Part shown: positions 1-64,000 of the stretch, piece by piece
How positions within the stretch are numbered: the stretch's first letter is position 1
Layout: each line of letters begins with the position of its first letter
Source of the DNA: Chryseobacterium defluvii
GTDB taxonomy: Bacteria; Bacteroidota; Bacteroidia; Flavobacteriales; Weeksellaceae
Assembly: GCF_014204415.1 (NCBI RefSeq)
Contig: NZ_JACHLE010000003.1
Span: 62,001 to 126,000 of the forward strand
DNA: 64,000 bases
Reading direction: 5' to 3'
Made by a program: the position numbers and the translations under genes
The notes under the pieces: model-generated
Databases searched by the model: none
The model's input: only the letters and a program-made list of their open reading frames with translations
What the model was told of the DNA's origin: nothing

Positions 1-36
1 TAATTTATTCCAAATCAGTAATAATTTATTCCAACT

Positions 37-414
37 ATGATCATCGGACACAAAATCAAAAACATCAGAGAATTAAAAAATCTAACGCAGGAGTACATGG
101 CGGAAAGATTAGATATTTCACAGTCTGCATACAGCAAATTGGAGAAAGAGTCTAATATCTCTGATGAGAAATTACAACAGATAGCTGAGGCTTTAGAAGT
201 AAAACCCGACGATATTATGGCATTTGATAGCCAGAAATATTTTAATAGTTTTAATAATGTTACTGGAGATAAGAATGGCAGTTTTATTATTGAAATTGAA
301 GATACAGAGCTTATCAAAAAACTATACGATGATAAAATTGCTTTGATGGAAGAACTGATGAAGCAAAAGGACAAAGAATTGGAAAAATATAGATCAAAAT
401 ATGGAGAGCTTTAA
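37..414 (+). CDS. XRE-family HTH transcriptional regulator
   Basis: A 125-residue DNA-binding protein. Residues 4-62 form a typical Cro/C1-type helix-turn-helix (IRELKNLTQEYMAERL, then SQSAYSKLE). The C-terminal third is highly charged and probably a coiled coil (about residues 92-123). None of its glycines is encoded by TGA and it ends on TAA, so it reads under either genetic code. Its last six codons and stop (KYGEL) lie in a 20-bp sequence that recurs 1 kb downstream after the toxin-antitoxin pair. The 3' end of this gene may therefore have been the target of a cassette insertion. Which promoter it controls is not visible. Confidence 0.85.
   Translation: MIIGHKIKNIRELKNLTQEYMAERLDISQSAYSKLEKESNISDEKLQQIAEALEVKPDDIMAFDSQKYFNSFNNVTGDKNGSFIIEIEDTELIKKLYDDKIALMEELMKQKDKELEKYRSKYGEL
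395..414 (+). repeat. Direct repeat, left copy (3' end of the XRE gene)
   Basis: Twenty bases ending with the XRE stop codon match 1417-1436 at 19 of 20 positions. The two copies bracket a 1-kb segment carrying a TGA=Gly toxin-antitoxin pair, as expected for attachment-site duplication around an inserted cassette. Confidence 0.6.
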
Positions 415-428
415 AGGCTCTCTTTTTG
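404..428 (+). terminator. Rho-independent terminator of the XRE gene
   Basis: GAGAGC and GCTCTC form a 6-bp stem around TTTAAAG, followed directly by a T run. The stem starts inside the last codons of the XRE gene. Confidence 0.6.
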
Positions 429-876
429 TTTTAACCTAATTTTCAAAATTAAAAAAGCTGATCCAAATTCATAATTAATGAACAGGTATTGAGTTTATAT
501 TTTTTTGTCCCTTGAAAGTAGAAATGAATAAAAAGTAATGGTAAAATGATGATATAGTTGCATCAAGAACCATCGAGTTTCCTTTGATGGATTGGGCATT
601 ATCGCATCTTCTTCAGTTGCTCTTAAAAAAGCGATTAAATACATAATTAAAAAGGTAATTAAAAAAGCACTCCGTGAAAACATGGAATACGATGCAGAAT
701 TACTACCAAAGATCTCTTTTCTGCTGAATAGAGAAATTCAACTTAATGATCATAACCAAAAGGAGTATCAATGTCAACAGAATAATTACAAAAGACTAGC
801 TTCTCTTCACTTCTTCTTGCAAAATGTTCACAAAATGTTATACTAAAGGTAGTTTTATTCTATAATACTAATAATC
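415..876. other. No intact gene; remnant related to the 5.5-kb leader
   Basis: No reading frame here has convincing coding character. Bases 546-611 are about 75% identical to the reverse strand of 5534-5599, upstream of the coupling ATPase. Both can encode a similar peptide (DDI-AS-T----L-DWALSH-L), but here it has no start codon and is preceded by TAA. I read it as a decayed mobile-element fragment. Confidence 0.4.
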
Positions 877-1155
877 ATGGGAGAAGTACAAGTTTCAGCA
901 AGGGTTAATCCTGAATTAAAAAAAAGATTTGAACAAAAGGCAAAAAGATATGGTGTTTCCATGAATTGACTTTTTGTGATGTTTATGGAAATGGTAATCA
1001 ACGATAAGCTCAAACCACAGCTCACATTTGAGCCTGATGATACTACACGAACTCCTGAACTAGAACAGGATTTTCAACAAGCTATGCAAGAGTATAACAG
1101 TGGCGAAACAACTGATTTAGATACATTGATGGCAGAAAGATGAATTACAGCATAA
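877..1155 (+). CDS. RelB/DinJ-type antitoxin (TGA read as Gly)
   Basis: Read with TGA as glycine this is a 92-residue antitoxin. The N-terminus (VQVSARVNPELKKRFEQKA) is the ribbon-helix-helix DNA-binding region of the RelB/DinJ type, and the acidic C-terminal half would wrap the toxin. In-frame TGAs fall at 967 (SMN-Gly-LFVMFM) and at 1141 (AER-Gly-ITA), with the true stop TAA at 1153. Under the standard code the gene would be cut at residue 30. It overlaps the toxin start by 16 bp, giving translational coupling. The RelB/DinJ assignment rests on motif pattern only. The pair would autoregulate its own promoter if it behaves like other members of the family. Confidence 0.75.
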
Positions 1156-1415
1156 AACTGAGCAAATCGGTAGAAAAGTTTTTGCTGTCTTGTGACAAAT
1201 ACATTGCAAAATATTTTTACGAAAAAGCAAAAGTTATCGCTGAAAATCCTTACTACGCCAAGCAGAAAGTTGATATTAAACCTATGATTTGAAAAAAGGA
1301 CACCTATAGATTAAGGATTAGAAATTACAGATTTATCTATACGATAGTGGAAAATCAAACTGTTGTTTTCTTTATCACTGCTGGAAGCAGAGGCTGAGTA
1401 TATAAATCAACGTAA
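1140..1415 (+). CDS. RelE-type toxin (TGA read as Gly)
   Basis: A 91-residue RelE/ParE-superfamily toxin. In this family such proteins cut ribosome-bound mRNA or poison gyrase; which applies here cannot be told. The beta-strand core is clear: KKDTYRLRIRNYRFIYTIVE followed by VVFFITAGSRG. In-frame TGAs at 1290 (KPMI-Gly-KKDTYR) and 1395 (GSRG-Gly-VYKS) sit where glycine is expected in the family, and the gene ends on TAA. It starts inside the antitoxin gene and follows it in the usual antitoxin-toxin order. With TGA as stop, the protein would be 50 residues and lack its active-site half, so it should be inert in a standard-code host. Confidence 0.78.
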
Positions 1416-1416
1416 G

Positions 1417-1436
1417 CAAAATACGGAGAGCTTTAA
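1417..1436 (+). repeat. Direct repeat, right copy
   Basis: Second copy of the 20-bp XRE 3' end (one mismatch), two bases after the toxin stop codon. It still reads KYGEL-stop in one frame, although no XRE gene precedes it. Confidence 0.6.
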
Positions 1437-1477
1437 TGGACTATTAATTATAAAGTGTTGTCCATTATAATAAAAAA

Positions 1478-2377
1478 TTACTTTTTATTACGGTTATGGT
1501 TTTGTAATATTTTATTGTGCCTGCGTTTTTCTCTCATTCTATTTATTCTTGCTCTACCCCTCCACCATATAATTACATTATATAGAAAAATTCTATAAAA
1601 TAAATCTTTTAGAAGAAGATATAAATCAATCTTATTTTTCCTAGAAACAGTTGACTGAATATTCAAAAATTGTTTGTTACTATTATATGCATAAAGATAT
1701 ATAATGCATTTACAACAAGTCCTCTTTACTGCTAATTTTATTCTCAAAAATATGTCATCAAATAAAGATTTAATAACATGAAGAGTGTATGGAGATACTG
1801 CAACAAAAAGACTGAAAATTTTTATTTTGTTGGTATCTGTCTCATTCATAAGATTGGCAAAAAAAACATTTTTCCACCCAAATAGAAATATACAAACGAC
1901 TAAAATGAAAATTGGAATTATGGGTGATATTTTTTGAATATTTAATTTCTTCTTAAATAATAGAATGGCTAAATTGTATGTTAATACTACAAAAGGAGAA
2001 ATAATTAAATAATTATCAGCAGTATTAGTATAAATATTATCCTGTTTAAAAGCTGAAAAGATTAAAACAAATAGACAATATATTCCTGTAATAAGAAAAG
2101 ATGTTTTAAAATATTCTCCAAACCCATTCTTTTTTGATTCTTCTTTTCGTTGAAGATCCTTTTCATTCATGAAAAGAAATATAAACTTTTCAATATTTCT
2201 TTCTGAATCATACAAAATCCCAACACTCTTTATATACTGATGTAGTTTTGTAACTTTATTAGAATGTAATTTGAGAACTTTTGAGTCTATAATATCTCTA
2301 AACTTATCTGAAGTAGCATACGCTATGTTAAGTGCAAAAAAAGCTTGGAAATATGAATTAAAATTAGTTAAATCCAA
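1478..2377 (-). CDS. Multi-pass membrane protein, partner of the next gene
   Basis: A 299-residue protein of unknown function. The N-terminal ~90 residues look soluble. Hydrophobic segments follow at about 92-112, 125-142, 150-168 and 187-203, and the C-terminus is strongly basic (RGRARINRMREKRR). It lies 11 bp downstream of the 171-aa gene on the same strand, so the two are probably co-transcribed. No TGA occurs in frame and the stop is TAA. I recognise no family. Position beside a toxin-antitoxin pair and a two-gene soluble-plus-membrane layout would suit a defence or abortive-infection module, but this is inference. Confidence 0.7.
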   Translation of the reverse strand: MDLTNFNSYFQAFFALNIAYATSDKFRDIIDSKVLKLHSNKVTKLHQYIKSVGILYDSERNIEKFIFLFMNEKDLQRKEESKKNGFGEYFKTSFLITGIYCLFVLIFSAFKQDNIYTNTADNYLIISPFVVLTYNLAILLFKKKLNIQKISPIIPIFILVVCIFLFGWKNVFFANLMNETDTNKIKIFSLFVAVSPYTLHVIKSLFDDIFLRIKLAVKRTCCKCIIYLYAYNSNKQFLNIQSTVSRKNKIDLYLLLKDLFYRIFLYNVIIWWRGRARINRMREKRRHNKILQNHNRNKK

Positions 2378-2388
2378 TGTGAGAAATT

Positions 2389-2904
2389 TTAATTAGAAAA
2401 ATTTGAATCACAAAGAATTTTATTTAAAATAGAAGTATAATAACTCTCATTAAAAGAGCAAATTGCTTTTCGATTCTCTTTAGAGGATTCAAGTCTAAAC
2501 TTTGTACCATCGGAAAGAGTAAAATAATATAAACCTCCTAAGTTTTCTTTGATTTTGGAAATAAATTGATCAGTAGCAGTGTCTAATTTAACATTGCTAT
2601 ATTGATCTAATATCTTCTGTAATCCGCTATTTATACTATTAATATTATCTACAATAATATTAATTTTTATTTTCTCTCCTGCTTTTTTTTCAAGATTATC
2701 TATAATTTCAGGATTCAAATCAACCAAGTCTCCAGAAACACTTTTATCGTATATAAATATCTCCTTTTCAGTTTGATTAATTAATTCCGAAATAACTATT
2801 GAGGCATGAGATGCATTAGAATTAGGGAAAATCACACCTTTTTCCTTTTTTTCAGCAAAGAGCTGTACAGCATCTTTATACTCATTAAAACTATAATTGG
2901 TCAT
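2389..2904 (-). CDS. Hypothetical soluble protein, possibly PLD-like
   Basis: A 171-residue soluble protein without signal peptide. The pattern ASIVISELINQTEKEIFIYD, then a beta strand INIIVDN and a late LSDGTKFRLESSKENRKAI, resembles one half of a phospholipase D-like fold, in which a strand precedes each active-site loop. No HxK(x)4D motif is visible, so any catalytic role is doubtful; a sensor domain is equally possible. It is the first gene of a two-gene minus-strand operon with the membrane protein at 1478-2377. Confidence 0.65.
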   Translation of the reverse strand: MTNYSFNEYKDAVQLFAEKKEKGVIFPNSNASHASIVISELINQTEKEIFIYDKSVSGDLVDLNPEIIDNLEKKAGEKIKINIIVDNINSINSGLQKILDQYSNVKLDTATDQFISKIKENLGGLYYFTLSDGTKFRLESSKENRKAICSFNESYYTSILNKILCDSNFSN

Positions 2905-2986
2905 TAGAAATATAAATTAAAATTTTTTTTAACTATTTAATATTGTGCAAATTAATAAATTTATTCTGAATATACATAAAAGATAA

Positions 2987-3862
2987 TTAATAATCAACAC
3001 TAAATAAATTCGTTTTCTCTCCATCAAACAGCTCCCAATCTTCAAACACTTCTTGTTTCAATTCATCCAACGTTTTAAAAAGAAAATGAGGTTTGGCATT
3101 TTCTGTAAAACGTTCATCTTCTAACAATCTCTTCATTGCCATTTTCCTATAATTCTCCAGTTCAAATACACACAACACACGGCTTCCGTAATCCAATCCA
3201 TATAATTTACTCGGCTGTCCCTCTGCCAATGCCTGTAAATGGTGGAAAAGAGACTTATGGACTCTTTGAGTATCATCTCACCTGTACATTTCGATGGCAA
3301 ACAGTTCTTTTCTGTTGGGAGTCTGGAGCATACAGACAGCATCAGCAATCAGGTACTCATTGCCATAGACCGGAATAGCAGATTCGGCTATGAAACCTTT
3401 TTTCCTTCCGGTAGATATTTTATCGAAATAGGTTTTAAAAAAGAGAATCTCCATATTTTGCTTAGTGGTTCGCTGTTCTACAGAAATTTGGATGTCAATC
3501 ATCGACAGCCTGTGAAAATAGTCCGAGAATGAGGTAGCATTTTTTTGAGGATATTTTACCGAGAGTTCCGTTCCGAAACGTTCTTTCAACAGTTTTGCTC
3601 CATGAATGGTAAGTGAATGGATGCTCGGAAGCCTTCAATATTGAGGATGGATTCAGAATTTCACAGAAGCAACCAAAGGGTTTCTCCAAAACCTGAGTTC
3701 AGAGATCTGTTTGTTCAGATTATCCGAATTTGCCATTACTCCTAAATTCAGAAGTTGTGGCGTAGTCAAAAACTTGAATTTTGCTAGAGCAATAAGCACT
3801 TTCTCCTGCGATGGCGAGAGGGTTTGGAAGAATAGTCTTTTTGTTTTCATAAAAATCGGCAT
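2987..3862 (-). CDS. Replication-relaxation family protein (TGA read as Gly)
   Basis: Reading TGA as glycine joins three fragments into one 291-residue protein ending on TAA. The N-terminal region (SPSQEKVLIALAKFKFLTT then PQLLNLG) is the winged-helix start typical of replication-relaxation proteins, which assist plasmid or mobilization functions. The middle carries the family pattern around IAESAIPVYGNEYLIADAVC. In-frame TGAs give VKF-Gly-IHPQY-Gly-RLPS and EMYR-Gly-DDTQ, all at turns or ends of strands where glycine is natural. It follows the coupling ATPase gene by 51 bp on the same strand, and both would serve DNA transfer. Under the standard code only a 69-residue N-terminal piece would be made. 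Confidence 0.75.
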
Positions 3863-3913
3863 AAAAAAATAAAAAGGCGATAAAAACGCCTTGTATTCTT
3901 ATAACAAGACCGA

Positions 3914-5413
3914 TTAGAGATGAAAATGAGGTTTTAATTTATCGATGGACTCTCTTGTGTTTTGCTGTGTAGCTGTGTTGTTATAGCCTTGTGAATCATT
4001 AGAAACTAAATCCTTAGTTAGAGGCTGTGCCTCTGACATTTCTTTTTCTGACTTATCTTGATGTGTATTGTTTTCAATCGTCCTGTATAAACCACTTTCT
4101 GAAATCATTTTATTTTTCAGCTCCTGCATTTGTTTGGTATTCATAAAATATCTTTTCGGATGTTTCAAAAGATAATCGGGACTTTTAATCTGAATGGCAG
4201 GATATGGATAATGATTATTTTTGACAAAGAAGTGGTAGGGAGGAAGGTATTGTAATTGATTATAAGATATTCCCAAATCTCAGGCTTGTGCCTTTAATGC
4301 AGGCAGACCGTTGCGTCAGACTATCTTAATTCCAATATTATTCAAAATTTCGTACTGAAGTTCTGTACGCAACTGAGTGATGCTTTGGGTTAGAGCGATG
4401 AGGTATAATTTATATTTTCTTGTTTCGGAAAGAATAATAGAATATGAATCTGCGGTAGCAAAAGATGCAAACTCGTCAACAAACAGATAACAGGGTTTGC
4501 GGTACTGCTCTTTCTGAAAGGCTCTTTGTAATGCAATACTGACAATGGTTGCAGAAATAAATATTCCGAGAGCTTTACTGGCATCGGTTCAGAGTTTTCC
4601 TTTTCAAAGATTGAAAAGCACAATTTTCCCATCATTTTTTCAGCCGTTCATTATTCTCCTGAGATCAACGGTTGCGGGTCAGTTCATCATCAGGTAAAAG
4701 CTGTAATTGTTTTGCAGGTTCTGAATTCTTGTATAGATCGCCAGTTTCGTTGCATTGTATTTTCCGTTGAGAAAAGCGGTTTGAAAGAATTGTCTGTACA
4801 CAGGATTATCGGACTTTCTTCCACGTTCCACCCATTCTTGGTTCTGATTATCATCCATAAATACCTGTAGGTCTGCTAATCCGCATTCTCCTTTTTGAAA
4901 CATAATGGCAAGACATGGTTTGAGCAGCGTTTCCATTCAAAGGCTCAGTCCTGCTTCGGAGATCATTTCTGACAATGCTTTGGCAAACTGTTGCGACATC
5001 AGATCAATCATGTTCGTATCAGTAACCTTTTGTCGGAACGGATTGATGCAGGGAATTTTTCATTGTTCTCGATGCGGGTCGATGTACAACACACGCTCTG
5101 GCTTCATTTGGTTAAGTCTAAATGAGAGGATTTGCAATGAAACGTCTCCATGCGGATCTAGCAAAATCATGGTATACTGCTCTTTGCGATGCGATTGGTA
5201 CTGGAGAGAATACCGCAGCACCTTCATGAGTTCACTCTTGCCCGAACCTGTTTTTCACGTCACAAAGGCATTTTTCTTTAGTGATTGTATGAGATAAGGA
5301 ACAGGAACAGGCTTGGGTCTAAAAAATAGAGTCTGACACGATTGTCGATAAAGTCCATAAGACGGTTGAAGAAGTTCATTATTGTAAAGTAAGAAATAAA
5401 TAAAGCGGACGTG
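3914..5413 (-). CDS. VirD4/TraG-type coupling ATPase (TGA read as Gly; 5' end disrupted)
   Basis: A type IV secretion coupling protein of about 500 residues that would pump DNA to the transfer channel. Near residue 53 is a Walker A motif, T-Gly-KTGSGKSEL, whose first Gly is a TGA (5257-5255). LLDPHGD and LYIDPHREQ follow, then KIVLFNL-Gly-K-G-KL-Gly-TD, and near residue 311 a Walker B motif YLFVDEFASFAT with ILSETRKY. Nine in-frame TGAs all fall at plausible glycines, and the stop is TAA at 3914. The frame is closed upstream by TAG at 5416 and no ATG follows it, so the 5' end is damaged; a poly-A run at 5321-5326 is a likely indel site. It is downstream-linked to the replication-relaxation gene. 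Confidence 0.8.
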
Positions 5414-5630
5414 CTACATATCTTTATTTCTGTGAATTGCAAGTCCTTTCGCTTTCTAGGTGTCCAAAATGTCAATAGGGTGACCCGTACCGTTATGGAT
5501 ACCTTTTTGAGACCTGTTATGGGAACCTCTAAAGCGGATGAGATAATGCCCAATCCTGCAAGGAAACTGCTCTTGTTTCTGATGCCATAATATCATCATT
5601 TATACCTTCTCTATCATTATTTTTTCTCAT
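5414..5630 (-). pseudogene. Broken 5' portion of the coupling ATPase gene
   Basis: A short ORF starts at 5630 (MRKNNDREGINDDIMASETR) and stops at TAG 5531. A second frame, open from about 5610 to 5278, carries on with EVPITGLKKVSITVRVTLL and then MNFFNRLMDFIDNRVRLYF, which would join naturally to RPKPVPVPYLIQ in the ATPase frame. Two frameshifts would restore one continuous protein. These may be real decay or homopolymer errors. Confidence 0.45.
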
Positions 5631-5851
5631 CTCTAAAATAAAAAGAAGTAAAGTCAAACTGCATCAACTTCCCTTGCTTCTGAAACAAAAATCCATACAA
5701 CACCACCGCCGGCAAACATACCAAATCACTTAAAACAAAAAAGTCAAACAAAAACAAAAGTCGGAAGATGGACACCTGCTATCAGAAGATACAAAGACCC
5801 TCAGAAAGGAATCTCCTGACTGATGGTTCAAGTATCAACTGTACAGGAAAG

Positions 5852-5885
5852 CGGTTGACACTCGTCAACTGCCATCCGTCAACCG
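5852..5885. promoter_or_regulatory. Inverted repeat upstream of the small-gene operon
   Basis: CGGTTGAC and GTCAACCG are perfect 8-bp arms separated by 18 bases, with an additional GTCAAC between them. It lies about 40 bp before the first start codon of the plus-strand run at 5928 and would suit an operator or a leader hairpin. The rest of the 5631-5927 gap shows nothing else. Confidence 0.4.
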
Positions 5886-5927
5886 ACTCAACAATCAACT
5901 ATTTATTAACCCTAAAACAAAAACAAA

Positions 5928-6173
5928 ATGCAAAACAAAATCGGTAAAACACTTAATCTCGAGTTAGTCGGGGTTGACGGGAACGCTCATGCCATCATGG
6001 GAGTATTCTCAAGACAGGCAAGACGTGAAAAATGGTCTCAAGAAGAGATTCAATCAGTACTCGATGAAGCTATGGACGGAGATTACGATCATCTTCTCTC
6101 TACCATTATGACATACTGCGAACCGCAGGATAATCCTGAGGATGATTCTAACCCTGAAAATGAAAATGACTAA
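5928..6173 (+). CDS. Small acidic plasmid-type hypothetical protein
   Basis: An 81-residue soluble protein with an acidic tail (PEDDSNPENEND). The core (GVDGNAHAIMGVFSRQARRE followed by KWSQEEIQSVLDEAMDGDYD) looks like a short alpha-helical fold found in small genes of conjugative elements; no function is known to me. The leader AAAACAAAAACAAAATG is A-rich, as in its neighbours. Its stop codon overlaps the next start (TAATG). Five glycines, none encoded by TGA. Confidence 0.7.
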   Translation: MQNKIGKTLNLELVGVDGNAHAIMGVFSRQARREKWSQEEIQSVLDEAMDGDYDHLLSTIMTYCEPQDNPEDDSNPENEND

Positions 6174-6781
6174 TGGGAACAAGAAGCCTAACGGTTGTGG
6201 TTCACAACCAAGAAGTCAAAGTAGCTTGTTATGGGCAGTATGATGGCTATCCTGAAGTAGTAGGTTTGAAGCTGTTGTGGTTCTTTAGCAAGCCTGAGAA
6301 CTCTGAAAATCTTAAAGAAATTCTTCCCAAAGTACGTCTTTGGAACGAAAAAGACCAAAAGCTACAGAACGAATTTCTTGAATCTATCGGTTGTACCAAC
6401 GGAATTCTCAACGAAAAGCAGAAGGATGAGTTCAAAAAACGTTACCCTTTTCGCTATCGTGAACGCTACGGAAAATTAATCGAAGGACAAATGTTAGAAG
6501 TATTGTTGGAGTTTGGTCATCTTGATGATCTGGCAACCACCGATGCTTATGATTTTGCTTCCGACAGTTTATTCTGCGAGTGGGCGTATGTGATTGATTA
6601 TGATAAAAATTCTTTTGAAGTCTACAAAGGTCTCAATACCTCTGGGATTTCAGAAGAAGACCGTTTCTTTCCTCTTTATGATGGAGAAAACGATTATTAT
6701 CCTGTCAAAATCATTGCCTCATTTCCATTGAATCAACTTCCTGATGAAAATGAATTTTTGCTTGAATGCTCAACGCGGTAA
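6173..6781 (+). CDS. Hypothetical protein, 'GTRSLTVV' family
   Basis: A 202-residue soluble protein. The N-terminus GTRSLTVVVHNQEVKVACYG followed by QYDGYPEVVG is a pattern I recognise from uncharacterised phage and plasmid proteins; a repeated beta sheet is likely. The C-terminal half has many aromatic and acidic residues (YVIDYDKNSFEVY). It overlaps the previous gene by one base and ends on TAA. All twelve glycines use GGN codons, in contrast to the flanking blocks that use TGA. The function is unknown. Confidence 0.75.
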   Translation: MGTRSLTVVVHNQEVKVACYGQYDGYPEVVGLKLLWFFSKPENSENLKEILPKVRLWNEKDQKLQNEFLESIGCTNGILNEKQKDEFKKRYPFRYRERYGKLIEGQMLEVLLEFGHLDDLATTDAYDFASDSLFCEWAYVIDYDKNSFEVYKGLNTSGISEEDRFFPLYDGENDYYPVKIIASFPLNQLPDENEFLLECSTR

Positions 6782-6836
6782 GCAGTAGGCTTTAAGCTTT
6801 AACTTCTAATGTCTAACCTCTACAATCTAAAAAACA

Positions 6837-7421
6837 ATGAACAAAAACAAAAACCGCCTTTTGGTGCAATGCTTTATGAAAATGCTTCAGCAAAGAATTG
6901 AAAGAGACCGTGTGGAGAACCTAAGTCCTGTATTTGTAAGTATCCTGAGCAAAGAAGAACTTCAAAATATTTTGAAGTGGCTGTATCTGGATCAGGTGCC
7001 TGAACAGTACGATTTGGAAACGATGGACAAACAGGATTTGCTTGAAGCCATAGGAGATGATATTCATATTCTGTCGTATTCCATTGAAAGATGGAAGAAA
7101 GAACTGGAAGAGAAAATCACTCCGCAAAAAGTCTACGATGTGCTTTGTCAGTTACAACTCGAAACCCATTATCTGATGACCAAGATTCTGGCGGATTGGG
7201 ATGAGTATGACCACAGCAATTTCAAAGCGTTGTGCGAAAAAGCAGGAAAGGAAAAACCGCTGTATGCCATTTTCACTTCGGATACTTTGGAAGAAGATAA
7301 GTATATCACGCCTCCTTTCTCCAGATATCACAAAACGGAATGGGAAGCACGGGAAGAGTTGGCAGAATTCTTTTCTGAGGGTGGAATCGCTGAGAACGAA
7401 CTCAAAATAATGTCCCTGTAA
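6837..7421 (+). CDS. Hypothetical protein, paralogous in part to the 8.9-kb gene
   Basis: A 194-residue, mostly helical protein. Residues 30-90 (FVSILSKEELQNILKWLY ... LLEAIGDDIHILSYSIERWK) match the pattern of the gene at 8931 (FFTRKELIEIVTHNF ... LLLIGDDYRIISYVMSRW). The two share a domain with a conserved IGDD-I-SY---RW signature. The role is unknown. It is the third gene of the plus-strand run, preceded by an A-rich leader, and ends on TAA. Confidence 0.7.
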   Translation: MNKNKNRLLVQCFMKMLQQRIERDRVENLSPVFVSILSKEELQNILKWLYLDQVPEQYDLETMDKQDLLEAIGDDIHILSYSIERWKKELEEKITPQKVYDVLCQLQLETHYLMTKILADWDEYDHSNFKALCEKAGKEKPLYAIFTSDTLEEDKYITPPFSRYHKTEWEAREELAEFFSEGGIAENELKIMSL

Positions 7422-7448
7422 TTTTTATTATTTAAAACAAAATTTAAA

Positions 7449-7883
7449 ATGAAACAATCAATCTTAGAATTTTACAGCAATCTGGATAAAGCCAGAGACA
7501 GGGCGTTATGGCTTGAGTTTGAACACAGGGATATCCCAAAACACTTTGTAGTATTTGACGGAGTGGAAAATAACTTCGCTGTCGCAGACCTCCAAACAGC
7601 AGAGGGGATAGAAATTACAAATCAGTATTATTCGCTTCCCGAAAATTATCAGCACCTCTCTTACGGAGATCTCAAAGGAATTGCAGGCGACCCTGAAATG
7701 TTAGAGCATTGGGAGAACATCCTAGGCAAGTTCTCGGTAATGGAGGGCGAGCTGCTCAAATTTATTTTGAAGTACCAAGTTCCATTGGATAAAATCATCC
7801 GCTATGAACTTGGTTGCAGAGGCTTTGATGCAGACAATAGATGGATCGGTTTTACTGAATCAGAAAAGATATGGAATCAATAA
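7449..7883 (+). CDS. Hypothetical plasmid-type protein
   Basis: A 144-residue soluble protein with no recognised family. It has ten glycines, all GGN, and conserved-looking segments RALWLEFEHRDIPKHFVVFD and LGCRGFDADNRWIGF. An A-rich leader (ACAAAATTTAAAATG) sets the start. The stop overlaps a possible earlier start of the next gene at 7871, which suggests coupled translation. Confidence 0.7.
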   Translation: MKQSILEFYSNLDKARDRALWLEFEHRDIPKHFVVFDGVENNFAVADLQTAEGIEITNQYYSLPENYQHLSYGDLKGIAGDPEMLEHWENILGKFSVMEGELLKFILKYQVPLDKIIRYELGCRGFDADNRWIGFTESEKIWNQ

Positions 7884-7888
7884 ACCGT

Positions 7889-8113
7889 ATGGACACAGAA
7901 AACAACAAGGCAACCCTTCAGGAAGTCTTTGTGATTGCTCTTGCAGGAACTGATGGAGAATTTGACTGGATCTACATTCATCCCAAACCCTTTTATCTAA
8001 CCGAAGCAGAAGCCTTAGAAATCAGAAATTCATTAATAGAAAGTGAAGAATCTGTTACCGAAAATAACAGTATTGTTAAAAAAATGTACAGAGTAAAACC
8101 CGAAAAAGAATAA
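7889..8113 (+). CDS. Small hypothetical protein, paralogue of the 8.3-kb gene
   Basis: About 74 residues from this ATG; an in-frame ATG at 7871, overlapping the preceding gene, is an alternative start. The protein shares a layout with the gene at 8341: FVIAL--TDG-FDWIYIHPKPFYLTEAEALEIRNSLI matches FVLTVFII...DIVYFQPKSFYQSYGKADKVRQSLI, and both then have ENNS. The two form a small duplicated family within this operon. The function is unknown. Confidence 0.65.
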   Translation: MDTENNKATLQEVFVIALAGTDGEFDWIYIHPKPFYLTEAEALEIRNSLIESEESVTENNSIVKKMYRVKPEKE

Positions 8114-8134
8114 CAACAACCAATCAAAAACAAA

Positions 8135-8344
8135 ATGGAAAACAAAAAATCGCTACCACAGGTAATGATCCTTAACAGGAGAAAACATTACGACAACTAT
8201 AAAGATCAAGAATCTCTTCCAAGTTTTGAGGAGTTTGTGAATATGGAATTGGGAAGTCTTTTCGATAGAAACCGCAAAATTGAACAGATCATTCCGAATG
8301 AAAATGCCACTCAGTTTGTTATTATTTATACGATAACGATATGA
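8135..8344 (+). CDS. Small hypothetical protein
   Basis: A 69-residue protein (MENKKSLPQVMILNRRKHYD start) with an A-rich leader. Its stop is TGA in an ATGA overlap with the next gene. This is the only place in the left 12.8 kb where TGA looks like a real terminator. With TGA as glycine the frame would run on to TAG near 8537 as sequence with no visible domain, so the standard code fits better here. The function is unknown. Confidence 0.6.
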   Translation: MENKKSLPQVMILNRRKHYDNYKDQESLPSFEEFVNMELGSLFDRNRKIEQIIPNENATQFVIIYTITI

Positions 8345-8556
8345 ACAGGCAGGATCATTGTGTATTTGTCCTCACCGTGTTTATCATCGTACACAAAACA
8401 AGCGGTATGGATATCGTTTATTTTCAGCCGAAATCCTTTTATCAAAGTTACGGGAAGGCTGATAAAGTGAGACAATCCCTTATCCAAAGCGGAAAACTAT
8501 CTGAAAACAATTCCTTTGTTGAAGGAGAACGCTTTATGGTAGTTTGTATGAATTAA
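8341..8556 (+). CDS. Small hypothetical protein, paralogue of the 7.9-kb gene
   Basis: A 71-residue protein starting in the ATGA overlap with the previous gene. It matches the 7889-8113 product along its length: an N-terminal beta strand (CVFVLTVFIIVH), then IVYFQPKSFYQ, DKVRQSLIQSG and ENNSFVEG. No function is known. Confidence 0.6.
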   Translation: MNRQDHCVFVLTVFIIVHKTSGMDIVYFQPKSFYQSYGKADKVRQSLIQSGKLSENNSFVEGERFMVVCMN

Positions 8557-8569
8557 CATCTTACAAGTT

Positions 8570-8857
8570 ATGAAAGCAACCAAAAGACTGCTTACATCCG
8601 TATGGACTGTTGAGTTTGAAAAGGTTTCCGAAGGAAAAGTCAAAATCCTCAACTATTCGAGGAATGATCCCGAAGGATATGAAAGAGAAAAAGAACTTCC
8701 CAACGGAGAACTGATTGAAACGGAAGATCGTGTCGTCACCCACTTATGGTTAAAACCTTATCAAGATTTTGATCCGTGGGTCAACGAAAAGAATGTCACG
8801 GAAATCTACGAAGTGGTTAATCCGAAGTTCATATTTTCTTATGGACATGAGGAATAA
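8570..8857 (+). CDS. Small hypothetical protein
   Basis: A 95-residue soluble protein beginning MKATKRLLTSVWTVEFEKV, rich in charged residues and Trp, with the segment RVVTHLWLKPYQDFDPW. It lies 13 bp after the previous gene in the same run and ends on TAA. I do not recognise a family. Confidence 0.65.
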   Translation: MKATKRLLTSVWTVEFEKVSEGKVKILNYSRNDPEGYEREKELPNGELIETEDRVVTHLWLKPYQDFDPWVNEKNVTEIYEVVNPKFIFSYGHEE

Positions 8858-8930
8858 TCTACTATTTCATAAAAGAAAACCCGAAAACAAAAATTGAAAA
8901 CAAAAAAACTAACCTTTAAATTTTAATCTT

Positions 8931-9554
8931 ATGAAAGAAAACAAAGCCGAACCAACGGCACAAACCTCCCTGTTGAAAATATTTTCAACGGTGCTCAGAG
9001 ACCGTAGTAAGTCGGAACAACAGTTCCAGACGATTACTTCGGAAATGGTAAGATTCTTTACCCGTAAAGAACTCATCGAAATCGTTACCCACAATTTTAA
9101 TGGAAACGTATCGCAGTACAATCTTGTGGAGATGGAGAATGAAGAGATTTTGCTTCTCATAGGCGATGATTACAGGATTATTTCCTATGTCATGAGCCGA
9201 TGGAGTAAAGAAATTTCACAGCTTCCTACAAAACAGGAATGGCTGGATGCAAAAATCAATTCTATCCGTGAACCTGCTCTTGCTTCCGATTCACAGGTAT
9301 CTGCCCAAGGAACTGCTCAGGAAAACCTGAATACTACTTCAGAATCAGGTACTATGAAAAATCAGGAAGCAAATGGATCAGTATCTGAAAATCAAATTAC
9401 GGATATAACAGAAACACAGCAATCTGTGGAAAATGCGGGTAACACAAATCCTGAAGGTTCGAAATCTCCGAAATCCTCGGATAAGCAGTTACCTGAAAAG
9501 AAAACGGAAGAAAAACTATCTTCTAAAAAACCCGAAAAGGCTAAGAATACTTAA
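8931..9554 (+). CDS. Hypothetical protein with IGDD domain and disordered tail
   Basis: A 207-residue protein. Residues 1-105 carry the helical domain shared with the 6837 gene (IGDDYRIISYVMSRWSKE). Residues 115-207 are a low-complexity tail rich in Ser, Thr, Glu and Lys (KSPKSSDKQLPEKKTEEKLS), probably disordered. It is the last gene of the standard-code run: seven glycines, none TGA, and a TAA stop about 100 bp before the TGA=Gly methylase gene. Confidence 0.68.
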   Translation: MKENKAEPTAQTSLLKIFSTVLRDRSKSEQQFQTITSEMVRFFTRKELIEIVTHNFNGNVSQYNLVEMENEEILLLIGDDYRIISYVMSRWSKEISQLPTKQEWLDAKINSIREPALASDSQVSAQGTAQENLNTTSESGTMKNQEANGSVSENQITDITETQQSVENAGNTNPEGSKSPKSSDKQLPEKKTEEKLSSKKPEKAKNT

Positions 9555-9651
9555 GTCGTTTCAACTATTTAATAATGGCTTGTCATTTACGAGCCATTTT
9601 CCTTTGGCAAGTAAGCATTCAAAAATATTTTATCTGATTATTAAAAACAAA

Positions 9652-10527
9652 ATGACAAAATCAAACGAAACGAACAACCCTTCCTTGAGACAATCTCACG
9701 GTAAACTTAGCTGAGGACAAAGACCTAAAGTACTCATAAAAACTCCTGTGAGTTACTATTGAGGCAAGCAAATGATGCTGAAAAACATTTTGCCGTTAAT
9801 ACCTGATCACAGGATATACGTTGAACCCTTCTTCGGAGGCGGTTCAGTGTATCGGGCAAAAGCTCCCGCTCCCTGCGAAGTCATTAATGATGTAAATATG
9901 AATGTTGTTAATTTCTATCAGGTTCTGAAAAGCAGAAGCAAAAAGCTGGAGGCAAAAATTAAAGAAACGCTTCTCAGCAGGGAAACCTACAAAAAAGCGA
10001 TGCTCATTTACGACTGTCCACGACTGTTTGCAGATGATAAAGTAACAAGGGCTTGGGCATTCCGAGTCAGTGTTAGCCAAGGGTATCTGAATAAAATTTG
10101 AAGCCGATGATACGATAAGGAAAAAAGGTCGGCTTTCAACTTTCAAAATAAAGTGGATGCTTTCGGAATTAATCTTGCGCAGAGGATGAGGTATACGCAG
10201 ATAGAGCAAGCAGATGGTTGTAAGGTCATCCAGAGTAGGGACACTGAAAACAGCTTCTTTTACTGTGATCCGCCATACATAAACACGAATATGGGTTTCT
10301 ACAAATGATATACTGAACAAGATTTTATTACGCTCTTGGAAACATTAGCCCAAGTGAAATGAAAATTCCTTTTATCCAATTATCCATGAGAAATTCTCGA
10401 CAGCTATATTAAAAAGCACAACCGATACGTCAAAACTTTTGACAAACCCTTATCAGCAAGCCACAATAGGAAAACGGGGAAAGTGAGGAGAAAAACGGAG
10501 GTGCTTGTAGCGAATTATCCGATTTAG
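9652..10527 (+). CDS. D12-class DNA adenine methylase (TGA read as Gly)
   Basis: With TGA as glycine this is a 291-residue N6-adenine methyltransferase that would transfer a methyl group from SAM to adenine in DNA. Motifs: TPVSYY-Gly-GKQMMLKNI near residue 35, the SAM-binding VEPFFGGGSVYRAK near residue 60, and the catalytic DPPY in FFYCDPPYINTNMGFYK near residue 205. Seven in-frame TGAs fall at family glycines, for example YY-Gly-GK, VK-Gly-KFLLSNYP and YP-Gly-EIL. It ends on TAG. The start ATG at 9652 follows an A-rich leader like those of the 5.9-9.6 kb genes. No restriction partner is visible, so host-mimicking or regulatory methylation is likelier than restriction-modification. Confidence 0.85.
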
Positions 10528-10644
10528 AGATACTGCTACTGCTATATATTCGCATATACTATTGATAATTTTCAAAATTTAATAAATACCGCAACACATT
10601 TATATGAATACAAGAAAAATTTACTTCTCTAAAACAAAAACATA

Positions 10645-10809
10645 ATGGATATGGATCAAGAAATGCTGAAAGTGAGAAAAATCCTCTGAAAAGAATTTGA
10701 TACCATTATTCCTGACGAAACCGTAAAACTGATCATTTATTCCTTTAAAATGATGGCAAAAATCATTGTCAGGGATTTTGAAAAAGAGAATGAAAAAGAG
10801 CGTGAATAA
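10645..10809 (+). CDS. Small helical hypothetical protein (one TGA read as Gly)
   Basis: A 54-residue acidic helical protein (MDMDQEMLKVRKIL-Gly-KEFD, then TIIPDETVKLIIYSFKMMAK) with one in-frame TGA and a TAA stop. It has the same A-rich leader as the neighbouring genes (CTAAAACAAAAACATAATG) and sits between the methylase and the recombinase. The function is unknown. Confidence 0.5.
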
Positions 10810-10892
10810 TCTGCTCTTTTTTTGTGTTGATTATCATAGAAAAAATCATTACAATTTTACCAAACCAACTTATTTAATTAGCTTTTCAAAAG

Positions 10893-12803
10893 ATGTACAA
10901 AAGAAAAAAAAATAAAAATACCTCTCCAACTTCGGGATATTTTGTAAAACCCAAAACGGATGAGGAAAGATTCTGAACCAATAAACTCAATGCTGTTATT
11001 TATGTAAGGGTTTCCAGTGAAGGTCAGGTTAATCAGTGACATGGTTTAGAGTCGCAGGAAACCGTATGTAGAGAGCGATGCCAAAGACAGCAATGACTGG
11101 AAGTTGATGTGGTTAGAGTTTTCAGGGAAGAAGGTGTAAGTTGAAAAAATATGGATCGTAAAGCGATGAACGAAGCCATCCGTTTTTTGGAAAAAGAGAA
11201 CAAAAAATATACGAAAATTCATTATTTTGTTGTGACGGATGCTGACCGTATTGCAAGACCTGATGATATTGCCGAAGCCTTTACTTTAGAACAAAGTATT
11301 GAAAGTGTTTGAGTTAAAATCATCACCGTCAATAACAGAAGAGATGTAGAGACCGATGAAGGAAAATTCCTGCATACCATCCAATATGCAATTGCAGGTT
11401 TAGAACGCAGAAAAATACTGAGAAGAACTATGAACGGGAGATTAAGCAGTCTGAAAAATGGTTGACGACCCTTTCCAAAACCTCCGTTAGGATTTCGCAG
11501 GGAAAAATCAGCCGATAACAATGGTTATATTGATCTGATAGATGAAATTAAATGACCTGTTATTAAAGAAGGACTAGAATTATATGCGTATAGTCCAATG
11601 TTCAGCAAGGCTCAACTGCATAGATATCGGGCTGAAAAATGAATTCTGCCCAATCCTTCAAGTAAGAAACTGCATTTTTCCATGATTGAAAAAACGTTCC
11701 AAGATTACAGATTATATTTTTATGCAGGCTACATTTACTATCCTGAACGGGGAATAGATGTTCCTTTTAAATGAAAGCACAAGGCACTTGTTTCAGTGGA
11801 TACAGTGGAAAAAATAATGGAGAAGGAAGCCAATAAAATAAAAAAAGTTAGGTCGTCTAATCTCAATGTGGACAAGGAACTACATGTGCTTCACAAAATG
11901 ATTACCTGTATAGGTTGCGGAAGAAAATTAGGATGCTATGCCAGCAGATGAAACGGAGGAGTTTATTATTACTATACCTGTAATAATAAATACTGTTCAG
12001 ATAGGGTTGCCGTTCGTAAAGATGTTATAGAAAAACAGTTTGAAGAATTCATCGAAACCATGAAATTGCCTAAGCAATTGTTTGATACGCTCAAATCATA
12101 TATTCTGGAAGAACGAAAGGAAAATAAGCAAAAAAAATCGAACAGCCTTCCGAAAATGCAGTGACAGCTTCTTTCCATAAAATCTAAGATGGAAAAGATT
12201 GAGGAAAAAATTTTATCGGTTTCCAACGAATGACTGACCAAAAAAATGGAACAGGAATGGTCTGCACTTGAAACATTACAGGATGATTTGATCAGAAGTA
12301 TGAAAAACCAGAAAGATGATGAAGACAATATTGAGCAAATACTCTCTCAAACAGAATGTATATTTACCAAGCCTGCTGAAATGTGGAGAAACAGCAACTA
12401 TGAGATAAGGCAGTTATTGTTTATGGTTTGGTTTGCTGGTGTTTTGTATTACAAAAAAGATTCGTGATATTGAACCAACGAAACTACAGGTCTGCATTAC
12501 CTTTTTCAATTAAATTGGGGTGGTAATTCCCCTTTGGCAGCACACGGAGGTACAGCATCAAACCTAGGGAATGTAATTATTGATTGTAGTTGAACCAACG
12601 AAACTACAGGGTTGTATTACTTTTTTCAGTTAAACAAGGGTGATAATTCCCTAATGGCAGCACACGGAGGTACGGAATCAAACCCAATTACACTGTCAGA
12701 TACTGATTTTGATAAAATCATAGAGATCCTTATTGCCCAAAGCAAATACATCAATGCAATACACAAGATCAGCAAAATATATGGGTTGAAATGGGAGATA
12801 TAA
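10893..12803 (+). CDS. Large serine recombinase (15 TGA codons read as Gly)
   Basis: A 636-residue serine integrase/resolvase when TGA is glycine. The catalytic region is textbook: AVIYVRVSSEGQVNQ-Gly-HGLESQ (nucleophile Ser at 41/42), FREEGVS-Gly-KNMDRKAM, VVTDADRIARPDD and AGLERRKI-RRTMNGRL. It is followed by the recombinase domain PFPKPPLGFRRE, a zinc ribbon ITCIGCGRKLGCY...CNNKYC and a coiled coil. Fifteen in-frame TGAs all sit at glycine positions, and the stop is TAA. The C-terminus contains a 40-codon tandem duplication. It would integrate or excise the left-arm element and lies at its right edge, where TGA recoding ends. Under the standard code it is hopelessly interrupted. Confidence 0.88.
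12471..12684 (+). repeat. In-frame 120-bp tandem duplication in the recombinase 3' end
   Basis: Bases 12471-12564 recur at 12591-12684, exactly 120 bp (40 codons) apart, at roughly 80-85% identity. Each copy begins with a TGA and encodes a form of Gly-TNETTGLHYLFQLN followed by AAHGGT-SN. The first copy resembles the normal end of such recombinases, and the second is followed by a novel 40-residue tail. Confidence 0.75.
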
Positions 12804-12890
12804 AACAAATAATAATAATTCGTGGTATGAAAAAATTATACAGAAAATCTTATAAAATTCGTAGATAATTTATTGGAATCACGGCAGGAT

Positions 12891-13220
12891 TTACCGTTCC
12901 AAGTCCAATTCGTCACTAATGTCTTTGGCTGTTTTTTCCAAAGCACGCCAACTCCTCTCTGTATCTGAAAGCGGTTTATCTGAATTATCCAATTGCATCT
13001 GCTCAATTTCTTTGGAGTAATCTGTCAGAATTTTCTGAATTTCTTCTTCCTCCAAATCCTCATAATAATATAAGGTTTCGATTCCGAACTCTTTAACATT
13101 GGAAAAAAATTCTTGAGGACTATCATAGGTTAAAATTTCTTTTGCCAAAAATTTTTTAAGACTATCTTCAGGTTGGTTGGCTATCGCCTGTAGTTTTTCG
13201 ATGGCTTCTTTTTCGTTCAT
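12891..13220 (-). CDS. Hypothetical acidic helical protein
   Basis: About 109 residues from the ATG at 13220, preferred over an upstream start because the preceding residues are hydrophobic and unlike the rest. The protein is acidic and helical (MNEKEAIEKLQAIANQPEDS, then LEEEEIQKILTDYSKEIEQM), with no domain I recognise. It has no TGA-glycine and is the first gene right of the recombinase. Confidence 0.6.
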   Translation of the reverse strand: MNEKEAIEKLQAIANQPEDSLKKFLAKEILTYDSPQEFFSNVKEFGIETLYYYEDLEEEEIQKILTDYSKEIEQMQLDNSDKPLSDTERSWRALEKTAKDISDELDLER

Positions 13221-13361
13221 AATGTGATAGTTGTAAACAAATATACTGATAAAATCCATTCTTTTTAAATGGTTCTTCAAAGAAAGACAAAATGTGAAAA
13301 TTCACTTGCTTTTTTTCGATTTCTAGATATAGTAGGACTCTAATCTAAAACAAGAAAAGTT

Positions 13362-13760
13362 ATGAGTAACACAAAATTTCATTTCGTAAAGTACGAATTC
13401 GGAACTGTAAATGCAGAAAGTGATCATGAAGCATCGCTAATGATTAACAGTCCGTTTGCTCCTAAAGAAAGTAAAATCCTTGGTATCGTTTCCAAGAAAG
13501 TCGGAACTCCGGTTTTCCCGAATCTTGAGCATAAGGAACTGATCGACAGGATTGCACATTTGGAAACGGCAATCATTTGGAAAGTAGAACACTTCGAACT
13601 GAAAGCAAAAGAACTGGAACAGAACTCAGGAAACAAACTTTATGACAGAACCCTGTGTGAAAAAGCTTTGTACGAAATGATTAACAACCACAACCGTGAC
13701 GAAGGTATCTCTTGGTCAACTGTTGAGTATTATCTTGATGCTTTTTGTAAGAAGGATTAA
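13362..13760 (+). CDS. Hypothetical protein
   Basis: A 132-residue soluble protein. The N-terminal half (KFHFVKYEFGTVNAESDHEA) looks like a beta-strand domain. The C-terminal half is helical, with NNHNRDEGISWSTVEYYLDA resembling a short DNA-associated helix-turn-helix. It is divergently placed from the minus-strand gene at 12891-13220 and closed by a strong terminator. No function is assigned. Confidence 0.65.
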   Translation: MSNTKFHFVKYEFGTVNAESDHEASLMINSPFAPKESKILGIVSKKVGTPVFPNLEHKELIDRIAHLETAIIWKVEHFELKAKELEQNSGNKLYDRTLCEKALYEMINNHNRDEGISWSTVEYYLDAFCKKD

Positions 13761-13767
13761 AAAGTAA

Positions 13768-13797
13768 CTCCGATTGGTATTTCCATCGGAGTTTTTG
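13768..13797 (+). terminator. Rho-independent terminator
   Basis: CTCCGAT and ATCGGAG form a 7-bp stem with loop TGGTATTTCC, followed by a T run, right after the 13362-13760 gene. Confidence 0.8.
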
Positions 13798-13965
13798 TAT
13801 AAGTCTTCACTGAATATATTCGTGTTGCTTTCAAAGGGAAGAAAACGATAGTGATTAATTGAATGTTGATAGCCTTTAAACCTGCAAGATATAAGGTATA
13901 TTATGTTTTTTTGATATACAAAAAGCAGGTACGTCATGCCTGCTTGTTTTACATTTTGAAATTTT

Positions 13966-14094
13966 CTATAAAAATAATACTTTAAATGCAAAAGCAATTG
14001 CACACATGCTTAATATTGATAAAATAATTCCTAAAAATGTAAAATGATTGGGGATTTTCCCCATTAAATCATTATTTTCTTTTTTCTTATCCAT
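13966..14094 (-). CDS. 42-aa single-pass membrane peptide at the end of the RiPP operon
   Basis: A 42-codon ORF starts two bases after the stop of the ABC exporter. It has a charged N-terminus (MDKKKENNDLMGKIPN) and one hydrophobic helix (FLGIILSILSMCAIAFAFKV). Its position as the last gene of the exporter operon suggests an immunity peptide or exporter accessory factor, by analogy with bacteriocin clusters; this is inference. It is short enough to be missed by gene callers. Confidence 0.5.
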   Translation of the reverse strand: MDKKKENNDLMGKIPNHFTFLGIILSILSMCAIAFAFKVLFL

Positions 14095-14096
14095 AA

Positions 14097-16274
14097 TTAA
14101 AGACCTAATTCTAATTGATTTTGTATTAATTCAAAATATTTTCCTTTACTTCTAATTAATTCATCGTGATTACCCCTTTCAATAATCTCTCCGTTATCTA
14201 AAACAATAATTTGGTCTGCATTTTTAACAGTAGATAATCTATGGGCAACCACAATCATTGTTTTATTTTTGAAATATTGGTCAATATTTTCAACTATTAT
14301 TCTTTCATTTTTTGCATCTAAAGAATTTGTTGCTTCATCAAAAAATAAATAGTCAGGATCTTTATAAATGGCTCTTGCAATCAGTATTCGTTGTCGTTGA
14401 CCATGACTTATACCTACTCCTTCTGAGCCTATTATAGTATTTAATTTGAGAGGCAGTTTATCAATAAAATCGTCAACATTGGCAAGCTTAACAGCATTTA
14501 ACAATTTTTCTTGATTAACATTTTCTTCTAATGCAATATTATAAGAAATGGTATCAGAAAATATAAAACTATCTTGTAAAATTACGCCACATTTATTTCG
14601 CCATAATGTATTTTCAAGCTCTTCTAAAGGGGTTTCATGTAAATAAAGATTACCTTTTTGAGGCTTGTAAAATTTAAGAAGTAGTTTTAAAAGGGTGGTT
14701 TTACCACTTCCGCTAACACCTACAATAGCAGTTGTTTTACCTTTAGGTATTTTTAGTGAGATATCTTTAAGTATATAATTTGTGTTATCATAGGAAAAGT
14801 TTATGTTTTGAATTTCAATATCCTGTATTTCGGAAAGTGAAGAAACTTTGCTTGGATTTTCTTCATCAGGTCTGTTATGGATTTCATTTAATCTTTCAAA
14901 ACTTACTTTTACTAACTGATATTGTAAAACAAAATTTATTAACTGACTGATCGGAGCATTAATCCCCCCTAAAATGAACATAACAGCCAACATACTACCA
15001 ATAGTAAGAGTTCCATTCATTACTGCCATTGATGAAACAAATACCACCAAGATAGTTTGAAAGAAACTAATAAATCTATAACTTTCATATTGTTGATTAA
15101 TTTTAAGTTTATCAATATTGTTTAAGTAAATAGTTGTTTGTATTTTTTGCCATTCATTACGTTTATTTTCTTCTAAATTATTTAATTTGATTTCTTGCAT
15201 TGAGTTTATTAACTCATAAATTTTGTTTTGATCCTTTGCTTGTAAAGAGAATGTTTTTTGATCTAAGATTTTTATCTTCTTCAAAAATCTGAAAATCCAT
15301 AACAATTCTATTATTGTACTAATAAAAACAATCAAAAAAATACTTACATTGAAGTAAAGTAATATAAATGAGTAAATTACAATACTAAAAATGGAAAATA
15401 CAGTCTGGATTAGATCTTTTGATAAAAATTCTTCAATTCTTTTGTGATCCTGTATTCTTTGAGTTAAATCACCAATATTTTTACTATTGAAGAACTTTAA
15501 AGGTAATTTCATCAGCTTAATAAGAAAATCTGAAATAATAGATAGACTTATTCGGCTACTAATATGTATAAATAGCCAAGAACGATAAAACTCTAATCCA
15601 ACTCTACTAATAAAAACAACAACCTGTGCTATTAAAATAAGGTATATAAAAGAAACATTTTTTAATGCAACTCCTTTATCTAATATTTTTTGTGTAAAAA
15701 AGGGAAATATTAGCTCAATGCTTGAAGATATTAGCAAGGTAAGAGCGATTAAGAAAAGTTGTGTCTTATGTTTTTTCAAATACTGAGTAACATATTCTAA
15801 ACTTCCTTTATTGCTTTTCTCTGTGGAGCTATTTTCAAACAGCATTTCCGTGGGCTCAAGCAGTAAAATAATTCCTTCTGTTTTTTCCTGTGTCCAACCT
15901 TTTAAAAATTCATTTTTGGAATATACCGTTTTTCCAAATGCTGGGTCTGCAACATATACTTTTTCTTGTGTGATTTTATAAACAACAACAAAATGATTTT
16001 GATTCCAAAAAAAAATGGCAGGAAGAGGAGCATTTTCTAAAACATCTTCAAAATTTAATTTTATCACTAATGGTTTATATCCCAACTTTTCTGAGGTATA
16101 ATTTAAATCAGAAATTGTAATACCCTGCTTTAAAAGATTACTTTCACTTAGAGCAGAGTTAGAATTTGAAATATCTATCCCATAATGCTTACTAATCATT
16201 TTAAGGCAAGCAAAACCACAATCTTGGCTGTCTAATTGCTTGAAAAAAGGAAAAGAATTTTTAAACAACCTCAT
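14097..16274 (-). CDS. Peptidase-containing ABC exporter (C39 family) of a RiPP locus
   Basis: A 725-residue PCAT-type transporter that would cleave the leader of a ribosomal peptide after a double glycine and export the core. Residues 8-130 are a C39 peptidase: Gln-Cys in FKQLDSQDCGFACLKMISK, His in NHFVVVYK and Asp in VADPAFGK. Six membrane helices span about 165-440. The nucleotide-binding domain has Walker A VGVSGSGKTTLLK, signature GISHGQRQR, Walker B YLFFDEATNSLD and a switch His in VVAHRLST. It overlaps the radical SAM gene by 14 bp, so the two are translated together. The intact peptidase motif matches the GG in the nearby 72-aa precursor. Confidence 0.92.
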   Translation of the reverse strand: MRLFKNSFPFFKQLDSQDCGFACLKMISKHYGIDISNSNSALSESNLLKQGITISDLNYTSEKLGYKPLVIKLNFEDVLENAPLPAIFFWNQNHFVVVYKITQEKVYVADPAFGKTVYSKNEFLKGWTQEKTEGIILLLEPTEMLFENSSTEKSNKGSLEYVTQYLKKHKTQLFLIALTLLISSSIELIFPFFTQKILDKGVALKNVSFIYLILIAQVVVFISRVGLEFYRSWLFIHISSRISLSIISDFLIKLMKLPLKFFNSKNIGDLTQRIQDHKRIEEFLSKDLIQTVFSIFSIVIYSFILLYFNVSIFLIVFISTIIELLWIFRFLKKIKILDQKTFSLQAKDQNKIYELINSMQEIKLNNLEENKRNEWQKIQTTIYLNNIDKLKINQQYESYRFISFFQTILVVFVSSMAVMNGTLTIGSMLAVMFILGGINAPISQLINFVLQYQLVKVSFERLNEIHNRPDEENPSKVSSLSEIQDIEIQNINFSYDNTNYILKDISLKIPKGKTTAIVGVSGSGKTTLLKLLLKFYKPQKGNLYLHETPLEELENTLWRNKCGVILQDSFIFSDTISYNIALEENVNQEKLLNAVKLANVDDFIDKLPLKLNTIIGSEGVGISHGQRQRILIARAIYKDPDYLFFDEATNSLDAKNERIIVENIDQYFKNKTMIVVAHRLSTVKNADQIIVLDNGEIIERGNHDELIRSKGKYFELIQNQLELGL

Positions 16275-17523
16275 ATTCTAAATTACGAAAACTTTCTAAT
16301 TTCTTTGCATATTCAGGTTCAGGAATTGTAGGTAAGGTTTCTTCTATTATTTGTAAAGCATTTTCATAAGTTAACTTCTGTATTTCTGATTCCTTTATAA
16401 GTTCTTCAGGCATCCCATCTATTACAGCATTTTGAATATGAGTTATTAGCTTCAATAAATCATTACAATATACAGGAGCATTATTAAAGCCATTCTTTGA
16501 ACTATAACGATGTGGCAAATATCCACCACCACAAATTTCATTTACGGGACAAGCTAAACATTTTTTAGGTAAATATTTACCACTATTATAATATATTTCA
16601 GCTAAAGGAGCATTTAAAGCATCTTGAAAGTTATGAGTGTTTATATTTACATTGTCTTTTGTAAAACCGTCTCCACAAATCTTTAAAACATCAACAGCTT
16701 CTAAACCTCCATCAGTTTCTAACACTAAAACACTATTTTCTCCAGAGCCAATATTGTCTATACTATACAATCCACCTAAAATTCTGTGTATAATTACATC
16801 AAATAATCGAATCTGTATTCTTTCCTCTTCGCTTGATGAAAACCATTTATCAAAAATTTTGATATACCAATTTGCTGATGGTGTTTTTTCTACATCATAT
16901 TTTTCATTCTCTAATGTATCATGATTCAAATCCAATAAAAGAAAATCAGCAGAAAGAGCATTAATGCTTTTCATGTGTTGAAATGCAGCCATTGGATCTA
17001 AATCTAAATTTATTACTGACAGAAAGCCTAAATGCCCTTTTTGATACTTTCTGCTTATTTCAATACCTTTAATAACTTTATCATAAGTTCCTTTGCCTTG
17101 CTTATCGACTCTATATTTATCATTGATTTCTTTAGTTCCATCAATACTTACACCTACTCCAATATTATATTTATCAAAAATAGAACACCATTCTTCATCA
17201 ATTAATATTGCATTGGTTTGCAAAGAATAACTTATTGTAATACCATCATTCTTCAACATCTCCATTTTTTCAACCATCTCAACAAATTTATCTTTAGGCA
17301 TTAATAATGGTTCTCCTCCATGAAAAATAAAAGTAAATTTTGTTACATTATTTGCTTTACAATGTTCTCCAATTTTTTTAACTGCTTCGTCTATTGTTGT
17401 TTGACTAATAAACTTTGGTTGATTTTTATATGAATCATCTCCAAGATTATACATATAGCAATATGTACAATTTATATTACATCTACTCGCTATTTTAATT
17501 ATTAATGTATCACAATAAGCCAT
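16261..17523 (-). CDS. Radical SAM/SPASM peptide maturase, cyclophane-type candidate
   Basis: A 420-residue iron-sulfur enzyme. Near residue 14 is the radical SAM motif CNINCTYCYMYN, followed by FIFHGGEPLL (SAM binding). The SPASM part has KKCLACPVNEICGGGYLPHRYS and a late PVYCNDLLKLITHI. That C-terminal wording (CGGGYLPHRYS...VYC-DL) is what I know from the FxsB/XyeB/GrrM branch, whose members make carbon-carbon crosslinks on aromatic residues of ribosomal peptides. The likely substrate is the precursor encoded 64 bp upstream, with two W-T-Q/K motifs. It overlaps the exporter gene. The crosslink chemistry is inferred, not shown. Confidence 0.9.
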   Translation of the reverse strand: MAYCDTLIIKIASRCNINCTYCYMYNLGDDSYKNQPKFISQTTIDEAVKKIGEHCKANNVTKFTFIFHGGEPLLMPKDKFVEMVEKMEMLKNDGITISYSLQTNAILIDEEWCSIFDKYNIGVGVSIDGTKEINDKYRVDKQGKGTYDKVIKGIEISRKYQKGHLGFLSVINLDLDPMAAFQHMKSINALSADFLLLDLNHDTLENEKYDVEKTPSANWYIKIFDKWFSSSEEERIQIRLFDVIIHRILGGLYSIDNIGSGENSVLVLETDGGLEAVDVLKICGDGFTKDNVNINTHNFQDALNAPLAEIYYNSGKYLPKKCLACPVNEICGGGYLPHRYSSKNGFNNAPVYCNDLLKLITHIQNAVIDGMPEELIKESEIQKLTYENALQIIEETLPTIPEPEYAKKLESFRNLEYEVV

Positions 17524-17587
17524 AATTTATATTTTTTTTAATTTGATTCTTAAAAAAGCTGTCCAAAAGACAGCTAATTTTCTAAGA

Positions 17588-17806
17588 CTATTCGCCAGCT
17601 TCTAAAAGATATACTTTCTCTTTGCTGTGTTTAGTCCAAGAAGAGTGTTGAGTCCAACCTCCCATTTCTCCTTCAATAACCTGCATTGCAGCTTTCTTTA
17701 GGATAGGGTTGTCAAAAGACTTGATTGACTTTTCTAATGCCTTAGCATTATTCAACTTAAATCTATTCATCTCGAAATAAATTTGAGGGTTAAACAATAG
17801 AACCAT
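17588..17806 (-). CDS. RiPP precursor peptide with GG leader
   Basis: A 72-residue peptide. The first ~50 residues look like a leader (LNNAKALEKSIKSFDNPILK, then AAMQVIEGEMGG), ending in a double glycine suited to the C39 peptidase of the exporter. The predicted core of about 22 residues contains WTQHSSWTKHSKEK and YLLEAGE. Two Trp-Thr-polar triplets are good candidates for Trp-to-X3 cyclophane crosslinks; W-S-K is the crosslinked triplet in darobactin. It lies directly upstream of the maturase on the same strand. ATG codons at 17806 and 17770 are both possible starts. No related peptide is otherwise visible in the window. Confidence 0.75.
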   Translation of the reverse strand: MVLLFNPQIYFEMNRFKLNNAKALEKSIKSFDNPILKKAAMQVIEGEMGGWTQHSSWTKHSKEKVYLLEAGE

Positions 17807-17864
17807 AGTTTTTGTGGAATGAGATTAATTCTTTCGACTTTTTCGCTCACTTTATATAAAAAAA

Positions 17865-20033
17865 TTATTTTACCCTATTTTTTTCATCTTCATTACTTTG
17901 ATCTCTTTTTTCACTCTTGAGTTGTTTTCCAAAGTTCCATGTTAATGACAATCTTATTTTTTGCGTATCATCGTATTCATTGTTTCTTTGTACTATTCCA
18001 TTTACTACTTGTGTAAATATTGGTCTATTAGTTCTAAATATATCCATTGCATTTAAACCTATATGAAGTTTTTTATTTAATACAGAATATCTTACTCCTG
18101 CATCAAAATAATAGAATTTTGACAAACTATAACTTCCAGCTACAGACGGAGATTGGTATGTGAAACCAAACTCAGCTCTAAATGTTTTACTTTTATTAAG
18201 TATAAAACTATTATTAGAGTTGAATGACACAGTCCAATTATCTATTCTAGGTAAAGTATTTATTAAATCTGATGTAGTTTTAGCATAGTAAATACTCAAT
18301 GAGTTATTGCTTTCGAACCATGCGAATTTATTAAAAGTATAATTTTGCATAATCCCTACATTTAATTGCTTATAAAAATTGTACGGTATTACAAACTGAC
18401 CAGGGTTTTCATTTGATACAAAGGTGACCTGATCAAATCCATTTGTCATATTAGTAACATAAAGCGATGTATAAAAATTTTTATATGAAAGAGAAAGATC
18501 TATATTGTCAATAAAAAAAGGTTGTAAAAAAGGATTGCCTTCAGAATAATTATAAGCAGATGAATAAAATCTAAAAGGGTTTAGATCTGAGTATGAAGGT
18601 CTATCAATTCTTTTACTATAATTAAGTCCCCAAGTACTATTTTCAGTTGCTTTATAAGTTAAATAAAAAGTTGGGAAAAGTTTATTATAATTATTTTTGT
18701 TTGTTTGGTTAAGAGTTTCTGAAAAACCTTTTGTTTGTGTACTTTCTAATCTAAGACCCAACTGTAGATCCCATTTTTCAGAAAGTTTTTTATTTCCTGA
18801 AAGATATATTGCTTGTATATTCTCTTTATAATTGAAAATATTACTTTTTGATGAATCAAAAATAGGACTCATACTACTCGTATCAAAATAAGAAACCTTA
18901 CTGTCATTATTGATAAAAGATACCTTTCCACCGAAAGAAAGATTTACCCATTTCAAAGGCATCTCATAATCAAACTTTGCAGAGTATATATCTATATTTT
19001 GATTACTTATAGTATTTGCAGAAATATAACGGTTAGGTATTGGGACATTATTAGACAAGAAAGTATTAGTGTTAAAAATATTATCCAAAAAAGATGTGAA
19101 TTTAAAATAATCTACATCTACTGAATATTGCGTACCAAGAGTATCTACTTTTGTTATGCTATGAAAATTCAAAGAATGTGTTTTTCTATCTATTTCTGTT
19201 CTAGAGGGAGTAATAATTAAAGAATCCAAAGTAGAACTATTACTGGTAATATATGAGGTGTTTTTACCTTTCACAAGTGGTTTACTTAGAACTCCTGAAT
19301 ACTGAACACCCATAGTTGTTTTAGGACTTACTTGATAGTCTAATGCAACTCTTCCACTTAAACTATTTAAAAAGCGCCTTTTATCATTGGTTTCAAACCA
19401 TGTGTAACTTGGATAATATATTGTATATTCTTGGTATGGAGCAATACTACCATTATTGTAATTAATATTTGAGGTAATTGTCAACTTATCTTTTTGATAA
19501 TTGAGTCCACCACCAAATACTCCTAAAGGATGAGTTGCTTGTGTATATGAAGTTTTCAAATTACCACTTATACTATTTTTCTTTGCTTTTTTTAATTTGA
19601 TATTTACAATTCCACTATTCCCTTGAGCGTCGTATTTTGCTGGTGGATTAGTAATAACTTCTATACTTTTTATATCCTCTGACCTAATGGTTTTTAAAAA
19701 GTTTGTTAATTCATCTCCTGAAAGCTGCATCAATCTATCATCTATCATTACTGACATATTATTTTTACCAACCATGGAAATTTGGTCATTCTGAACTCTT
19801 ATACTTGGAGTAACTTTTAGAGCATCCAAAGCATCTCCACCAATTGCAGATATAGAGTTTTCAACATTAAAAATTAACCTATCAACTTTTCTTTCAATAA
19901 GTTTCTTTTTAGCTATTATTTCCACTTCTTGTATTTGCTTTTCTATTATTTTGTTAATAGAATCATTATTCTTTTCTTGAGAATAAAAAAGAACTGGAAA
20001 GAATAGAAAAACTAGTATTATTTGCTTTATCAT
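17865..20033 (-). CDS. TonB-dependent-receptor-like outer-membrane beta-barrel protein
   Basis: About 722 residues from the ATG at 20033, chosen because a clean signal peptide follows (MIKQIILVFLFFPVLFYSQ). The plug domain is at about 45-150 (DALDALKVTPSIRVQND, VMIDDRLMQLSG, SIEVITNPPAKYDAQG). The rest is the beta barrel of the OMP_b-brl type, with YSKRIDRPSYSDLNPFRFY. The usual N-terminal carboxypeptidase-like domain is absent. It lies 59 bp upstream of the RiPP precursor, so it may carry the product across the outer membrane, act as its receptor, or protect against it. Upstream is a Crp-type palindrome. Confidence 0.88.
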   Translation of the reverse strand: MIKQIILVFLFFPVLFYSQEKNNDSINKIIEKQIQEVEIIAKKKLIERKVDRLIFNVENSISAIGGDALDALKVTPSIRVQNDQISMVGKNNMSVMIDDRLMQLSGDELTNFLKTIRSEDIKSIEVITNPPAKYDAQGNSGIVNIKLKKAKKNSISGNLKTSYTQATHPLGVFGGGLNYQKDKLTITSNINYNNGSIAPYQEYTIYYPSYTWFETNDKRRFLNSLSGRVALDYQVSPKTTMGVQYSGVLSKPLVKGKNTSYITSNSSTLDSLIITPSRTEIDRKTHSLNFHSITKVDTLGTQYSVDVDYFKFTSFLDNIFNTNTFLSNNVPIPNRYISANTISNQNIDIYSAKFDYEMPLKWVNLSFGGKVSFINNDSKVSYFDTSSMSPIFDSSKSNIFNYKENIQAIYLSGNKKLSEKWDLQLGLRLESTQTKGFSETLNQTNKNNYNKLFPTFYLTYKATENSTWGLNYSKRIDRPSYSDLNPFRFYSSAYNYSEGNPFLQPFFIDNIDLSLSYKNFYTSLYVTNMTNGFDQVTFVSNENPGQFVIPYNFYKQLNVGIMQNYTFNKFAWFESNNSLSIYYAKTTSDLINTLPRIDNWTVSFNSNNSFILNKSKTFRAEFGFTYQSPSVAGSYSLSKFYYFDAGVRYSVLNKKLHIGLNAMDIFRTNRPIFTQVVNGIVQRNNEYDDTQKIRLSLTWNFGKQLKSEKRDQSNEDEKNRVK

Positions 20034-20073
20034 ATTTTCATTAGAGTAGACAAATGTGAAAATAAATAACAAA

Positions 20074-20102
20074 AAAAAGTGTGATTCATATCACACTTTT
20101 TA
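20074..20102. promoter_or_regulatory. Crp-type palindrome / bidirectional terminator before the receptor gene
   Basis: AAAGTGTGAT and ATCACACTTT are perfect arms around TCAT, and the core TGTGA-N6-TCACA matches the classical Crp consensus. It lies 41 bp upstream of the receptor start and directly after the Crp-family gene. It can also fold as a hairpin followed by a T run and so end transcription of that gene. The sequence cannot show which role applies, or both. Confidence 0.55.
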
Positions 20103-20140
20103 ACAGTTGTCTTATTTATATCAATTATAAATAAATTAGA

Positions 20141-20716
20141 TTACAGTATTACTTTTTTATTCCTTACATAGGTTTCACGGCTAATTCCTAAAAGAGAAGC
20201 CAATAATGTGTCACTTAATTTATGTATCAAGTGAGGAAATTCTTGTTTAAGATGGACTAATTTCTTATCAAGATCAAATGTATTTAACGCTTCAAAGCGT
20301 TTTATATGTAAAGCATTATACATTTCCAATATATCTGCATATATGTTTTTCAGATTAGAAGAAGATTTCATCAATATATCAAAATGATCTCTCGTGATAC
20401 AAAGTATCTCACCATTCTCTAAACATTCAAATGTTTCATTATTTTCTGTAAAACCTTTAAAACTTCCAATATTAGTTAGAAATCTGTTTTCCCAAGCAAT
20501 CATTCTCGTGATTTCTTTTCCGTTATCGTTAGAATAAAACGCTCTTAAAAAACCACTGTTAATAAAAAATAGTTTGTTGCAAGGAGAATTTTTTTCAATT
20601 AAAATTTGTTTTTTCTTTACTTGTAATGGTGTGAAATAATTTTTAATGTTCTTCTTTTCCGACTCTGATACAGTTCCATACTTTTGAAGAAAATTAATTA
20701 GTTGTTCGTGTTTCAT
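20141..20716 (-). CDS. Crp/Fnr-family regulator of the RiPP locus
   Basis: A 191-residue cyclic-nucleotide-binding-like regulator. Residues 20-115 form the beta-roll (KQILIEKNSPCNKLFFINSG), and the C-terminus has a short helix-turn-helix (LLASLLGISRETYVRNKKV). It is first in the minus-strand series receptor-precursor-maturase-exporter. A Crp-consensus palindrome lies between it and the receptor, so it probably controls the locus. The ligand is unknown; this short Bacteroidota branch usually lacks the cAMP-binding residues. Confidence 0.85.
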   Translation of the reverse strand: MKHEQLINFLQKYGTVSESEKKNIKNYFTPLQVKKKQILIEKNSPCNKLFFINSGFLRAFYSNDNGKEITRMIAWENRFLTNIGSFKGFTENNETFECLENGEILCITRDHFDILMKSSSNLKNIYADILEMYNALHIKRFEALNTFDLDKKLVHLKQEFPHLIHKLSDTLLASLLGISRETYVRNKKVIL

Positions 20717-20788
20717 TTGTGTCTTTTAGTCGATAGTTTTATTTTGATATTAACGAATAATGTTGGGTTTTATTTTGCGAAAAAAATA

Positions 20789-20921
20789 AAGGGTGTGAAT
20801 TAACAACACCCTTCGTTCAGGTTCTGACAAAACCCTCTCAAGAAATGAAGTAAAACACACCCAATCGGGTGCATTTCACAGTCGAATTTCTTGAGATATT
20901 TAAAATTGTCAGATTTTGAAC
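20789..20921 (+). ncRNA. Candidate structured RNA with nested stems
   Basis: An 8-bp hairpin AAGGGTGT/ACACCCTT (20789-20813) is followed by a three-tier nested structure. Its tiers are TCTGACAA/TTGTCAGA (20823-20830 with 20906-20913), an exact 11-bp TCTCAAGAAAT/ATTTCTTGAGA (20836-20846 with 20886-20896) and CACCC/GGGTG at the tip. No ORF covers it. The long rod with internal bulges is reminiscent of 6S-like RNAs, including the 6S-Flavo type, but I cannot confirm a family. Strand is not certain because the stems are symmetric. Confidence 0.45.
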
Positions 20922-21079
20922 AAAGAAAATGAGCTGTTAAACGCAGTATGTTATTTAAAATATATTCTTTTTTATCTACACATAAAATTTCTGTTATTTG
21001 ATTTGATTACAAATGTAGTTAGAAAAAATTGTTTTTCAAATTTTTTGAATATTGAATGAAATTTTTCACTATTAATTAA

Positions 21080-21205
21080 AAAAAAAACAATAAAGAGAGA
21101 AGCGAAAAGATCAACGCAGAAATTGGACTATTATTAAAAGAGAGAGGTGTCAACAAGATAACAGAAGTAATAGCAAAATCAGTTTTGGAACTTAATGAGA
21201 ATTAA
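21080..21205 (+). pseudogene. C-terminal remnant of an unknown gene
   Basis: An open frame with no start codon encodes KERSEKINAEIGLLLKERGV, then NKITEVIAKSVLELNEN and TAA. It looks like the tail of a lost helical protein. The rest of the 20717-21730 stretch holds the RNA candidate, two terminators and no gene. Confidence 0.3.
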
Positions 21206-21364
21206 TTTTTATTCTTACTCAAATCTATACTTACTTCTCTAAACCTTTCATTATCTTATAGAGAGAAACCAAATGTTTCGAGCCCTGTAAAGGGTTGTGA
21301 ATTAAGCTAACTTGCTGAATATCATTGTTAAGCGGTTCGAGATATTGTCAATAGGGGGAGCCAA

Positions 21365-21392
21365 AAAAAGTCGCCAAATTGGCGGCTTTTTG
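21365..21392 (+). terminator. Terminator hairpin
   Basis: AGTCGCCAA and TTGGCGGCT form a near-perfect stem with a tight loop, with A and T runs on its two sides. It could terminate in either direction. Confidence 0.6.
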
Positions 21393-21680
21393 TTTGTAAT
21401 ATATTGGATGAAAAAATCCTTACTTCAGGAAGCAAGGATAAAGCTTTGGAAAGTATCTGATTTATATTTATTTCAACAGTCTGACCAAATTGTATGATTA
21501 TAGCTGTAAGCTTATTTACAATTCTTTTCATAAATTCATATCTTGGTAAATTTAAGAACAGGTTTATATGAAGAGAGCCTATGAATCCGTATTTTTTCCA
21601 TACACAACGTTGCTAAACAAAAATATTCTGTTTTACAGGCTGATATAATCAATTCAAAAAAGCTTTTTGGGATGATATGA

Positions 21681-21716
21681 AAATCGGCGGCCTCAAAATT
21701 GAGGCCGCCGATTTTT
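21681..21716. terminator. Strong terminator of the protease/metacaspase pair
   Basis: AAATCGGCGGCCTCAA and its near-complete complement GAGGCCGCCGATTT enclose a short loop. It lies 15 bp past the stop of the minus-strand protease gene. Confidence 0.8.
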
Positions 21717-21730
21717 ACAATATAATCAGT

Positions 21731-22741
21731 TTATGGGTGCTCGTTTCGGGCTCTTATAACCAGATTAACCAGGTCTGAGCCTCCGCTTGCAAAATTATCG
21801 CTCGGGTTATGAGCACTTTGTGTCGCCACAGCATAAGGAGACCCATCCCAATACCCCCAGAACGGACCGCCGCTTTGTCCCGGCCAGATATCTGCTTTAT
21901 GGCTCATGCTTTCATTGTCATCCGCACTCCAGAAATCACCGTCTAAAGCAATACCTGTCTGATAGGTTGGTCTTTGGGTTCCTGTAAGATCTCCGGGATA
22001 CCCTGCATGGGTCCAATAAGCTCCTCCATCCCAGGAATCGGAATATGATTTTGAACCCAGCCATCCTGTACTGGTTCCTATAGGCCTGTCCAGAACTATT
22101 ACGACATAGTCATACTGTATTTCCGTGGAATCTATTGTAGGGCCTGCTACTTTATATTTATAGTAAGTGAGTACGCCCCAGGCACTGCCATAAGGAGCAC
22201 TTCCGTTATAATACATCGGTGTAAATTTTAGCCAGCCTGTACTGTTATTGGGCTGCCAGTCTACGATATGTGCACAGGTAAGCAAATGTCTCGGGCCGAT
22301 CATTACTCCGCTTCCTGATCCTAAAGAGCTTTCTACCCTGCCTACGCAACGCCATGGATAGGCTGTAGAGTAATATACTTTTCTCTGATCTGCTCCAAAT
22401 ATGGTTTTAGCTCCTTCCTCCGCTGCGAAAGAGTCTCTTTCGATAAATTTCGGCTTACGGTTTTTCCTGGGCTCCAGCTTAGGCTGATATTCAAAGTCTG
22501 AATGGGTAGGATAAAAATGATCAGTTTCTTTAGGCTGACCTTCAAATGCTTTTTCATTTACCGGCATTCCGATGGTTTTCATTCCTTTAGGGAACGTACG
22601 CCCGTCAACAGTCTCCATTGCGGGTTTCTGGCTGATCAGTTTTTCGACAGCCGCTGATTTTTCAGCTGATTTTGCTTTGACAGCTTTAAGTCTTGACATT
22701 TCTTCCAGTGTCATTGGTTTTTTATTTTCAGAATTAGACAT
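21731..22741 (-). CDS. Trypsin/V8-like serine protease
   Basis: A 336-residue chymotrypsin-fold peptidase. The catalytic triad is visible: His in RHLLTCAHIVDW, Asp in IQYDYVVIVLDRPIG and Ser in WPGQSGGPFWG. Residues 1-115 are a charged, probably disordered pro-region (MTLEEMSRLKAVKAKSAEKS) with no signal peptide, so it seems to be made inactive in the cytoplasm and to need cleavage. It follows the metacaspase gene by 67 bp on the same strand. The pairing suggests that one protease activates the other. GC is higher than in the RiPP locus next door. Confidence 0.9.
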   Translation of the reverse strand: MSNSENKKPMTLEEMSRLKAVKAKSAEKSAAVEKLISQKPAMETVDGRTFPKGMKTIGMPVNEKAFEGQPKETDHFYPTHSDFEYQPKLEPRKNRKPKFIERDSFAAEEGAKTIFGADQRKVYYSTAYPWRCVGRVESSLGSGSGVMIGPRHLLTCAHIVDWQPNNSTGWLKFTPMYYNGSAPYGSAWGVLTYYKYKVAGPTIDSTEIQYDYVVIVLDRPIGTSTGWLGSKSYSDSWDGGAYWTHAGYPGDLTGTQRPTYQTGIALDGDFWSADDNESMSHKADIWPGQSGGPFWGYWDGSPYAVATQSAHNPSDNFASGGSDLVNLVIRARNEHP

Positions 22742-22808
22742 GATTATTTAGTTTTTAATGAATTGGTTCCTACTCTTTTTATGGCTTTTCGGATGCCGCC
22801 GTTGATTT

Positions 22809-23660
22809 TTAAGAAAATATTTTCTGAGAAAATTCTGCCGTGATGCTTTCCGTCTGGTTGATCTGGGCTGCTCCCATGGCAGCTAATGCTATGGCTATCT
22901 GCTTGTCGAGGGTTCTTCTGACAATATTCCCGTTGGTAGCCCGCAGTATTTTACAGAAATGATAGGTGAAATATCCTCTTATCTGTCCGCTCAGATTTCC
23001 TTCCATAGATACCTGGTTGTCTTTAGAGGCAGCCCATAAGGTGTGATTCAAGCCGGCAACAGGCACTAAAGCTTTAGTCACGGTGTTCGCTTTTTTAGAA
23101 CTTTTGGATGATGGCATTTCGCTTGCATAGGTCATATAAAATTCATCTTCCAGCATTGGGGGAATGTAACGTGCTGTTTCGTAAGTAAGTTCCAAGTCCA
23201 AATCCAGTCCCAGGTCCATTTTTCTTGTTCCGGTTCCTGCATGGCAGCAGTCGAAGATCACTTCCAGGTTTACTCCGGGTTTCAACTTACTGAGTACTGC
23301 TTTAAAATTATCATCCCGGATTACTCCGGCACTTGCATAATCATGCGGACAAATGGCTTCATCCAGACCATCTACTTCCAGATCTGCCCCGATATTGGCG
23401 ACTCTTGTTCCGTGACCGGAATAGTAGAAAACTAATGAATCTCCTTTAACACTGCTGTTTACTAATGTCTTCAGATAGTTCAGTATATTGGCTCTTGTTG
23501 CATTCTGATTGGTAAGGATCTTAATCTTTGAGGGATTAAAACCACAGATCACCAATGTATTTGCCATGTCACGCGCGTCATTGATACAGCCATTCAGATC
23601 CGGTCCGCCAGATCCTATGGGTGCATAATCATTGATTCCTACAATTAATGCTTTTTTCAT
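22809..23660 (-). CDS. Metacaspase (caspase-like cysteine peptidase)
   Basis: A 283-residue C14-family peptidase. The N-terminus KKALIVGINDYAPIG and the dyad His in SLVFYYSGHGTRV and Cys in EVIFDCCHAGTG are all in place, with SSGHG-type spacing and the specificity-pocket acid in GLDEAICPHDY. There is no signal peptide or death-fold domain. It forms a two-gene unit with the trypsin-like protease. Bacterial metacaspases paired with trypsin-like proteases are discussed as conflict or programmed-death modules. The trigger is not encoded visibly next to it, unless the kinase/regulator operon upstream is involved. Confidence 0.9.
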   Translation of the reverse strand: MKKALIVGINDYAPIGSGGPDLNGCINDARDMANTLVICGFNPSKIKILTNQNATRANILNYLKTLVNSSVKGDSLVFYYSGHGTRVANIGADLEVDGLDEAICPHDYASAGVIRDDNFKAVLSKLKPGVNLEVIFDCCHAGTGTRKMDLGLDLDLELTYETARYIPPMLEDEFYMTYASEMPSSKSSKKANTVTKALVPVAGLNHTLWAASKDNQVSMEGNLSGQIRGYFTYHFCKILRATNGNIVRRTLDKQIAIALAAMGAAQINQTESITAEFSQKIFS

Positions 23661-23952
23661 TTCTATTAGTTTTTAAAAAATTATCCCTACTCTCTTCCGG
23701 CTTTTCGGGTTCTGCCTTCAATGGTTATTTGACAGGTCAAAATTCCGATATTAAATACTGCTAAAACAGAGGAAAAAAACTAATTTCTGAGCAGGAAAAA
23801 CACTTTTTCAAGAAGGGGCAAAATCTGCAGGAGATTTTTATACTGAAAAGAAAAATACTCATCGGGTAAATTTTACAATCTACCGGATGAGTCTGTATCA
23901 TAAGCAGGCTCTGCTCCTGAAAAATAAAAATTATCGGGCTATAAAAAAGAAA

Positions 23953-24597
23953 TCAGCACAAATCATGTTTCAAGGCAAAAAGCACCAGCCCTACCCTGTT
24001 TTTGATTTCTAATTTCGTGAAAACCGAATCCCGGTAACCATCAATGGTTTTAGGGCTGAGGAACATCTTGTCGGCAATTTCTTTATAGGTAAGTTCGCTG
24101 CAGGCCCATTTGATAAATTCTTTTTCTTTGTCTTTTAATTCTGAAAGAAGTGAGGCGGTTTTGAGGTCTTCTGTTTTTACTTTCAATAATTTCTGAGCTA
24201 CAAAATCTGTATAAAAACTTCCTTTATCAAACACCGTATCAATGGCCTGAAAGAGTATTGAAGGCTGCATATCTTTTAATAAATAGCCTTTTGCCCCTGC
24301 TTTCAGCATTTTAATAAGTACTTTTTCATCATCTTCCATGGTAAGTGCAATTACTTTGATTTCCGGATGATGTTCGCTAAGCCATTCTGTGGTTTCTATC
24401 CCGTTTTTATAGGGCATATTAATATCCATCAGGACAACAGCGGGTAATTCTGAGGCTTTTTCTAAGTCTGCTATAAAATCTTCGCCATTGGGATGATTCA
24501 TGATCACGCTGTACTGAGGGTTTTCCATGATCATATTTTCCAGTGCCTTGGACATTAAGGTATGATCATCAACAATAGCTATCGGGATAGTTTTCAT
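23953..24597 (-). CDS. LuxR/NarL-type response regulator
   Basis: A 214-residue regulator. The receiver domain (residues 4-120) has acidic residues DDH near the start, the phospho-acceptor Asp in VVLMDINMPYKNG, and Lys in KGYLLKDMQ. The C-terminal LuxR helix-turn-helix includes LTYKEIADKMFLSPKTIDGY. It overlaps the kinase gene by 4 bp, so the two form a two-component pair. The 292-bp gap to the metacaspase gene contains nothing recognisable beyond likely promoter sequence. Confidence 0.93.
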   Translation of the reverse strand: MKTIPIAIVDDHTLMSKALENMIMENPQYSVIMNHPNGEDFIADLEKASELPAVVLMDINMPYKNGIETTEWLSEHHPEIKVIALTMEDDEKVLIKMLKAGAKGYLLKDMQPSILFQAIDTVFDKGSFYTDFVAQKLLKVKTEDLKTASLLSELKDKEKEFIKWACSELTYKEIADKMFLSPKTIDGYRDSVFTKLEIKNRVGLVLFALKHDLC

Positions 24598-25364
24598 AGT
24601 AAGTGTTTATAATAGGTTATGGAGGTTTGTGTTCCTTTTTCAAGTTCTGACCGTATGGAGAATTCTGCATGAATAAGCTTTGCTCTCAATTCCATATTTT
24701 TCAGTCCCGAACCGTCATGCATATTATTTGTATTAAACCCTTTCCCGTTGTCAGAGATGTTAATATATAATATTTCGCAATTATCTTCCACTTGTATCAA
24801 TACATTTTTGGCCCGGGAATGTTTCAGTATATTATTAATGCTTTCCTGAATTATCCTGAAAAGAATCAGACCGTGTTTAGGGGAGATATCAATATCCTGT
24901 TTTTGGGTAATGAAGTCTATTTTCAACAATTTTAATTTCCGGATGCGCTCCACTTCTCTTTCTATGGATTCTACCAGCCCGAAATGAATAATCTGTTCTG
25001 TGATGAGTGTTTTAGATAAATTCCGGATATCCTGTATACATTCGCCCAATAATTCGCTTAACTCATTCAGTTCTTTTTTTTCTCCATTTTTAAGCTTGGC
25101 AATGAGCTGGTTTTGCCTCAATCGTACCACAGAGAGTTTTTGTCCCAAATCATCGTGCAGCTCCTGCCCAATGTAATTCAGTGTCTGCTCTTTTATCTCT
25201 ACTTGTGATGTGGCAAGCTCTTTTTCAAACCGCATGTCTTTTTCTTTTTGCTCTATCAGAAGGCTGGTTTTCTTCTTGATGAATACTGCATAAATGAATA
25301 TCATTGCTAAAACGACTATGAGCAAGGTTATCGTAAAGACAATGACTAAACTATTCTGTTCCAT
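24594..25364 (-). CDS. Sensor histidine kinase (HisKA_3 type)
   Basis: A 256-residue kinase with one N-terminal membrane helix (residues 6-28), a linker, the dimerisation/phospho-acceptor helix GQELHDDLGQKLSVVRLRQN (His within ELHDD) and the ATPase domain ISDNGKGFNTNN...GSGLKNMELRAKLI. It has no extracellular sensor, so input probably comes from the membrane protein encoded immediately upstream (15-bp gap). It would phosphorylate the overlapping LuxR-type regulator. Confidence 0.92.
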   Translation of the reverse strand: MEQNSLVIVFTITLLIVVLAMIFIYAVFIKKKTSLLIEQKEKDMRFEKELATSQVEIKEQTLNYIGQELHDDLGQKLSVVRLRQNQLIAKLKNGEKKELNELSELLGECIQDIRNLSKTLITEQIIHFGLVESIEREVERIRKLKLLKIDFITQKQDIDISPKHGLILFRIIQESINNILKHSRAKNVLIQVEDNCEILYINISDNGKGFNTNNMHDGSGLKNMELRAKLIHAEFSIRSELEKGTQTSITYYKHLL

Positions 25365-25379
25365 ACTTCAAAATTGTAA

Positions 25380-26021
25380 TTATCTTGTACCTTCCTGTTT
25401 ATTCCAAAGTAATCCTAATATGAGTATTCCGTTACTGATAAGATTCAACATAAACAAAATAATAAAATAAATGTTCTCTGAAACGGTATTTCTAAAAAAT
25501 AAGATGGGAATAAAGCCAATAAAAAAGATCAATAAAGCAACGGAAATCCAAAAAGGCAGATAACTTTTGAGTTCCAGTATCTTATCAGAATTAAAGGTCT
25601 GATATAAAAATAAAATAATGGAAAAAAGCAGCAGAAGTATATTTACATACAGCATATTGAAAGAAAGGATCTTTAACATATCATTTTCCACAAACAGCCT
25701 CACAAAAGTATTGATGAATAAAAATGCCAAAAGAACAAGTTGTATTTTTTTAAGCTGAGGCAGATATAACAGGCGAAAATAATAAAGCAGGTACAGCAGG
25801 AATACTATAAAAAGAATAATAACATAAAATTTATCCGTAGGAGGCCCGGTAACCTTAAGATAAAAGTACGACAGGATATCCATACAGGAAAACAGGATAT
25901 AACCTATGATAAAAAAAAGATACTCTTTTCCGATCTTCCTATACCTGATGATCATTAAAACCATGACCAATATGGATATCATCATCGAGATCTGCTTGCC
26001 TGTTTCTATATTCCAGTTCAT
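25380..26021 (-). CDS. Multi-pass membrane protein, probable sensor partner
   Basis: A 213-residue integral membrane protein with about seven hydrophobic segments (for example MISILVMVLMIIRY, FLLYLLYYFRLLYL, FWISVALLIFFIGFIPILF). No domain is recognised. It lies in an operon with the lipoprotein upstream (12 bp) and the kinase downstream (15 bp), an arrangement suited to supplying the membrane sensor for a kinase without one. Confidence 0.75.
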   Translation of the reverse strand: MNWNIETGKQISMMISILVMVLMIIRYRKIGKEYLFFIIGYILFSCMDILSYFYLKVTGPPTDKFYVIILFIVFLLYLLYYFRLLYLPQLKKIQLVLLAFLFINTFVRLFVENDMLKILSFNMLYVNILLLLFSIILFLYQTFNSDKILELKSYLPFWISVALLIFFIGFIPILFFRNTVSENIYFIILFMLNLISNGILILGLLWNKQEGTR

Positions 26022-26033
26022 TATTCCGGTTTT

Positions 26034-26594
26034 TTATTGCATGGTCACTGAAGATGCTTTGGGTGGAGGAGCCAGATTGGTCATATTCAGGGCCTGTATT
26101 GTTTTTATATCTGTATTCTCGCCGGAGTCTCCTGATCTGGACATCACGTTTATAGTGTCTGTATTCTGCTTTTGAGTAGCCACTATGAATATAGTCTGAT
26201 ATCCGGCATATTCCGGCTTTGCCATTTTGTCTACAGGATGATGCACCGGATATTTTCCCATATATATTCTGATCCCCGGGTTTTTCCATTTCTCTTTTTT
26301 AGCATTTTCTTTTACGTATCTGATATACCCTTCCATGTCTTCCAAAGAAAACCAGTACCATCGTGAATCCGGTTCTCCGTGTCTGGATTTGGTAAGTACC
26401 TGATTATTAGTCCTGGTATATTCATCAAAAAGCACCCGGCCTTCATCGTAACTGATCAGTTTCTTTTTATAGCTGTCACTCACGGGTTCTTCTACAGGCT
26501 GTCTGGAGCAGCGAGCACAGTTCTGTATACAAAAACTTAAAACAAGCAGGATAAAGAACAAGCTTAATTTTTTTAATAAAAAAGTAGATTTCAT
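26034..26594 (-). CDS. Hypothetical lipoprotein
   Basis: A 186-residue exported protein. The N-terminus MKSTFLLKKLSLFFILLVLS is a lipoprotein-like signal followed by Cys residues (CIQNCARC). The mature part has a conserved-looking core YDEGRVLFDEYTRTNNQVL and RHGEPDSRWYWFSLEDMEGY. It is the first gene of the membrane protein/kinase/regulator operon and may be its surface sensor. The function is unknown. Confidence 0.7.
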   Translation of the reverse strand: MKSTFLLKKLSLFFILLVLSFCIQNCARCSRQPVEEPVSDSYKKKLISYDEGRVLFDEYTRTNNQVLTKSRHGEPDSRWYWFSLEDMEGYIRYVKENAKKEKWKNPGIRIYMGKYPVHHPVDKMAKPEYAGYQTIFIVATQKQNTDTINVMSRSGDSGENTDIKTIQALNMTNLAPPPKASSVTMQ

Positions 26595-26951
26595 GTGATA
26601 TGGTTTTTGGTTTATAATTTATATAACAAAATTAGCCATCTTATCGTCCTTAAAAAAGGGGAAAAACACGGTTTTTTAAAAAAATTTGCCTCAAACAGAA
26701 GCTTTTCTGTTTGATAAAGATTGTATCTGGGCAACAGTAAATATAAAAAGACTTACCAAATGGCCCTGATAAACCTGAGATATATACTGATCCGGGATCT
26801 GTTTTAAACGATTCTCTCATTCCGATTCCGATCATCCTATGTGCAGAAGTCATTGTGAGGAGTATCATGTAAAAATCAGCATATGAGTTATTTCTAAATT
26901 ATTATTCCAGAAAAATTTTATATTTTGCATACAGGCAAAAAATAAGCTTAT

Positions 26952-27065
26952 ATGGATATTGATCATATATTTACGCCTTTCAAACCAGGAAACTTTAAGT
27001 ATCTTCCTGACCGAATGGCATTGCCAAAAGCCTCGTCTTCGCCAATACCCAATCCGTTTGCTTAA
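26952..27065 (+). pseudogene. Fragment resembling the start of an old-yellow-enzyme reductase
   Basis: A 37-codon ORF reads DHIFTPFKPGNFKYLPDRMA followed by LPKASSSPIPN. The first part matches the usual N-terminus of NADH:flavin reductases (LF-PFKLGNLELKNRIVMAP). It stops 54 bp before the Crp gene. The rest of 26595-27118 shows nothing. Confidence 0.25.
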
Positions 27066-27118
27066 ACAGCTTAAAGTCTATAAAATTATAATAAGACCAT
27101 CGAAAATTTTACTAAAAT

Positions 27119-27697
27119 ATGTATGAAACTTTATTTAAAACCTTTGAACAATTAATCGTTTTAAGTAACGAAGAGCGACAAATCATCACAGAAATTTTCA
27201 AACCTTTTGATATGAAGAAAGGAGAGTATTTTTCCGAAATGGGCAAGCCAAACAAAAGGGTGGGCTTTTTAGTAGAAGGCCTTGTTTATTATTATGTACT
27301 TAAAGGCGATCATGAGGCCATTACAGATTTTACCAAAGAAGGAGAATTCGTTTCTGAATACCATACTTTCATTAACCAAACAAAATCTACACAATGTATC
27401 AAAGCCATAGAGAACTGCAAGTTTCTTATTATGGATTACTCCGCCATACAAAGACTTTATAATGAAATTAAGGAAGGCAATAAATTTGGCAGAATGATTC
27501 TGGAGCAACGGTTTGGCATTGTAGTAAATCAGTTACTTTCACTTTATATGCATACTCCGGTTGAGCGATATCTATTTTTTGTGAAAAATTATCCTGATCT
27601 GGTTCAAAGAGTTCCTCAATATTTAATAGCCGCATTTATAGGCGTAAAACCCCAATCATTAAGCAGGATAAGAAAAAGAATCATTCATACAGATTAA
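27119..27697 (+). CDS. Crp/Fnr-family regulator
   Basis: A 192-residue regulator with a cyclic-nucleotide-like beta-roll (FDMKKGEYFSEMGKPNKRVG) and a C-terminal helix-turn-helix (YLIAAFIGVKPQSLSRIRKR). It is a short Bacteroidota type. The next gene, 174 bp away on the same strand, may be a target, but no palindrome decides this. Confidence 0.85.
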   Translation: MYETLFKTFEQLIVLSNEERQIITEIFKPFDMKKGEYFSEMGKPNKRVGFLVEGLVYYYVLKGDHEAITDFTKEGEFVSEYHTFINQTKSTQCIKAIENCKFLIMDYSAIQRLYNEIKEGNKFGRMILEQRFGIVVNQLLSLYMHTPVERYLFFVKNYPDLVQRVPQYLIAAFIGVKPQSLSRIRKRIIHTD

Positions 27698-27871
27698 TTA
27701 ACCTGGGTGTATTGCTTTAGCTTTTCGTTGTATTTAAATTTGTCAAATAGAAATATAGTTGATGGATTAATTATCACTTTTTAATAGAGGCAAATACTAG
27801 TAAAGGCTTTTATAAAACGAGAGATTAAACATATTTCAACTATTCCCTTTAAATTTTTAATCTTTAAACAA

Positions 27872-28606
27872 ATGAAATCAAACATCGAAAAAAAAGTAAA
27901 CATTTTAATGGCCTATGCCATAGTTTCAACAATAATAATTTCTTTTTTTACATTAAGCAGTTTTAAAAACAAGGGAGAAGATAAAATTTTTGATGAAATT
28001 ATAGTAAAGAAAATAACAGTAGTAGGTGAAGACAGACTGCCGAGAATGGTTATTAGCAATGAAACCCGCCAACATTCCGGACGAATGAATGGAAAAGAAT
28101 GGCCTAAAAGAGAACGCCCTTCAGGTATAATCTTTTTTAACAATCAGGGAGATGAATGTGGTGGATTGGTCTATCAGGCGAAAGAAAAAGACGGAAAAAC
28201 AATTTCCGGAATGTCTTTTACAATGGATAATTACAAAGATGACCAGGTGGTTCAGATACTCAACGATGAGTATTATGCAAATGGAAAGACCTATATTCAG
28301 AGGGGAATCAATATCAATCAATTCCCGGCAGGAACCAATATAGAGGATAGGAATAAAAAGATCGAGGAAATCAATAAAATAAAAGATGAAAAAGAAAGGA
28401 ACTTAAAGTTAAATGAATTATGGGAAAAAGAAGGCTCTATAAACAGGCTTTTTTTAGGGAGAACAAAAGGTAATAGTTCCGGGCTTTTTTTATCCGGGCC
28501 AGATGGGAAGCCCAAAATGATGATCTATGTTGACGAAAATGGAAATCCTAAAATTCAAACGTTCAATGATAAAGGAGAAATAAAAGATTTTATTGAAAAT
28601 AAATAA
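27872..28606 (+). CDS. Hypothetical membrane-anchored protein
   Basis: A 244-residue protein with one N-terminal membrane helix (ILMAYAIVSTIIISFFTLSS) and a periplasmic beta-rich domain. The segments GEDRLPRMVISNE, GIIFFNNQGDECGGLVY and GPDGKPKMMIYVDENGNPKI repeat a strand-turn pattern. I know this layout from uncharacterised Flavobacteriia proteins but cannot name a function. The 28607-28913 gap downstream contains no gene. Confidence 0.7.
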   Translation: MKSNIEKKVNILMAYAIVSTIIISFFTLSSFKNKGEDKIFDEIIVKKITVVGEDRLPRMVISNETRQHSGRMNGKEWPKRERPSGIIFFNNQGDECGGLVYQAKEKDGKTISGMSFTMDNYKDDQVVQILNDEYYANGKTYIQRGININQFPAGTNIEDRNKKIEEINKIKDEKERNLKLNELWEKEGSINRLFLGRTKGNSSGLFLSGPDGKPKMMIYVDENGNPKIQTFNDKGEIKDFIENK

Positions 28607-28913
28607 TTCGAACACACAAAATCCTATTGGCAATAAATGGAGATAACGGAATAAATTAAGCAATCGTAATTCTATCCAGCTTTTGTCCTAAAATTTGGGC
28701 CGATATATTTCAAATTCCCTACCATCTGCCAGTCTTTTAAAAATTTTGCCAGATCATATTAAAATGATTTATTCGTAAATCGAAAGAATATGGATCTGAA
28801 GGTTTAAGCATTGACAAAATAATCGGATATAAAACGTTCTATATTCTATGCCTTATGCTGACAAAACTAATAAGATAAAATTTAATTTTTTCTTTATAAT
28901 TTAGTGTGATCAC

Positions 28914-28944
28914 TTGCTCGATATTATTTTTCATATTATATTTG
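28914..28944 (+). promoter_or_regulatory. Bacteroidota-type promoter of tRNA-Asn
   Basis: A TTG element at 28914 and TATATTTG at 28937 are separated by 20 bases, matching the -33/-7 consensus of Bacteroidota. The tRNA starts 23 bp further on. Confidence 0.7.
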
Positions 28945-28967
28945 CAGCACTTAAAATAAAGGAAAAT

Positions 28968-29041
28968 TCCTCCTTAGCTCAGTCGGTTAGAGCATCTGAC
29001 TGTTAATCAGAGGGTCGCTGGTTCGAGCCCAGCAGGAGGAG
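28968..29041 (+). tRNA. tRNA-Asn (GTT)
   Basis: A complete cloverleaf: the acceptor arm TCCTCCT pairs with AGGAGGA, the D arm is TAGCTCAGTCGGTTAGAGCA, the anticodon stem-loop CTGACTGTTAATCAG has GTT, and the T arm is GCTGGTTCGAGCCCAGC. Discriminator base G, no encoded CCA. Confidence 0.95.
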
Positions 29042-29459
29042 CTACTGATAATAAAGCATTTACAATAATATGTAAGTGCTTTATTTTTGTTTTAACAATT
29101 TTAAGTACAACATTAGTACAACAAATCAATTGTTTCAAAGATACTAAATTTCACATTCTCTTTAAAATATTCAATACTTCAGAGAATGGATTTGGACACT
29201 TCATAATTTTACAGTAAAAAGTGAAAGTACATGTCTGGACTTTCAAGGCTTAACACATCTAACTCAGCACCTATCTTTCTTTTCGACTTATTCGCAGAAA
29301 CCTTATGTGTAAATAATTGCAAGTTTTTCACCAGTTCAATAGTAAAGAATATTCTAAATGCTTTTGACCTTTGCATTATATTCCAAGAATTACAATGAAG
29401 TCAATCAATCCATGTGTTAAGATATATATTTTTGTAATTTTAATTTTATAATTTTTAGT
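29042..29459. other. tRNA terminator, then no gene
   Basis: AAAGCATTTACA and TGTAAGTGCTTT (29052-29087) form a hairpin followed by a T run, ending the tRNA transcript. The remaining ~370 bp hold no ORF or repeat I can support. Confidence 0.6.
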
Positions 29460-30212
29460 ATGTCCAGAAAATTCAATTTTGCTTTTTTACTTCTTTTTTA
29501 TGTATTGCCTGCGAGAGAGATAATGAGTTCAGTAACGATTCAGACAACTACAATCATACCACATTCCGTGGGTTCATCTGCAAATGACCTGCTGAATAAT
29601 AATAGATATAATGCATTGGTTATTGAAATACAGTATATGCCAGGCTATGCACCTGATACCAATGCCATAGAGCTGGTTAAAAACTTCCTGTCGACATTTC
29701 TGAAGAAAGAGGGAAATATAAGTATTGTTACCAGGGAAATTTCAGGAGCATCTGCTTCAAGCTTGTCCGCGGATGAGATCAAAGCCATCGAAAATACAAA
29801 CAGGTCTTCTTTTACAAGCGGCTCTACTATGGCTGTGAGTGTTATTTATACCAATGGGCAATATACAGAAAATGCCAATACATTGGGGATAGCTTATCGT
29901 AATACATCTGTTGCTTTATTAGGAAAAACTATTCATGATAATTCGGGAGGATTTGGGCAGGTTAGCAGAACAAAGCTTGAAGCTACGGTACATGAACATG
30001 AGTTAGGTCATTTGTTAGGCTTGGTTGATTTGGGATCTTCAATGCAGGTCAACCATAAAGATTCTGTTAATGGCAGCCACTGTAACAATAATAATTGTTT
30101 AATGTATTATGCTTCAGAAACTACAGATATCTTAAGTTTCCTTAATACAAACAATATTCCTCAACTTGATGCCAATTGCAAGGCAGATCTGAAAGCAAAT
30201 GGTGGTAAATAA
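29460..30212 (+). CDS. Secreted zinc metalloprotease (HExxHxxGxxD zincin)
   Basis: A 250-residue exported protein. The signal peptide is MSRKFNFAFLLLFYVLP. The zinc site is TVHEHELGHLLGLVDLGSS, an HExxHxxGxxD motif with Asp as third ligand, and the Met-turn is CNNNNCLMYYAS. Asp in place of the third His recalls snapalysin-like peptidases. Before it is a region with an alpha/beta pattern (VSVIYTNGQYTENANTLGIA). It is a lone gene with no partner nearby, and the 30213-30627 stretch after it is empty. Confidence 0.85.
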   Translation: MSRKFNFAFLLLFYVLPAREIMSSVTIQTTTIIPHSVGSSANDLLNNNRYNALVIEIQYMPGYAPDTNAIELVKNFLSTFLKKEGNISIVTREISGASASSLSADEIKAIENTNRSSFTSGSTMAVSVIYTNGQYTENANTLGIAYRNTSVALLGKTIHDNSGGFGQVSRTKLEATVHEHELGHLLGLVDLGSSMQVNHKDSVNGSHCNNNNCLMYYASETTDILSFLNTNNIPQLDANCKADLKANGGK

Positions 30213-30627
30213 ATGTTCATTTTCAATTCAGATAAATATAAACAATGTTTAATTTATAATGCTATAGCTATAAAGACTGCGCGGATAATATTCTGCCTGA
30301 ATAATATATTCCAATTAGTTAAGTGGCAAGCGATTTTTAGTAAACATTTTATTCCATTTTGACGGCTGTCAATCGTATTCAATATAAAATAATCTTTGTT
30401 CTTTGAGAGTACGACTTTATTGTAACTAAATTTGATGTATTTATTATCTCTTTCATTGACAATAATAAACTAAATTTATGCCTACAGCATAATGGAAATA
30501 TGTATCATCAATGGCTTTGAGTTGACTCTACATTTGCTTGTTAAATATTTTTCTGTCAACATAATCTCACAAATGCAATATCATTTAGAACATCATTACA
30601 TTATCAATCATTAAGTATTTTTATAAT

Positions 30628-31068
30628 TTATATCTTCTTGATTTTTGAAATTGTTTTGCCAACAGATTTTGTAGGCTTGTCCATATCTATAATGGCAAGA
30701 TTAATGGCTTCCTGTATCAATGTCTTCACCTTTGGGTTTCTGTAATCACTTGGATTTTTTACGTCTATATGTCGGATTAATTTGCCTGTTCCTGTCAGAA
30801 GCTTATTAGGATCCTTTAAAAGAGTACCTTTGTTAAACCCTAAATTCAGGTGGTTTGTATAAATTGGAAGCATGCAAAAAGCGTCGGAAAGTTTGTCAGA
30901 TATTGAAAACACTGCCGTTAAGGCATGGGTATGATATAATAGCTCATTACTTTCAGGATACAGCTCCAAAAGATATTCTCTCAGGTCTTTAAAAAGACTA
31001 ATAACTTCTTGTTCTTTAAACTCCAATAAGAATTGGAAATCAGGATGAATTGGCGGAAATATTTTCAT
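30628..31068 (-). CDS. DUF1801-family protein (YdhG-like)
   Basis: A 146-residue protein of the DUF1801/YdhG fold, suggested by LREYLLELYPESNELLYH, CMLPIYTNHLNLGFNKG and GTGKLIRHIDVKN near the middle. Members are small soluble proteins linked loosely to iron chaperoning; the function here is unknown. It overlaps the glyoxalase-like gene by 4 bp. Confidence 0.75.
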   Translation of the reverse strand: MKIFPPIHPDFQFLLEFKEQEVISLFKDLREYLLELYPESNELLYHTHALTAVFSISDKLSDAFCMLPIYTNHLNLGFNKGTLLKDPNKLLTGTGKLIRHIDVKNPSDYRNPKVKTLIQEAINLAIIDMDKPTKSVGKTISKIKKI

Positions 31069-31448
31069 CTTACCGAATTATCGTATTGTATTATACAAAT
31101 CAGATTTCCTTCTGTGTCTAAGAATTTAGCAATCCAGCCGACATAAGGAATTACAGTTTTGGGCATAAGGATTTGTCCATTGCTGATTTTTATTTTCTCA
31201 ATGGTTTTGTCTATGTCATCGACATTAAAAGAGCATTCTAAACCTATCACCCTTTCATGAACAGATGAATATTTCCTTGATTGCATGGCTCCGATGAGTT
31301 CTCCTTCCTCTGTATTATCGGCTTTTATCTGAAAAAAATCAGATTGTCCATAAGAGCTGAACCCCCAACCAAAAATTTCGTTATAGAAGCTCTTCGCTCG
31401 TTCTATCTCATCGATGTGAATAGCAAAATGTGTAAGTTTAGTTTTCAT
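31065..31448 (-). CDS. VOC/glyoxalase-like protein
   Basis: A 127-residue vicinal-oxygen-chelate fold protein: KLTHFAIHIDEIERAKSFYN at the start, a second beta-alpha unit FNVDDIDKTIEKIKISNG and the ending FLDTEGNLICIIQYD. Possible metal ligands are the first His and late Glu residues. The substrate is unknown. It is the first gene of a two-gene unit with the DUF1801 protein. Confidence 0.85.
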   Translation of the reverse strand: MKTKLTHFAIHIDEIERAKSFYNEIFGWGFSSYGQSDFFQIKADNTEEGELIGAMQSRKYSSVHERVIGLECSFNVDDIDKTIEKIKISNGQILMPKTVIPYVGWIAKFLDTEGNLICIIQYDNSVR

Positions 31449-31612
31449 ATCTCATAATTTAGATTGTTATTGTATTAATATAATTATTGTGACAGTTTAA
31501 CAATGTAAGATTTTGCAGATTATAGCCCCATCACAACCTAAGTATTGATTAAATTCTCCGGTTACAGCATTTGATTTTATAAACGTCAACTAGCTGCTGG
31601 CGTCCTCAACTG

Positions 31613-32458
31613 TCATTTTATTGCAAAATTTGCTTCTAAAAATTTATAAATAAGATCGAAGTGTTTTAATGGTTCCGAATGACTTCCCTCAAATACTTTG
31701 TGTTCATAGTTAAATTTGAATTGTTTATTTTTTAATCTTTCCATCATGGTTTCCGCCATTGGTGTTGAAGGGCATATTTCATCCTTAGTCGCAGATAAAA
31801 ACAAAACAGGGCCTTTGATATTTTCAATCTTAATAATGGCTTTTTCAGCTGCTATGCTATCTTTTAGCATGGATTCAAAAGCTCCTCTTAAATCTCTTTT
31901 CATTAAAAAGGGTACTGCCTCATCATTTACCGGAACAAAAGACAACTCTTTTCTTTGAAATGTCCAACAAGGAGTTGAAAAATGATCAGTATGCCCCGGA
32001 AATACAACATTACTTCCTACAATACTCACTACACAACGGATATTTTCATAATAGCTCCCCAAAAGCAATGCTAAATCAGCTCCTCTTGATCCGCCAATTA
32101 TTGCAATTTTCTGTTTGTTTACCTGTTTGTTTTTGGAACCCTCTTCAATCGCATTATAAACATCTTCAATCTCTATTTTATCTAAAATTTCTGGAGTTCC
32201 CTCGGCTTTAAAATAGCCCAATGCCAGAAATGCGTATCCTTTTTCAATAAATTGATCTCTTGTTTTTTTCCAGTAATCACCAGCCCAGGCATTTCCTCCT
32301 TCCGAACCACCAAGCCCTACTATAAGTGGCTGATTTTTGCCTTTACCCAAATACAAAATGCTTTCAACATTAGGTGTTTTCAACCTTATTTGAGCAAAGA
32401 AAACAGTTGGAAATATTAATAATAAAAGGAGAATAGAATATCTGTCAAAATTTTTCAT
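31613..32458 (-). CDS. Exported alpha/beta hydrolase (BAAT/acyl-CoA thioesterase-like)
   Basis: A 281-residue protein with signal peptide (YSILLLLLIFPTVFFAQ). The nucleophile elbow is IAIIGGSRGADLALLLGS, acidic residues lie in LSATKDEICPSTPMAE, and the late His is in FEGSHSEPLKHF. The order GGSRG--LAL...TKDE-CP recalls the BAAT C-terminal family of acyltransferases/thioesterases. It faces a Crp-family gene on the same strand upstream. Confidence 0.8.
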   Translation of the reverse strand: MKNFDRYSILLLLLIFPTVFFAQIRLKTPNVESILYLGKGKNQPLIVGLGGSEGGNAWAGDYWKKTRDQFIEKGYAFLALGYFKAEGTPEILDKIEIEDVYNAIEEGSKNKQVNKQKIAIIGGSRGADLALLLGSYYENIRCVVSIVGSNVVFPGHTDHFSTPCWTFQRKELSFVPVNDEAVPFLMKRDLRGAFESMLKDSIAAEKAIIKIENIKGPVLFLSATKDEICPSTPMAETMMERLKNKQFKFNYEHKVFEGSHSEPLKHFDLIYKFLEANFAIK

Positions 32459-32531
32459 TTCTTTAATTAGTTTTTGTTCATGACAAATATCTGCTTAAAT
32501 ATTTTCTTAACTTTTGACCTATATCAAAAAA

Positions 32532-33113
32532 TCATCTTCCACCCCTTATTCTGCTTAAAGTTTCTTGTGCTATTCCCAAGTAGGAAGAAATCATCCCCAA
32601 AGGAATACGATGATAAATACCATGATAGACTTCACAAAAATGTAGATATTTTTCTTTTGCCGTAGTAAACCGCATTGAGGTTATTCGATCCATATAATGC
32701 CCAAATACAGTACCCATTGATAATCTCGCGTATCTCTCCATTTCCGGAAAATGGTCAAAAAGAAATACCAGATCTTTTACATTCAGACAAAAGCATTCCG
32801 TCTGCTCTATAGTATCTATATTATAAATGTCTAACTTTTGTTGCATAAAACTTTTTGGAGAATTCACCCATTCGTTTTCTGCACTAAAATATTCTGTAAT
32901 CTCTTTTCCGTCTTTTATGAAATAAATACGCATTAAGCCATTTTGAATAAAGTAACTCGTTGTACAAACAGAATCTTCGTGGTGAACTAGCTCTCCCTTC
33001 TTAAACGTTTTAAATGTAATTCTATTAGTAAGTTCACTTCTCAAAGAGTTGCTGAGTTTAATATACTTTTCAAAATGCTGGAATACTTTGTCAATATTTT
33101 CTATGCTTGCCAT
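32532..33113 (-). CDS. Crp/Fnr-family regulator
   Basis: About 193 residues from the ATG at 33113 (MASIENIDKVFQHFEKYIKL). An upstream in-frame start at 33260 would add a non-homologous extension. Beta-roll FKKGELVHHEDSVCTTSYFI and helix-turn-helix IPLGMISSYLGIAQETLSRI are present. It is probably co-transcribed with, or regulates, the exported hydrolase just downstream. Confidence 0.85.
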   Translation of the reverse strand: MASIENIDKVFQHFEKYIKLSNSLRSELTNRITFKTFKKGELVHHEDSVCTTSYFIQNGLMRIYFIKDGKEITEYFSAENEWVNSPKSFMQQKLDIYNIDTIEQTECFCLNVKDLVFLFDHFPEMERYARLSMGTVFGHYMDRITSMRFTTAKEKYLHFCEVYHGIYHRIPLGMISSYLGIAQETLSRIRGGR

Positions 33114-33492
33114 ACTGTTTCTGATTATATAGTTACAACTTCTGAGATTTTTCATTATTAATTCAGGCATAAAGTATATATAGTCAATGCCATTATACAA
33201 ATGACACATGAATTTTGAAACACCATACAATTCCAGATTATATAGTGCCCTATTGTACAAAAATAGCGCAAATATAGAAATGAACTTGCAACAATTTTTG
33301 AGACAAAGATACTAATATTTATATGAACAATCACTTGTAGACTGTCATCAATAATAACCCTTCTCAACTTTATTAAATTTCTATTCTTCCAAATAAGATT
33401 GTAATAAGATAGAGGTGGTAATAAACTTGTAAGTAAGGAAGCAAAGATGGACTATGAAGAAATTAAAAAAAAATTTGCCAATAAATTTAAAA

Positions 33493-33512
33493 ATCGTAAT
33501 ATTGCAATATAA
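33493..33512. promoter_or_regulatory. ArsR operator 1
   Basis: ATCGTAATATTGCAATATAA, containing the perfect palindrome ATATTGCAATAT, lies just before the arsR start at 33522. It matches the second site before the DUF6428-like gene at 18 of 20 positions. A 22-codon ORF (33446-33511) overlaps it and is probably not a gene. The rest of 33114-33492 is empty. Confidence 0.65.
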
Positions 33513-33521
33513 TAATTTACC

Positions 33522-33848
33522 ATGGGAGCAACTAAAACAGACCATTTTACAGATCATCAAAACAAAATTTCAGTAATAGCAAAGGCATTAGGACATCCTG
33601 CAAGAATTGCCATCATAGAATATTTATTGAAAGTTAACACCTGTATTACTGGAGACATAGTTAATGAACTACCATTAGCCCAGCCTACCGTATCCCAACA
33701 TTTAAAGGAATTAAAAAATGCAGGTCTCATTAAAGGGACAATTGAAGGTAACTCGGTATGTTATTGCATTGATGAAAATACTTTTGACATTTTAAAAGAA
33801 TATTTTTCCAGAATCATTTTTACAGTAACCAATCAAAAATGCTGTTAG
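33522..33848 (+). CDS. arsR: ArsR-family arsenic repressor
   Basis: A 108-residue winged-helix repressor: VIAKALGHPARIAIIEYLLK, then CITGDIVNELPLAQPTVSQH and LKELKNAGLIKGTIEG. Cys residues suited to arsenite binding are at CIT, in CYC and in the final KCC. It is the first gene of the arsenic operon and is flanked by two copies of one palindromic operator, so it should repress itself and the genes behind it until arsenite binds. Confidence 0.92.
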   Translation: MGATKTDHFTDHQNKISVIAKALGHPARIAIIEYLLKVNTCITGDIVNELPLAQPTVSQHLKELKNAGLIKGTIEGNSVCYCIDENTFDILKEYFSRIIFTVTNQKCC

Positions 33849-33868
33849 CCATTTTTTTAATCATAAAT

Positions 33869-33888
33869 ATCGCAATATTGCATTATAA
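33869..33888. promoter_or_regulatory. ArsR operator 2
   Basis: ATCGCAATATTGCATTATAA, with palindrome GCAATATTGC, 18 bp before the next start codon. It is the second copy of the site upstream of arsR, suggesting an internal ArsR-controlled promoter. Confidence 0.65.
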
Positions 33889-33906
33889 CTATATAATATT
33901 ACAACA

Positions 33907-34380
33907 ATGAAATTATCAGAAATCAAAGACATCCTTCCAACATTAGAGAATGTTGAATTTCAATTGGAGAACGGAACATTTGTACCGGAACATTTCCATG
34001 TTACAGAAGTAGGACAGATCAATAAAAAATTCATCGATTGCGGTGGTGTGATCCGTAACGAGAAATCGGTAGACTTCCAACTTTGGAATGCCAACGATTA
34101 CGAGCACCGTTTAAAGCCAGGAAAACTGTTAAGCATCATAAAGCTTTCAGAAGAAAAACTTGGAATTGAAGATTCCGAAATCGAAGTGGAATACCAAAGT
34201 GATACCATTGGCAAGTATGATCTTGCCTTTAACGGAAAGACATTTGTATTGAAGAACAAGGCGACTACCTGCCTAGCAAATGATGCTTGTGGCATTCCTT
34301 CTGAGAAGCAAAAGAAAAATCTTACAGAACTGACCGTAAACCAGAATGCATCATGCACCCCGGGAGGTGGCTGCTGCTAA
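33907..34380 (+). CDS. DUF6428-type protein of arsenic operons
   Basis: A 157-residue soluble protein (MKLSEIKDILPTLENVEFQL start) with FHVTEVGQINKKFIDCGG and the ending ASCTPGGGCC. It corresponds to the small DUF6428 protein that I associate with Bacteroidota ars operons. The C-terminal Cys cluster could bind arsenite. It is preceded by the second ArsR operator. The function is not established. Confidence 0.75.
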   Translation: MKLSEIKDILPTLENVEFQLENGTFVPEHFHVTEVGQINKKFIDCGGVIRNEKSVDFQLWNANDYEHRLKPGKLLSIIKLSEEKLGIEDSEIEVEYQSDTIGKYDLAFNGKTFVLKNKATTCLANDACGIPSEKQKKNLTELTVNQNASCTPGGGCC

Positions 34381-34422
34381 GAATTTCAAAAGCTATAATT
34401 AACAGGAAATAAAAATTAAACA

Positions 34423-35196
34423 ATGAGAATTGCATTATTCAGTGATATTCATGCCAATCTTCCTGCTTTGGAAGCCTTCTTTGAAGATGTAGATAAAAGA
34501 AACTCCGACAGTATTTATTGTCTTGGAGACTTGGTCGGCTATAACATTTGGCCGAACGAAGTGGTGAGCGAAATCCGCAAAAGGAAAATTCCGACCATTG
34601 CCGGAAACTATGATTTTGGCATCGGGAGTATGAGCAATGATTGTGGCTGTGCCTACAAAACCGATCGCGAGAAAGACAATGGAAGTATTTCTATTTCTTT
34701 TACCAATTCCATTATGAAGGACGAAGAAAGGGCTTATCTGCGTACACTTCCTGCCCATATAAAAGTAGAGTTCCAGCTTAATGAAGATAAGCTCAACCTT
34801 CTTTTGGTGCACGGAAGCCCGCGAAAGATCAATGAATATCTTTTTGAGGATCGTGAAGAAAAAAGTATGCTCCGAATTATGGAACAGGCCGATGCGGACA
34901 TTTTATGCTTTGGGCATACACATAAGCCCTACCACCGTATTTTAAATTCGGGAACTGATGGAAAAGACCATTTCCGCCATGCGGTTAATATAGGTTCGGT
35001 AGGCAAACCCAAAGACAATGATGTCAGGGGCGGCTATGTAATGCTTACCATCAATGAGAAAAGTTCTGTACTGGACAAGGAAAGTATTCATGTAGAATTT
35101 GTCCGTTTCGATTATGATATTGAAAAAGCGGCAAAGGCCGTGGAAGAAAGCCCGCTGCCCAATGAGTACGCAGAAAATTTAAGAAGGGGCTACTAA
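34423..35196 (+). CDS. Calcineurin-like metallophosphoesterase
   Basis: A 257-residue enzyme with the full set of metal-binding motifs: ALFSDIHANLPAL (D-x-H), YCLGDLVGYNIWP (GDxxG), IAGNYDFGIG (GN-D), LLVHGSP and LCFGHTHKPYHR (GHTH). Family members hydrolyse phosphodiesters or phosphoproteins. It lies inside the arsenic operon, 42 bp after the DUF6428-like gene and 15 bp before the arsC-type gene, which is unusual. It may process an arsenylated or phosphorylated metabolite (inference). Confidence 0.88.
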   Translation: MRIALFSDIHANLPALEAFFEDVDKRNSDSIYCLGDLVGYNIWPNEVVSEIRKRKIPTIAGNYDFGIGSMSNDCGCAYKTDREKDNGSISISFTNSIMKDEERAYLRTLPAHIKVEFQLNEDKLNLLLVHGSPRKINEYLFEDREEKSMLRIMEQADADILCFGHTHKPYHRILNSGTDGKDHFRHAVNIGSVGKPKDNDVRGGYVMLTINEKSSVLDKESIHVEFVRFDYDIEKAAKAVEESPLPNEYAENLRRGY

Positions 35197-35211
35197 TTTT
35201 TAGTATTAAAT

Positions 35212-35823
35212 ATGAACGAGAATATTTTAAAAACAATTGGATTGTTTTCAGTAGATAACATTCCTGAAGAAAGAAAAACAGTTTTACAGCCGTTGGCAGA
35301 TTATATCAGAGGTAAGGTAGAAGCAAACGAAACAATCCGTTTAAACTTCATCTGCACCCATAACAGCCGAAGAAGCCATTTTTCCCAGATCTGGGCACAG
35401 GCTATGGCCTATCATTTTGGGGTAAAAAACGTGTTCTGTTATTCGGGAGGTACAGAAGCTACTGCCATGTTTCCAAAAGTAGCAGAAACGCTCATTGGTC
35501 AGGGGTTTGAAATCCAGAAGCTGAGCGAAACCGAAAATCCTATTTATGCGGTAAAATATGCACCCAACGAAGCCCCCGTTATCTGCTTTTCAAAAGAATA
35601 CAGCAACGGATTTAATCCTAAAAACAAATTTGGTGCTATTATGACCTGTGACAATGCCGATCAAGGCTGCCCGCTTGTCATCGGAGCCGAAGCAAGGTTT
35701 CCCATCAAATACACTGATCCTAAAGTCTCGGACAATACCCCACAGCAGGTACAAGTATATGCAGAAAGAGGTTTGCAGATCGGAGCAGAAATGTTTTATG
35801 TTTTTTCACAAATAAACCGATAG
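35212..35823 (+). CDS. Arsenate reductase-like low-molecular-weight phosphatase
   Basis: A 203-residue protein with the phosphatase loop FICTHNSRRSHFSQIWAQA (C-x5-R) and a distal CDNADQGCP. This fold is that of thioredoxin-linked arsenate reductases and tyrosine phosphatases. The family reduces arsenate to arsenite for export by ACR3, two genes downstream. It is longer than classical ArsC (about 135 residues), as in many Bacteroidota versions. Confidence 0.85.
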   Translation: MNENILKTIGLFSVDNIPEERKTVLQPLADYIRGKVEANETIRLNFICTHNSRRSHFSQIWAQAMAYHFGVKNVFCYSGGTEATAMFPKVAETLIGQGFEIQKLSETENPIYAVKYAPNEAPVICFSKEYSNGFNPKNKFGAIMTCDNADQGCPLVIGAEARFPIKYTDPKVSDNTPQQVQVYAERGLQIGAEMFYVFSQINR

Positions 35824-35824
35824 A

Positions 35825-36316
35825 ATGGAAATAAAAGAAATCAATAAAGAGCATTTTCCTGAAATAGCAGAAATATACAGACAGGGTCTTGAAACAGGCA
35901 ACGCCACTTTTGAAACTTCTGTTCCTTTATGGGAAAATTGGGACAAGGGAAAATTAAAGCACAGCAGGCTTGTTGCAATAATCGATGGCGTTGTAGTCGG
36001 ATGGGCGGCACTTTCTGCAGTAAGCGATCGCTGTGTTTACGGTGGCGTTGCAGAAGTGAGCATCTATATTTCCAACGACCATAAGGGAAAAGGGATCGGA
36101 AGAACCTTAATGTCAAAACTGGTAGAAGAAAGTGAAGCAAATGGAATATGGACACTGCAAAGTGGGATGTTCCCAGAGAATGAAGCAACGGTAGCCCTCC
36201 ATAAAAGTGCAGGCTTCAGGGTAATCGGGTACCGTGAAAAGATCGGAAAGCTGGGCAATATCTGGAGAGATACTATTATCATGGAAAGAAGGAGTAAAAC
36301 AATTGGAATAAATTAA
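35825..36316 (+). CDS. GNAT acetyltransferase, ArsN-like
   Basis: A 163-residue N-acetyltransferase. Acetyl-CoA site: VSIYISNDHKGKGIGRTLMS. N-terminus: IAEIYRQGLETGNATFET, typical of the phosphinothricin/arsinothricin acetyltransferase group. Its position between arsC-like and ACR3 genes supports an ArsN role, detoxifying arsinothricin-like compounds. It starts two bases after the arsC-like stop. Confidence 0.85.
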   Translation: MEIKEINKEHFPEIAEIYRQGLETGNATFETSVPLWENWDKGKLKHSRLVAIIDGVVVGWAALSAVSDRCVYGGVAEVSIYISNDHKGKGIGRTLMSKLVEESEANGIWTLQSGMFPENEATVALHKSAGFRVIGYREKIGKLGNIWRDTIIMERRSKTIGIN

Positions 36317-36322
36317 ATCAAA

Positions 36323-37354
36323 ATGCAACCTAAATTAAAATTTTTAGACAGATACCTTACCCTGTGGATATTTCTTGCTATGGCACTCGGTATAGGATTG
36401 GGATATTTTTTTCCGAATATTTCAAAGGTTACCAATGCTTTATCCATAGGTACGACCAATATTCCATTGGCAATAGGCCTGATACTGATGATGTACCCGC
36501 CATTGGCAAAAGTGGATTATTCTCTTTTGCCAATGGCACTAAGGGATAAAAAGGTAATCGGCATATCCCTGTTACTAAACTGGGGCATCGGCCCTATACT
36601 GATGTTTGTACTGGCCATTCTTTTTTTAAGGAATGAACCTGATTATATGATCGGTTTGATACTCATCGGACTGGCAAGGTGCATCGCAATGGTTATTGTT
36701 TGGAACGACCTAGCCAAAGGAAACAGAGAGTATGCGGCTTTGCTGGTTGCTCTGAACAGTATTTTCCAGATATTCACGTACAGCTTCTTGGTTTGGATCT
36801 TTATCAATATACTACCAAACAAACTGGGGCTTGCCAATTTCAATGTAACCATATCCATGAAAGATGTTACCGAAAGCGTACTCATTTATTTGGGTATCCC
36901 TTTCCTGGCGGGTTTTCTGAGCCGCTACTTTCTTATTAAATCAAAAGGTATAGAATGGTATAATAGGAAATTTGTACCGAGAATATCGCCCATTACATTA
37001 TATGCTTTACTGTTTACCATAGTATTAATGTTCAGTCTGAAAGGCGATAAAATAGTAGAGTTGCCAATGGATGTGGTAAAAGTAGCAGTACCGTTAATCA
37101 TCTATTTTGTACTGATGTTTTTCGTGAGCTTCTTTATCAATAAATCCCTAAAAATTCCCTACGATAAAAACGCTTCCATCGCCTTTACTGCCACCGGAAA
37201 CAATTTTGAATTGGCGATAGCTGTAGCTATAGCGGTTTTCGGTATCCATTCACCGCAGGCATTTGTGGGCGTTATTGGGCCATTGGTTGAAGTGCCTGTA
37301 TTGATACTTTTAGTCAATGCAAGTTTATGGTTGAACAAGAAATATTATAGCTAA
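36323..37354 (+). CDS. acr3: ACR3-family arsenite efflux permease
   Basis: A 343-residue permease with ten hydrophobic segments. Family signatures are [20 protein letters not shown], the Cys-containing [20 protein letters not shown] and [20 protein letters not shown]. It exports arsenite made by the reductase. It is the last gene of the arsenic operon, 6 bp after the acetyltransferase. Confidence 0.93.
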
Positions 37355-37374
37355 TTTTATAAACATAAAATATA

Positions 37375-37550
37375 GAAGTTGCAACGGATTGAAAAAGATC
37401 ATATCCATAAAAAACAAAATTGAGGCGAAGGAGCTATTAAAAGTTTCACCGTTCAGAAAAGAAACTGGTTTCATACCATCATACATGACTTATTTTCAAT
37501 AGATTAGTCAATAATGTTTTTTATTAGGAAAGAACAAGTTTATCATCGTA
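37375..37550 (+). pseudogene. Decayed duplicate of the AraC-gene 5' end
   Basis: GATTGAAAAAGATCATATCC and the following ~70 bases match the start of the AraC gene at 37820 (IKNKIEAKELLKVSPFRKET versus the same region). A deletion and stop codons follow, and a last match (AGGAAAGAACAAGTTTATCA) corresponds to codons about 75 residues further on. The rest of 37355-37823 is empty. Confidence 0.6.
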
Positions 37551-37823
37551 AATCTATTTTCTAGATTGTTAATATTAAGGTAGAACTTTTTGTATTTGTC
37601 AGGATAGGCTGCTGCCCGAGGCATAAGTTAGATAGTAAAAAAATAAAAAGGATATAGATTTTCATAGTTTAACAATTCTTTTCAAATTACAAATATAAAT
37701 TCTTTTGCTATCGAACAGTCAAAATTATATCTTATTCTTTATCCATATGATAATTTATAGTCTATGGATAAAGTAAAAATAATATAACTAATTTTATAAA
37801 CACAATATAAAAGTCACGGTGAG

Positions 37824-38624
37824 TTGAAAAAGACTATATCCATAAAAACCAAAATTGAAGCGGCGGCATTATTAAAAGTTGCACCGTTCAGAAAAGAAAT
37901 TCGCAAGACCGAACCACACAAACACAATAGTTATTTTGAAATTATTTTTCTACGGGAAGGAAGTGGTTTCCACACTATAGACCATACTTCATTTTCAATA
38001 AAGCCACCAACCATCTTTTTTGTCCGTAAAGAACAGGTGCATCATTGGGATATGACAGGTACACCAGACGGTTTTGTATTGCTTTTAAAGAAGGGATTTG
38101 TCGACCAGTCGATGGACAGCGAACTTAAAAGTCATTTATCCAAGTTAAGCGGCTTAAGTTGCGTCCATATCAAAGAAACTGGAAGTATTGATACATTATT
38201 TCAGCTACTCACTATAGAAAAAGAGTTTACCGTTACAGAAGGATTATTAAAGGCTCTATTTGCTAAAATATTGATTGCGGCAAAACCTTTGACAATTAAA
38301 ACCAGTAAAACCGACGATATAATTGCAGTATTCAGGGAATTGCTCAACCAGACAAACAATCTTCGAAACAATGTTGCCTACTATGCAGAAAAACTTCACA
38401 CTACACCACAAAACCTCAATGCAATTTGCCGTAAAACACTAGACCAGTCGGCAGCAGAAGTAATTGCAGTGCATATCATTAGCGAAGCAAAAAGGCAATT
38501 GATTTATACAGAAAGTAGTGTTTCTGAAATTGCCTATAGTTTGAATTTTAATGACACTTCCCATTTTGTAAAGTATTTCAAACGCTATACAGGGCTTACG
38601 CCACAAACTTTCCGAAATACCTAA
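37824..38624 (+). CDS. AraC-family regulator
   Basis: A 266-residue protein read from a TTG start (no ATG precedes the conserved KKTISIKTKIE). N-terminal cupin: EPHKHNSYFEIIFLREGSGF. C-terminal double helix-turn-helix: VAYYAEKLHTTPQNLNAICR and SEIAYSLNFNDTSHFVKYFK, then GLTPQTFRN. It is placed just before the cytochrome c/DoxX/ChrA genes, which it may control. Confidence 0.88.
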   Translation: MKKTISIKTKIEAAALLKVAPFRKEIRKTEPHKHNSYFEIIFLREGSGFHTIDHTSFSIKPPTIFFVRKEQVHHWDMTGTPDGFVLLLKKGFVDQSMDSELKSHLSKLSGLSCVHIKETGSIDTLFQLLTIEKEFTVTEGLLKALFAKILIAAKPLTIKTSKTDDIIAVFRELLNQTNNLRNNVAYYAEKLHTTPQNLNAICRKTLDQSAAEVIAVHIISEAKRQLIYTESSVSEIAYSLNFNDTSHFVKYFKRYTGLTPQTFRNT

Positions 38625-38703
38625 AATACACTACGGTATTTTCATATATACCGTTCTAAATGATTTATATTGTACGAAATTTGTGTAAAGTAAATTGTAA
38701 ACA

Positions 38704-39177
38704 ATGAGATATTTAACATCTATACTAATATTTCTTTTTCTTTCGGCTTGTAATCAAAAACAAGAAACTGTTCAGGGACAGTGGATAAAAGGAAACGAGC
38801 AGAAGAAACTTGAAACGATAGAAAATCAATTTCGTGGTTTTGATATGGCAATGGTGGAAACCGGCTATCGCTACCAGGAATTGTATTGGGCGGGACAGGA
38901 CGAAAACTGGAAGTATGCCGATTATCAACTCGAAAAAATCCAAAAGACGATAGAAAATGGATTGGAAAGAAGACCTAAACGGGCACAATCCGCACAGCAT
39001 TTTTTAACCGTTACACTCCCTCAAATGAGAGAGGCACTAAAAAAAAGAGATACAGTTGTTTTTAATAAGAACTTCCAAATGCTTACCAATAGCTGCGTTA
39101 GCTGCCATGCAATGGAAAAAGTACCTTTCTTCACTGTAAAAACTCCAACAGAAAGACAATCACCAATAAGAAAATGA
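38704..39177 (+). CDS. c-type cytochrome lipoprotein
   Basis: A 157-residue exported protein. Lipobox: LIFLFLSAC. A helical body follows, then one haem-binding motif near the C-terminus (NSCVSCHAMEKVPFF). The single late CxxCH after a helical bundle resembles class II (cytochrome c') types. The stop TGA overlaps the DoxX start (ATGATGA), so the two are coupled. Confidence 0.8.
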   Translation: MRYLTSILIFLFLSACNQKQETVQGQWIKGNEQKKLETIENQFRGFDMAMVETGYRYQELYWAGQDENWKYADYQLEKIQKTIENGLERRPKRAQSAQHFLTVTLPQMREALKKRDTVVFNKNFQMLTNSCVSCHAMEKVPFFTVKTPTERQSPIRK

Positions 39178-39605
39178 TGAAACGAATTTTACAAACAGAT
39201 AGTTCAAGGTCTACTATATTGATCCGACTAATGGTAGGTTCCGTATTTCTTTCTGAAGGAATACAGAAGTTTTTATTTACTGATACATTGGGGGCAGGTC
39301 GCTTCGCTAAAATCGGTTTACCAAATCCTGAGTTTTTAGGTCCGTTTGTTGGCAGTTTTGAAATCGTTTGTGGACTTTTGATTCTTATTGGACTTCTGAC
39401 AAGATTGGCAAGTATTCCATTGATTATAATAATGATAGTTGCTATTGCAACAACCAAATCGGAAGTTTTGGCAGAAAAAGGATTTTGGGAAATGATGCAC
39501 GGAAGCCGGACAGATTGGGCGATGCTTTTGGGGAGTATCTTTCTATTGATAAAAGGTGGCGGCCTTTGGTCTATTGATACTAAGATAATGAATAATGGGA
39601 AATAA
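39174..39605 (+). CDS. DoxX-family membrane protein
   Basis: A 143-residue protein with four membrane helices. Typical DoxX wording: LIRLMVGSVFLSEGIQKFLF, FVGSFEIVCGLLILIGLLTR and a final GGGLWSIDTKI. DoxX proteins are linked to quinone or thiol redox chemistry. It overlaps both neighbours by a few bases. Confidence 0.87.
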   Translation: MMKRILQTDSSRSTILIRLMVGSVFLSEGIQKFLFTDTLGAGRFAKIGLPNPEFLGPFVGSFEIVCGLLILIGLLTRLASIPLIIIMIVAIATTKSEVLAEKGFWEMMHGSRTDWAMLLGSIFLLIKGGGLWSIDTKIMNNGK

Positions 39606-40725
39606 GGTTAGCCAGAAAGAAATTGCTATACTATTTCTCAAATTGGGTTTTATAGGTTTTGGAGGTCCGGCAGCTCACATTGCCATGATGCGGGATGAAG
39701 TGGTACTAAAACGAAAATGGATGAGCGAACAGCATTTTTTAGACTTGCTTGGAGCAACCAGCCTTATTCCCGGCCCAAATAGTACGGAGATGGCCATCCA
39801 TATCGGTTATGACAAAGGAGGTTGGAAAGGGCTCTTGATAGCAGGACTATGTTTTATCCTTCCTGCTGTTTTAGTTACAGGAGTATTTGCTTGGCTGTAT
39901 CAGCAATATGGAGAATTACCAAAGGTGCAGCCTTTCATTTATGGCATAAAGCCAGCCATTATTGCTATTATAATCGGGGCTGTTTTTCCATTGGCAAAGA
40001 AGTCGATAAAATCAACATCTTTAGGAATATTGGGGATTGGGGTATTGATAGGAGCTTTATTGGGAGGCGATGAAATTTACCTTATGTTTGGTGCAGGTTT
40101 TCTGGCTTTTGCCTTGCATTACACTCAAAAAAGGAAAGCCGATACTTTGCAAAGTTTTGTTCCCCTTACCTTTCTTCAAATTGTGCAAACAACTTTTTGG
40201 ACAACCACAAACTCAAAACTATTTTGGTCGTTCCTTAAAATAGGTTCCATACTTTATGGCAGCGGATATGTCCTTTTTGCCTTTTTAGATACGGAACTGG
40301 TAGCTACAGGTTTACTTACAAGGCAGCAACTAATGGATGCCATTGCGGTAGGTCAGTTCACTCCTGGACCAGTCTTTTCTTCGGTAACGTTTATTGGATT
40401 TCAGATAAACGGACTTTCAGGAGCAGTTATCTCAACGATTGCCATTTTTCTTCCCTCATTTGTTTTCGTGGCATTGCTTAATCCGTTAATGAAAAAGTTA
40501 CGGAATTCTAAAGGATTGTCTGCCTTTTTAGATGCCGTGAATGTAGCATCGGTAGCCATAATCATAGCTGTGTGCTATAAAATGGGTAAAGAAACCATCA
40601 CTGATTGGCGAACGATTTTAATTGCAATAGTCAGTACAATTATTGTTTTTAATTTCAAAAAAATTAATAGTGCATTTGTAGTATTAGGTGGAGCAACATT
40701 AGGTTATTTTCTTTTCAGAATATAA
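39595..40725 (+). CDS. chrA: Chromate transporter ChrA, two-domain type
   Basis: A 376-residue CHR-family permease. Both halves show the family pattern: LGFIGFGGPAAHIAMMRDEV, PGPNSTEMAIHIGYDKGG and, in the second half, GQFTPGPVFSSVTFIGFQ. It would export chromate. It starts inside the DoxX gene. Together with the upstream arsenic operon it makes a metal and metalloid resistance region. Confidence 0.92.
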   Translation: MGNKVSQKEIAILFLKLGFIGFGGPAAHIAMMRDEVVLKRKWMSEQHFLDLLGATSLIPGPNSTEMAIHIGYDKGGWKGLLIAGLCFILPAVLVTGVFAWLYQQYGELPKVQPFIYGIKPAIIAIIIGAVFPLAKKSIKSTSLGILGIGVLIGALLGGDEIYLMFGAGFLAFALHYTQKRKADTLQSFVPLTFLQIVQTTFWTTTNSKLFWSFLKIGSILYGSGYVLFAFLDTELVATGLLTRQQLMDAIAVGQFTPGPVFSSVTFIGFQINGLSGAVISTIAIFLPSFVFVALLNPLMKKLRNSKGLSAFLDAVNVASVAIIIAVCYKMGKETITDWRTILIAIVSTIIVFNFKKINSAFVVLGGATLGYFLFRI

Positions 40726-40886
40726 CAAATAATCAATCCCAATATTAGGACCCATTATATTCTATAGTCACAAATCCAATATAAAATTCAGCAACAATAC
40801 GCAATCAATAATGAGAAACCAAAAACAAAAGACGCGAATATTAAAAATAAATTAGATATTTGTTATTAATTGCAAATTATTACATT

Positions 40887-41624
40887 ATGATCGAAAAATA
40901 TATATTTGAATCTCATAATTTAATTGTAGATTTTCAAAAAAGTATCAGGAATCATTACCATAAATTTCTAAATTCTAAAATATTTTGGTTATCGGCCTTA
41001 ATTATTATTCCTGCTTTTCTATTACATTATAACTTGTTCTTTTTTAGAGAGAACCTTTATTTTTTTGCGGTTTATTTTTTGTTAACTATTTTTCTCCTTG
41101 GTTTATTGATACCTCCTATAATCTATAAAATTAAAGGCCTGGATTTCTTTGCTTTGAAAAGAAAGCACTTTCAAAAAGAAAAAATCAAACCTATTAATGA
41201 AGAATCAATAGTAAATTCATTTAGCGAAGAGCTGACAGAATATCTTTATTACATTATGCATGATGAATGCCGAATTCTGGATATTACCCTTGTTTCAGAT
41301 AAATTTGACGATCTCCAAAATCATCCCAATCTTTTCTCTCAAAATTATATTATTGACTGCGTGAATAACCTGAAGATGTATAAACATACAGATATGTGTA
41401 TTTATTTGACTTGCGACCAGAAGGTAGCCGGGTTTATTATCCACGAAATATTCAGGCCTCTTTTAAAAATTGAAACAAAACAGTTGTGCAATTATTTTTA
41501 TTATTATAAAAACAATGAATTCCGTAAAGTGAATTATGGCTCAATTAATTCAACTTCTAAAAGAAGGGAATTGAATAAAATCAAACCCAAAATTCAGGAG
41601 CTCTTGTCGAAAAGTTCTGTTTAA
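40887..41624 (+). CDS. Hypothetical membrane protein
   Basis: About 245 residues from the ATG at 40887, preferred over a TTG at 40860. Two membrane helices lie at about 35-55 and 65-90 (IFWLSALIIIPAFLLHYNLF), then a charged cytoplasmic domain with CRILDITLVSDKFDDLQNHP and a basic C-terminus. No family is recognised. It lies at the left edge of the iteron replicon. Confidence 0.65.
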   Translation: MIEKYIFESHNLIVDFQKSIRNHYHKFLNSKIFWLSALIIIPAFLLHYNLFFFRENLYFFAVYFLLTIFLLGLLIPPIIYKIKGLDFFALKRKHFQKEKIKPINEESIVNSFSEELTEYLYYIMHDECRILDITLVSDKFDDLQNHPNLFSQNYIIDCVNNLKMYKHTDMCIYLTCDQKVAGFIIHEIFRPLLKIETKQLCNYFYYYKNNEFRKVNYGSINSTSKRRELNKIKPKIQELLSKSSV

Positions 41625-41703
41625 GAAAAATAAAGTTCTAATGCATAACTTTTAACCTTTTCATCTGTCTATACCCATCTATTTTCGTGTCAAATTTTAG
41701 AAT

Positions 41704-42000
41704 ATGACACCGATTCAGCTACAGCAAGAACTTAATGAGATTAAGAAACTTGTCCATCAAAATTACATTAACAATAAGGAAGTTTTTAATAGTACGGAAC
41801 TTATTTCGTATTTAAAAATTTCTGAAAGTTTACTTTATAAGCTAACCTCACGAAAGCTTATACCTCATTGCAAACCAACCAATGGAGTGCTTCTATTTTT
41901 TAAGGAAGAAATACACGACTGGATTAAACAACATCGCATCTATACTGTTGAAGATGCTCAGCGCATGATAAGGAACCATAAAAGAAACAGGAATAATTAA
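41704..42000 (+). CDS. Helix-turn-helix (excisionase-like) protein
   Basis: A 98-residue protein. Residues 28-80 are a winged MerR/excisionase-type domain (NSTELISYLKISESLLYKLT, then IPHCKPTNGVLLFFKEE). Such proteins accompany integrases or initiators in Bacteroidota mobile elements. It lies 72 bp before the Rep gene. Confidence 0.8.
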   Translation: MTPIQLQQELNEIKKLVHQNYINNKEVFNSTELISYLKISESLLYKLTSRKLIPHCKPTNGVLLFFKEEIHDWIKQHRIYTVEDAQRMIRNHKRNRNN

Positions 42001-42072
42001 TCACTTTTCCTATGATGATTTATCCTTTAATCCATAAATGTTGTACTAAAGTTATACTAGAATAATAGAGCA

Positions 42073-43161
42073 ATGTCATTTAATGAAACAGAACTAAAAG
42101 TTATCCGCAAGGCATTTGAGAATACAAAGCTTCAACAGCAAATACGCCTTGGAAATCATTTTGTAGATGATTTTATTTTTGACGATCACCAGGCGGCGGA
42201 TATTCCAATAAATGCATTACGTGTAATTTTTAACATTATTTCCATTCTTAGCAATGAGCAGTTCCGCCCTGAAGACCGCCCGAAACAATTGTCATTATTT
42301 GATGAGGAATTTGAGACCCAAAATAATGTCTTTGCTTCTATGAAAATCAGAAACAATAAGATTTCTCCAAGCGGATCAACCAGACAGGTTATTGAAGCCT
42401 ATGAGTTTTTGGCAAAATTCAAAATGGGCTGGTATAAATCTGTTAATTCCAAAGGAAAGGAAATTAGAACTTTTGGAGGACTGATTTCAACTCCGAGCTA
42501 TGATCAAAGAGGATACACATCTTTTCTTATCAGCAGCTATTGGCTGAAAAAACTTATTGTTATCCCGGAATATAATTATGTTCTCTATAACCTCGTGTAT
42601 AATATCAAAAATAATAAACATATTATTTTTGCAATCTGGCTTTCCAAGCTACCTGAAAATGGAACGGTTTTAAAACTAATTACTTTCAATGAAAAGTTTG
42701 GGTTAAACTATAAAAATGCCAATGATTTTTGTTTCAAATTTCTTAAACCTGTAAGAGCCAATCTTGATCGGTTTAGCAATATATCCTTTAATTACAAATA
42801 TCTCTCAGATAATATATTTATCCATCCGTACCAAACAAAAAATATTGCAGGAGAAACCTCATCTACTGCTGATACAAATTTAAAAATTACTTATCGTTTG
42901 GGGTATTTTAAAAAGAAGTATAAGTTGAATGAACAGGAAATGCCTAGATTTTCCTATCAATATAAAAACATTACGCAGACAAGACAACTTATTGAAAAAG
43001 CTTACTGCTGTTTTATAAGAAGTAACAGGCAAAAGAAATTAAAATCATCACACTTCCTGGGAAAGTTATTTTTAGAGGAAATCCAGAAAATAATTATTGA
43101 ACTGTACAAGGAAACAAAAATGGGAAAACTGCTTCCTAACGGATACCCCGTAATCTTATGA
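42073..43161 (+). CDS. Plasmid replication initiator (Rep_3/RepB-like)
   Basis: A 362-residue protein with two likely winged-helix regions. The N-terminus INALRVIFNIISILSNEQFR and central RQVIEAYEFLAKFKMGWYKS and YTSFLISSYWLKKLIVIPEY fit RepB-type initiators of Bacteroidota plasmids. The decisive support is the row of eight iterons and a DnaA box starting two bases after its stop codon. It would bind the iterons and open the origin. Stop is TGA. Confidence 0.82.
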   Translation: MSFNETELKVIRKAFENTKLQQQIRLGNHFVDDFIFDDHQAADIPINALRVIFNIISILSNEQFRPEDRPKQLSLFDEEFETQNNVFASMKIRNNKISPSGSTRQVIEAYEFLAKFKMGWYKSVNSKGKEIRTFGGLISTPSYDQRGYTSFLISSYWLKKLIVIPEYNYVLYNLVYNIKNNKHIIFAIWLSKLPENGTVLKLITFNEKFGLNYKNANDFCFKFLKPVRANLDRFSNISFNYKYLSDNIFIHPYQTKNIAGETSSTADTNLKITYRLGYFKKKYKLNEQEMPRFSYQYKNITQTRQLIEKAYCCFIRSNRQKKLKSSHFLGKLFLEEIQKIIIELYKETKMGKLLPNGYPVIL

Positions 43162-43162
43162 A

Positions 43163-43436
43163 TTCGGAAAAGCACTCATGTCATTTCGGAAAGGCACTCA
43201 TGTTAAATTCGGAAAAGCACTCGCTGAAGTTAAAGAACTGTTAAAAGTCAAAGATTATTGTGTTCTGATTTCGGAAAAGCACTCACTCGTAGAGTAAAAA
43301 TTAAGGAATTGTGGATAAGTTTTCGGTTAACAGGTACGGTTTCGGAAAAGCACTCATTCCTGCATAGTTGTTTTTTCGGAAAAGCACTCATTTATATTTC
43401 GGAATTGCGCTCATTTCTGATTCGGAAAAGCGCTCA
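43163..43436 (+). repeat. Iteron array of a replication origin
   Basis: Eight direct copies of the 16-mer TTCGGAAAAGCACTCA, some with one to four changes, begin at 43163, 43185, 43208, 43270, 43341, 43375, 43398 and 43421. All are in one orientation and unevenly spaced. They lie between the Rep and Toprim genes, with an AT-rich stretch after them (43490-43565). Confidence 0.9.
43309..43318 (-). promoter_or_regulatory. DnaA box in the iteron origin
   Basis: TTGTGGATAA is the exact reverse complement of the DnaA box TTATCCACAA. It lies in the gap between iterons 4 and 5, as in iteron plasmid origins. Confidence 0.75.
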
Positions 43437-43569
43437 TGTCAAAACTGGCTCAAAGCCCCTGATAAAAGGTGTTTGCAGGAATTAGTAAAAGTATATTAAA
43501 AAGTAATTAAAAGTCTTTTTTTATTTAAAAGGAAAATTGAGTAATGAATTGCATTAAAAAAAGAAAAAA

Positions 43570-44406
43570 ATGAATTGTGAAGAAATTAAAAAGAATATTG
43601 AAATCAGGACAGTCTTAGAATCTTTTAATCTGTTTCCTGTGAAAGAAAATTTACGGACTGCTTTCTATTTTGCATTGGACCGGGAAGAAAAAATTCCCAG
43701 CCTTTCGGTGGATTTTATAAAAAATAAAGCATTCGACTTCGGAACAGGAAAAAGTTACGATGTGATCTCAATTGTCCAAACCATTAATAGATGCTCGGTC
43801 TCCGATGCTTTAAAATACCTTGGAAAGCTTGGCTTTTCACATGAGAGAACTGAAAAAAACAGTAAGGAAGGTCCGCAAACACTGACTTATGAAGTTTCAA
43901 AAATACATGAAATTACCCATCCCGCTTTAGTCAGGTATTTGACAGAAAGAAAAGTTCACAAGCAGAGTCATTTTATAAAGGAAATCCATTTTCGTTTAAG
44001 ATGGAAAAATTATTTCGGAATAGGTTTTCTCAATGATTCCGGAGGCATAGAAATTAGAAATCAATATTTCAAAATCTGTTTAGGAGATAAAGATGTAACC
44101 CTGATTGAAAATAAGGCAGATGAGGTTGCTGTTTTTGAAGGTTTCTTTGATTTCCTGACCTATATGAATATAGAAAATGAAAAGGACTCTAACTCAGATT
44201 ATCTCATATTAAATTCTACAGCAATGCTTTATAAAGCTGAAAAGAAACTAAACAGATACAATAAAATTTCACTTTTTCTGGACAATGATTCCAATGGAAA
44301 AATGACCACTGAAAAAATGATAATAAAATATGAAAATGTAGAGGACTGTTCTCTAATTTACAAGGGTTTTAAAGATCTTAATGAATGGTTTTGTCAGAAG
44401 AAATAA
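43570..44406 (+). CDS. Toprim-domain primase-like protein
   Basis: A 278-residue DnaG-related protein. The N-terminal CHC2-like fold is present without the zinc cysteines (MNCEEIKKNIEIRTVLESFN, GTGKSYDVISIVQTINRCSV). The C-terminal Toprim domain has VAVFEGFFDFLTYMN (catalytic Glu) and ISLFLDNDSNGK (DxD-type). Proteins of this layout are standard in Bacteroidota mobilizable elements and would prime replication from the adjacent iteron origin. Confidence 0.85.
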   Translation: MNCEEIKKNIEIRTVLESFNLFPVKENLRTAFYFALDREEKIPSLSVDFIKNKAFDFGTGKSYDVISIVQTINRCSVSDALKYLGKLGFSHERTEKNSKEGPQTLTYEVSKIHEITHPALVRYLTERKVHKQSHFIKEIHFRLRWKNYFGIGFLNDSGGIEIRNQYFKICLGDKDVTLIENKADEVAVFEGFFDFLTYMNIENEKDSNSDYLILNSTAMLYKAEKKLNRYNKISLFLDNDSNGKMTTEKMIIKYENVEDCSLIYKGFKDLNEWFCQKK

Positions 44407-44448
44407 TGAGTAATTAAGTCCTGATTGCTTACATAGTGAATATTCAAA

Positions 44449-44481
44449 AATAAAGCTCTCAAAATATTGGGAGCTTTATTG
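44449..44481. terminator. Bidirectional terminator
   Basis: AATAAAGCTCTCAA and TTGGGAGCTTTATT form a stem between the convergent Toprim and histone H1-like genes, with A/T runs on both sides. Confidence 0.75.
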
Positions 44482-44482
44482 A

Positions 44483-44659
44483 TTATTTCTTACTTTCTTC
44501 GACGGAAACTTTTCTAAAATCCTTAAACAGCTTGCTTAATTCTAAAGCGGCTTTTCTTGCTCTCATTCCGGCTGCTTTATTGCCTTTTTCAAGCTGAAGG
44601 TTAGACTCTGTTTTAAAAGTTTCAAATTCTGCATTAATTTTTTCTAATAGTTCTTTCAT
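44483..44659 (-). CDS. Histone H1-like (Hc1-type) protein
   Basis: A 58-residue basic helical protein: MKELLEKINAEFETFKTESN, then LQLEKGNKAAGMRARKAALE and LSKLFKDFRKVSVEESKK. This is the small Bacteroidota histone H1-like protein, which binds DNA and compacts the nucleoid. It converges on the Toprim gene. It is short enough to be skipped by minimum-length filters. Confidence 0.85.
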   Translation of the reverse strand: MKELLEKINAEFETFKTESNLQLEKGNKAAGMRARKAALELSKLFKDFRKVSVEESKK

Positions 44660-44827
44660 AAAAAATGGATTTTTAAGGTTGCAAATATAGAGTAATCTTG
44701 TTTATTTTCTTATTTATAAATAATTATGTCTGTTTTTTTTTACAAATAAAAATAAATAAACTTCTAAAAATGGTTAAAGCTTGTTCCGGATTATATCTTT
44801 CAAAATATTAAAACAAGAAAAATAGAG

Positions 44828-45553
44828 CTATCTCAATTTTCTTTTTAGGTGATAATACCGGAACAATAATCGGTCATACCATACAGCAAATAATAATAAA
44901 CCGGCAGGGATAAGAAGAGTTTTCAATTGAAAATGCTGATAGACAAGTGCTCCAAGTATTCCACCCAAAAAGAAGCAGCTGATGATCATGAGCTTTAAAA
45001 AAATGCTTTTGTTTAATTGTATTTTTCTTCCTTTTTCCCCATGAAAAAATAGCTGAGACAATTCGATTCCCAGATCTGTAAATAGTCCCGTAAGATGGGT
45101 AGTTCTTACTACGGACTGCGAAACACGGGTAACAAGAGCATTTTGCAGTCCCATCGCAAAAAGCAAAGCCGAAGAAATTATTAATGGTACAGAAGGACGA
45201 TCTGGTAATAATTCATTTGAAAAACCAATGGCAAACATGATCACAATTTCAACAGATAAGGGAATAATATAAGAGGTATGAGACTTCTGTTTTGAAGCCC
45301 ATTCCATAATGACTCCTGAAACAAAGGCCCCCAATAGGAAAAACAGGATGTATAACAAATAAATGAACGCCATTTTATAATTCCTTACAAATAACTGTTC
45401 TGAGAAATAAGCAAAGTGTCCCGTTACATTAGTGGTTAAGGTGCTTACAGCAAGAACTCCTGTAATATTCACTAACCCTGCAACACAGGATAAAATAGAG
45501 GCCAGTTTTAAATTATGGGAATATGTTCGTCCTTTCCCTTTATGTCTAAACAT
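44828..45553 (-). CDS. DUF1275-family membrane protein (YoaK-like)
   Basis: A 241-residue protein with six membrane segments. Family wording: SILSCVAGLVNITGVLAVST, TTNVTGHFAYFSEQL and ALLFAMGLQNALVTRVSQSV followed by RTTHLTGLFTDLGIEL. The transport substrate of DUF1275 proteins is unknown. It lies 128 bp downstream of the Crp gene on the same strand. Confidence 0.88.
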   Translation of the reverse strand: MFRHKGKGRTYSHNLKLASILSCVAGLVNITGVLAVSTLTTNVTGHFAYFSEQLFVRNYKMAFIYLLYILFFLLGAFVSGVIMEWASKQKSHTSYIIPLSVEIVIMFAIGFSNELLPDRPSVPLIISSALLFAMGLQNALVTRVSQSVVRTTHLTGLFTDLGIELSQLFFHGEKGRKIQLNKSIFLKLMIISCFFLGGILGALVYQHFQLKTLLIPAGLLLFAVWYDRLLFRYYHLKRKLR

Positions 45554-45681
45554 AAATCTTCCCTTATGTTAATTATACATTACAAATGTTATAGAAGAAA
45601 AATAATTCTTTATGCAAGTTTATTCTCTATCCTTCATGAATCATGAAATCTTCAAAACATTTAAAGATCTTATTATCCTCA

Positions 45682-46362
45682 TTAGAGATTGGCAATACGT
45701 GTCAATCTGTCTATATCTTTCAGCTGTATTTTCCTTCCTTCCATAGCAATAAGCTGTTCTTCCCTAAAATCATGAAGGATACGGGCTAATGTTTCTCTTG
45801 CTGTTCCCACCATATTGGCTAAGTCAACGCGGGATAAGGTAATATATACATTTTCAATAGTATTGTTTGATTTGTATTTATTATGAAGAATCAATAAGCT
45901 AAGTGCTGCACGCTCCCTGACAGTTCGTTGGGACAAAATAGTCATCAGGTTAGCCATTACACTAAACTCATGGCTCAGGCTTTTAAGAAGAAATCTGGAA
46001 AATACCACGGATTGATCAAGAATATGTAAAAAATCTTTTTTGGGGATAAAAGCAACAACAGAACTTTCAATGACTTGGGCTGTATCCCCATAAGAATAAT
46101 CACTTAAGATGGCTGAATATCCAAAAAACTCCCCTGCATTATAAATATAAATAATCTGCTCCCTTCCGTCATTGTCGACCTTATATTTTTTCACCTTCCC
46201 TTCCTTTAAATAAAATATACCATTAGGAATAGTTCCTTCAGTAAATATGGCTTCGTTTTTACGGTAGTTTTTAACCTGCATCACTTTTTGAAGCATTTCC
46301 TTATCATATTCAGAAAGCTCCTCAAAAAGATATTGATTATTAAAAATAAATTTTGAAATCAT
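45682..46362 (-). CDS. Crp/Fnr-family regulator (FixK-like)
   Basis: A 226-residue regulator, full length for the family. Beta-roll KNYRKNEAIFTEGTIPNGIF and YIYNAGEFFGYSAILSDYSY; C-terminal winged helix ITLSRVDLANMVGTARETLA with RILHDF. No N-terminal cysteine cluster is present, so it does not sense oxygen like Fnr. It is divergent from pckA with 130 bp between, so it may control pckA and the DUF1275 gene. Confidence 0.9.
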   Translation of the reverse strand: MISKFIFNNQYLFEELSEYDKEMLQKVMQVKNYRKNEAIFTEGTIPNGIFYLKEGKVKKYKVDNDGREQIIYIYNAGEFFGYSAILSDYSYGDTAQVIESSVVAFIPKKDFLHILDQSVVFSRFLLKSLSHEFSVMANLMTILSQRTVRERAALSLLILHNKYKSNNTIENVYITLSRVDLANMVGTARETLARILHDFREEQLIAMEGRKIQLKDIDRLTRIANL

Positions 46363-46492
46363 GATTTTCTAATTTACACATTTTTACCCTAACTTAAATT
46401 TGACTTAAATCACACTTACAAAAGACTTATATCCTTCCTGTTTCCTCCTAGAGTATCTATTTTTACAACGATAAGCAAACCTTAATTCATCT

Positions 46493-48076
46493 ATGGAATA
46501 TTTAGAATCTCTAAAAAATATTGGAATTATACCTGAGAAAGAAGTATATTGGAATTTATCTGTACCCCAGCTGATCTCCCAGACCCTGAAAAAAAATCAG
46601 GGAGTTATCACAAGTTCAGGAGCTTTGGCTTGTGATACGGGTGAATTCACAGGACGTTCCCCGAAGGACAAATACATTGTCTTGGACGATAAAACCAAAG
46701 ATTCTATATGGTGGGGTGAGGTTAACCATTCATTTCTGCCCGAAGATTTTGAAAGGTTGTATGATAGTATTATAACCCACCTTTCCGGTAGGGATATGTA
46801 TGTTAGGGATGCCTACGCTTGTGCAAAACCTGAATACAGGCTGAACATAAAAGTTATTACTGAAACGCCATGGTCAAATTTATTTGTTAACAATCTTTTT
46901 CTAAGACCTACAGAAAAGGAACTGGAAACCTTTCAGCATGAGTGGCTGATCCTTAATGCTCCTGAATTTAAGGCTAATCCTGAAATCCATAAAACCCGTC
47001 AGCATAATTTCACGATTATCAATTTCACCAGAAAAATAATTCTTATTGGAGGAAGTGCCTATACCGGGGAAATTAAAAAAGGAATTTTTACGGTACTCAA
47101 TTATCTGCTTCCTCATGAGAAACAGGTATTATCGATGCATTGTTCAGCAAATATTGGAAAAGACGGAGATACATCTGTGTTTTTTGGTCTTTCTGGAACT
47201 GGGAAAACTACGCTTTCAGCAGATCCTTCAAGAAAGTTAATTGGTGATGATGAACACGGGTGGGATCATGAAAGTGTTTTTAACTTTGAAGGAGGTTGTT
47301 ACGCCAAATGTGTTAATCTGAGTAAAGAAAAAGAACCGCAAATATTTTCAGCAATCCGTTCAGGAACTTTACTTGAGAATGTCCGGTTTTTTGAAGGAAC
47401 AGATAATGTTGATTATGATAACGTTTCAGTAACAGAAAATACACGAGCCGCTTATCCGATTGACTTCATTGATAATGCGGTGCATCCTTCCATAGGGAAA
47501 ACTCCTGATCATATTTTCTTTTTAACCTGTGATGCATTCGGAGTTCTTCCTCCCATATCAAAATTATCGGTAGGGCAGGCTATGTATCATTTTATTTCAG
47601 GTTATACTGCAAAAGTGGCTGGCACTGAAGCTGGTATTACAGAACCACAGACAACCTTTTCGGCATGTTTTGGCAAGCCTTTTTTACCGCTTCATCCTAC
47701 AAAATATGCGGAGTTGTTAGGAAAGAAGCTAAAGGGAAGTAACATCAATGTTTGGCTCATTAATACTGGTTGGTCCGGAGGTGCTTACGGTACAGGAGAA
47801 CGTATAAAGCTGGCTTATACCAGAGCTATGATATCGGCAGTGCTTGAAAATAGACTGCAACACGTAGATTTTGTACAAGATTCTGTATTTGGACTTCAAA
47901 TACCTGTAGAGTGTGAAGGCGTTCCCTCAGAAATTCTAAATCCTAAAAATACCTGGACAGACCAGGCAGCATATGATGAGAAAGCACAGCATTTGGCTTC
48001 GCAATTTGTACAAAACTTTAAGTCTTTTGAATCTTTTGCTGACCAGGAAATTTTAAGCGGAGGACCACTAATCTAA
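46493..48076 (+). CDS. pckA: ATP-dependent phosphoenolpyruvate carboxykinase
   Basis: A 527-residue enzyme converting oxaloacetate and ATP to phosphoenolpyruvate, ADP and CO2. Signature residues: GRSPKDKYIV (substrate Arg), MHCSANIGKDGDTSVFFGLS, kinase loop GLSGTGKTTLSADPSRKLIG, metal-binding GDDEHGWD and the late NTGWSGGAYGTGERI. The length is normal. It is followed 53 bp later by glycine-cleavage genes, which is not a usual neighbourhood for pckA. Confidence 0.96.
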   Translation: MEYLESLKNIGIIPEKEVYWNLSVPQLISQTLKKNQGVITSSGALACDTGEFTGRSPKDKYIVLDDKTKDSIWWGEVNHSFLPEDFERLYDSIITHLSGRDMYVRDAYACAKPEYRLNIKVITETPWSNLFVNNLFLRPTEKELETFQHEWLILNAPEFKANPEIHKTRQHNFTIINFTRKIILIGGSAYTGEIKKGIFTVLNYLLPHEKQVLSMHCSANIGKDGDTSVFFGLSGTGKTTLSADPSRKLIGDDEHGWDHESVFNFEGGCYAKCVNLSKEKEPQIFSAIRSGTLLENVRFFEGTDNVDYDNVSVTENTRAAYPIDFIDNAVHPSIGKTPDHIFFLTCDAFGVLPPISKLSVGQAMYHFISGYTAKVAGTEAGITEPQTTFSACFGKPFLPLHPTKYAELLGKKLKGSNINVWLINTGWSGGAYGTGERIKLAYTRAMISAVLENRLQHVDFVQDSVFGLQIPVECEGVPSEILNPKNTWTDQAAYDEKAQHLASQFVQNFKSFESFADQEILSGGPLI

Positions 48077-48129
48077 AAATGGGATAAACTCATAGAATAA
48101 ACATATAAATAATAACAAGAACGAACATA

Positions 48130-48510
48130 ATGAAGATTCCTGAGAACCTCCTGTATACAGAAGATCACGAGTGGGTAAGACTAGAAAATGAATTTGCCTA
48201 TATTGGAATTACCGATTTTGCTCAGCATGAATTAGGCGATATTGTATATGTTGAAATAGAAACTTTAGGAGAAAATCTAAAACAGCATGAAGTATTTGGA
48301 ACTGTAGAAGCGGTAAAAACTGTGTCTGATCTGTTTCTTCCTCTTGCCGGGGAAATACTGGAGATTAATCCAAAATTAGAAGCCAATCCCGAATTGGTAA
48401 ACTCAGATCCTTACGGAGAAGGCTGGATGATTAAAATTAAGGTTGAGAATCTGTTTGATGCAGAAGGATTATTGAGATCAGCGTCATATGCATCATTAAT
48501 AGGGGGATAA
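48130..48510 (+). CDS. gcvH: Glycine cleavage system H protein
   Basis: A 126-residue lipoyl carrier. The lipoylation site is intact: [20 protein letters not shown] with Lys in AVKT. The start ([20 protein letters not shown]) and end ([18 protein letters not shown]) are typical. It shuttles the aminomethyl group between the P and T proteins. No P-protein gene is in the window. It lies 8 bp before gcvT. Confidence 0.94.
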
Positions 48511-48518
48511 TAGGAAAT

Positions 48519-49616
48519 ATGAAAACTCTAAAATTAAAGAAAACGGCATTTAACGCCATACATCATGCACTTGGAGCAAAAATGGTAGAATATGCAGGCT
48601 ATGAAATGCCTGTACAATATAAAGGAGTGACTCATGAGCATGAGACAGTAAGAAATGGAGTTGGGGTCTTTGATGTTTCGCATATGGGAGAGATCTCGGT
48701 GCAAGGGAAAGGTTCTTTAGAGCTTATCCAGAAAATCACCTCCAATGACGCATCAAAACTTTATCCCGGAAAAGTACAGTATAGCTGTATGCCCAATGAT
48801 ACAGGAGGGATCGTTGATGATCTACTGGTTTATAAAATAAGCAAAAATGATTACCTATTGGTAGTTAATGCCTCCAACATACAGAAAGATCTGGACTGGA
48901 TAACAAGACACAATACTTTTGGAGCAGAAGTAACGAATATTTCAGATTCCGTTTCTTTATTGGCTGTTCAGGGACCGAAAACAGTAGAAGTCTTACAGAA
49001 GCTGACCGATATTAATTTAAAGGAGATGGAATCTTATACATTCACCATTGGTGAATTTGCTCACATTCCGAATGTTTTGGTTTCAGCAACGGGATATACA
49101 GGGGAACAGGGATTTGAAATCTATGTGGAAAACAAATATGCAGCTCATTTATGGGAAGCTATATTTGAGGCCGGAAAAGATGAAGGTATTGAACCCATTG
49201 GACTGGCTGCAAGAGATACATTACGTCTGGAAATGGGGTATTGTTTGTATGGAAATGATATTGATGATTCTACTTCGCCCTTGGAAGCAGGTCTGGGTTG
49301 GGTAACAAAATTTACCAAAGATTTTGTTTACAGTGGATTCCTGAAAATTCAAAAAGAAAAAGGAGTTACTAAACAGCTGGTTGGCTTTGAAATGAAAGAT
49401 AAAGGAATTCCCCGTCATGGCTATGAAATTTGAGATCATAATCATCAAATTATTGGAACAGTTACCTCGGGTACCATGTCTCCAATAGTAAAAAAAGCGA
49501 TAGGAATGGGGTATATTTCTGCTGAAAATTCTAAAATAGGAAGTGAGATTTTTATTAATGTCAGAAATAAGCCGATTAAGGCTGTCGTTGTTAAAACCCC
49601 ATTTATTAAAAAATAA
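48519..49616 (+). pseudogene. gcvT: Aminomethyltransferase (T protein) interrupted by one TGA
   Basis: A full-length T-protein frame of 366 codons with one in-frame TGA at 49431-49433. N-terminus: [31 protein letters not shown]. Folate site and C-terminal barrel: [20 protein letters not shown] and, beyond the [23 protein letters not shown]. The codon falls at residue 305 (RHGYEI[12 protein letters not shown]), a position that is not conserved in the family. Surrounding genes use TGA as stop, so this is a nonsense mutation, a read-through site or a sequencing error. A truncated 304-residue product would lack the C-terminal domain. Confidence 0.85.
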
Positions 49617-49649
49617 ATTAAACATAAAATTAATTAGATAAATTGTTCT

Positions 49650-50039
49650 ATGCTTGTTCCCAAAAGCCTTTATTATACCAAAAATCATATATGGCTGAGA
49701 AAAATAGGATTGTATGATTTTTGTATTGGTATCTCAGATTTTGCTCAAAAGGAAATTGGAGAAATTCATCTGATTGAATTTAGTAAACATATGAGTCGGC
49801 AAGGAAATATCATAAGAAAAGGAGATTGCTTAGGAGCTGTTTATGGAATCAATAAAACCTTTGATCTCGTAGCTCCCTGTGACTGTAAAATTATGGAAGT
49901 CAATGGAAATATAAACATAAAGCCTTCCCATATCAATACAGATCCTTATAATTGTTGGTTTGTGATTCTTTCCATTGATGTCTCAACGGAAGAATTGTTA
50001 ACATATGAAGATTATATACAGATAACAAATGATTTTTAA
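49650..50039 (+). CDS. GcvH-like protein without the lipoyl lysine position
   Basis: A 129-residue paralogue of the H protein. The fold is kept (SLYYTKNHIWLRKIGLYDFC, GISDFAQKEIGEIHLIEF, INTDPYNCWFVILSIDV). Aligned to the true GcvH ([12 protein letters not shown]), the lipoyl-Lys region reads GAVYGINKTFDL: Asn replaces Lys and a Lys lies one position later. It may be unlipoylated or modified out of register. Its 3' end overlaps the methyltransferase gene by 11 bp, suggesting a joint role. H-like proteins that act outside glycine cleavage are known in other bacteria. Confidence 0.8.
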   Translation: MLVPKSLYYTKNHIWLRKIGLYDFCIGISDFAQKEIGEIHLIEFSKHMSRQGNIIRKGDCLGAVYGINKTFDLVAPCDCKIMEVNGNINIKPSHINTDPYNCWFVILSIDVSTEELLTYEDYIQITNDF

Positions 50040-50625
50040 ACAGCTTAGGCAGAATATAGATGTAAAGGATGCCGTTTTTAATGAAATATATCCTCCGGGT
50101 ATACAGGCAGTAGCAGATATGCACTGGACACCTGTTGCTGTGGCTAAATTAGCCGCAGAGTATCTGGTAGAAAAACCTGGCAGGAAAGTGCTTGACATTG
50201 GATCGGGAGCAGGGAAGTTTTGCCTGGTGGGTGCAGCTTCTACAAATGGATTTTTTTTTGGAGTGGAACAAAGACCTTCCCTTACTAAAATATCAAAGAA
50301 AATAGCAGAAAGACACAGTATCACTAATGTAGAATTTATCAATTCCAATATCAATGAAATTAGTTTTTCTGATTACGAAGCCTTCTACTTTTTTAATTCT
50401 TTTTTTGAAAATATAGATATTTTACATCCGATTGATGATACCATACTACCTGATAGTGATCTCTATCATGCTTATTCGGATTATGTGAAAGAACAATTAC
50501 ATAAAACTCCCGTTGGAACCCGCTTAGTCACTTATTGGAGCAAATGGGACGAAATCCCAAGTAACTTTGAACTGGTGGACTCTGCCTGTAATGGTTTTTT
50601 AAGTTTTTGGAAAAAGGTATCCTAA
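50029..50625 (+). CDS. SAM-dependent methyltransferase (class I)
   Basis: A 198-residue enzyme. SAM-binding motif I is KVLDIGSGAGKFCLVGA, with an acidic residue of motif II in FFGVEQRPS and a late strand EAFYFFNSFFENID. The substrate is unknown. It overlaps the GcvH-like gene, which makes that protein or a related carrier a candidate partner. Confidence 0.82.
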   Translation: MIFKQLRQNIDVKDAVFNEIYPPGIQAVADMHWTPVAVAKLAAEYLVEKPGRKVLDIGSGAGKFCLVGAASTNGFFFGVEQRPSLTKISKKIAERHSITNVEFINSNINEISFSDYEAFYFFNSFFENIDILHPIDDTILPDSDLYHAYSDYVKEQLHKTPVGTRLVTYWSKWDEIPSNFELVDSACNGFLSFWKKVS

Positions 50626-50706
50626 CCCAGTTTAGGAAAAGAAATGAGAGTAAAATAATAAGCTGTTAAAGCAGCCTAAGTGTAAAACTATCATTCTGAA
50701 AAAAGT

Positions 50707-50714
50707 TATATTTG
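50707..50714 (+). promoter_or_regulatory. Bacteroidota -7 element before the VOC gene
   Basis: TATATTTG matches the TAnnTTTG consensus and lies 29 bp before the ATG at 50744. It also argues against the earlier in-frame start at 50714. Confidence 0.55.
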
Positions 50715-50743
50715 TGATTAAACTAACGACAATAGATCAAAGT

Positions 50744-51118
50744 ATGAAAAAAGTAACAGGTATTGGCGGAATATTTTTCAAGTGTAAAGATCCTAAAGCA
50801 TTGAAAGAATGGTACAAAACCCATCTTGGAATTGATATCAATGATTATGGCGCAACTTTCAACTGGAAAGATATGGCAGATTCAAATCCAAAAGGGTCTC
50901 TAACATGGAGCCCTTCACCTGAAACAACTAATTATTTTGAACCATCTGCCAGAGAATTTATGATCAATTATACGGTTGCTGACCTGGAAACTTTGGTTGA
51001 ACAGCTCAGGAAAGAAGGGGTAACAATTCTTGATGAGATTGAAACATACGATTTTGGTAAATTTATTCATATTCTTGATATCGAAGAGAATAAAGTAGAG
51101 CTTTGGGAGCCTAAGTAA
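50744..51118 (+). CDS. VOC/glyoxalase-like protein
   Basis: A 124-residue vicinal-oxygen-chelate protein from the ATG at 50744: VTGIGGIFFKCKDPKALKEW, YKTHLGIDIND, and a second unit INYTVADLETLVEQLRKEGV with the closing LDIEENKVELWEP. The final Glu is a usual metal ligand. The substrate is unknown. It is a single gene with its own promoter and terminators. Confidence 0.87.
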   Translation: MKKVTGIGGIFFKCKDPKALKEWYKTHLGIDINDYGATFNWKDMADSNPKGSLTWSPSPETTNYFEPSAREFMINYTVADLETLVEQLRKEGVTILDEIETYDFGKFIHILDIEENKVELWEPK

Positions 51119-51545
51119 TAATGAGTTAGATTCAATTTTTAATAAACAGAAATACATAGGTCTGAATATTATGTATATTTTTTTGGTATTACTGCAATTT
51201 TGTAGTAATACCTTTTTTGTAAGTGATTTTATTTAGAATCACTATATTTGAAACGAAAACTTTTCCAACAATCATCATTTTTGAGTCTCCTTAATGAGGA
51301 GGCTTTTTAGTTGTTATTTGATAAGTTTAAAAAAGATTTTATAAATTATCTTCCTCTGAATATTGTTAGTGACTTTTGATAACAAAATGGGATTTAGGAT
51401 ATATATGATGCTTGTAGGTTATAATTTGTCCTAATATTAGCATTATGATTGCTCTCGCCTAAAAGGTTGTAAGGAAAAGCCCAGAACTTTTAAAAGTTTA
51501 ATAGATATAAGTGAAATGAAAGTACAATAAAATAAGATATTGAAA
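51119..51545. other. Two terminators, then no gene
   Basis: GGTATTACT and AGTAATACC (51185-51212, T run after) and AGTCTCCTTAATGAGGAGGCT (51282-51306, T run after) are terminator hairpins behind the VOC gene. The remaining bases to 51545 show nothing. Confidence 0.6.
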
Positions 51546-51845
51546 TCAAGCTTCAGGAGGAGGCGAGAATATGGAAAGTAAAGGAGACAGATGAAAAGAA
51601 TCATCTATCAGCACAAAAGATCTGCCTTTAAGGTAAGGCTCAAAAAACTTCAGGTGGTCAAAGACTTCTAAAATTTTTGGAAGTATCTTTTCGTAAACAA
51701 TAAGAGAAGTTGGGTTAGAATGCTGTTCTTCCTCATTTATAATAACATTTGTCCTTAGAATTTCCCAGCCTGCAATTGCTCCAATGCTTGGCAGTGCAGT
51801 AAAGTTTAGGAAAAACAATAATGTAATAATACTCCAGAATTTCAT
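51546..51845 (-). CDS. Hypothetical exported protein
   Basis: A 99-residue protein with signal peptide (MKFWSIITLLFFLNFTALPS). The mature part has VIINEEEQHSNPTSLIVYEK and ends FSPPPEA. It lies 18 bp after the carbonic anhydrase gene on the same strand. No family is recognised. Confidence 0.6.
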   Translation of the reverse strand: MKFWSIITLLFFLNFTALPSIGAIAGWEILRTNVIINEEEQHSNPTSLIVYEKILPKILEVFDHLKFFEPYLKGRSFVLIDDSFHLSPLLSIFSPPPEA

Positions 51846-51863
51846 TTTACATTCCTTTAAAAG

Positions 51864-52529
51864 CTATTTTTTTCTGCTCATCATCCAATCTGATTCAGTA
51901 AGATTATAAATTTTTTGGATGTCTTTTAATACTTTTTCAAAATCGATCTCTAAATCAATAATTTTACCTGTTCTAAGGTCAAATACCCAGCCATGCACAA
52001 TAGGATGCTCCTCTAATATGTATCTTTCCTGTACACAGGCCATTTTAGTAACGTTAATACATTGTTCCAGAACATTAAGTTCTACAAGTCTGTCATAACG
52101 TTTGTTATCATTACTGATAGCATCTAATTCGGCTTGATGTAGTCTATACACATCTCGGATATTTCTTAACCAGGGATTCAGTAAACCAAAATCCTGAGGT
52201 GCCATTGCTGCTTTTACACCATCACAATGATAGTGCCCACATACAATAATGTGTTTTACTTTAAGATGTTCTACCGCATATTGAATGACTGCTGTAGAAT
52301 TCATATCTAAAGTATTGACTACATTGGCAATGCTTCTATGGACAAAAACTTCGCCTGGCCTGGCGCCCATTATTTCTTCCGCTGTAACTCTGCTGTCTGC
52401 GCTCCCAATGTATAAATATTCGGGGGTTTGCGGTTTAGTAAGTTTTGCAAAGAAATCTGAATCCTGAGAAAGCTTAGACTCCACCCACTTTCTGTTGTTC
52501 TCAAAAATAACTTCGTACGATTGTGTCAT
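51864..52529 (-). CDS. Beta-carbonic anhydrase-like protein with one zinc Cys replaced
   Basis: A 221-residue beta-class carbonic anhydrase by sequence, expected to interconvert CO2 and bicarbonate. The canonical first zinc ligand motif CxDSR reads YIGSADSRVTAEEIMGARPG, with Ser (codon AGC) where the Zn-binding Cys stands. The dyad Asp-Arg, the second site VCGHYHCDGVKAAM (His and Cys ligands) and the dimer signature VHRSIANVVNT are kept. Loss of one ligand may reduce or abolish activity unless the residue at another position compensates. The length is normal. Confidence 0.88.
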   Translation of the reverse strand: MTQSYEVIFENNRKWVESKLSQDSDFFAKLTKPQTPEYLYIGSADSRVTAEEIMGARPGEVFVHRSIANVVNTLDMNSTAVIQYAVEHLKVKHIIVCGHYHCDGVKAAMAPQDFGLLNPWLRNIRDVYRLHQAELDAISNDNKRYDRLVELNVLEQCINVTKMACVQERYILEEHPIVHGWVFDLRTGKIIDLEIDFEKVLKDIQKIYNLTESDWMMSRKK

Positions 52530-53293
52530 AATTATATTGTTAAAAGATTATAATTACTTGTTTCGTCTGAATTATTTTCAAATTCGATAGATTGAATCAA
52601 TCGATTGCAAAGCTATGACTTTTAGTTTAATGATAAATGTTTTTAATAAATTTTTATTGTTAAAATAAGTAAGAAGGTTCAAATTAAATTTGTAAGGGTT
52701 CTTACTGCTTTTCTTTCAGTGTTTGGAAAAGATTTAAAGCCTGATTTATCATGCACCCTTGGTGTTAACCTGAACCTGCAATTTATCAAGAAACAATGCT
52801 AATATTCTTTTTTCACCTGTTGCTTAGATAGGAATAGTACTTGTGAAATTAATTCTAACTGAAGCAGTGCTTTTTACTGTAGCAAATGTAGTACAGCATC
52901 ATACACTCAAAAAAATCTTTTTGGGTTTCTAAAAAAATTCTTTCCATTTCATTCCAACAATTTTTTCAGACACTCCTGAATCCTCCGGACAAAAAGATTT
53001 CGGAGCCCTTAACATTAATCATTCTTTCAAATGCATGGATTGGGTTTTAAGTGCCTGATCCTGAACTATGCTCATTGGCAAAGAAAAAAGCCGGAACCTC
53101 AGTTAGACGAATCAATTAGATCACAGACGTTCTTTGACATCAACGGAAAAACAAAGGAAAACAAGGATTAATACTGCCTTTTCTATTTAGAATAAAGTAT
53201 TTCAAAAAGCCGAGTGTCCTCGATACCAAATCAATTGACCTCGAAAATTTATAGCTGAAAAAAAGTAATGATTAACAATTAAAACAAAATATT
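52530..53293. other. Long leader with 103-bp repeat, no gene
   Basis: The stretch holds copy 1 of a repeat (52906-53008) and, after it, weaker matches (53021-53170) to the region upstream of the 63.1-kb gene. No ORF is convincing. It seems to be a 5' leader or control region of the ssb-PRTRC gene set. Confidence 0.5.
52906..53008 (+). repeat. 103-bp direct repeat, copy 1
   Basis: Matches 62849-62951, base for base over long stretches (CTCAAAAAAATCTTTTTGGG at its start, GATTTCGGAGCC at its end). Inside it, AAATCTTTTTG (52913) and CAAAAAGATTT (52990) are exact 11-bp inverted arms 66 bp apart, conserved in both copies. Confidence 0.8.
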
Positions 53294-53695
53294 ATGAACA
53301 CAATTGTCGGTAGAAATACCAGAAACGCAGAAATCAACACATTGAAAAACGACAGACAGGTCGTGAACTTTTCAGTAGCCATCAATGACAGCTACAAAAC
53401 CAAGCAGGGAGAGCGCAGAGAACTAACCACGTATTATAACTGCTCATATTGGATAAACCCAAATGTTGCCAAAATCCTTACCAAAGGAACTTTAGTAGAA
53501 TTATCAGGTAGAGTGAGTTCAAATGCATGGATAGGGAAGGATGGGGAAATCCATTCAGGACTGAACTTCCATACATCAAGCATTAAGCTACATGGTGGTA
53601 GTGGAAAAAATTCTGAAAGCGAACCGAAGCAAAATGTAACACAAGAAACAGGTAATCCTTTTGCAGGGGATACGGATGATGATTTACCATTTTAA
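53294..53695 (+). CDS. ssb: Single-stranded DNA-binding protein
   Basis: A 133-residue SSB with an OB fold (MNTIVGRNTRNAEINTLKND, VVNFSVAINDSYKTKQGE, WINPNVAKILTKGTLVELSG) and the acidic tip DDDLPF that recruits replication partners. It is shorter than chromosomal SSB and typical of plasmid or conjugative-element copies. It leads the PRTRC region. Confidence 0.93.
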   Translation: MNTIVGRNTRNAEINTLKNDRQVVNFSVAINDSYKTKQGERRELTTYYNCSYWINPNVAKILTKGTLVELSGRVSSNAWIGKDGEIHSGLNFHTSSIKLHGGSGKNSESEPKQNVTQETGNPFAGDTDDDLPF

Positions 53696-53726
53696 TAATT
53701 AACCCAAGATTACCTTAAAAAAACTT

Positions 53727-53936
53727 ATGGAATCACAATATAATTTTCAGATGAAATCCCGAAATGACCGAACAGAATGGGAGCAGGTAGCAATATACCT
53801 CAAAATCCAGTGTGACAGGGCAACTGCGATACACTATGCAAGAAGTTTGTCACTAAAATTTAACAAGGAAATCCGATTGACACAGGGTGCAGACCCCATG
53901 AAAACAAGTGGAACTTATATTTATGAAAATCCCTGA
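53727..53936 (+). CDS. Small hypothetical protein of the PRTRC region
   Basis: A 69-residue protein (NDRTEWEQVAIYLKIQCDRA, then EIRLTQGADPMKTSGTYIYE) with no family I recognise. Stop TGA, immediately before the next ATG. Confidence 0.6.
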   Translation: MESQYNFQMKSRNDRTEWEQVAIYLKIQCDRATAIHYARSLSLKFNKEIRLTQGADPMKTSGTYIYENP

Positions 53937-53938
53937 AA

Positions 53939-54145
53939 ATGAAAACAAAATCAAGAACCGAAGCCAAAAAACTGGCAAAAGCGTATAGCTATAATAAAGA
54001 GTACGCAGATGTGCCTGTATATATAATTTACTGTAACCGATCAGAAAAGTATTATGTAGATACAAACAGCCTGATACGTCTTTGGGAAACACTTATCGGC
54101 TACTACATTAATGGGGTTTTTACCTCTGTAAAGAATAATTCATAA
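53939..54145 (+). CDS. Small hypothetical protein of the PRTRC region
   Basis: A 68-residue basic protein (MKTKSRTEAKKLAKAYSYNK) with aromatic-rich middle (VYIIYCNRSEKYYVDTNSLI). It starts two bases after the previous stop and looks translationally coupled. The function is unknown. Confidence 0.6.
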   Translation: MKTKSRTEAKKLAKAYSYNKEYADVPVYIIYCNRSEKYYVDTNSLIRLWETLIGYYINGVFTSVKNNS

Positions 54146-54162
54146 CATAAAAAAACAAAAAA

Positions 54163-54621
54163 ATGAAACGATCTGAAATACCAACACCCTATTTAATGAT
54201 AAAAGCCAATACCAACAGCGAATGGGATTACTGTGACTTCGCCATCATTTCTCTTTCAGAGGACTGGAAAAAAGAACAGCAGAAACGGATTGAAAATATT
54301 AAACCTTTTTCTGATGATTATATGCTTCTTTCGATGATATACAGTGATGCATCCATTACATTTTATAAGGATGATAATGAGATATGCCTCGATTCCACAG
54401 ATTTATTAGAGGATAGAATATGGTCTTTTGTGAAACTGGACGAAGAAACACGGGAAAAGCTATCCGTACCTGAAAACAGATTGACTTCCCATACACTCCA
54501 TGTATTTAAAAGTGGCTATGCTCTGTACCAGACTTACGGTAAGCATACAGGCGAAGATTTCTGGACAGAAGATTTTCCCTTAGAAGAACTTATAAAAAAT
54601 GACACCAACCTTACAAATTAA
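54163..54621 (+). CDS. Hypothetical protein of the PRTRC region
   Basis: A 152-residue soluble acidic protein (PTPYLMIKANTNSEWDYCDF, FAIISLSEDWKKEQQKRI, then YGKHTGEDFWTEDFPLEELI). No domain is recognised. It is followed 6 bp later by the PRTRC E gene. Confidence 0.65.
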   Translation: MKRSEIPTPYLMIKANTNSEWDYCDFAIISLSEDWKKEQQKRIENIKPFSDDYMLLSMIYSDASITFYKDDNEICLDSTDLLEDRIWSFVKLDEETREKLSVPENRLTSHTLHVFKSGYALYQTYGKHTGEDFWTEDFPLEELIKNDTNLTN

Positions 54622-54627
54622 CAAATT

Positions 54628-55182
54628 ATGCAAACCAATTTTTTCAATCTGATAGCCAAAATGGATATTAACAGTAAGCTGATTCTAACCATTGCCAAAG
54701 CCAACGAAAGTCAAATAGTGGCTTCCATATTAGTACAAAATGATGGGTGTGGAGATAAAGCAAAAAATATCATTCCTCCTCTTAACCTTAAAGGAACGGC
54801 AGACGAGCTTGATGCCGGATTTTTTGAACACATTAAAGCCCCATTAAAAACCGCTTCGGGACTGATGGTCGATATGGAAAGCTTTATGAAGCAATTAGAA
54901 GAAGCCAAAAAGCAATCCGCAATGGAAAAAGAAAAATCCGATAAGGAGAAAAAAGAAAAGGAAGCCAAAGAAAAAAAATGCAAAGATGCTTTTCAAAAAG
55001 CCGAAGAACTCGAAAAGGAAGGCAACTACAAAGGGGCATGGTCAGCACTTCCAAAGGCTTCTGAATATCCCGACTATGCAGAAACTATCCGCAAAAAGCA
55101 GGATGAATATGAAAGACACTTTGCACATAACCTTTTCAGTGAGGAAAAAACGCCTACCACAACCATTAATCCACAGCCATGA
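54628..55182 (+). CDS. PRTRC system protein E
   Basis: A 184-residue protein matching PRTRC E: the N-terminal domain FNLIAKMDINSKLILTIAKA, PPLNLKGTADELDAGFFEHI, then a long charged coiled coil (EKEKSDKEKKEKEAKEKK) and a short helical end. PRTRC (ParB-related, ThiF-related cassette) genes are carried by plasmids and integrative elements; the function of E is unknown. Its TGA stop overlaps the next small gene (ATGA). Confidence 0.85.
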   Translation: MQTNFFNLIAKMDINSKLILTIAKANESQIVASILVQNDGCGDKAKNIIPPLNLKGTADELDAGFFEHIKAPLKTASGLMVDMESFMKQLEEAKKQSAMEKEKSDKEKKEKEAKEKKCKDAFQKAEELEKEGNYKGAWSALPKASEYPDYAETIRKKQDEYERHFAHNLFSEEKTPTTTINPQP

Positions 55183-55337
55183 TTATAGAAACCTATATAG
55201 CAACCTTACAACATGGTAAGGGTAAAATAAGATTCCAAATAAATTCTATGAGTGGAAAACAGATAATGGCAATAGAAAATTGCCCAATGAGAGCCATTAT
55301 CGGACTAAAGATGAAGGGCAGGAAAATAGTAAAATAA
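55179..55337 (+). CDS. 52-aa basic peptide between PRTRC E and C
   Basis: A short ORF coupled to the E gene by a 4-bp ATGA overlap: MIIETYIATLQHGKGKIRFQ, then INSMSGKQIMAIENCPMRAI and a basic end GLKMKGRKIVK. The position and overlap support translation. The function is unknown. Confidence 0.55.
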   Translation: MIIETYIATLQHGKGKIRFQINSMSGKQIMAIENCPMRAIIGLKMKGRKIVK

Positions 55338-55365
55338 AATACGTCAAATCAGAAAATCAACAATT

Positions 55366-55584
55366 ATGTTACTTGCAACCCAATTAGAAAGAGTTTTTAT
55401 CCTGAGAGATAACGGACAGGAAATTCGATTGACAGACCCCGAACCCAAATGGAGTGTTGAAGCCGTGATGAATTTTTACGCCAATACCTATCCGATTTTA
55501 ACCACTGCAAAAGTATCTGCACCACAAATCAGGAATGACACGGTAGAATACCGTTTTGAAAGTGTAATGGGAACGAAAGGCTGA
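55366..55584 (+). CDS. PRTRC system protein C
   Basis: A 72-residue protein typical of PRTRC C: LERVFILRDNGQEIRLTDPE and PKWSVEAVMNFYANTYPILT, ending in a beta strand VEYRFESVMGTKG. The function is unknown. It ends on TGA and lies within the cassette. Confidence 0.88.
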   Translation: MLLATQLERVFILRDNGQEIRLTDPEPKWSVEAVMNFYANTYPILTTAKVSAPQIRNDTVEYRFESVMGTKG

Positions 55585-55666
55585 TACACTATTATGGTTG
55601 GGTTTTCAGTGATCTGCTTTAAATCCCACCAATATTTACGAAATATCAATCATTAAATTATGATGA

Positions 55667-55843
55667 ATGCAACGAAAAATCATATCGGGAAAAATACAGC
55701 TTCCCGAAGAGAAAAAACAAAAGCAACTGCACAAACAGTTGGGAGAGTTTGCCCATTGGATGCAAAGACCAAAGGATGCCAGCGAAATACAGAAAGACAA
55801 AATGAAAGCAGTACCAATAGCCATGCTACCTATGCTTTTCTAA
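55667..55843 (+). CDS. 58-aa protein overlapping the region before PRTRC F
   Basis: A short ORF with good composition: MQRKIISGKIQLPEEKKQKQ, LHKQLGEFAHWMQRPKDASE and MKAVPIAMLPMLF. It overlaps, in another frame, the 5' extension of the F frame, which there encodes poor sequence. This ORF therefore looks like the true gene and marks F as starting later, or a frameshift joins the two. Confidence 0.5.
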   Translation: MQRKIISGKIQLPEEKKQKQLHKQLGEFAHWMQRPKDASEIQKDKMKAVPIAMLPMLF

Positions 55844-55908
55844 AATGCTCGTTTCTGCCTAAGCTGATAGACACGCCATCCATACAGGATGAGAAGAAAA
55901 CAGGCAAA

Positions 55909-56829
55909 ATGGAAAGGGATTTTTACCAGTCCCTTTCCCAATTGACCGAACATTACGGAATCACACCTGCACTGTCAAAACATTTAGGTTTTCCTTACAA
56001 TATTGCTTTTGCCATAGAGGATATCAAAAAGCAGTTAAAAATTAAAACAAAGAATTGGGAGAAAATTCGCTTGATACAGGATAAGAAGAAAACGTATTTG
56101 TTGAGTGAAGAAAGATATAATACAGGAGCTACTTTATATTATATTCCGATAATTCCACTGTACCGATTATCTAAAAATCCCAATTATAGACAGGCTGTAC
56201 AGCTTTTGCAATCCGTTTGTTCCTATCTGTATCACATCGCAGATGTCCCATACTACAGAAAACAGGAAAGTTACCTGTGCTGGATGTATGAAATGATTTC
56301 GGACTGGCTCATTAATGATGAAACCGAAGATACCCCTGAATATGTACGTGAAATAAAACAAAGCGAATGGATTGGTGACTATATGGAACAAAAAATATAC
56401 AATCCACAGAATTTAACCTTATTTAAAGAACGGATTAACCGTTTTGAAAATAGAGATTCATTTGAAACCGATTGTCTCCTTTTAGCCTGTGATACCCTTG
56501 CCCTCTATGAAATGTTTCCCAATGCCACTATTTATAGAAATATTCAACAAGACAAAAGAAATTCAGATAACGACGATTATGACGAGGACTATCATGAAAG
56601 AACCATCACAATGGAAAAGTATGTTTCATTCTGCGCAGATGATAAAGGAATATTGTTTCAGACTTTATTTGATTCCGTTAATGCAGAATTTCAGGAATGT
56701 ACGGAAATAGAAGAACCATCCACACAAAAAAGATTTGACGGAACAAATGTCAGCAATGATAACCTTGATTTTGAAAACTGCATTTTTCCCCTGATAGAAA
56801 GATTAATTGATATTCTGAACAGCATTTAA
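55909..56829 (+). CDS. PRTRC system protein F
   Basis: About 306 residues from the ATG at 55909. The frame is open back to 55660, and the segment FLPKLIDTPSIQDEKKTGKM just upstream also looks coding, so the start is unsettled. The body is helical (YYIPIIPLYRLSKNPNYRQA, YRKQESYLCWMYEMISDWLI, CLLLACDTLALYEMFPN) and fits the large PRTRC F protein by size and by position between C and B. The function is unknown. Confidence 0.7.
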   Translation: MERDFYQSLSQLTEHYGITPALSKHLGFPYNIAFAIEDIKKQLKIKTKNWEKIRLIQDKKKTYLLSEERYNTGATLYYIPIIPLYRLSKNPNYRQAVQLLQSVCSYLYHIADVPYYRKQESYLCWMYEMISDWLINDETEDTPEYVREIKQSEWIGDYMEQKIYNPQNLTLFKERINRFENRDSFETDCLLLACDTLALYEMFPNATIYRNIQQDKRNSDNDDYDEDYHERTITMEKYVSFCADDKGILFQTLFDSVNAEFQECTEIEEPSTQKRFDGTNVSNDNLDFENCIFPLIERLIDILNSI

Positions 56830-56856
56830 ACTATAATACCATTTAAATATAACATC

Positions 56857-57567
56857 ATGAAAGATATAACCGATCACTTCGGAACACTGTATCATCCGGT
56901 TTCAGCTCTGGTCATTTATCAGACCAAAGACGATGATAAAGATACTTATGTAGAACATTTTGATATGGATAAAGACGGAAATCCCATTAATGCCCATCCT
57001 TTAAGCGAAAGAGAAGCTAAAATATTTGCAAAGTCGCTTACTACGGAAAAAGAAAAAAGCAAAGCATTTTTAAAACCTGAAAGTATTCTGCCCACCCATG
57101 TTTTATATATCAATCCTACCGAAAAGGGTTCAGTGATATGGTATACTAAAGCCAAAAAAGTAAAACTATTCTTTACCGAATCCCTTGAAATTCCTAATGG
57201 TATAGCACATACTCCACCTATGCTGTGGATGGCTTCAAAACAGCATCTTACCGTATTTGCTCTCACTTCAGACAAAAGACCCACAGAAAAAACAGTTTTA
57301 TACCATGCTCCTTTTTTCAATGTCTATGAAAATGGAAGTGTCTGTATGGGAACAGTTAATATTGATATTAAAAATTCAGCATCGGTTGAAGAATTTATTT
57401 GCGCTTGGGAAAGCTATTTTTTTAACAGTAGGTTCAGCCATTTAAACCATAATCCTACCAATAGCAATTGTGTAAACCTTTGGAAAGAACTTATGGATAC
57501 AGACAAAATCTTTCCAAAAGAAATATTAAAAAAGACCAATAAAACCCTTAAAAATTTACTGCCATGA
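56857..57567 (+). CDS. PRTRC system protein B
   Basis: A 236-residue protein: FGTLYHPVSALVIYQTKDDD at the start, LPTHVLYINPTEKGSVIWYT, PPMLWMASKQHLTVFALTSD and HAPFFNVYENGSVCMGTVNI. This is the pattern of PRTRC B, which is often found fused or adjacent to the ThiF-type protein and may be related to E2/UBA partners. It overlaps the ThiF gene by 4 bp (ATGA). Confidence 0.87.
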   Translation: MKDITDHFGTLYHPVSALVIYQTKDDDKDTYVEHFDMDKDGNPINAHPLSEREAKIFAKSLTTEKEKSKAFLKPESILPTHVLYINPTEKGSVIWYTKAKKVKLFFTESLEIPNGIAHTPPMLWMASKQHLTVFALTSDKRPTEKTVLYHAPFFNVYENGSVCMGTVNIDIKNSASVEEFICAWESYFFNSRFSHLNHNPTNSNCVNLWKELMDTDKIFPKEILKKTNKTLKNLLP

Positions 57568-58370
57568 CAAATGAAAAAACAAAAGTCCATTTTACAGACA
57601 ATTACCTGATTAATCCTACCAATCCTGTAACCATTAACCTAATCGGTGCAGGAGGAACAGGTTCAAAAGTATTAACTGCATTAATGGAAATGAATTACAG
57701 CCTGATTCAGTTAGGACATGCAGGATTATCCGTGCGACTTTGGGATGATGATATTATTACCGAAGCTAATTTAGGGAGACAGCGTTTTGCCGAATCAGAA
57801 ACAGGATTATACAAGTCCGTTGCCTTAATCAACCGTGCTAACCGCTGGATAGGAACGAATTGGAAAGCAGAAACACAAAAATTTAAAAAGAGTGAATCAG
57901 AAAAATATTCTAAAAATATTCTTTCAAATATTTATATATCATGTGTTGACAGTGTGAGTGCAAGATTTGAAATTGCTGATATATTAAAAAGTCTGAATAA
58001 TGGCAGATATTATGCTGACCGTCCCCTTTATTGGCTAGACTATGGCAATAATCAACATACAGCACAGGCAATATTAGCTACCATAGGAACAATTAAACAA
58101 CCCAATTCTGAGAAATATGATACGGTGGATCATTTACCTTTTATCACCGATGAATTTGGAGATTTGCTAAAACAATCCGAAGAGTTCGACGATACGCCTA
58201 GCTGTTCACTGACAGAAGCACTGGAGAAGCAGGATTTGTTTATCAATTCAGCACTGGCACAGATTGGAAGCTCTCTATTATGGAGCTTATTTCGTAACGG
58301 ATTGACAGAAAACAGGGGATTTTTTCTGAATTTGAAAAATTTTCATTCCCAACCCATAAAAATCACTTAA
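57564..58370 (+). CDS. PRTRC system ThiF-family protein
   Basis: A 268-residue E1-like adenylating enzyme. Nucleotide-binding loop: INLIGAGGTGSKVLTALMEM. Further ThiF features: VRLWDDDIITEANLGRQRFA (the conserved Asp and Arg) and ISCVDSVSARFEIADIL. In E1-like proteins this fold adenylates the C-terminus of a small carrier, and a catalytic cysteine may follow. It ends the PRTRC block and is followed by a strong terminator. Confidence 0.9.
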   Translation: MTNEKTKVHFTDNYLINPTNPVTINLIGAGGTGSKVLTALMEMNYSLIQLGHAGLSVRLWDDDIITEANLGRQRFAESETGLYKSVALINRANRWIGTNWKAETQKFKKSESEKYSKNILSNIYISCVDSVSARFEIADILKSLNNGRYYADRPLYWLDYGNNQHTAQAILATIGTIKQPNSEKYDTVDHLPFITDEFGDLLKQSEEFDDTPSCSLTEALEKQDLFINSALAQIGSSLLWSLFRNGLTENRGFFLNLKNFHSQPIKIT

Positions 58371-58403
58371 TTTTTGCCGCCCGATTTTCTCAGGCGGCAA
58401 AAA
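58371..58403 (+). terminator. Terminator of the PRTRC operon
   Basis: TTTTTGCCGCC and GGCGGCAAAAA are perfect 11-bp arms around CGATTTTCTCA, two bases after the ThiF stop codon. The remaining bases to 58734 contain no gene. Confidence 0.85.
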
Positions 58404-58734
58404 TGCATTTCCTCCCTTTGGTCGGAAACGCATTTTTGCGGAAAGCGGTGCAACCCCATTTCTAAAACATTGCCTAACTTTTGCTCTAAATGCTTTTGAA
58501 AAAAGGTTGCGAGTTGGATATTTGAGAATTGGATATAAAAAAATTCTTTAAAGAATTAATCCCAATTCTTATTATTTTATTTCAATTTTAGCAGATTTGT
58601 CAGCAACGAAGGATGATTGAGAGTTTTACTGATTAAATCAAATAGAATCAGTATCATGAAATCCTTGAAACAGACTAAAACCTGGATATGTTAAAGGAAT
58701 GTTACAAAAATAATTATATCTTTAAAGAAAATAC

Positions 58735-58776
58735 AAAACACAGAAGATCGTCTTTTGAGACAGTCTTCTGTGTTTT
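58735..58776. terminator. Bidirectional terminator
   Basis: AAAACACAGAAGA and TCTTCTGTGTTTT are exact 13-bp arms. It lies 37 bp beyond the stop of the minus-strand SDR gene. Confidence 0.85.
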
Positions 58777-58812
58777 AAATGAACTTAATTTCGACTTTTG
58801 ATTTTATATAAG

Positions 58813-59553
58813 CTAGCTTGCGAAACCTCCGTCTATATTTAAACTGGCGCCATTAATATACCCTGTTTCAGAACCGGAAAGATAAGAAACTAAGCTTGCT
58901 ATTTCTTCTGGTTGTCCATATCGACCGACAGAAATATGTGTTTTCAGGTAATCGGCAAATTCACCTTCTTCAGGATTCATTTCAGTGTTAATCGGCCCAG
59001 GTTGAATATTATTAATTGTAATTCCTAGTGGTCCAAAATCTCTGGCCAACCCTCTTGTTAATCCCTGAATGGCTGCCTTGCTCATTGCATAGACCCCGCC
59101 ACCCTGAAACGGCATTCTATCCGCATTAATGCTTCCAATATTGATAATACGGCTGCCTTTCTTCATGTGCTTCACTGCAGCTTGTATTGCAATGAAAACA
59201 GCTCTTACATTAATATCTATGGTTTTATCGAATTTTTCTAAAGAAAACTCTTCAATAGGAGCAACAATTCCAATCCCTGCGTTATTTACTAGAATATCAA
59301 GCTGTCCAAATGTTGATATCGTTTGTTCTACAGCATCAATTACCTCCTTAGGGTTTTGATTATTAGCTTCAATGGCTATTGCTTTTCGTCCTGTTTTTTC
59401 AATTTCTCTTACCAATTCTTCAGCTTTTTCCTTATCAGAAACATAAGTAAATGCTACATTTGCGCCGTCGGAAGATAATCTTTTTACAATTCCTGCACCG
59501 ATTCCACGGCTTCCTCCAGTTACTAAAGCTGTTTTATTATTAAGTGTTGACAT
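58813..59553 (-). CDS. Short-chain dehydrogenase/reductase
   Basis: About 246 residues (a second ATG at 59553 follows the first at 59556). NAD(P)-binding TGGSRGIGAGI, structural NNAG, catalytic Ser in INIGSINADR and YAMSK (Tyr-x-x-x-Lys), and the closing YINGASLNIDGGFAS. Classical SDR fold, 3-oxoacyl-reductase-like. The substrate is unknown. It is the last gene of a minus-strand cluster with an F420-type reductase and an alpha/beta hydrolase. Confidence 0.92.
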   Translation of the reverse strand: MSTLNNKTALVTGGSRGIGAGIVKRLSSDGANVAFTYVSDKEKAEELVREIEKTGRKAIAIEANNQNPKEVIDAVEQTISTFGQLDILVNNAGIGIVAPIEEFSLEKFDKTIDINVRAVFIAIQAAVKHMKKGSRIINIGSINADRMPFQGGGVYAMSKAAIQGLTRGLARDFGPLGITINNIQPGPINTEMNPEEGEFADYLKTHISVGRYGQPEEIASLVSYLSGSETGYINGASLNIDGGFAS

Positions 59554-59601
59554 CATTAATTATTTATATTAAGTTGGATAAAATTTATTTAGATCTGTTA
59601 T

Positions 59602-60192
59602 TTATAGTTTGATTAAGTTCAGCGTAGGTAACGTTCCTCCCGGAAATTGTTGTAGCTTGCCTCCTTCGTTAAGGCAACCTAAGTCTATTCCTGCAAAACC
59701 CAAACGGTTAATAATTCCAGAAACAATATCTTTTGCATCGTTATAATCTCCGGAATAGAATATGACTCTTCTCCCTCCTCCCTGTATAGGATTTGCTGCT
59801 AAAATTTCTGGCTGTAAAGTATTGAAAGCTTTTACTAGTTTAGCTCCTGAAGTCCATTCCTGTACAACTTCACTTGAGGTTTTGTTTCCTAAGTTGGCTA
59901 ATTTAAAACCGGGCAAAATTGGATTAGTTGGATCAATTACAATTTTCCCGTTCCAATCAATATTCTGAGTTACTTGTTCTAAGTGCTGCCATTGTAAGGC
60001 TAAAAAAATCACTTCTGCAGTAGCAGCTTCTTCTACACTTCCTGCTGTTACGTTCTCTCCTAATTGGAGTGCTAATTCTTTGAGAGATTCTGCTCCTCTG
60101 CTGTTACTGATTACTACTTCATAACCAGCGTTTGCTACTTGTTTGGCGAAAGCTTTTCCTATAGCTCCAGCGCCGATAATTCCTATTTTCAT
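59602..60192 (-). CDS. NADP-binding reductase (F420-dependent-oxidoreductase-like)
   Basis: A 196-residue Rossmann protein. Dinucleotide site: KIGIIGAGAIGKAFAKQVAN; also VVISNSRGAESL and FLALQWQHLEQV, typical of NADP oxidoreductases of the coenzyme F420 group, which in Bacteroidota serve other redox partners. It lies 46 bp upstream of the SDR gene. Confidence 0.87.
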   Translation of the reverse strand: MKIGIIGAGAIGKAFAKQVANAGYEVVISNSRGAESLKELALQLGENVTAGSVEEAATAEVIFLALQWQHLEQVTQNIDWNGKIVIDPTNPILPGFKLANLGNKTSSEVVQEWTSGAKLVKAFNTLQPEILAANPIQGGGRRVIFYSGDYNDAKDIVSGIINRLGFAGIDLGCLNEGGKLQQFPGGTLPTLNLIKL

Positions 60193-60210
60193 AATGTTTG
60201 AATTTAAAAG

Positions 60211-60546
60211 TTAATATGAGTTGTTTGTGATAATAGTTCCTGTTGTTTGATAGAATTTCCCGTTAGTCATTGTTATATTGGTATAAACCAGTTTGTTCTC
60301 GAAATCATGAATTTGACTGATTGTTGTTCCTGAAACTTCTTTCCAAGTGATTAAAAACAGATTTGTTCTCAATTCCGTAACTTTTGTTTCTACTGTTTCA
60401 GTGTATCCGTTTTCAATTCTTCCTCCACCATCAATGATTGTAAATGACATCTTGTTTTCAGTTTCAAATAACATTTCTAACACAATAGAATTCATTTTTA
60501 TTTTCAATCTGGTATTTGTATAAATTTTTTTACTTGTTGTATTCAT
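60211..60546 (-). CDS. MoaF-like small lipocalin-type protein
   Basis: A 111-residue beta-rich protein: MNSIVLEMLFETENKMSFTI, ELRTNLFLITWKEVSGTTIS, QIHDFENKLVYTNITMTNGK. The pattern is that of the MoaF/MoaF-C domain found beside SDR and hydrolase genes. The function is unknown. It is 18 bp upstream of the NADP-binding reductase gene. Confidence 0.65.
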   Translation of the reverse strand: MNTTSKKIYTNTRLKIKMNSIVLEMLFETENKMSFTIIDGGGRIENGYTETVETKVTELRTNLFLITWKEVSGTTISQIHDFENKLVYTNITMTNGKFYQTTGTIITNNSY

Positions 60547-60649
60547 GACTTCTTTGGTTATTTTCTTTTACAAAGTTGCTACAGGAAGCATGTTTTATCC
60601 GTTGATAAAAGGCAAATAAAACTCTTGACATTTATCAAGGAAAGAAAGA

Positions 60650-61447
60650 TTATTTAGCTTCTTCTGAAAGAAAGTGAATTAGTTTTTCTGTGTGTGCAAT
60701 AAACGGTGTATGGCTGGATTTCATGAAAAATTGTTTTTCAATATTTGCTTCTTTTGCCATTTTTTCTTGTAGGGCAATACTAATGGTATGGTCTTCTGTA
60801 GTAAGTATCGCAGTCTTTTTTATTTTTCCAAATCTGCTATTGCTTAGCTTTACGGGTGTAGCCAATGGAGTTAGGGGCTCAGGCTGAATATTTGAAGCAA
60901 TATATTCTCCAATAGGTTTTGGGGCATCGGCTGCAAAAACGTCGATTACACCTTCTTTTGCGACCTGAACATATCCTTCCGATTCATTTATTTTAAGGTA
61001 TTGACCAATATGACTTTGAGTATCGGTCTGAGCAATGGAAAGTAAACTCTCTCCATTTTTGGGAATATAAGCTGCTATGTAAATCAGCTTCTTGATTTGT
61101 TGTGGTATTTCTTCTGCTACCTGACTAATGACAATGCCTCCAAAACTGTATCCGACCAAAATTATTTCTTCTTTAGTTCCAATTACTTTTTTTACAGCAT
61201 CAACATAAGTTTGTAAAGTAATTGAGTTCATAGGGGTTTTATCATCGCCATGCCCTGGTAAATTAACCATTAAGACATTGTGTCCTTTTGTTTTTAAACT
61301 ATTGGAAACATTATCCCAGTCTGAAGCTTTAGACCATGCACCATGCACAATAACCAATGTGCTTTTTTCTTTTGATGAATAAGTGTTTGCTTTACTACCA
61401 ATAAAAAATAGTACTAATATGGCAGTCATTATAAACTTTGTTTTCAT
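60650..61447 (-). CDS. Exported alpha/beta hydrolase
   Basis: A 265-residue enzyme with signal peptide (FIMTAILVLFFIGSKANTYS). Oxyanion and nucleophile motifs: LVIVHGAWSKASDWDNV and ILVGYSFGGIVISQVAEE; late His in SSHTPFIAHTEK. It resembles pheophorbidase/esterase-like hydrolases. It is the first gene of the cluster that ends with the SDR. Confidence 0.87.
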   Translation of the reverse strand: MKTKFIMTAILVLFFIGSKANTYSSKEKSTLVIVHGAWSKASDWDNVSNSLKTKGHNVLMVNLPGHGDDKTPMNSITLQTYVDAVKKVIGTKEEIILVGYSFGGIVISQVAEEIPQQIKKLIYIAAYIPKNGESLLSIAQTDTQSHIGQYLKINESEGYVQVAKEGVIDVFAADAPKPIGEYIASNIQPEPLTPLATPVKLSNSRFGKIKKTAILTTEDHTISIALQEKMAKEANIEKQFFMKSSHTPFIAHTEKLIHFLSEEAK

Positions 61448-61627
61448 AAATATTGGGTATTTAATTAAAGAAACTCACTTTGAATTTCTTTTACAAAGTT
61501 GCAGCGGAAAGCACATTTTATCCATTGATAAAAAGCATATAAAACTCTTGATAAATGTCAAGAGTTTTAATATTCAAACTTCACAGAAGTGTAGCTTATA
61601 AATAATTAAATGGGATATTATAGTATC

Positions 61628-62212
61628 TTATTTCCTTACCATATGGTTTCTTATCCTGCTGATAGTTTCCGGAGAAATTCCTAAATAAGAAGCAATCATA
61701 TGCTGTGGAATGCGATTGGTGATATCAGGATAGGTCTTTATGAAATCTGCATATTTCTCTTCAGCAGTATAGCTTATGCTGGCATGGATTCTATTTTGTG
61801 ATGCTATGAAGCTTCTTTCTAATAACACTCTGGTAAACTCACCAAATTTAGGGATTTCAACTTGCAAACGGTCGAAATCAGCCTTCGGAATAAGTACGAT
61901 TTCTGAATCTTCCAAAGCTTCAATATTGAATGTTGATGGTAATCCCGTATGATAACTTTGTCTATCGCCTGCCCACCAATTTTCGATGGAAAATTGAATA
62001 ATATGTTCTACTCCTTTTTCATCTACTCGATAAGTACGTAAAACTCCTTTTGAAACAAATGCATTTTTATTCCAAACATCTCCTTCCTGTAAAAGATATT
62101 GACGCCTGCGAAGTTTTTTTACGCTGCAAACCTGTCTGAACATTTCCAATTCATCATCATTTATTGGGAATTTATCTTTAAGATATTTTAAAAAATGGGC
62201 TACCATTGACAA
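61628..62212 (-). CDS. Crp/Fnr-family regulator
   Basis: A 194-residue regulator with beta-roll LRRRQYLLQEGDVWNKNAFV and helix-turn-helix IPQHMIASYLGISPETISRI. It is the first of the minus-strand set and probably controls the hydrolase-reductase-SDR cluster. Confidence 0.87.
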   Translation of the reverse strand: MSMVAHFLKYLKDKFPINDDELEMFRQVCSVKKLRRRQYLLQEGDVWNKNAFVSKGVLRTYRVDEKGVEHIIQFSIENWWAGDRQSYHTGLPSTFNIEALEDSEIVLIPKADFDRLQVEIPKFGEFTRVLLERSFIASQNRIHASISYTAEEKYADFIKTYPDITNRIPQHMIASYLGISPETISRIRNHMVRK

Positions 62213-63115
62213 TGATTTAAGAGTGATTACAAATTTAATTATATTCTGTAAATAACTTCATTTTTAATTAGTAGAATATGAGTATTTAAAATTGATGTCT
62301 GTTCAACATAAAAAGTTACTGAAAACATGCCATATTAATAACAATTTTGGGGTTAATGGGAGTGAGTTTTTTTCTACAATTACTGGTTGTGCCTCGTCAG
62401 GAATAATCCTTATTTGGCAAATGAATATATTCAGCAAGTGGAAATGACTGAGAATAAATTCTAAAGAAAGCAAAAGATGTTGATAGTCAATAGATCTTAT
62501 TTAATCTTGTGGAAATTGGGGACAAGCGCCGGTACACCCTTTAAATGAGCAAACACCTACACCTATGGCTTAGGCGTTATTACTCATCGTCTTGTAGCCT
62601 TAAAAATTACCAGTTTTCAGTACCAAGACTTAAAGCAAAAACACTTTAAGATTAAAATTTATCTCACAAAGATAAAAAAGTTCCAAGTCATTCACAATGG
62701 TCAAAATATGACAAATCGATGTTTTATCATAATATTTTAACATAGTACCCTTCTTACTAAAGCGTTTATTGGGTTCCTTGTCCGCAAGGTTACTTCATTT
62801 CTATGACTGAGCCGTTTTCATATTGCAAAAGTATAAATCCGGTTTCTGCTCAAAAAAATCTTTTTGGGTTTCTAAAAAAATTCTTTTCGCCTTGCTACAA
62901 CAATTTTTCCAGACACTCCTAAATCCTTGCGAACAAAAAGATTTCGGAGCCTCTACTCTATTCTTTCATTCCGGTTTTGTGCTGAAACCGGATTTCTATC
63001 GTCAATGGGCAAAGAAAAACGACACGTCAATCTCAGAAACAAAGCAAAGCGTTCATTGACATCTCCGATAAACAATTTAAGAAAAGAAAATTATTAACAA
63101 TCTAAAATGTAAAAT
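62213..63115. other. Long leader with hairpin and 103-bp repeat, no gene
   Basis: An imperfect hairpin (62545-62587, ATGAG...CTCAT with AACACCTA/TAGGCGTT inside) is followed by the second copy of the 103-bp repeat and by sequence related to the ssb leader (for example GTTCATTGACATC near 63050). The frame at 62823-63059 runs through the repeat and is not conserved in copy 1, so I do not call it a gene. Confidence 0.5.
62849..62951 (+). repeat. 103-bp direct repeat, copy 2
   Basis: Same length as copy 1 at 52906-53008. The 11-bp inverted arms AAATCTTTTTG (62856) and CAAAAAGATTT (62934) are identical in both, and changes lie mostly between them. Copy 2 lies about 165 bp before the 63116 gene. 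Confidence 0.8.
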
Positions 63116-63559
63116 ATGAAAACAGAATTTGAAAACTTACAATTTATCAGTGAATATTTCAAGAAAGTTCTTCAGGAACTTATGAAAAATGGCTTCATAC
63201 TAATAATCCCGGAGCCTACAAAAACATTCAGAAAAACCAATTATGCATATTTCTCAGATGGTGACAAGATCGCCTATCTGCAACAGGAAACCAAATATCG
63301 TGAAATCAGTATATCAAGCGTTCATAAACCTTCAAAGGAGGTGGGAACCGGATTCAGGCTATCAGATGAATACAGCCTTGAAATAGCAAAAGAAGCATTA
63401 GTAACAATTTGTCCGATATGGGTCATAAACAGTAAAAATCATGTCATCAAGTATGATAATCTCAAAGAGTTTATAGAATCCCGCACTCAAAGCGGGCATC
63501 AATTAAACATTTATCCTAAAGAGCAAAATAACAATTACAAAACATTTAAAAGCTTATGA
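63116..63559 (+). CDS. Hypothetical plasmid-type protein
   Basis: A 147-residue soluble protein (FISEYFKKVLQELMKNGFIL, FSDGDKIAYLQQETKYREIS, SVHKPSKEVGTGFRLSDEYS). No domain is recognised. It overlaps the next gene by 4 bp (ATGA) and has a leader similar to that of ssb. Confidence 0.7.
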   Translation: MKTEFENLQFISEYFKKVLQELMKNGFILIIPEPTKTFRKTNYAYFSDGDKIAYLQQETKYREISISSVHKPSKEVGTGFRLSDEYSLEIAKEALVTICPIWVINSKNHVIKYDNLKEFIESRTQSGHQLNIYPKEQNNNYKTFKSL

Positions 63560-63768
63560 AAAATATATCAGCGATAATGGCAGCCAAAGATTTCAATATA
63601 AATGAAACCTATATGGAGAGTGATTATTACCTCTGTAAATGCTTAAGAAAAGGAAAAGTTTTTACTGCTGATTTTGGAACAGAATATCAGGAAATCCACT
63701 TTGAAGTATCAACAAGAACAGGCAGGTATATTGGAATTGAAATAAAGAAAATACCAACAATAAAATAA
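63556..63768 (+). CDS. Small hypothetical protein
   Basis: A 70-residue protein (AAKDFNINETYMESDYYLCK then GTEYQEIHFEVSTRTGRYIG), coupled by ATGA to the preceding gene. The function is unknown. Confidence 0.6.
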   Translation: MKNISAIMAAKDFNINETYMESDYYLCKCLRKGKVFTADFGTEYQEIHFEVSTRTGRYIGIEIKKIPTIK

Positions 63769-63775
63769 TAAAGAT

Positions 63776-64000
63776 ATGCCACGAGTAAAAATAATAAATA
63801 AAGAGGAAGCTCCAGAAAACTTAAGCAATTTTCCAAACTTTCACAAATCAGGCAGTATAACAGGTATGAAAAAGCTTTATTACGGAAAAGATGCTCTTTT
63901 AGTAAGATGTGGGGATTATATCTACAATGTTACTTCAGAACCTAAGATTTACCACAATGCAGAGAAACTCATTACCTACTGTATTATATCCACAACTGAT
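63776..64000 (+). CDS. Hypothetical protein, cut by the window end
   Basis: Start ATG at 63776 (MPRVKIINKEEAPENLSNFP, then FHKSGSITGMKKLYYGKDAL and LVRCGDYIYNVT). The frame is open to the last base, at least 75 residues. Eight bases after the previous gene, in the same operon. No family is recognised. Confidence 0.6.
   Translation, partial: MPRVKIINKEEAPENLSNFPNFHKSGSITGMKKLYYGKDALLVRCGDYIYNVTSEPKIYHNAEKLITYCIISTTD

Follow-up and report, generated by a model that had tools for sequence, protein, structure and literature searches.

A probable triceptide-type RiPP locus with a C39 exporter and a TonB-dependent receptor, carried as mobile-element cargo in Chryseobacterium defluvii

Enzymes that form three-residue cyclophanes link a Trp, Phe, Tyr or His to the C-beta of the residue at i+2 (PMC11002830). 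The triceptide enzymes include YhhB, which links Tyr and His with Arg (PMC11002830), YxdB, HaaB, XncB/XyeB, OscB/GrrM and MscB (PMC11002830 and papers cited there). ChlB (PDB 9gm3, 9gmc), whose structure was solved together with its precursor, is a multiple-cyclophane synthase (cited in PMC12636437): a radical SAM domain fused to an HExxH hydroxylase, acting several times on one peptide. The Itf locus of Bacteroides thetaiotaomicron joins a precursor, a radical SAM enzyme, a C39 ABC exporter and a TonB-dependent transporter (PMC11002830); it also has a YcaO amidine synthase, and its Trp cross-link is of another kind. The darobactin enzyme DarE is likewise a radical SAM/SPASM protein and makes a W-S-K link; grasp-with-spasm clusters (TIGR04192, TIGR04193) use ATP-grasp chemistry and a full HlyD adaptor.

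The locus analysed here lies in a window of 64,000 nucleotides, the whole stretch of Chryseobacterium defluvii DNA under study. It shares with the triceptide enzymes a SPASM-type maturase and aromatic-X-acceptor triads (Trp, Phe, Tyr, His), and differs from the known triceptide systems in a maturase scoring below family cut-offs, its Bacteroidota clade, four contiguous mixed Trp/His triads, and the presence of a C39 exporter, a TonB-dependent receptor and a mini-anchor. ChlB is the closest solved structure to its maturase (33% identity, TM 0.91 on the target) and repeated action on one peptide would be a further likeness, but no such hydroxylase is found in the locus. Unlike the Itf locus, it contains no YcaO gene; with grasp-with-spasm it shares the kind of exporter and, in a congener, the cargo slot. 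The initial annotation knew of no described product from this combination of genes, a statement that holds except that the Itf locus already pairs precursor, radical SAM enzyme, C39 ABC exporter and TonB-dependent transporter. The open-access literature yielded no paper about this Chryseobacterium branch, and an earlier listing in a network figure of a subscription journal is possible. Triceptide chemistry is a known class; the branch, the four putative back-to-back staples and the stripped-down exporter partner are not described within the accessible literature, and new here are the 42-aa anchor-like gene, a hairpin between precursor and maturase genes in every locus tested, and a cargo slot that is occupied by a grasp-with-spasm cluster in a congener. 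As read from the sequences, the locus is characterised by its gene content and order, its enzyme at family level, an i+2 signature, hypervariable cores beside a conserved exporter, and the cargo slot (Table 1). We consider it probable that this RiPP locus is of the triceptide type and travels as the cargo of a mobile element, with a product bearing up to four contiguous cyclophanes, C39 export and a cognate receptor.

Table 1 Features of the putative triceptide locus and its surroundings (positions in the window).
Feature	Position	Strand	Basis or remark
Left boundary of the cargo slot, conserved in congeners that carry other cargoes	13810..13970	.	Congener comparison
42-aa single-TM protein, candidate HlyD-type adaptor remnant (anchor only)	13966..14094	-	Position, hhalign, co-occurrence
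C39-peptidase ABC exporter (PCAT), 725 aa	14097..16274	-	Pfam domains, identity to relatives
Radical SAM/SPASM peptide maturase, 420 aa	16261..17523	-	NCBIfam, PDB sequence match, AlphaFold, tree
T-run hairpin separating the precursor and maturase genes, likely an attenuator or a terminator	17557..17575	-	Terminator scan, folding
Precursor gene, 60 aa	17588-17770	-	Start at the second Met, by homology
Core peptide WTQHSSWTKHSKEKVYLLEAGE	17588..17656	-	Comparison with relatives' precursors, triad analysis
Leader peptide ending EGEMGG (predicted C39 cleavage site)	17657..17770	-	Start and GG site from relatives' precursors
TonB-dependent outer-membrane barrel with plug, 722 aa	17865..20033	-	PF14905 (3.5e-96), predicted fold
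Exact Crp-type palindrome TGTGATTCATATCACA, putative regulator box	20080..20095	.	Palindrome between the Crp-type gene and the receptor gene
Crp/Fnr-type regulator, 191 aa	20141..20716	-	PF00027

Open reading frames and homology define six minus-strand genes in the interval 13966-20716, beginning with the Crp-type regulator and followed by the TonB-dependent barrel, precursor, radical SAM/SPASM maturase, C39 exporter and 42-aa membrane gene. The five genes named by the initial annotation were all found, and the sixth was absent from its description. The G+C content of the operon is about 26-30%, compared to 33-43% on either flank, and the exporter and maturase genes overlap by 14 bases. A co-occurrence search across Bacteroidota, suggested earlier as a check, found the order receptor-precursor-maturase-exporter again in many other genomes of the phylum, and this recurrence places the locus beyond chance. 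Relatives were collected from a genome scan (33 loci) and from 323 genomes of the family (48 with a match at 1e-40); when the phylum was sampled evenly the maturase family was sparse (9 of 297 genomes at 1e-30), and no second maturase of the same kind was found in the own genome. In the nearest loci, identity to the window fell from the exporter (66-86%) through the receptor (50-73%) to the maturase (45-66%), and the cores were unalignable. As in RiPP loci with a GG leader and PCAT export, a short GG-leader precursor adjoins the modifying enzyme and the C39 ABC exporter. Several other Bacteroidota loci (L105, L034, L037, L038, L044, L046, L047, L048) carry two or three such maturases close by, hinting at a division of labour between triads. 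In L109 (G066), a maturase of the AAYDR-type branch is broken into two frames (3750-4990) and is probably decayed.

The maturase has the conserved Cys of the radical SAM motif (C15-C19-C22) and of the C-terminal auxiliary-cluster region (C283, C322, C325, C331, C353). Its three best NCBIfam models, all of cyclophane-forming enzymes, were YhhB (NF041707; 354.5 bits, cut-off 445), FxsB (TIGR04269; 312.8 bits, cut-off 370) and XyeB (TIGR04496; 223.3 bits, cut-off 450); GrrM/OscB (TIGR04261) gave 116.2 bits of the 310 needed, and the enzyme stayed under every curated family cut-off. The FxsB/XyeB/GrrM crosslinking branch to which it had been assigned is supported for FxsB and XyeB, both among the top models, and unsupported as regards a close link to GrrM. 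ChlB (9gm3) was the nearest solved structure by sequence (E 5e-68) and the best PDB match of the AlphaFold model (pLDDT 85), followed by anSMEcpe. In a maximum-likelihood tree of 39 enzymes, the window enzyme fell into an eight-member clade whose enzymes come from Chryseobacterium- and Flavobacterium-type genomes (support 100/98), inside a wider group (97/93) that holds ChlB, a HaaA-associated FxsB enzyme and other relatives, and leaves out the sulfatase maturases, DarE, GrrM and PeaB; GrrM, ChlB and FxsB sit on long branches and their placement is unsure. Given the sub-cut-off scores and the long ChlB and FxsB branches, the closest characterised relative is unsure as well. The phylogeny, another check proposed at the outset, puts the maturase among the cyclophane synthases and apart from sulfatase maturases and DarE; together the comparisons support a RiPP locus with a predicted aromatic cross-linking maturase.

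The leader was correctly described as ending in MGG, and comparison with relatives extended the ending to EGEMGG. The W-T-Q and W-T-K triplets reported in the core are both present, but as two of four contiguous triads, WTQ-HSS-WTK-HSK, with Trp/His at an exact period of three. Four aromatics spaced in this way were obtained in 0.8% of shuffles of the window core and in 0.3% for the core of the closest relative (66% maturase identity), which keeps the period-3 tetrad with other aromatics (FNR-HSS-WNQ-FDK). A small ORF with a GG (or AG/GA) leader adjoins the maturase gene in most relative loci, and the relatives' cores share almost no sequence; in loci with several candidate precursor ORFs, the GG-leader ORF was picked by eye. 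Among 96 aromatics in 27 cores, the i+2 residue was polar (N/Q/D/E/R/K/S) for 87, compared to 44% in shuffles, for sequences that are related to each other and a polar set picked from known acceptors; none of 5000 shuffles reached the observed count, and there was no enrichment at i+3 or i+4. With the stricter acceptors N/Q/R/K and a reduced set, the values were 50/73 at i+2, 11 at i+1 and 8 at i+3, and 10/36 in leaders. Taken alone, the window core reaches four i+2 acceptors in 9% of shuffles, which is not rare by chance, so the i+2 case rests on the family. At this family level the polar i+2 enrichment reads as a triceptide signature, and the core carries the aromatic-X-acceptor triads of that class. 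Two extra small ORFs lie between maturase and exporter in L101 (G111; 5023-5609); one of them ends in YGQLVYTQVVFDRIGFSKV and resembles a second core with i+2 acceptors, without a GG leader.

The exporter contains C39 (PF03412, 1e-30), ABC_tran (1.5e-29) and ABC_membrane (3.5e-26) domains, and its C39 peptidase, previously called intact, indeed has complete motifs: QDCGFAC (Cys19), NHFVVV (His) and ADPAFG (Asp). Leader ending, C39 motifs and exporter domains fit a predicted cleavage after GG. Homologues of the 42-aa gene start 0-3 bp past the exporter gene (seven loci of the subtype, full reading); at the same position, other Bacteroidota loci of the family have a protein of 140-176 aa or, in the case of L053, the beginning of a HlyD-like protein. 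Read as adaptors, these proteins would form a size series across related loci (full HlyD, 140-176 aa, about 40 aa). A profile of seven small proteins matched the N-terminal anchors of the adaptors with an hhalign probability of 80 (E 1.4e-5). A second set gave a probability of 76, compared to 6 or less for 25 control membrane stretches of the exporter; the score of the 42-aa profile was 25.7, compared to 16.2 or less for these controls, and the probability drops to 34 with just four adaptors as the target. At E < 1e-12 the 42-aa gene was present in only 10 of the 323 family genomes, all carrying the locus. Pfam detected no domain in the 42-aa gene and no confident one in the mini-adaptors. The periplasmic hairpin and the barrel-sandwich domains that define HlyD-type adaptors were not found in the 42-aa protein, of which the anchor region alone matches; it is a candidate membrane-anchor remnant of such an adaptor.

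The receptor starts at the ATG at 20033, not at an upstream TTG, with the signal peptide MIKQIILVFLFFPVLFYSQ. Its predicted fold, a plug in a large beta-barrel with TonB-dependent transporters as the best PDB matches, is that of a TonB-dependent receptor; this fold comparison was used in place of a sequence profile, which found nothing at 0.001 among PDB chains. It is 43% identical to its best paralogue in the own genome, and lacks the N-terminal CarboxypepD_reg domain, as does the G199 receptor; the domain is present in L059 and most relatives. The dedicated receptor claimed for the locus recurs: a receptor adjoins it in 9 of 10 genomes of the subtype (the copy in G250 being cut at a contig end), with none beside it in G104. 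The receptor is a usual, not a universal, member of the locus.

A darobactin/dynobactin-like product, with Trp-Trp or ether-bonded fused macrocycles and W-T-K as the counterpart of darobactin's W-S-K, was suggested by that resemblance, by the two Trp of the core and by a DynA model score of 161 bits. This is very unlikely: the DynA cut-off is 450, the DarE model (NF038005) gave 103.6 bits of 650, DarE lies outside the group in the tree, and W-T-K is one of four generic aromatic-X-polar triads. Relatives carry Phe, Tyr or His at the same spacing in the Trp positions, a change that a Trp-Trp macrocycle would not tolerate, and the kinship with darobactin drawn by the initial annotation was rejected on the scores of both models, far under their cut-offs. 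The two His of the core, the H-rich cores of some relatives (L042) and a receptor model whose fold comes closest to haem and siderophore transporters would agree with a metallophore-like peptide, whose His residues would capture metal for re-uptake with the help of the TonB-dependent receptor. That region of the PDB would, however, be matched by any model of a TonB-dependent receptor, and the close relatives L006 and L059, with the same exporter and, in L059, the same receptor type, have no His or other obvious metal ligands in their triads; we regard a metallophore as quite improbable. It is extremely improbable that we are dealing with an ordinary maturase of the sulfatase type, for which the small ORF would be no substrate: the sulfatase maturase model scores 189 bits, below the three cyclophane models, and the relatives' maturase genes are preceded by small GG-leader ORFs with the i+2 pattern.

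Small hydrophobic genes next to peptide exporters are often immunity genes. The 42-aa gene could accordingly encode a small immunity peptide and no adaptor remnant, the more so as no separate immunity gene was seen at the locus; against this, it is conserved across loci whose cores have nothing in common, occupies the place of the HlyD-like adaptor and matches the adaptor's anchor, leaving immunity a possible, rather unlikely explanation. If the adaptor has shrunk to a membrane anchor, the cross-linked peptide might be freed into the periplasm and exit or act through the co-encoded TonB-dependent barrel, with the peptide-barrel pair swapped as a cassette and no HlyD/TolC tunnel; this extension is considered unlikely.

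In the triceptide mechanism that we prefer, the maturase would read the leader and then join an aromatic residue (Trp/His) to the beta-carbon of the i+2 residue, so that WTQ-HSS-WTK-HSK would carry as many as four contiguous three-residue cyclophanes; we infer which triads would be cross-linked and the type of bond, for which C-C is favoured over C-O. The C39 exporter would cut after GG and take the product through the inner membrane, where the 42-aa membrane peptide would stand in for a full adaptor. The hairpin after the precursor gene may keep precursor above maturase, and the adjoining Crp-type regulator would probably control the operon. The peptide would then act extracellularly, most likely where related bacteria compete or signal to each other, with the co-encoded TonB-dependent barrel as its cognate receptor (self-protection or re-uptake). 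The roles that we infer for product and receptor are the weakest step and are put forward tentatively, with doubt slightly prevailing.

At least ten related loci within one bacterial family combine one exporter type with widely differing cores, whose triads use Trp, Tyr, Phe and His. They form a natural set for learning how cyclophane synthases choose the aromatic and the bond position, and for asking whether a cognate TonB-dependent barrel serves as receptor, immunity factor or exit. Should the anchor-only adaptor be confirmed, it would bear on the way in which C39-processed peptides pass the two membranes of Bacteroidota.

Homologues of the Crp-type regulator (60-65% identity) occur almost all in genomes without the RiPP locus, beside other genes, and in G250, where the locus is present, the homologue is on another contig. 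The regulator was consequently dropped as a conserved part of the system, which the initial annotation had considered it to complete, and is seen as a local partner; in the window it probably controls the operon. The 3.87-Mb genome has four TGTGA-N6-TCACA sites; the palindrome is one of these and lies inside a terminator-like hairpin (20074-20101, terminator scan). It occurs in the loci of 5 of 9 regulator homologues (L140, L142, L143, L144, L146), with 0.05 expected over all nine, mostly just past the end of the regulator gene, and some copies double as terminators; this recurrence and position suggest that it is probably the regulator's own box. Between precursor and maturase, a strong hairpin was present in 7 of 7 loci folded (-17 to -25 kcal/mol), in unrelated sequences. 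Rfam gave no credible RNA.

More than 60 congeners share the conserved chromosome to the right of about 21713, and the DNA on the left is accessory. The left slot edge, segment 13347-13970, is found again in congeners ahead of different cargo: a complete grasp-with-spasm cluster in G065 (TIGR04192 366 bits, TIGR04193 416 bits, both over cut-off) with a C39 exporter and a full HlyD adaptor, and other genes in other congeners; in G089, the left segment and 20769-21040 bracket a different cargo. Low G+C and a slot holding other cargoes argue that the gene set is horizontally acquired cargo of a mobile element. Another chromosomal site, shared by C. luteum, C. lathyri, strain ZHDP1 and G111, carries the locus in these four, with differing cores. 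Within congener loci, the cargo slot covers 2441-9325 of L132 and 7904-13912 of L137. Directly right of the island, a trypsin-like peptidase and a caspase-like gene (21731-23660, motifs by eye) form a pair that over 60 congeners retain, with a DNA identity of 76-82%. Further along the window, a single-stranded DNA-binding protein and a PRTRC-system ThiF protein (231 bits, over cut-off) mark a second mobile region at 53294-58370.
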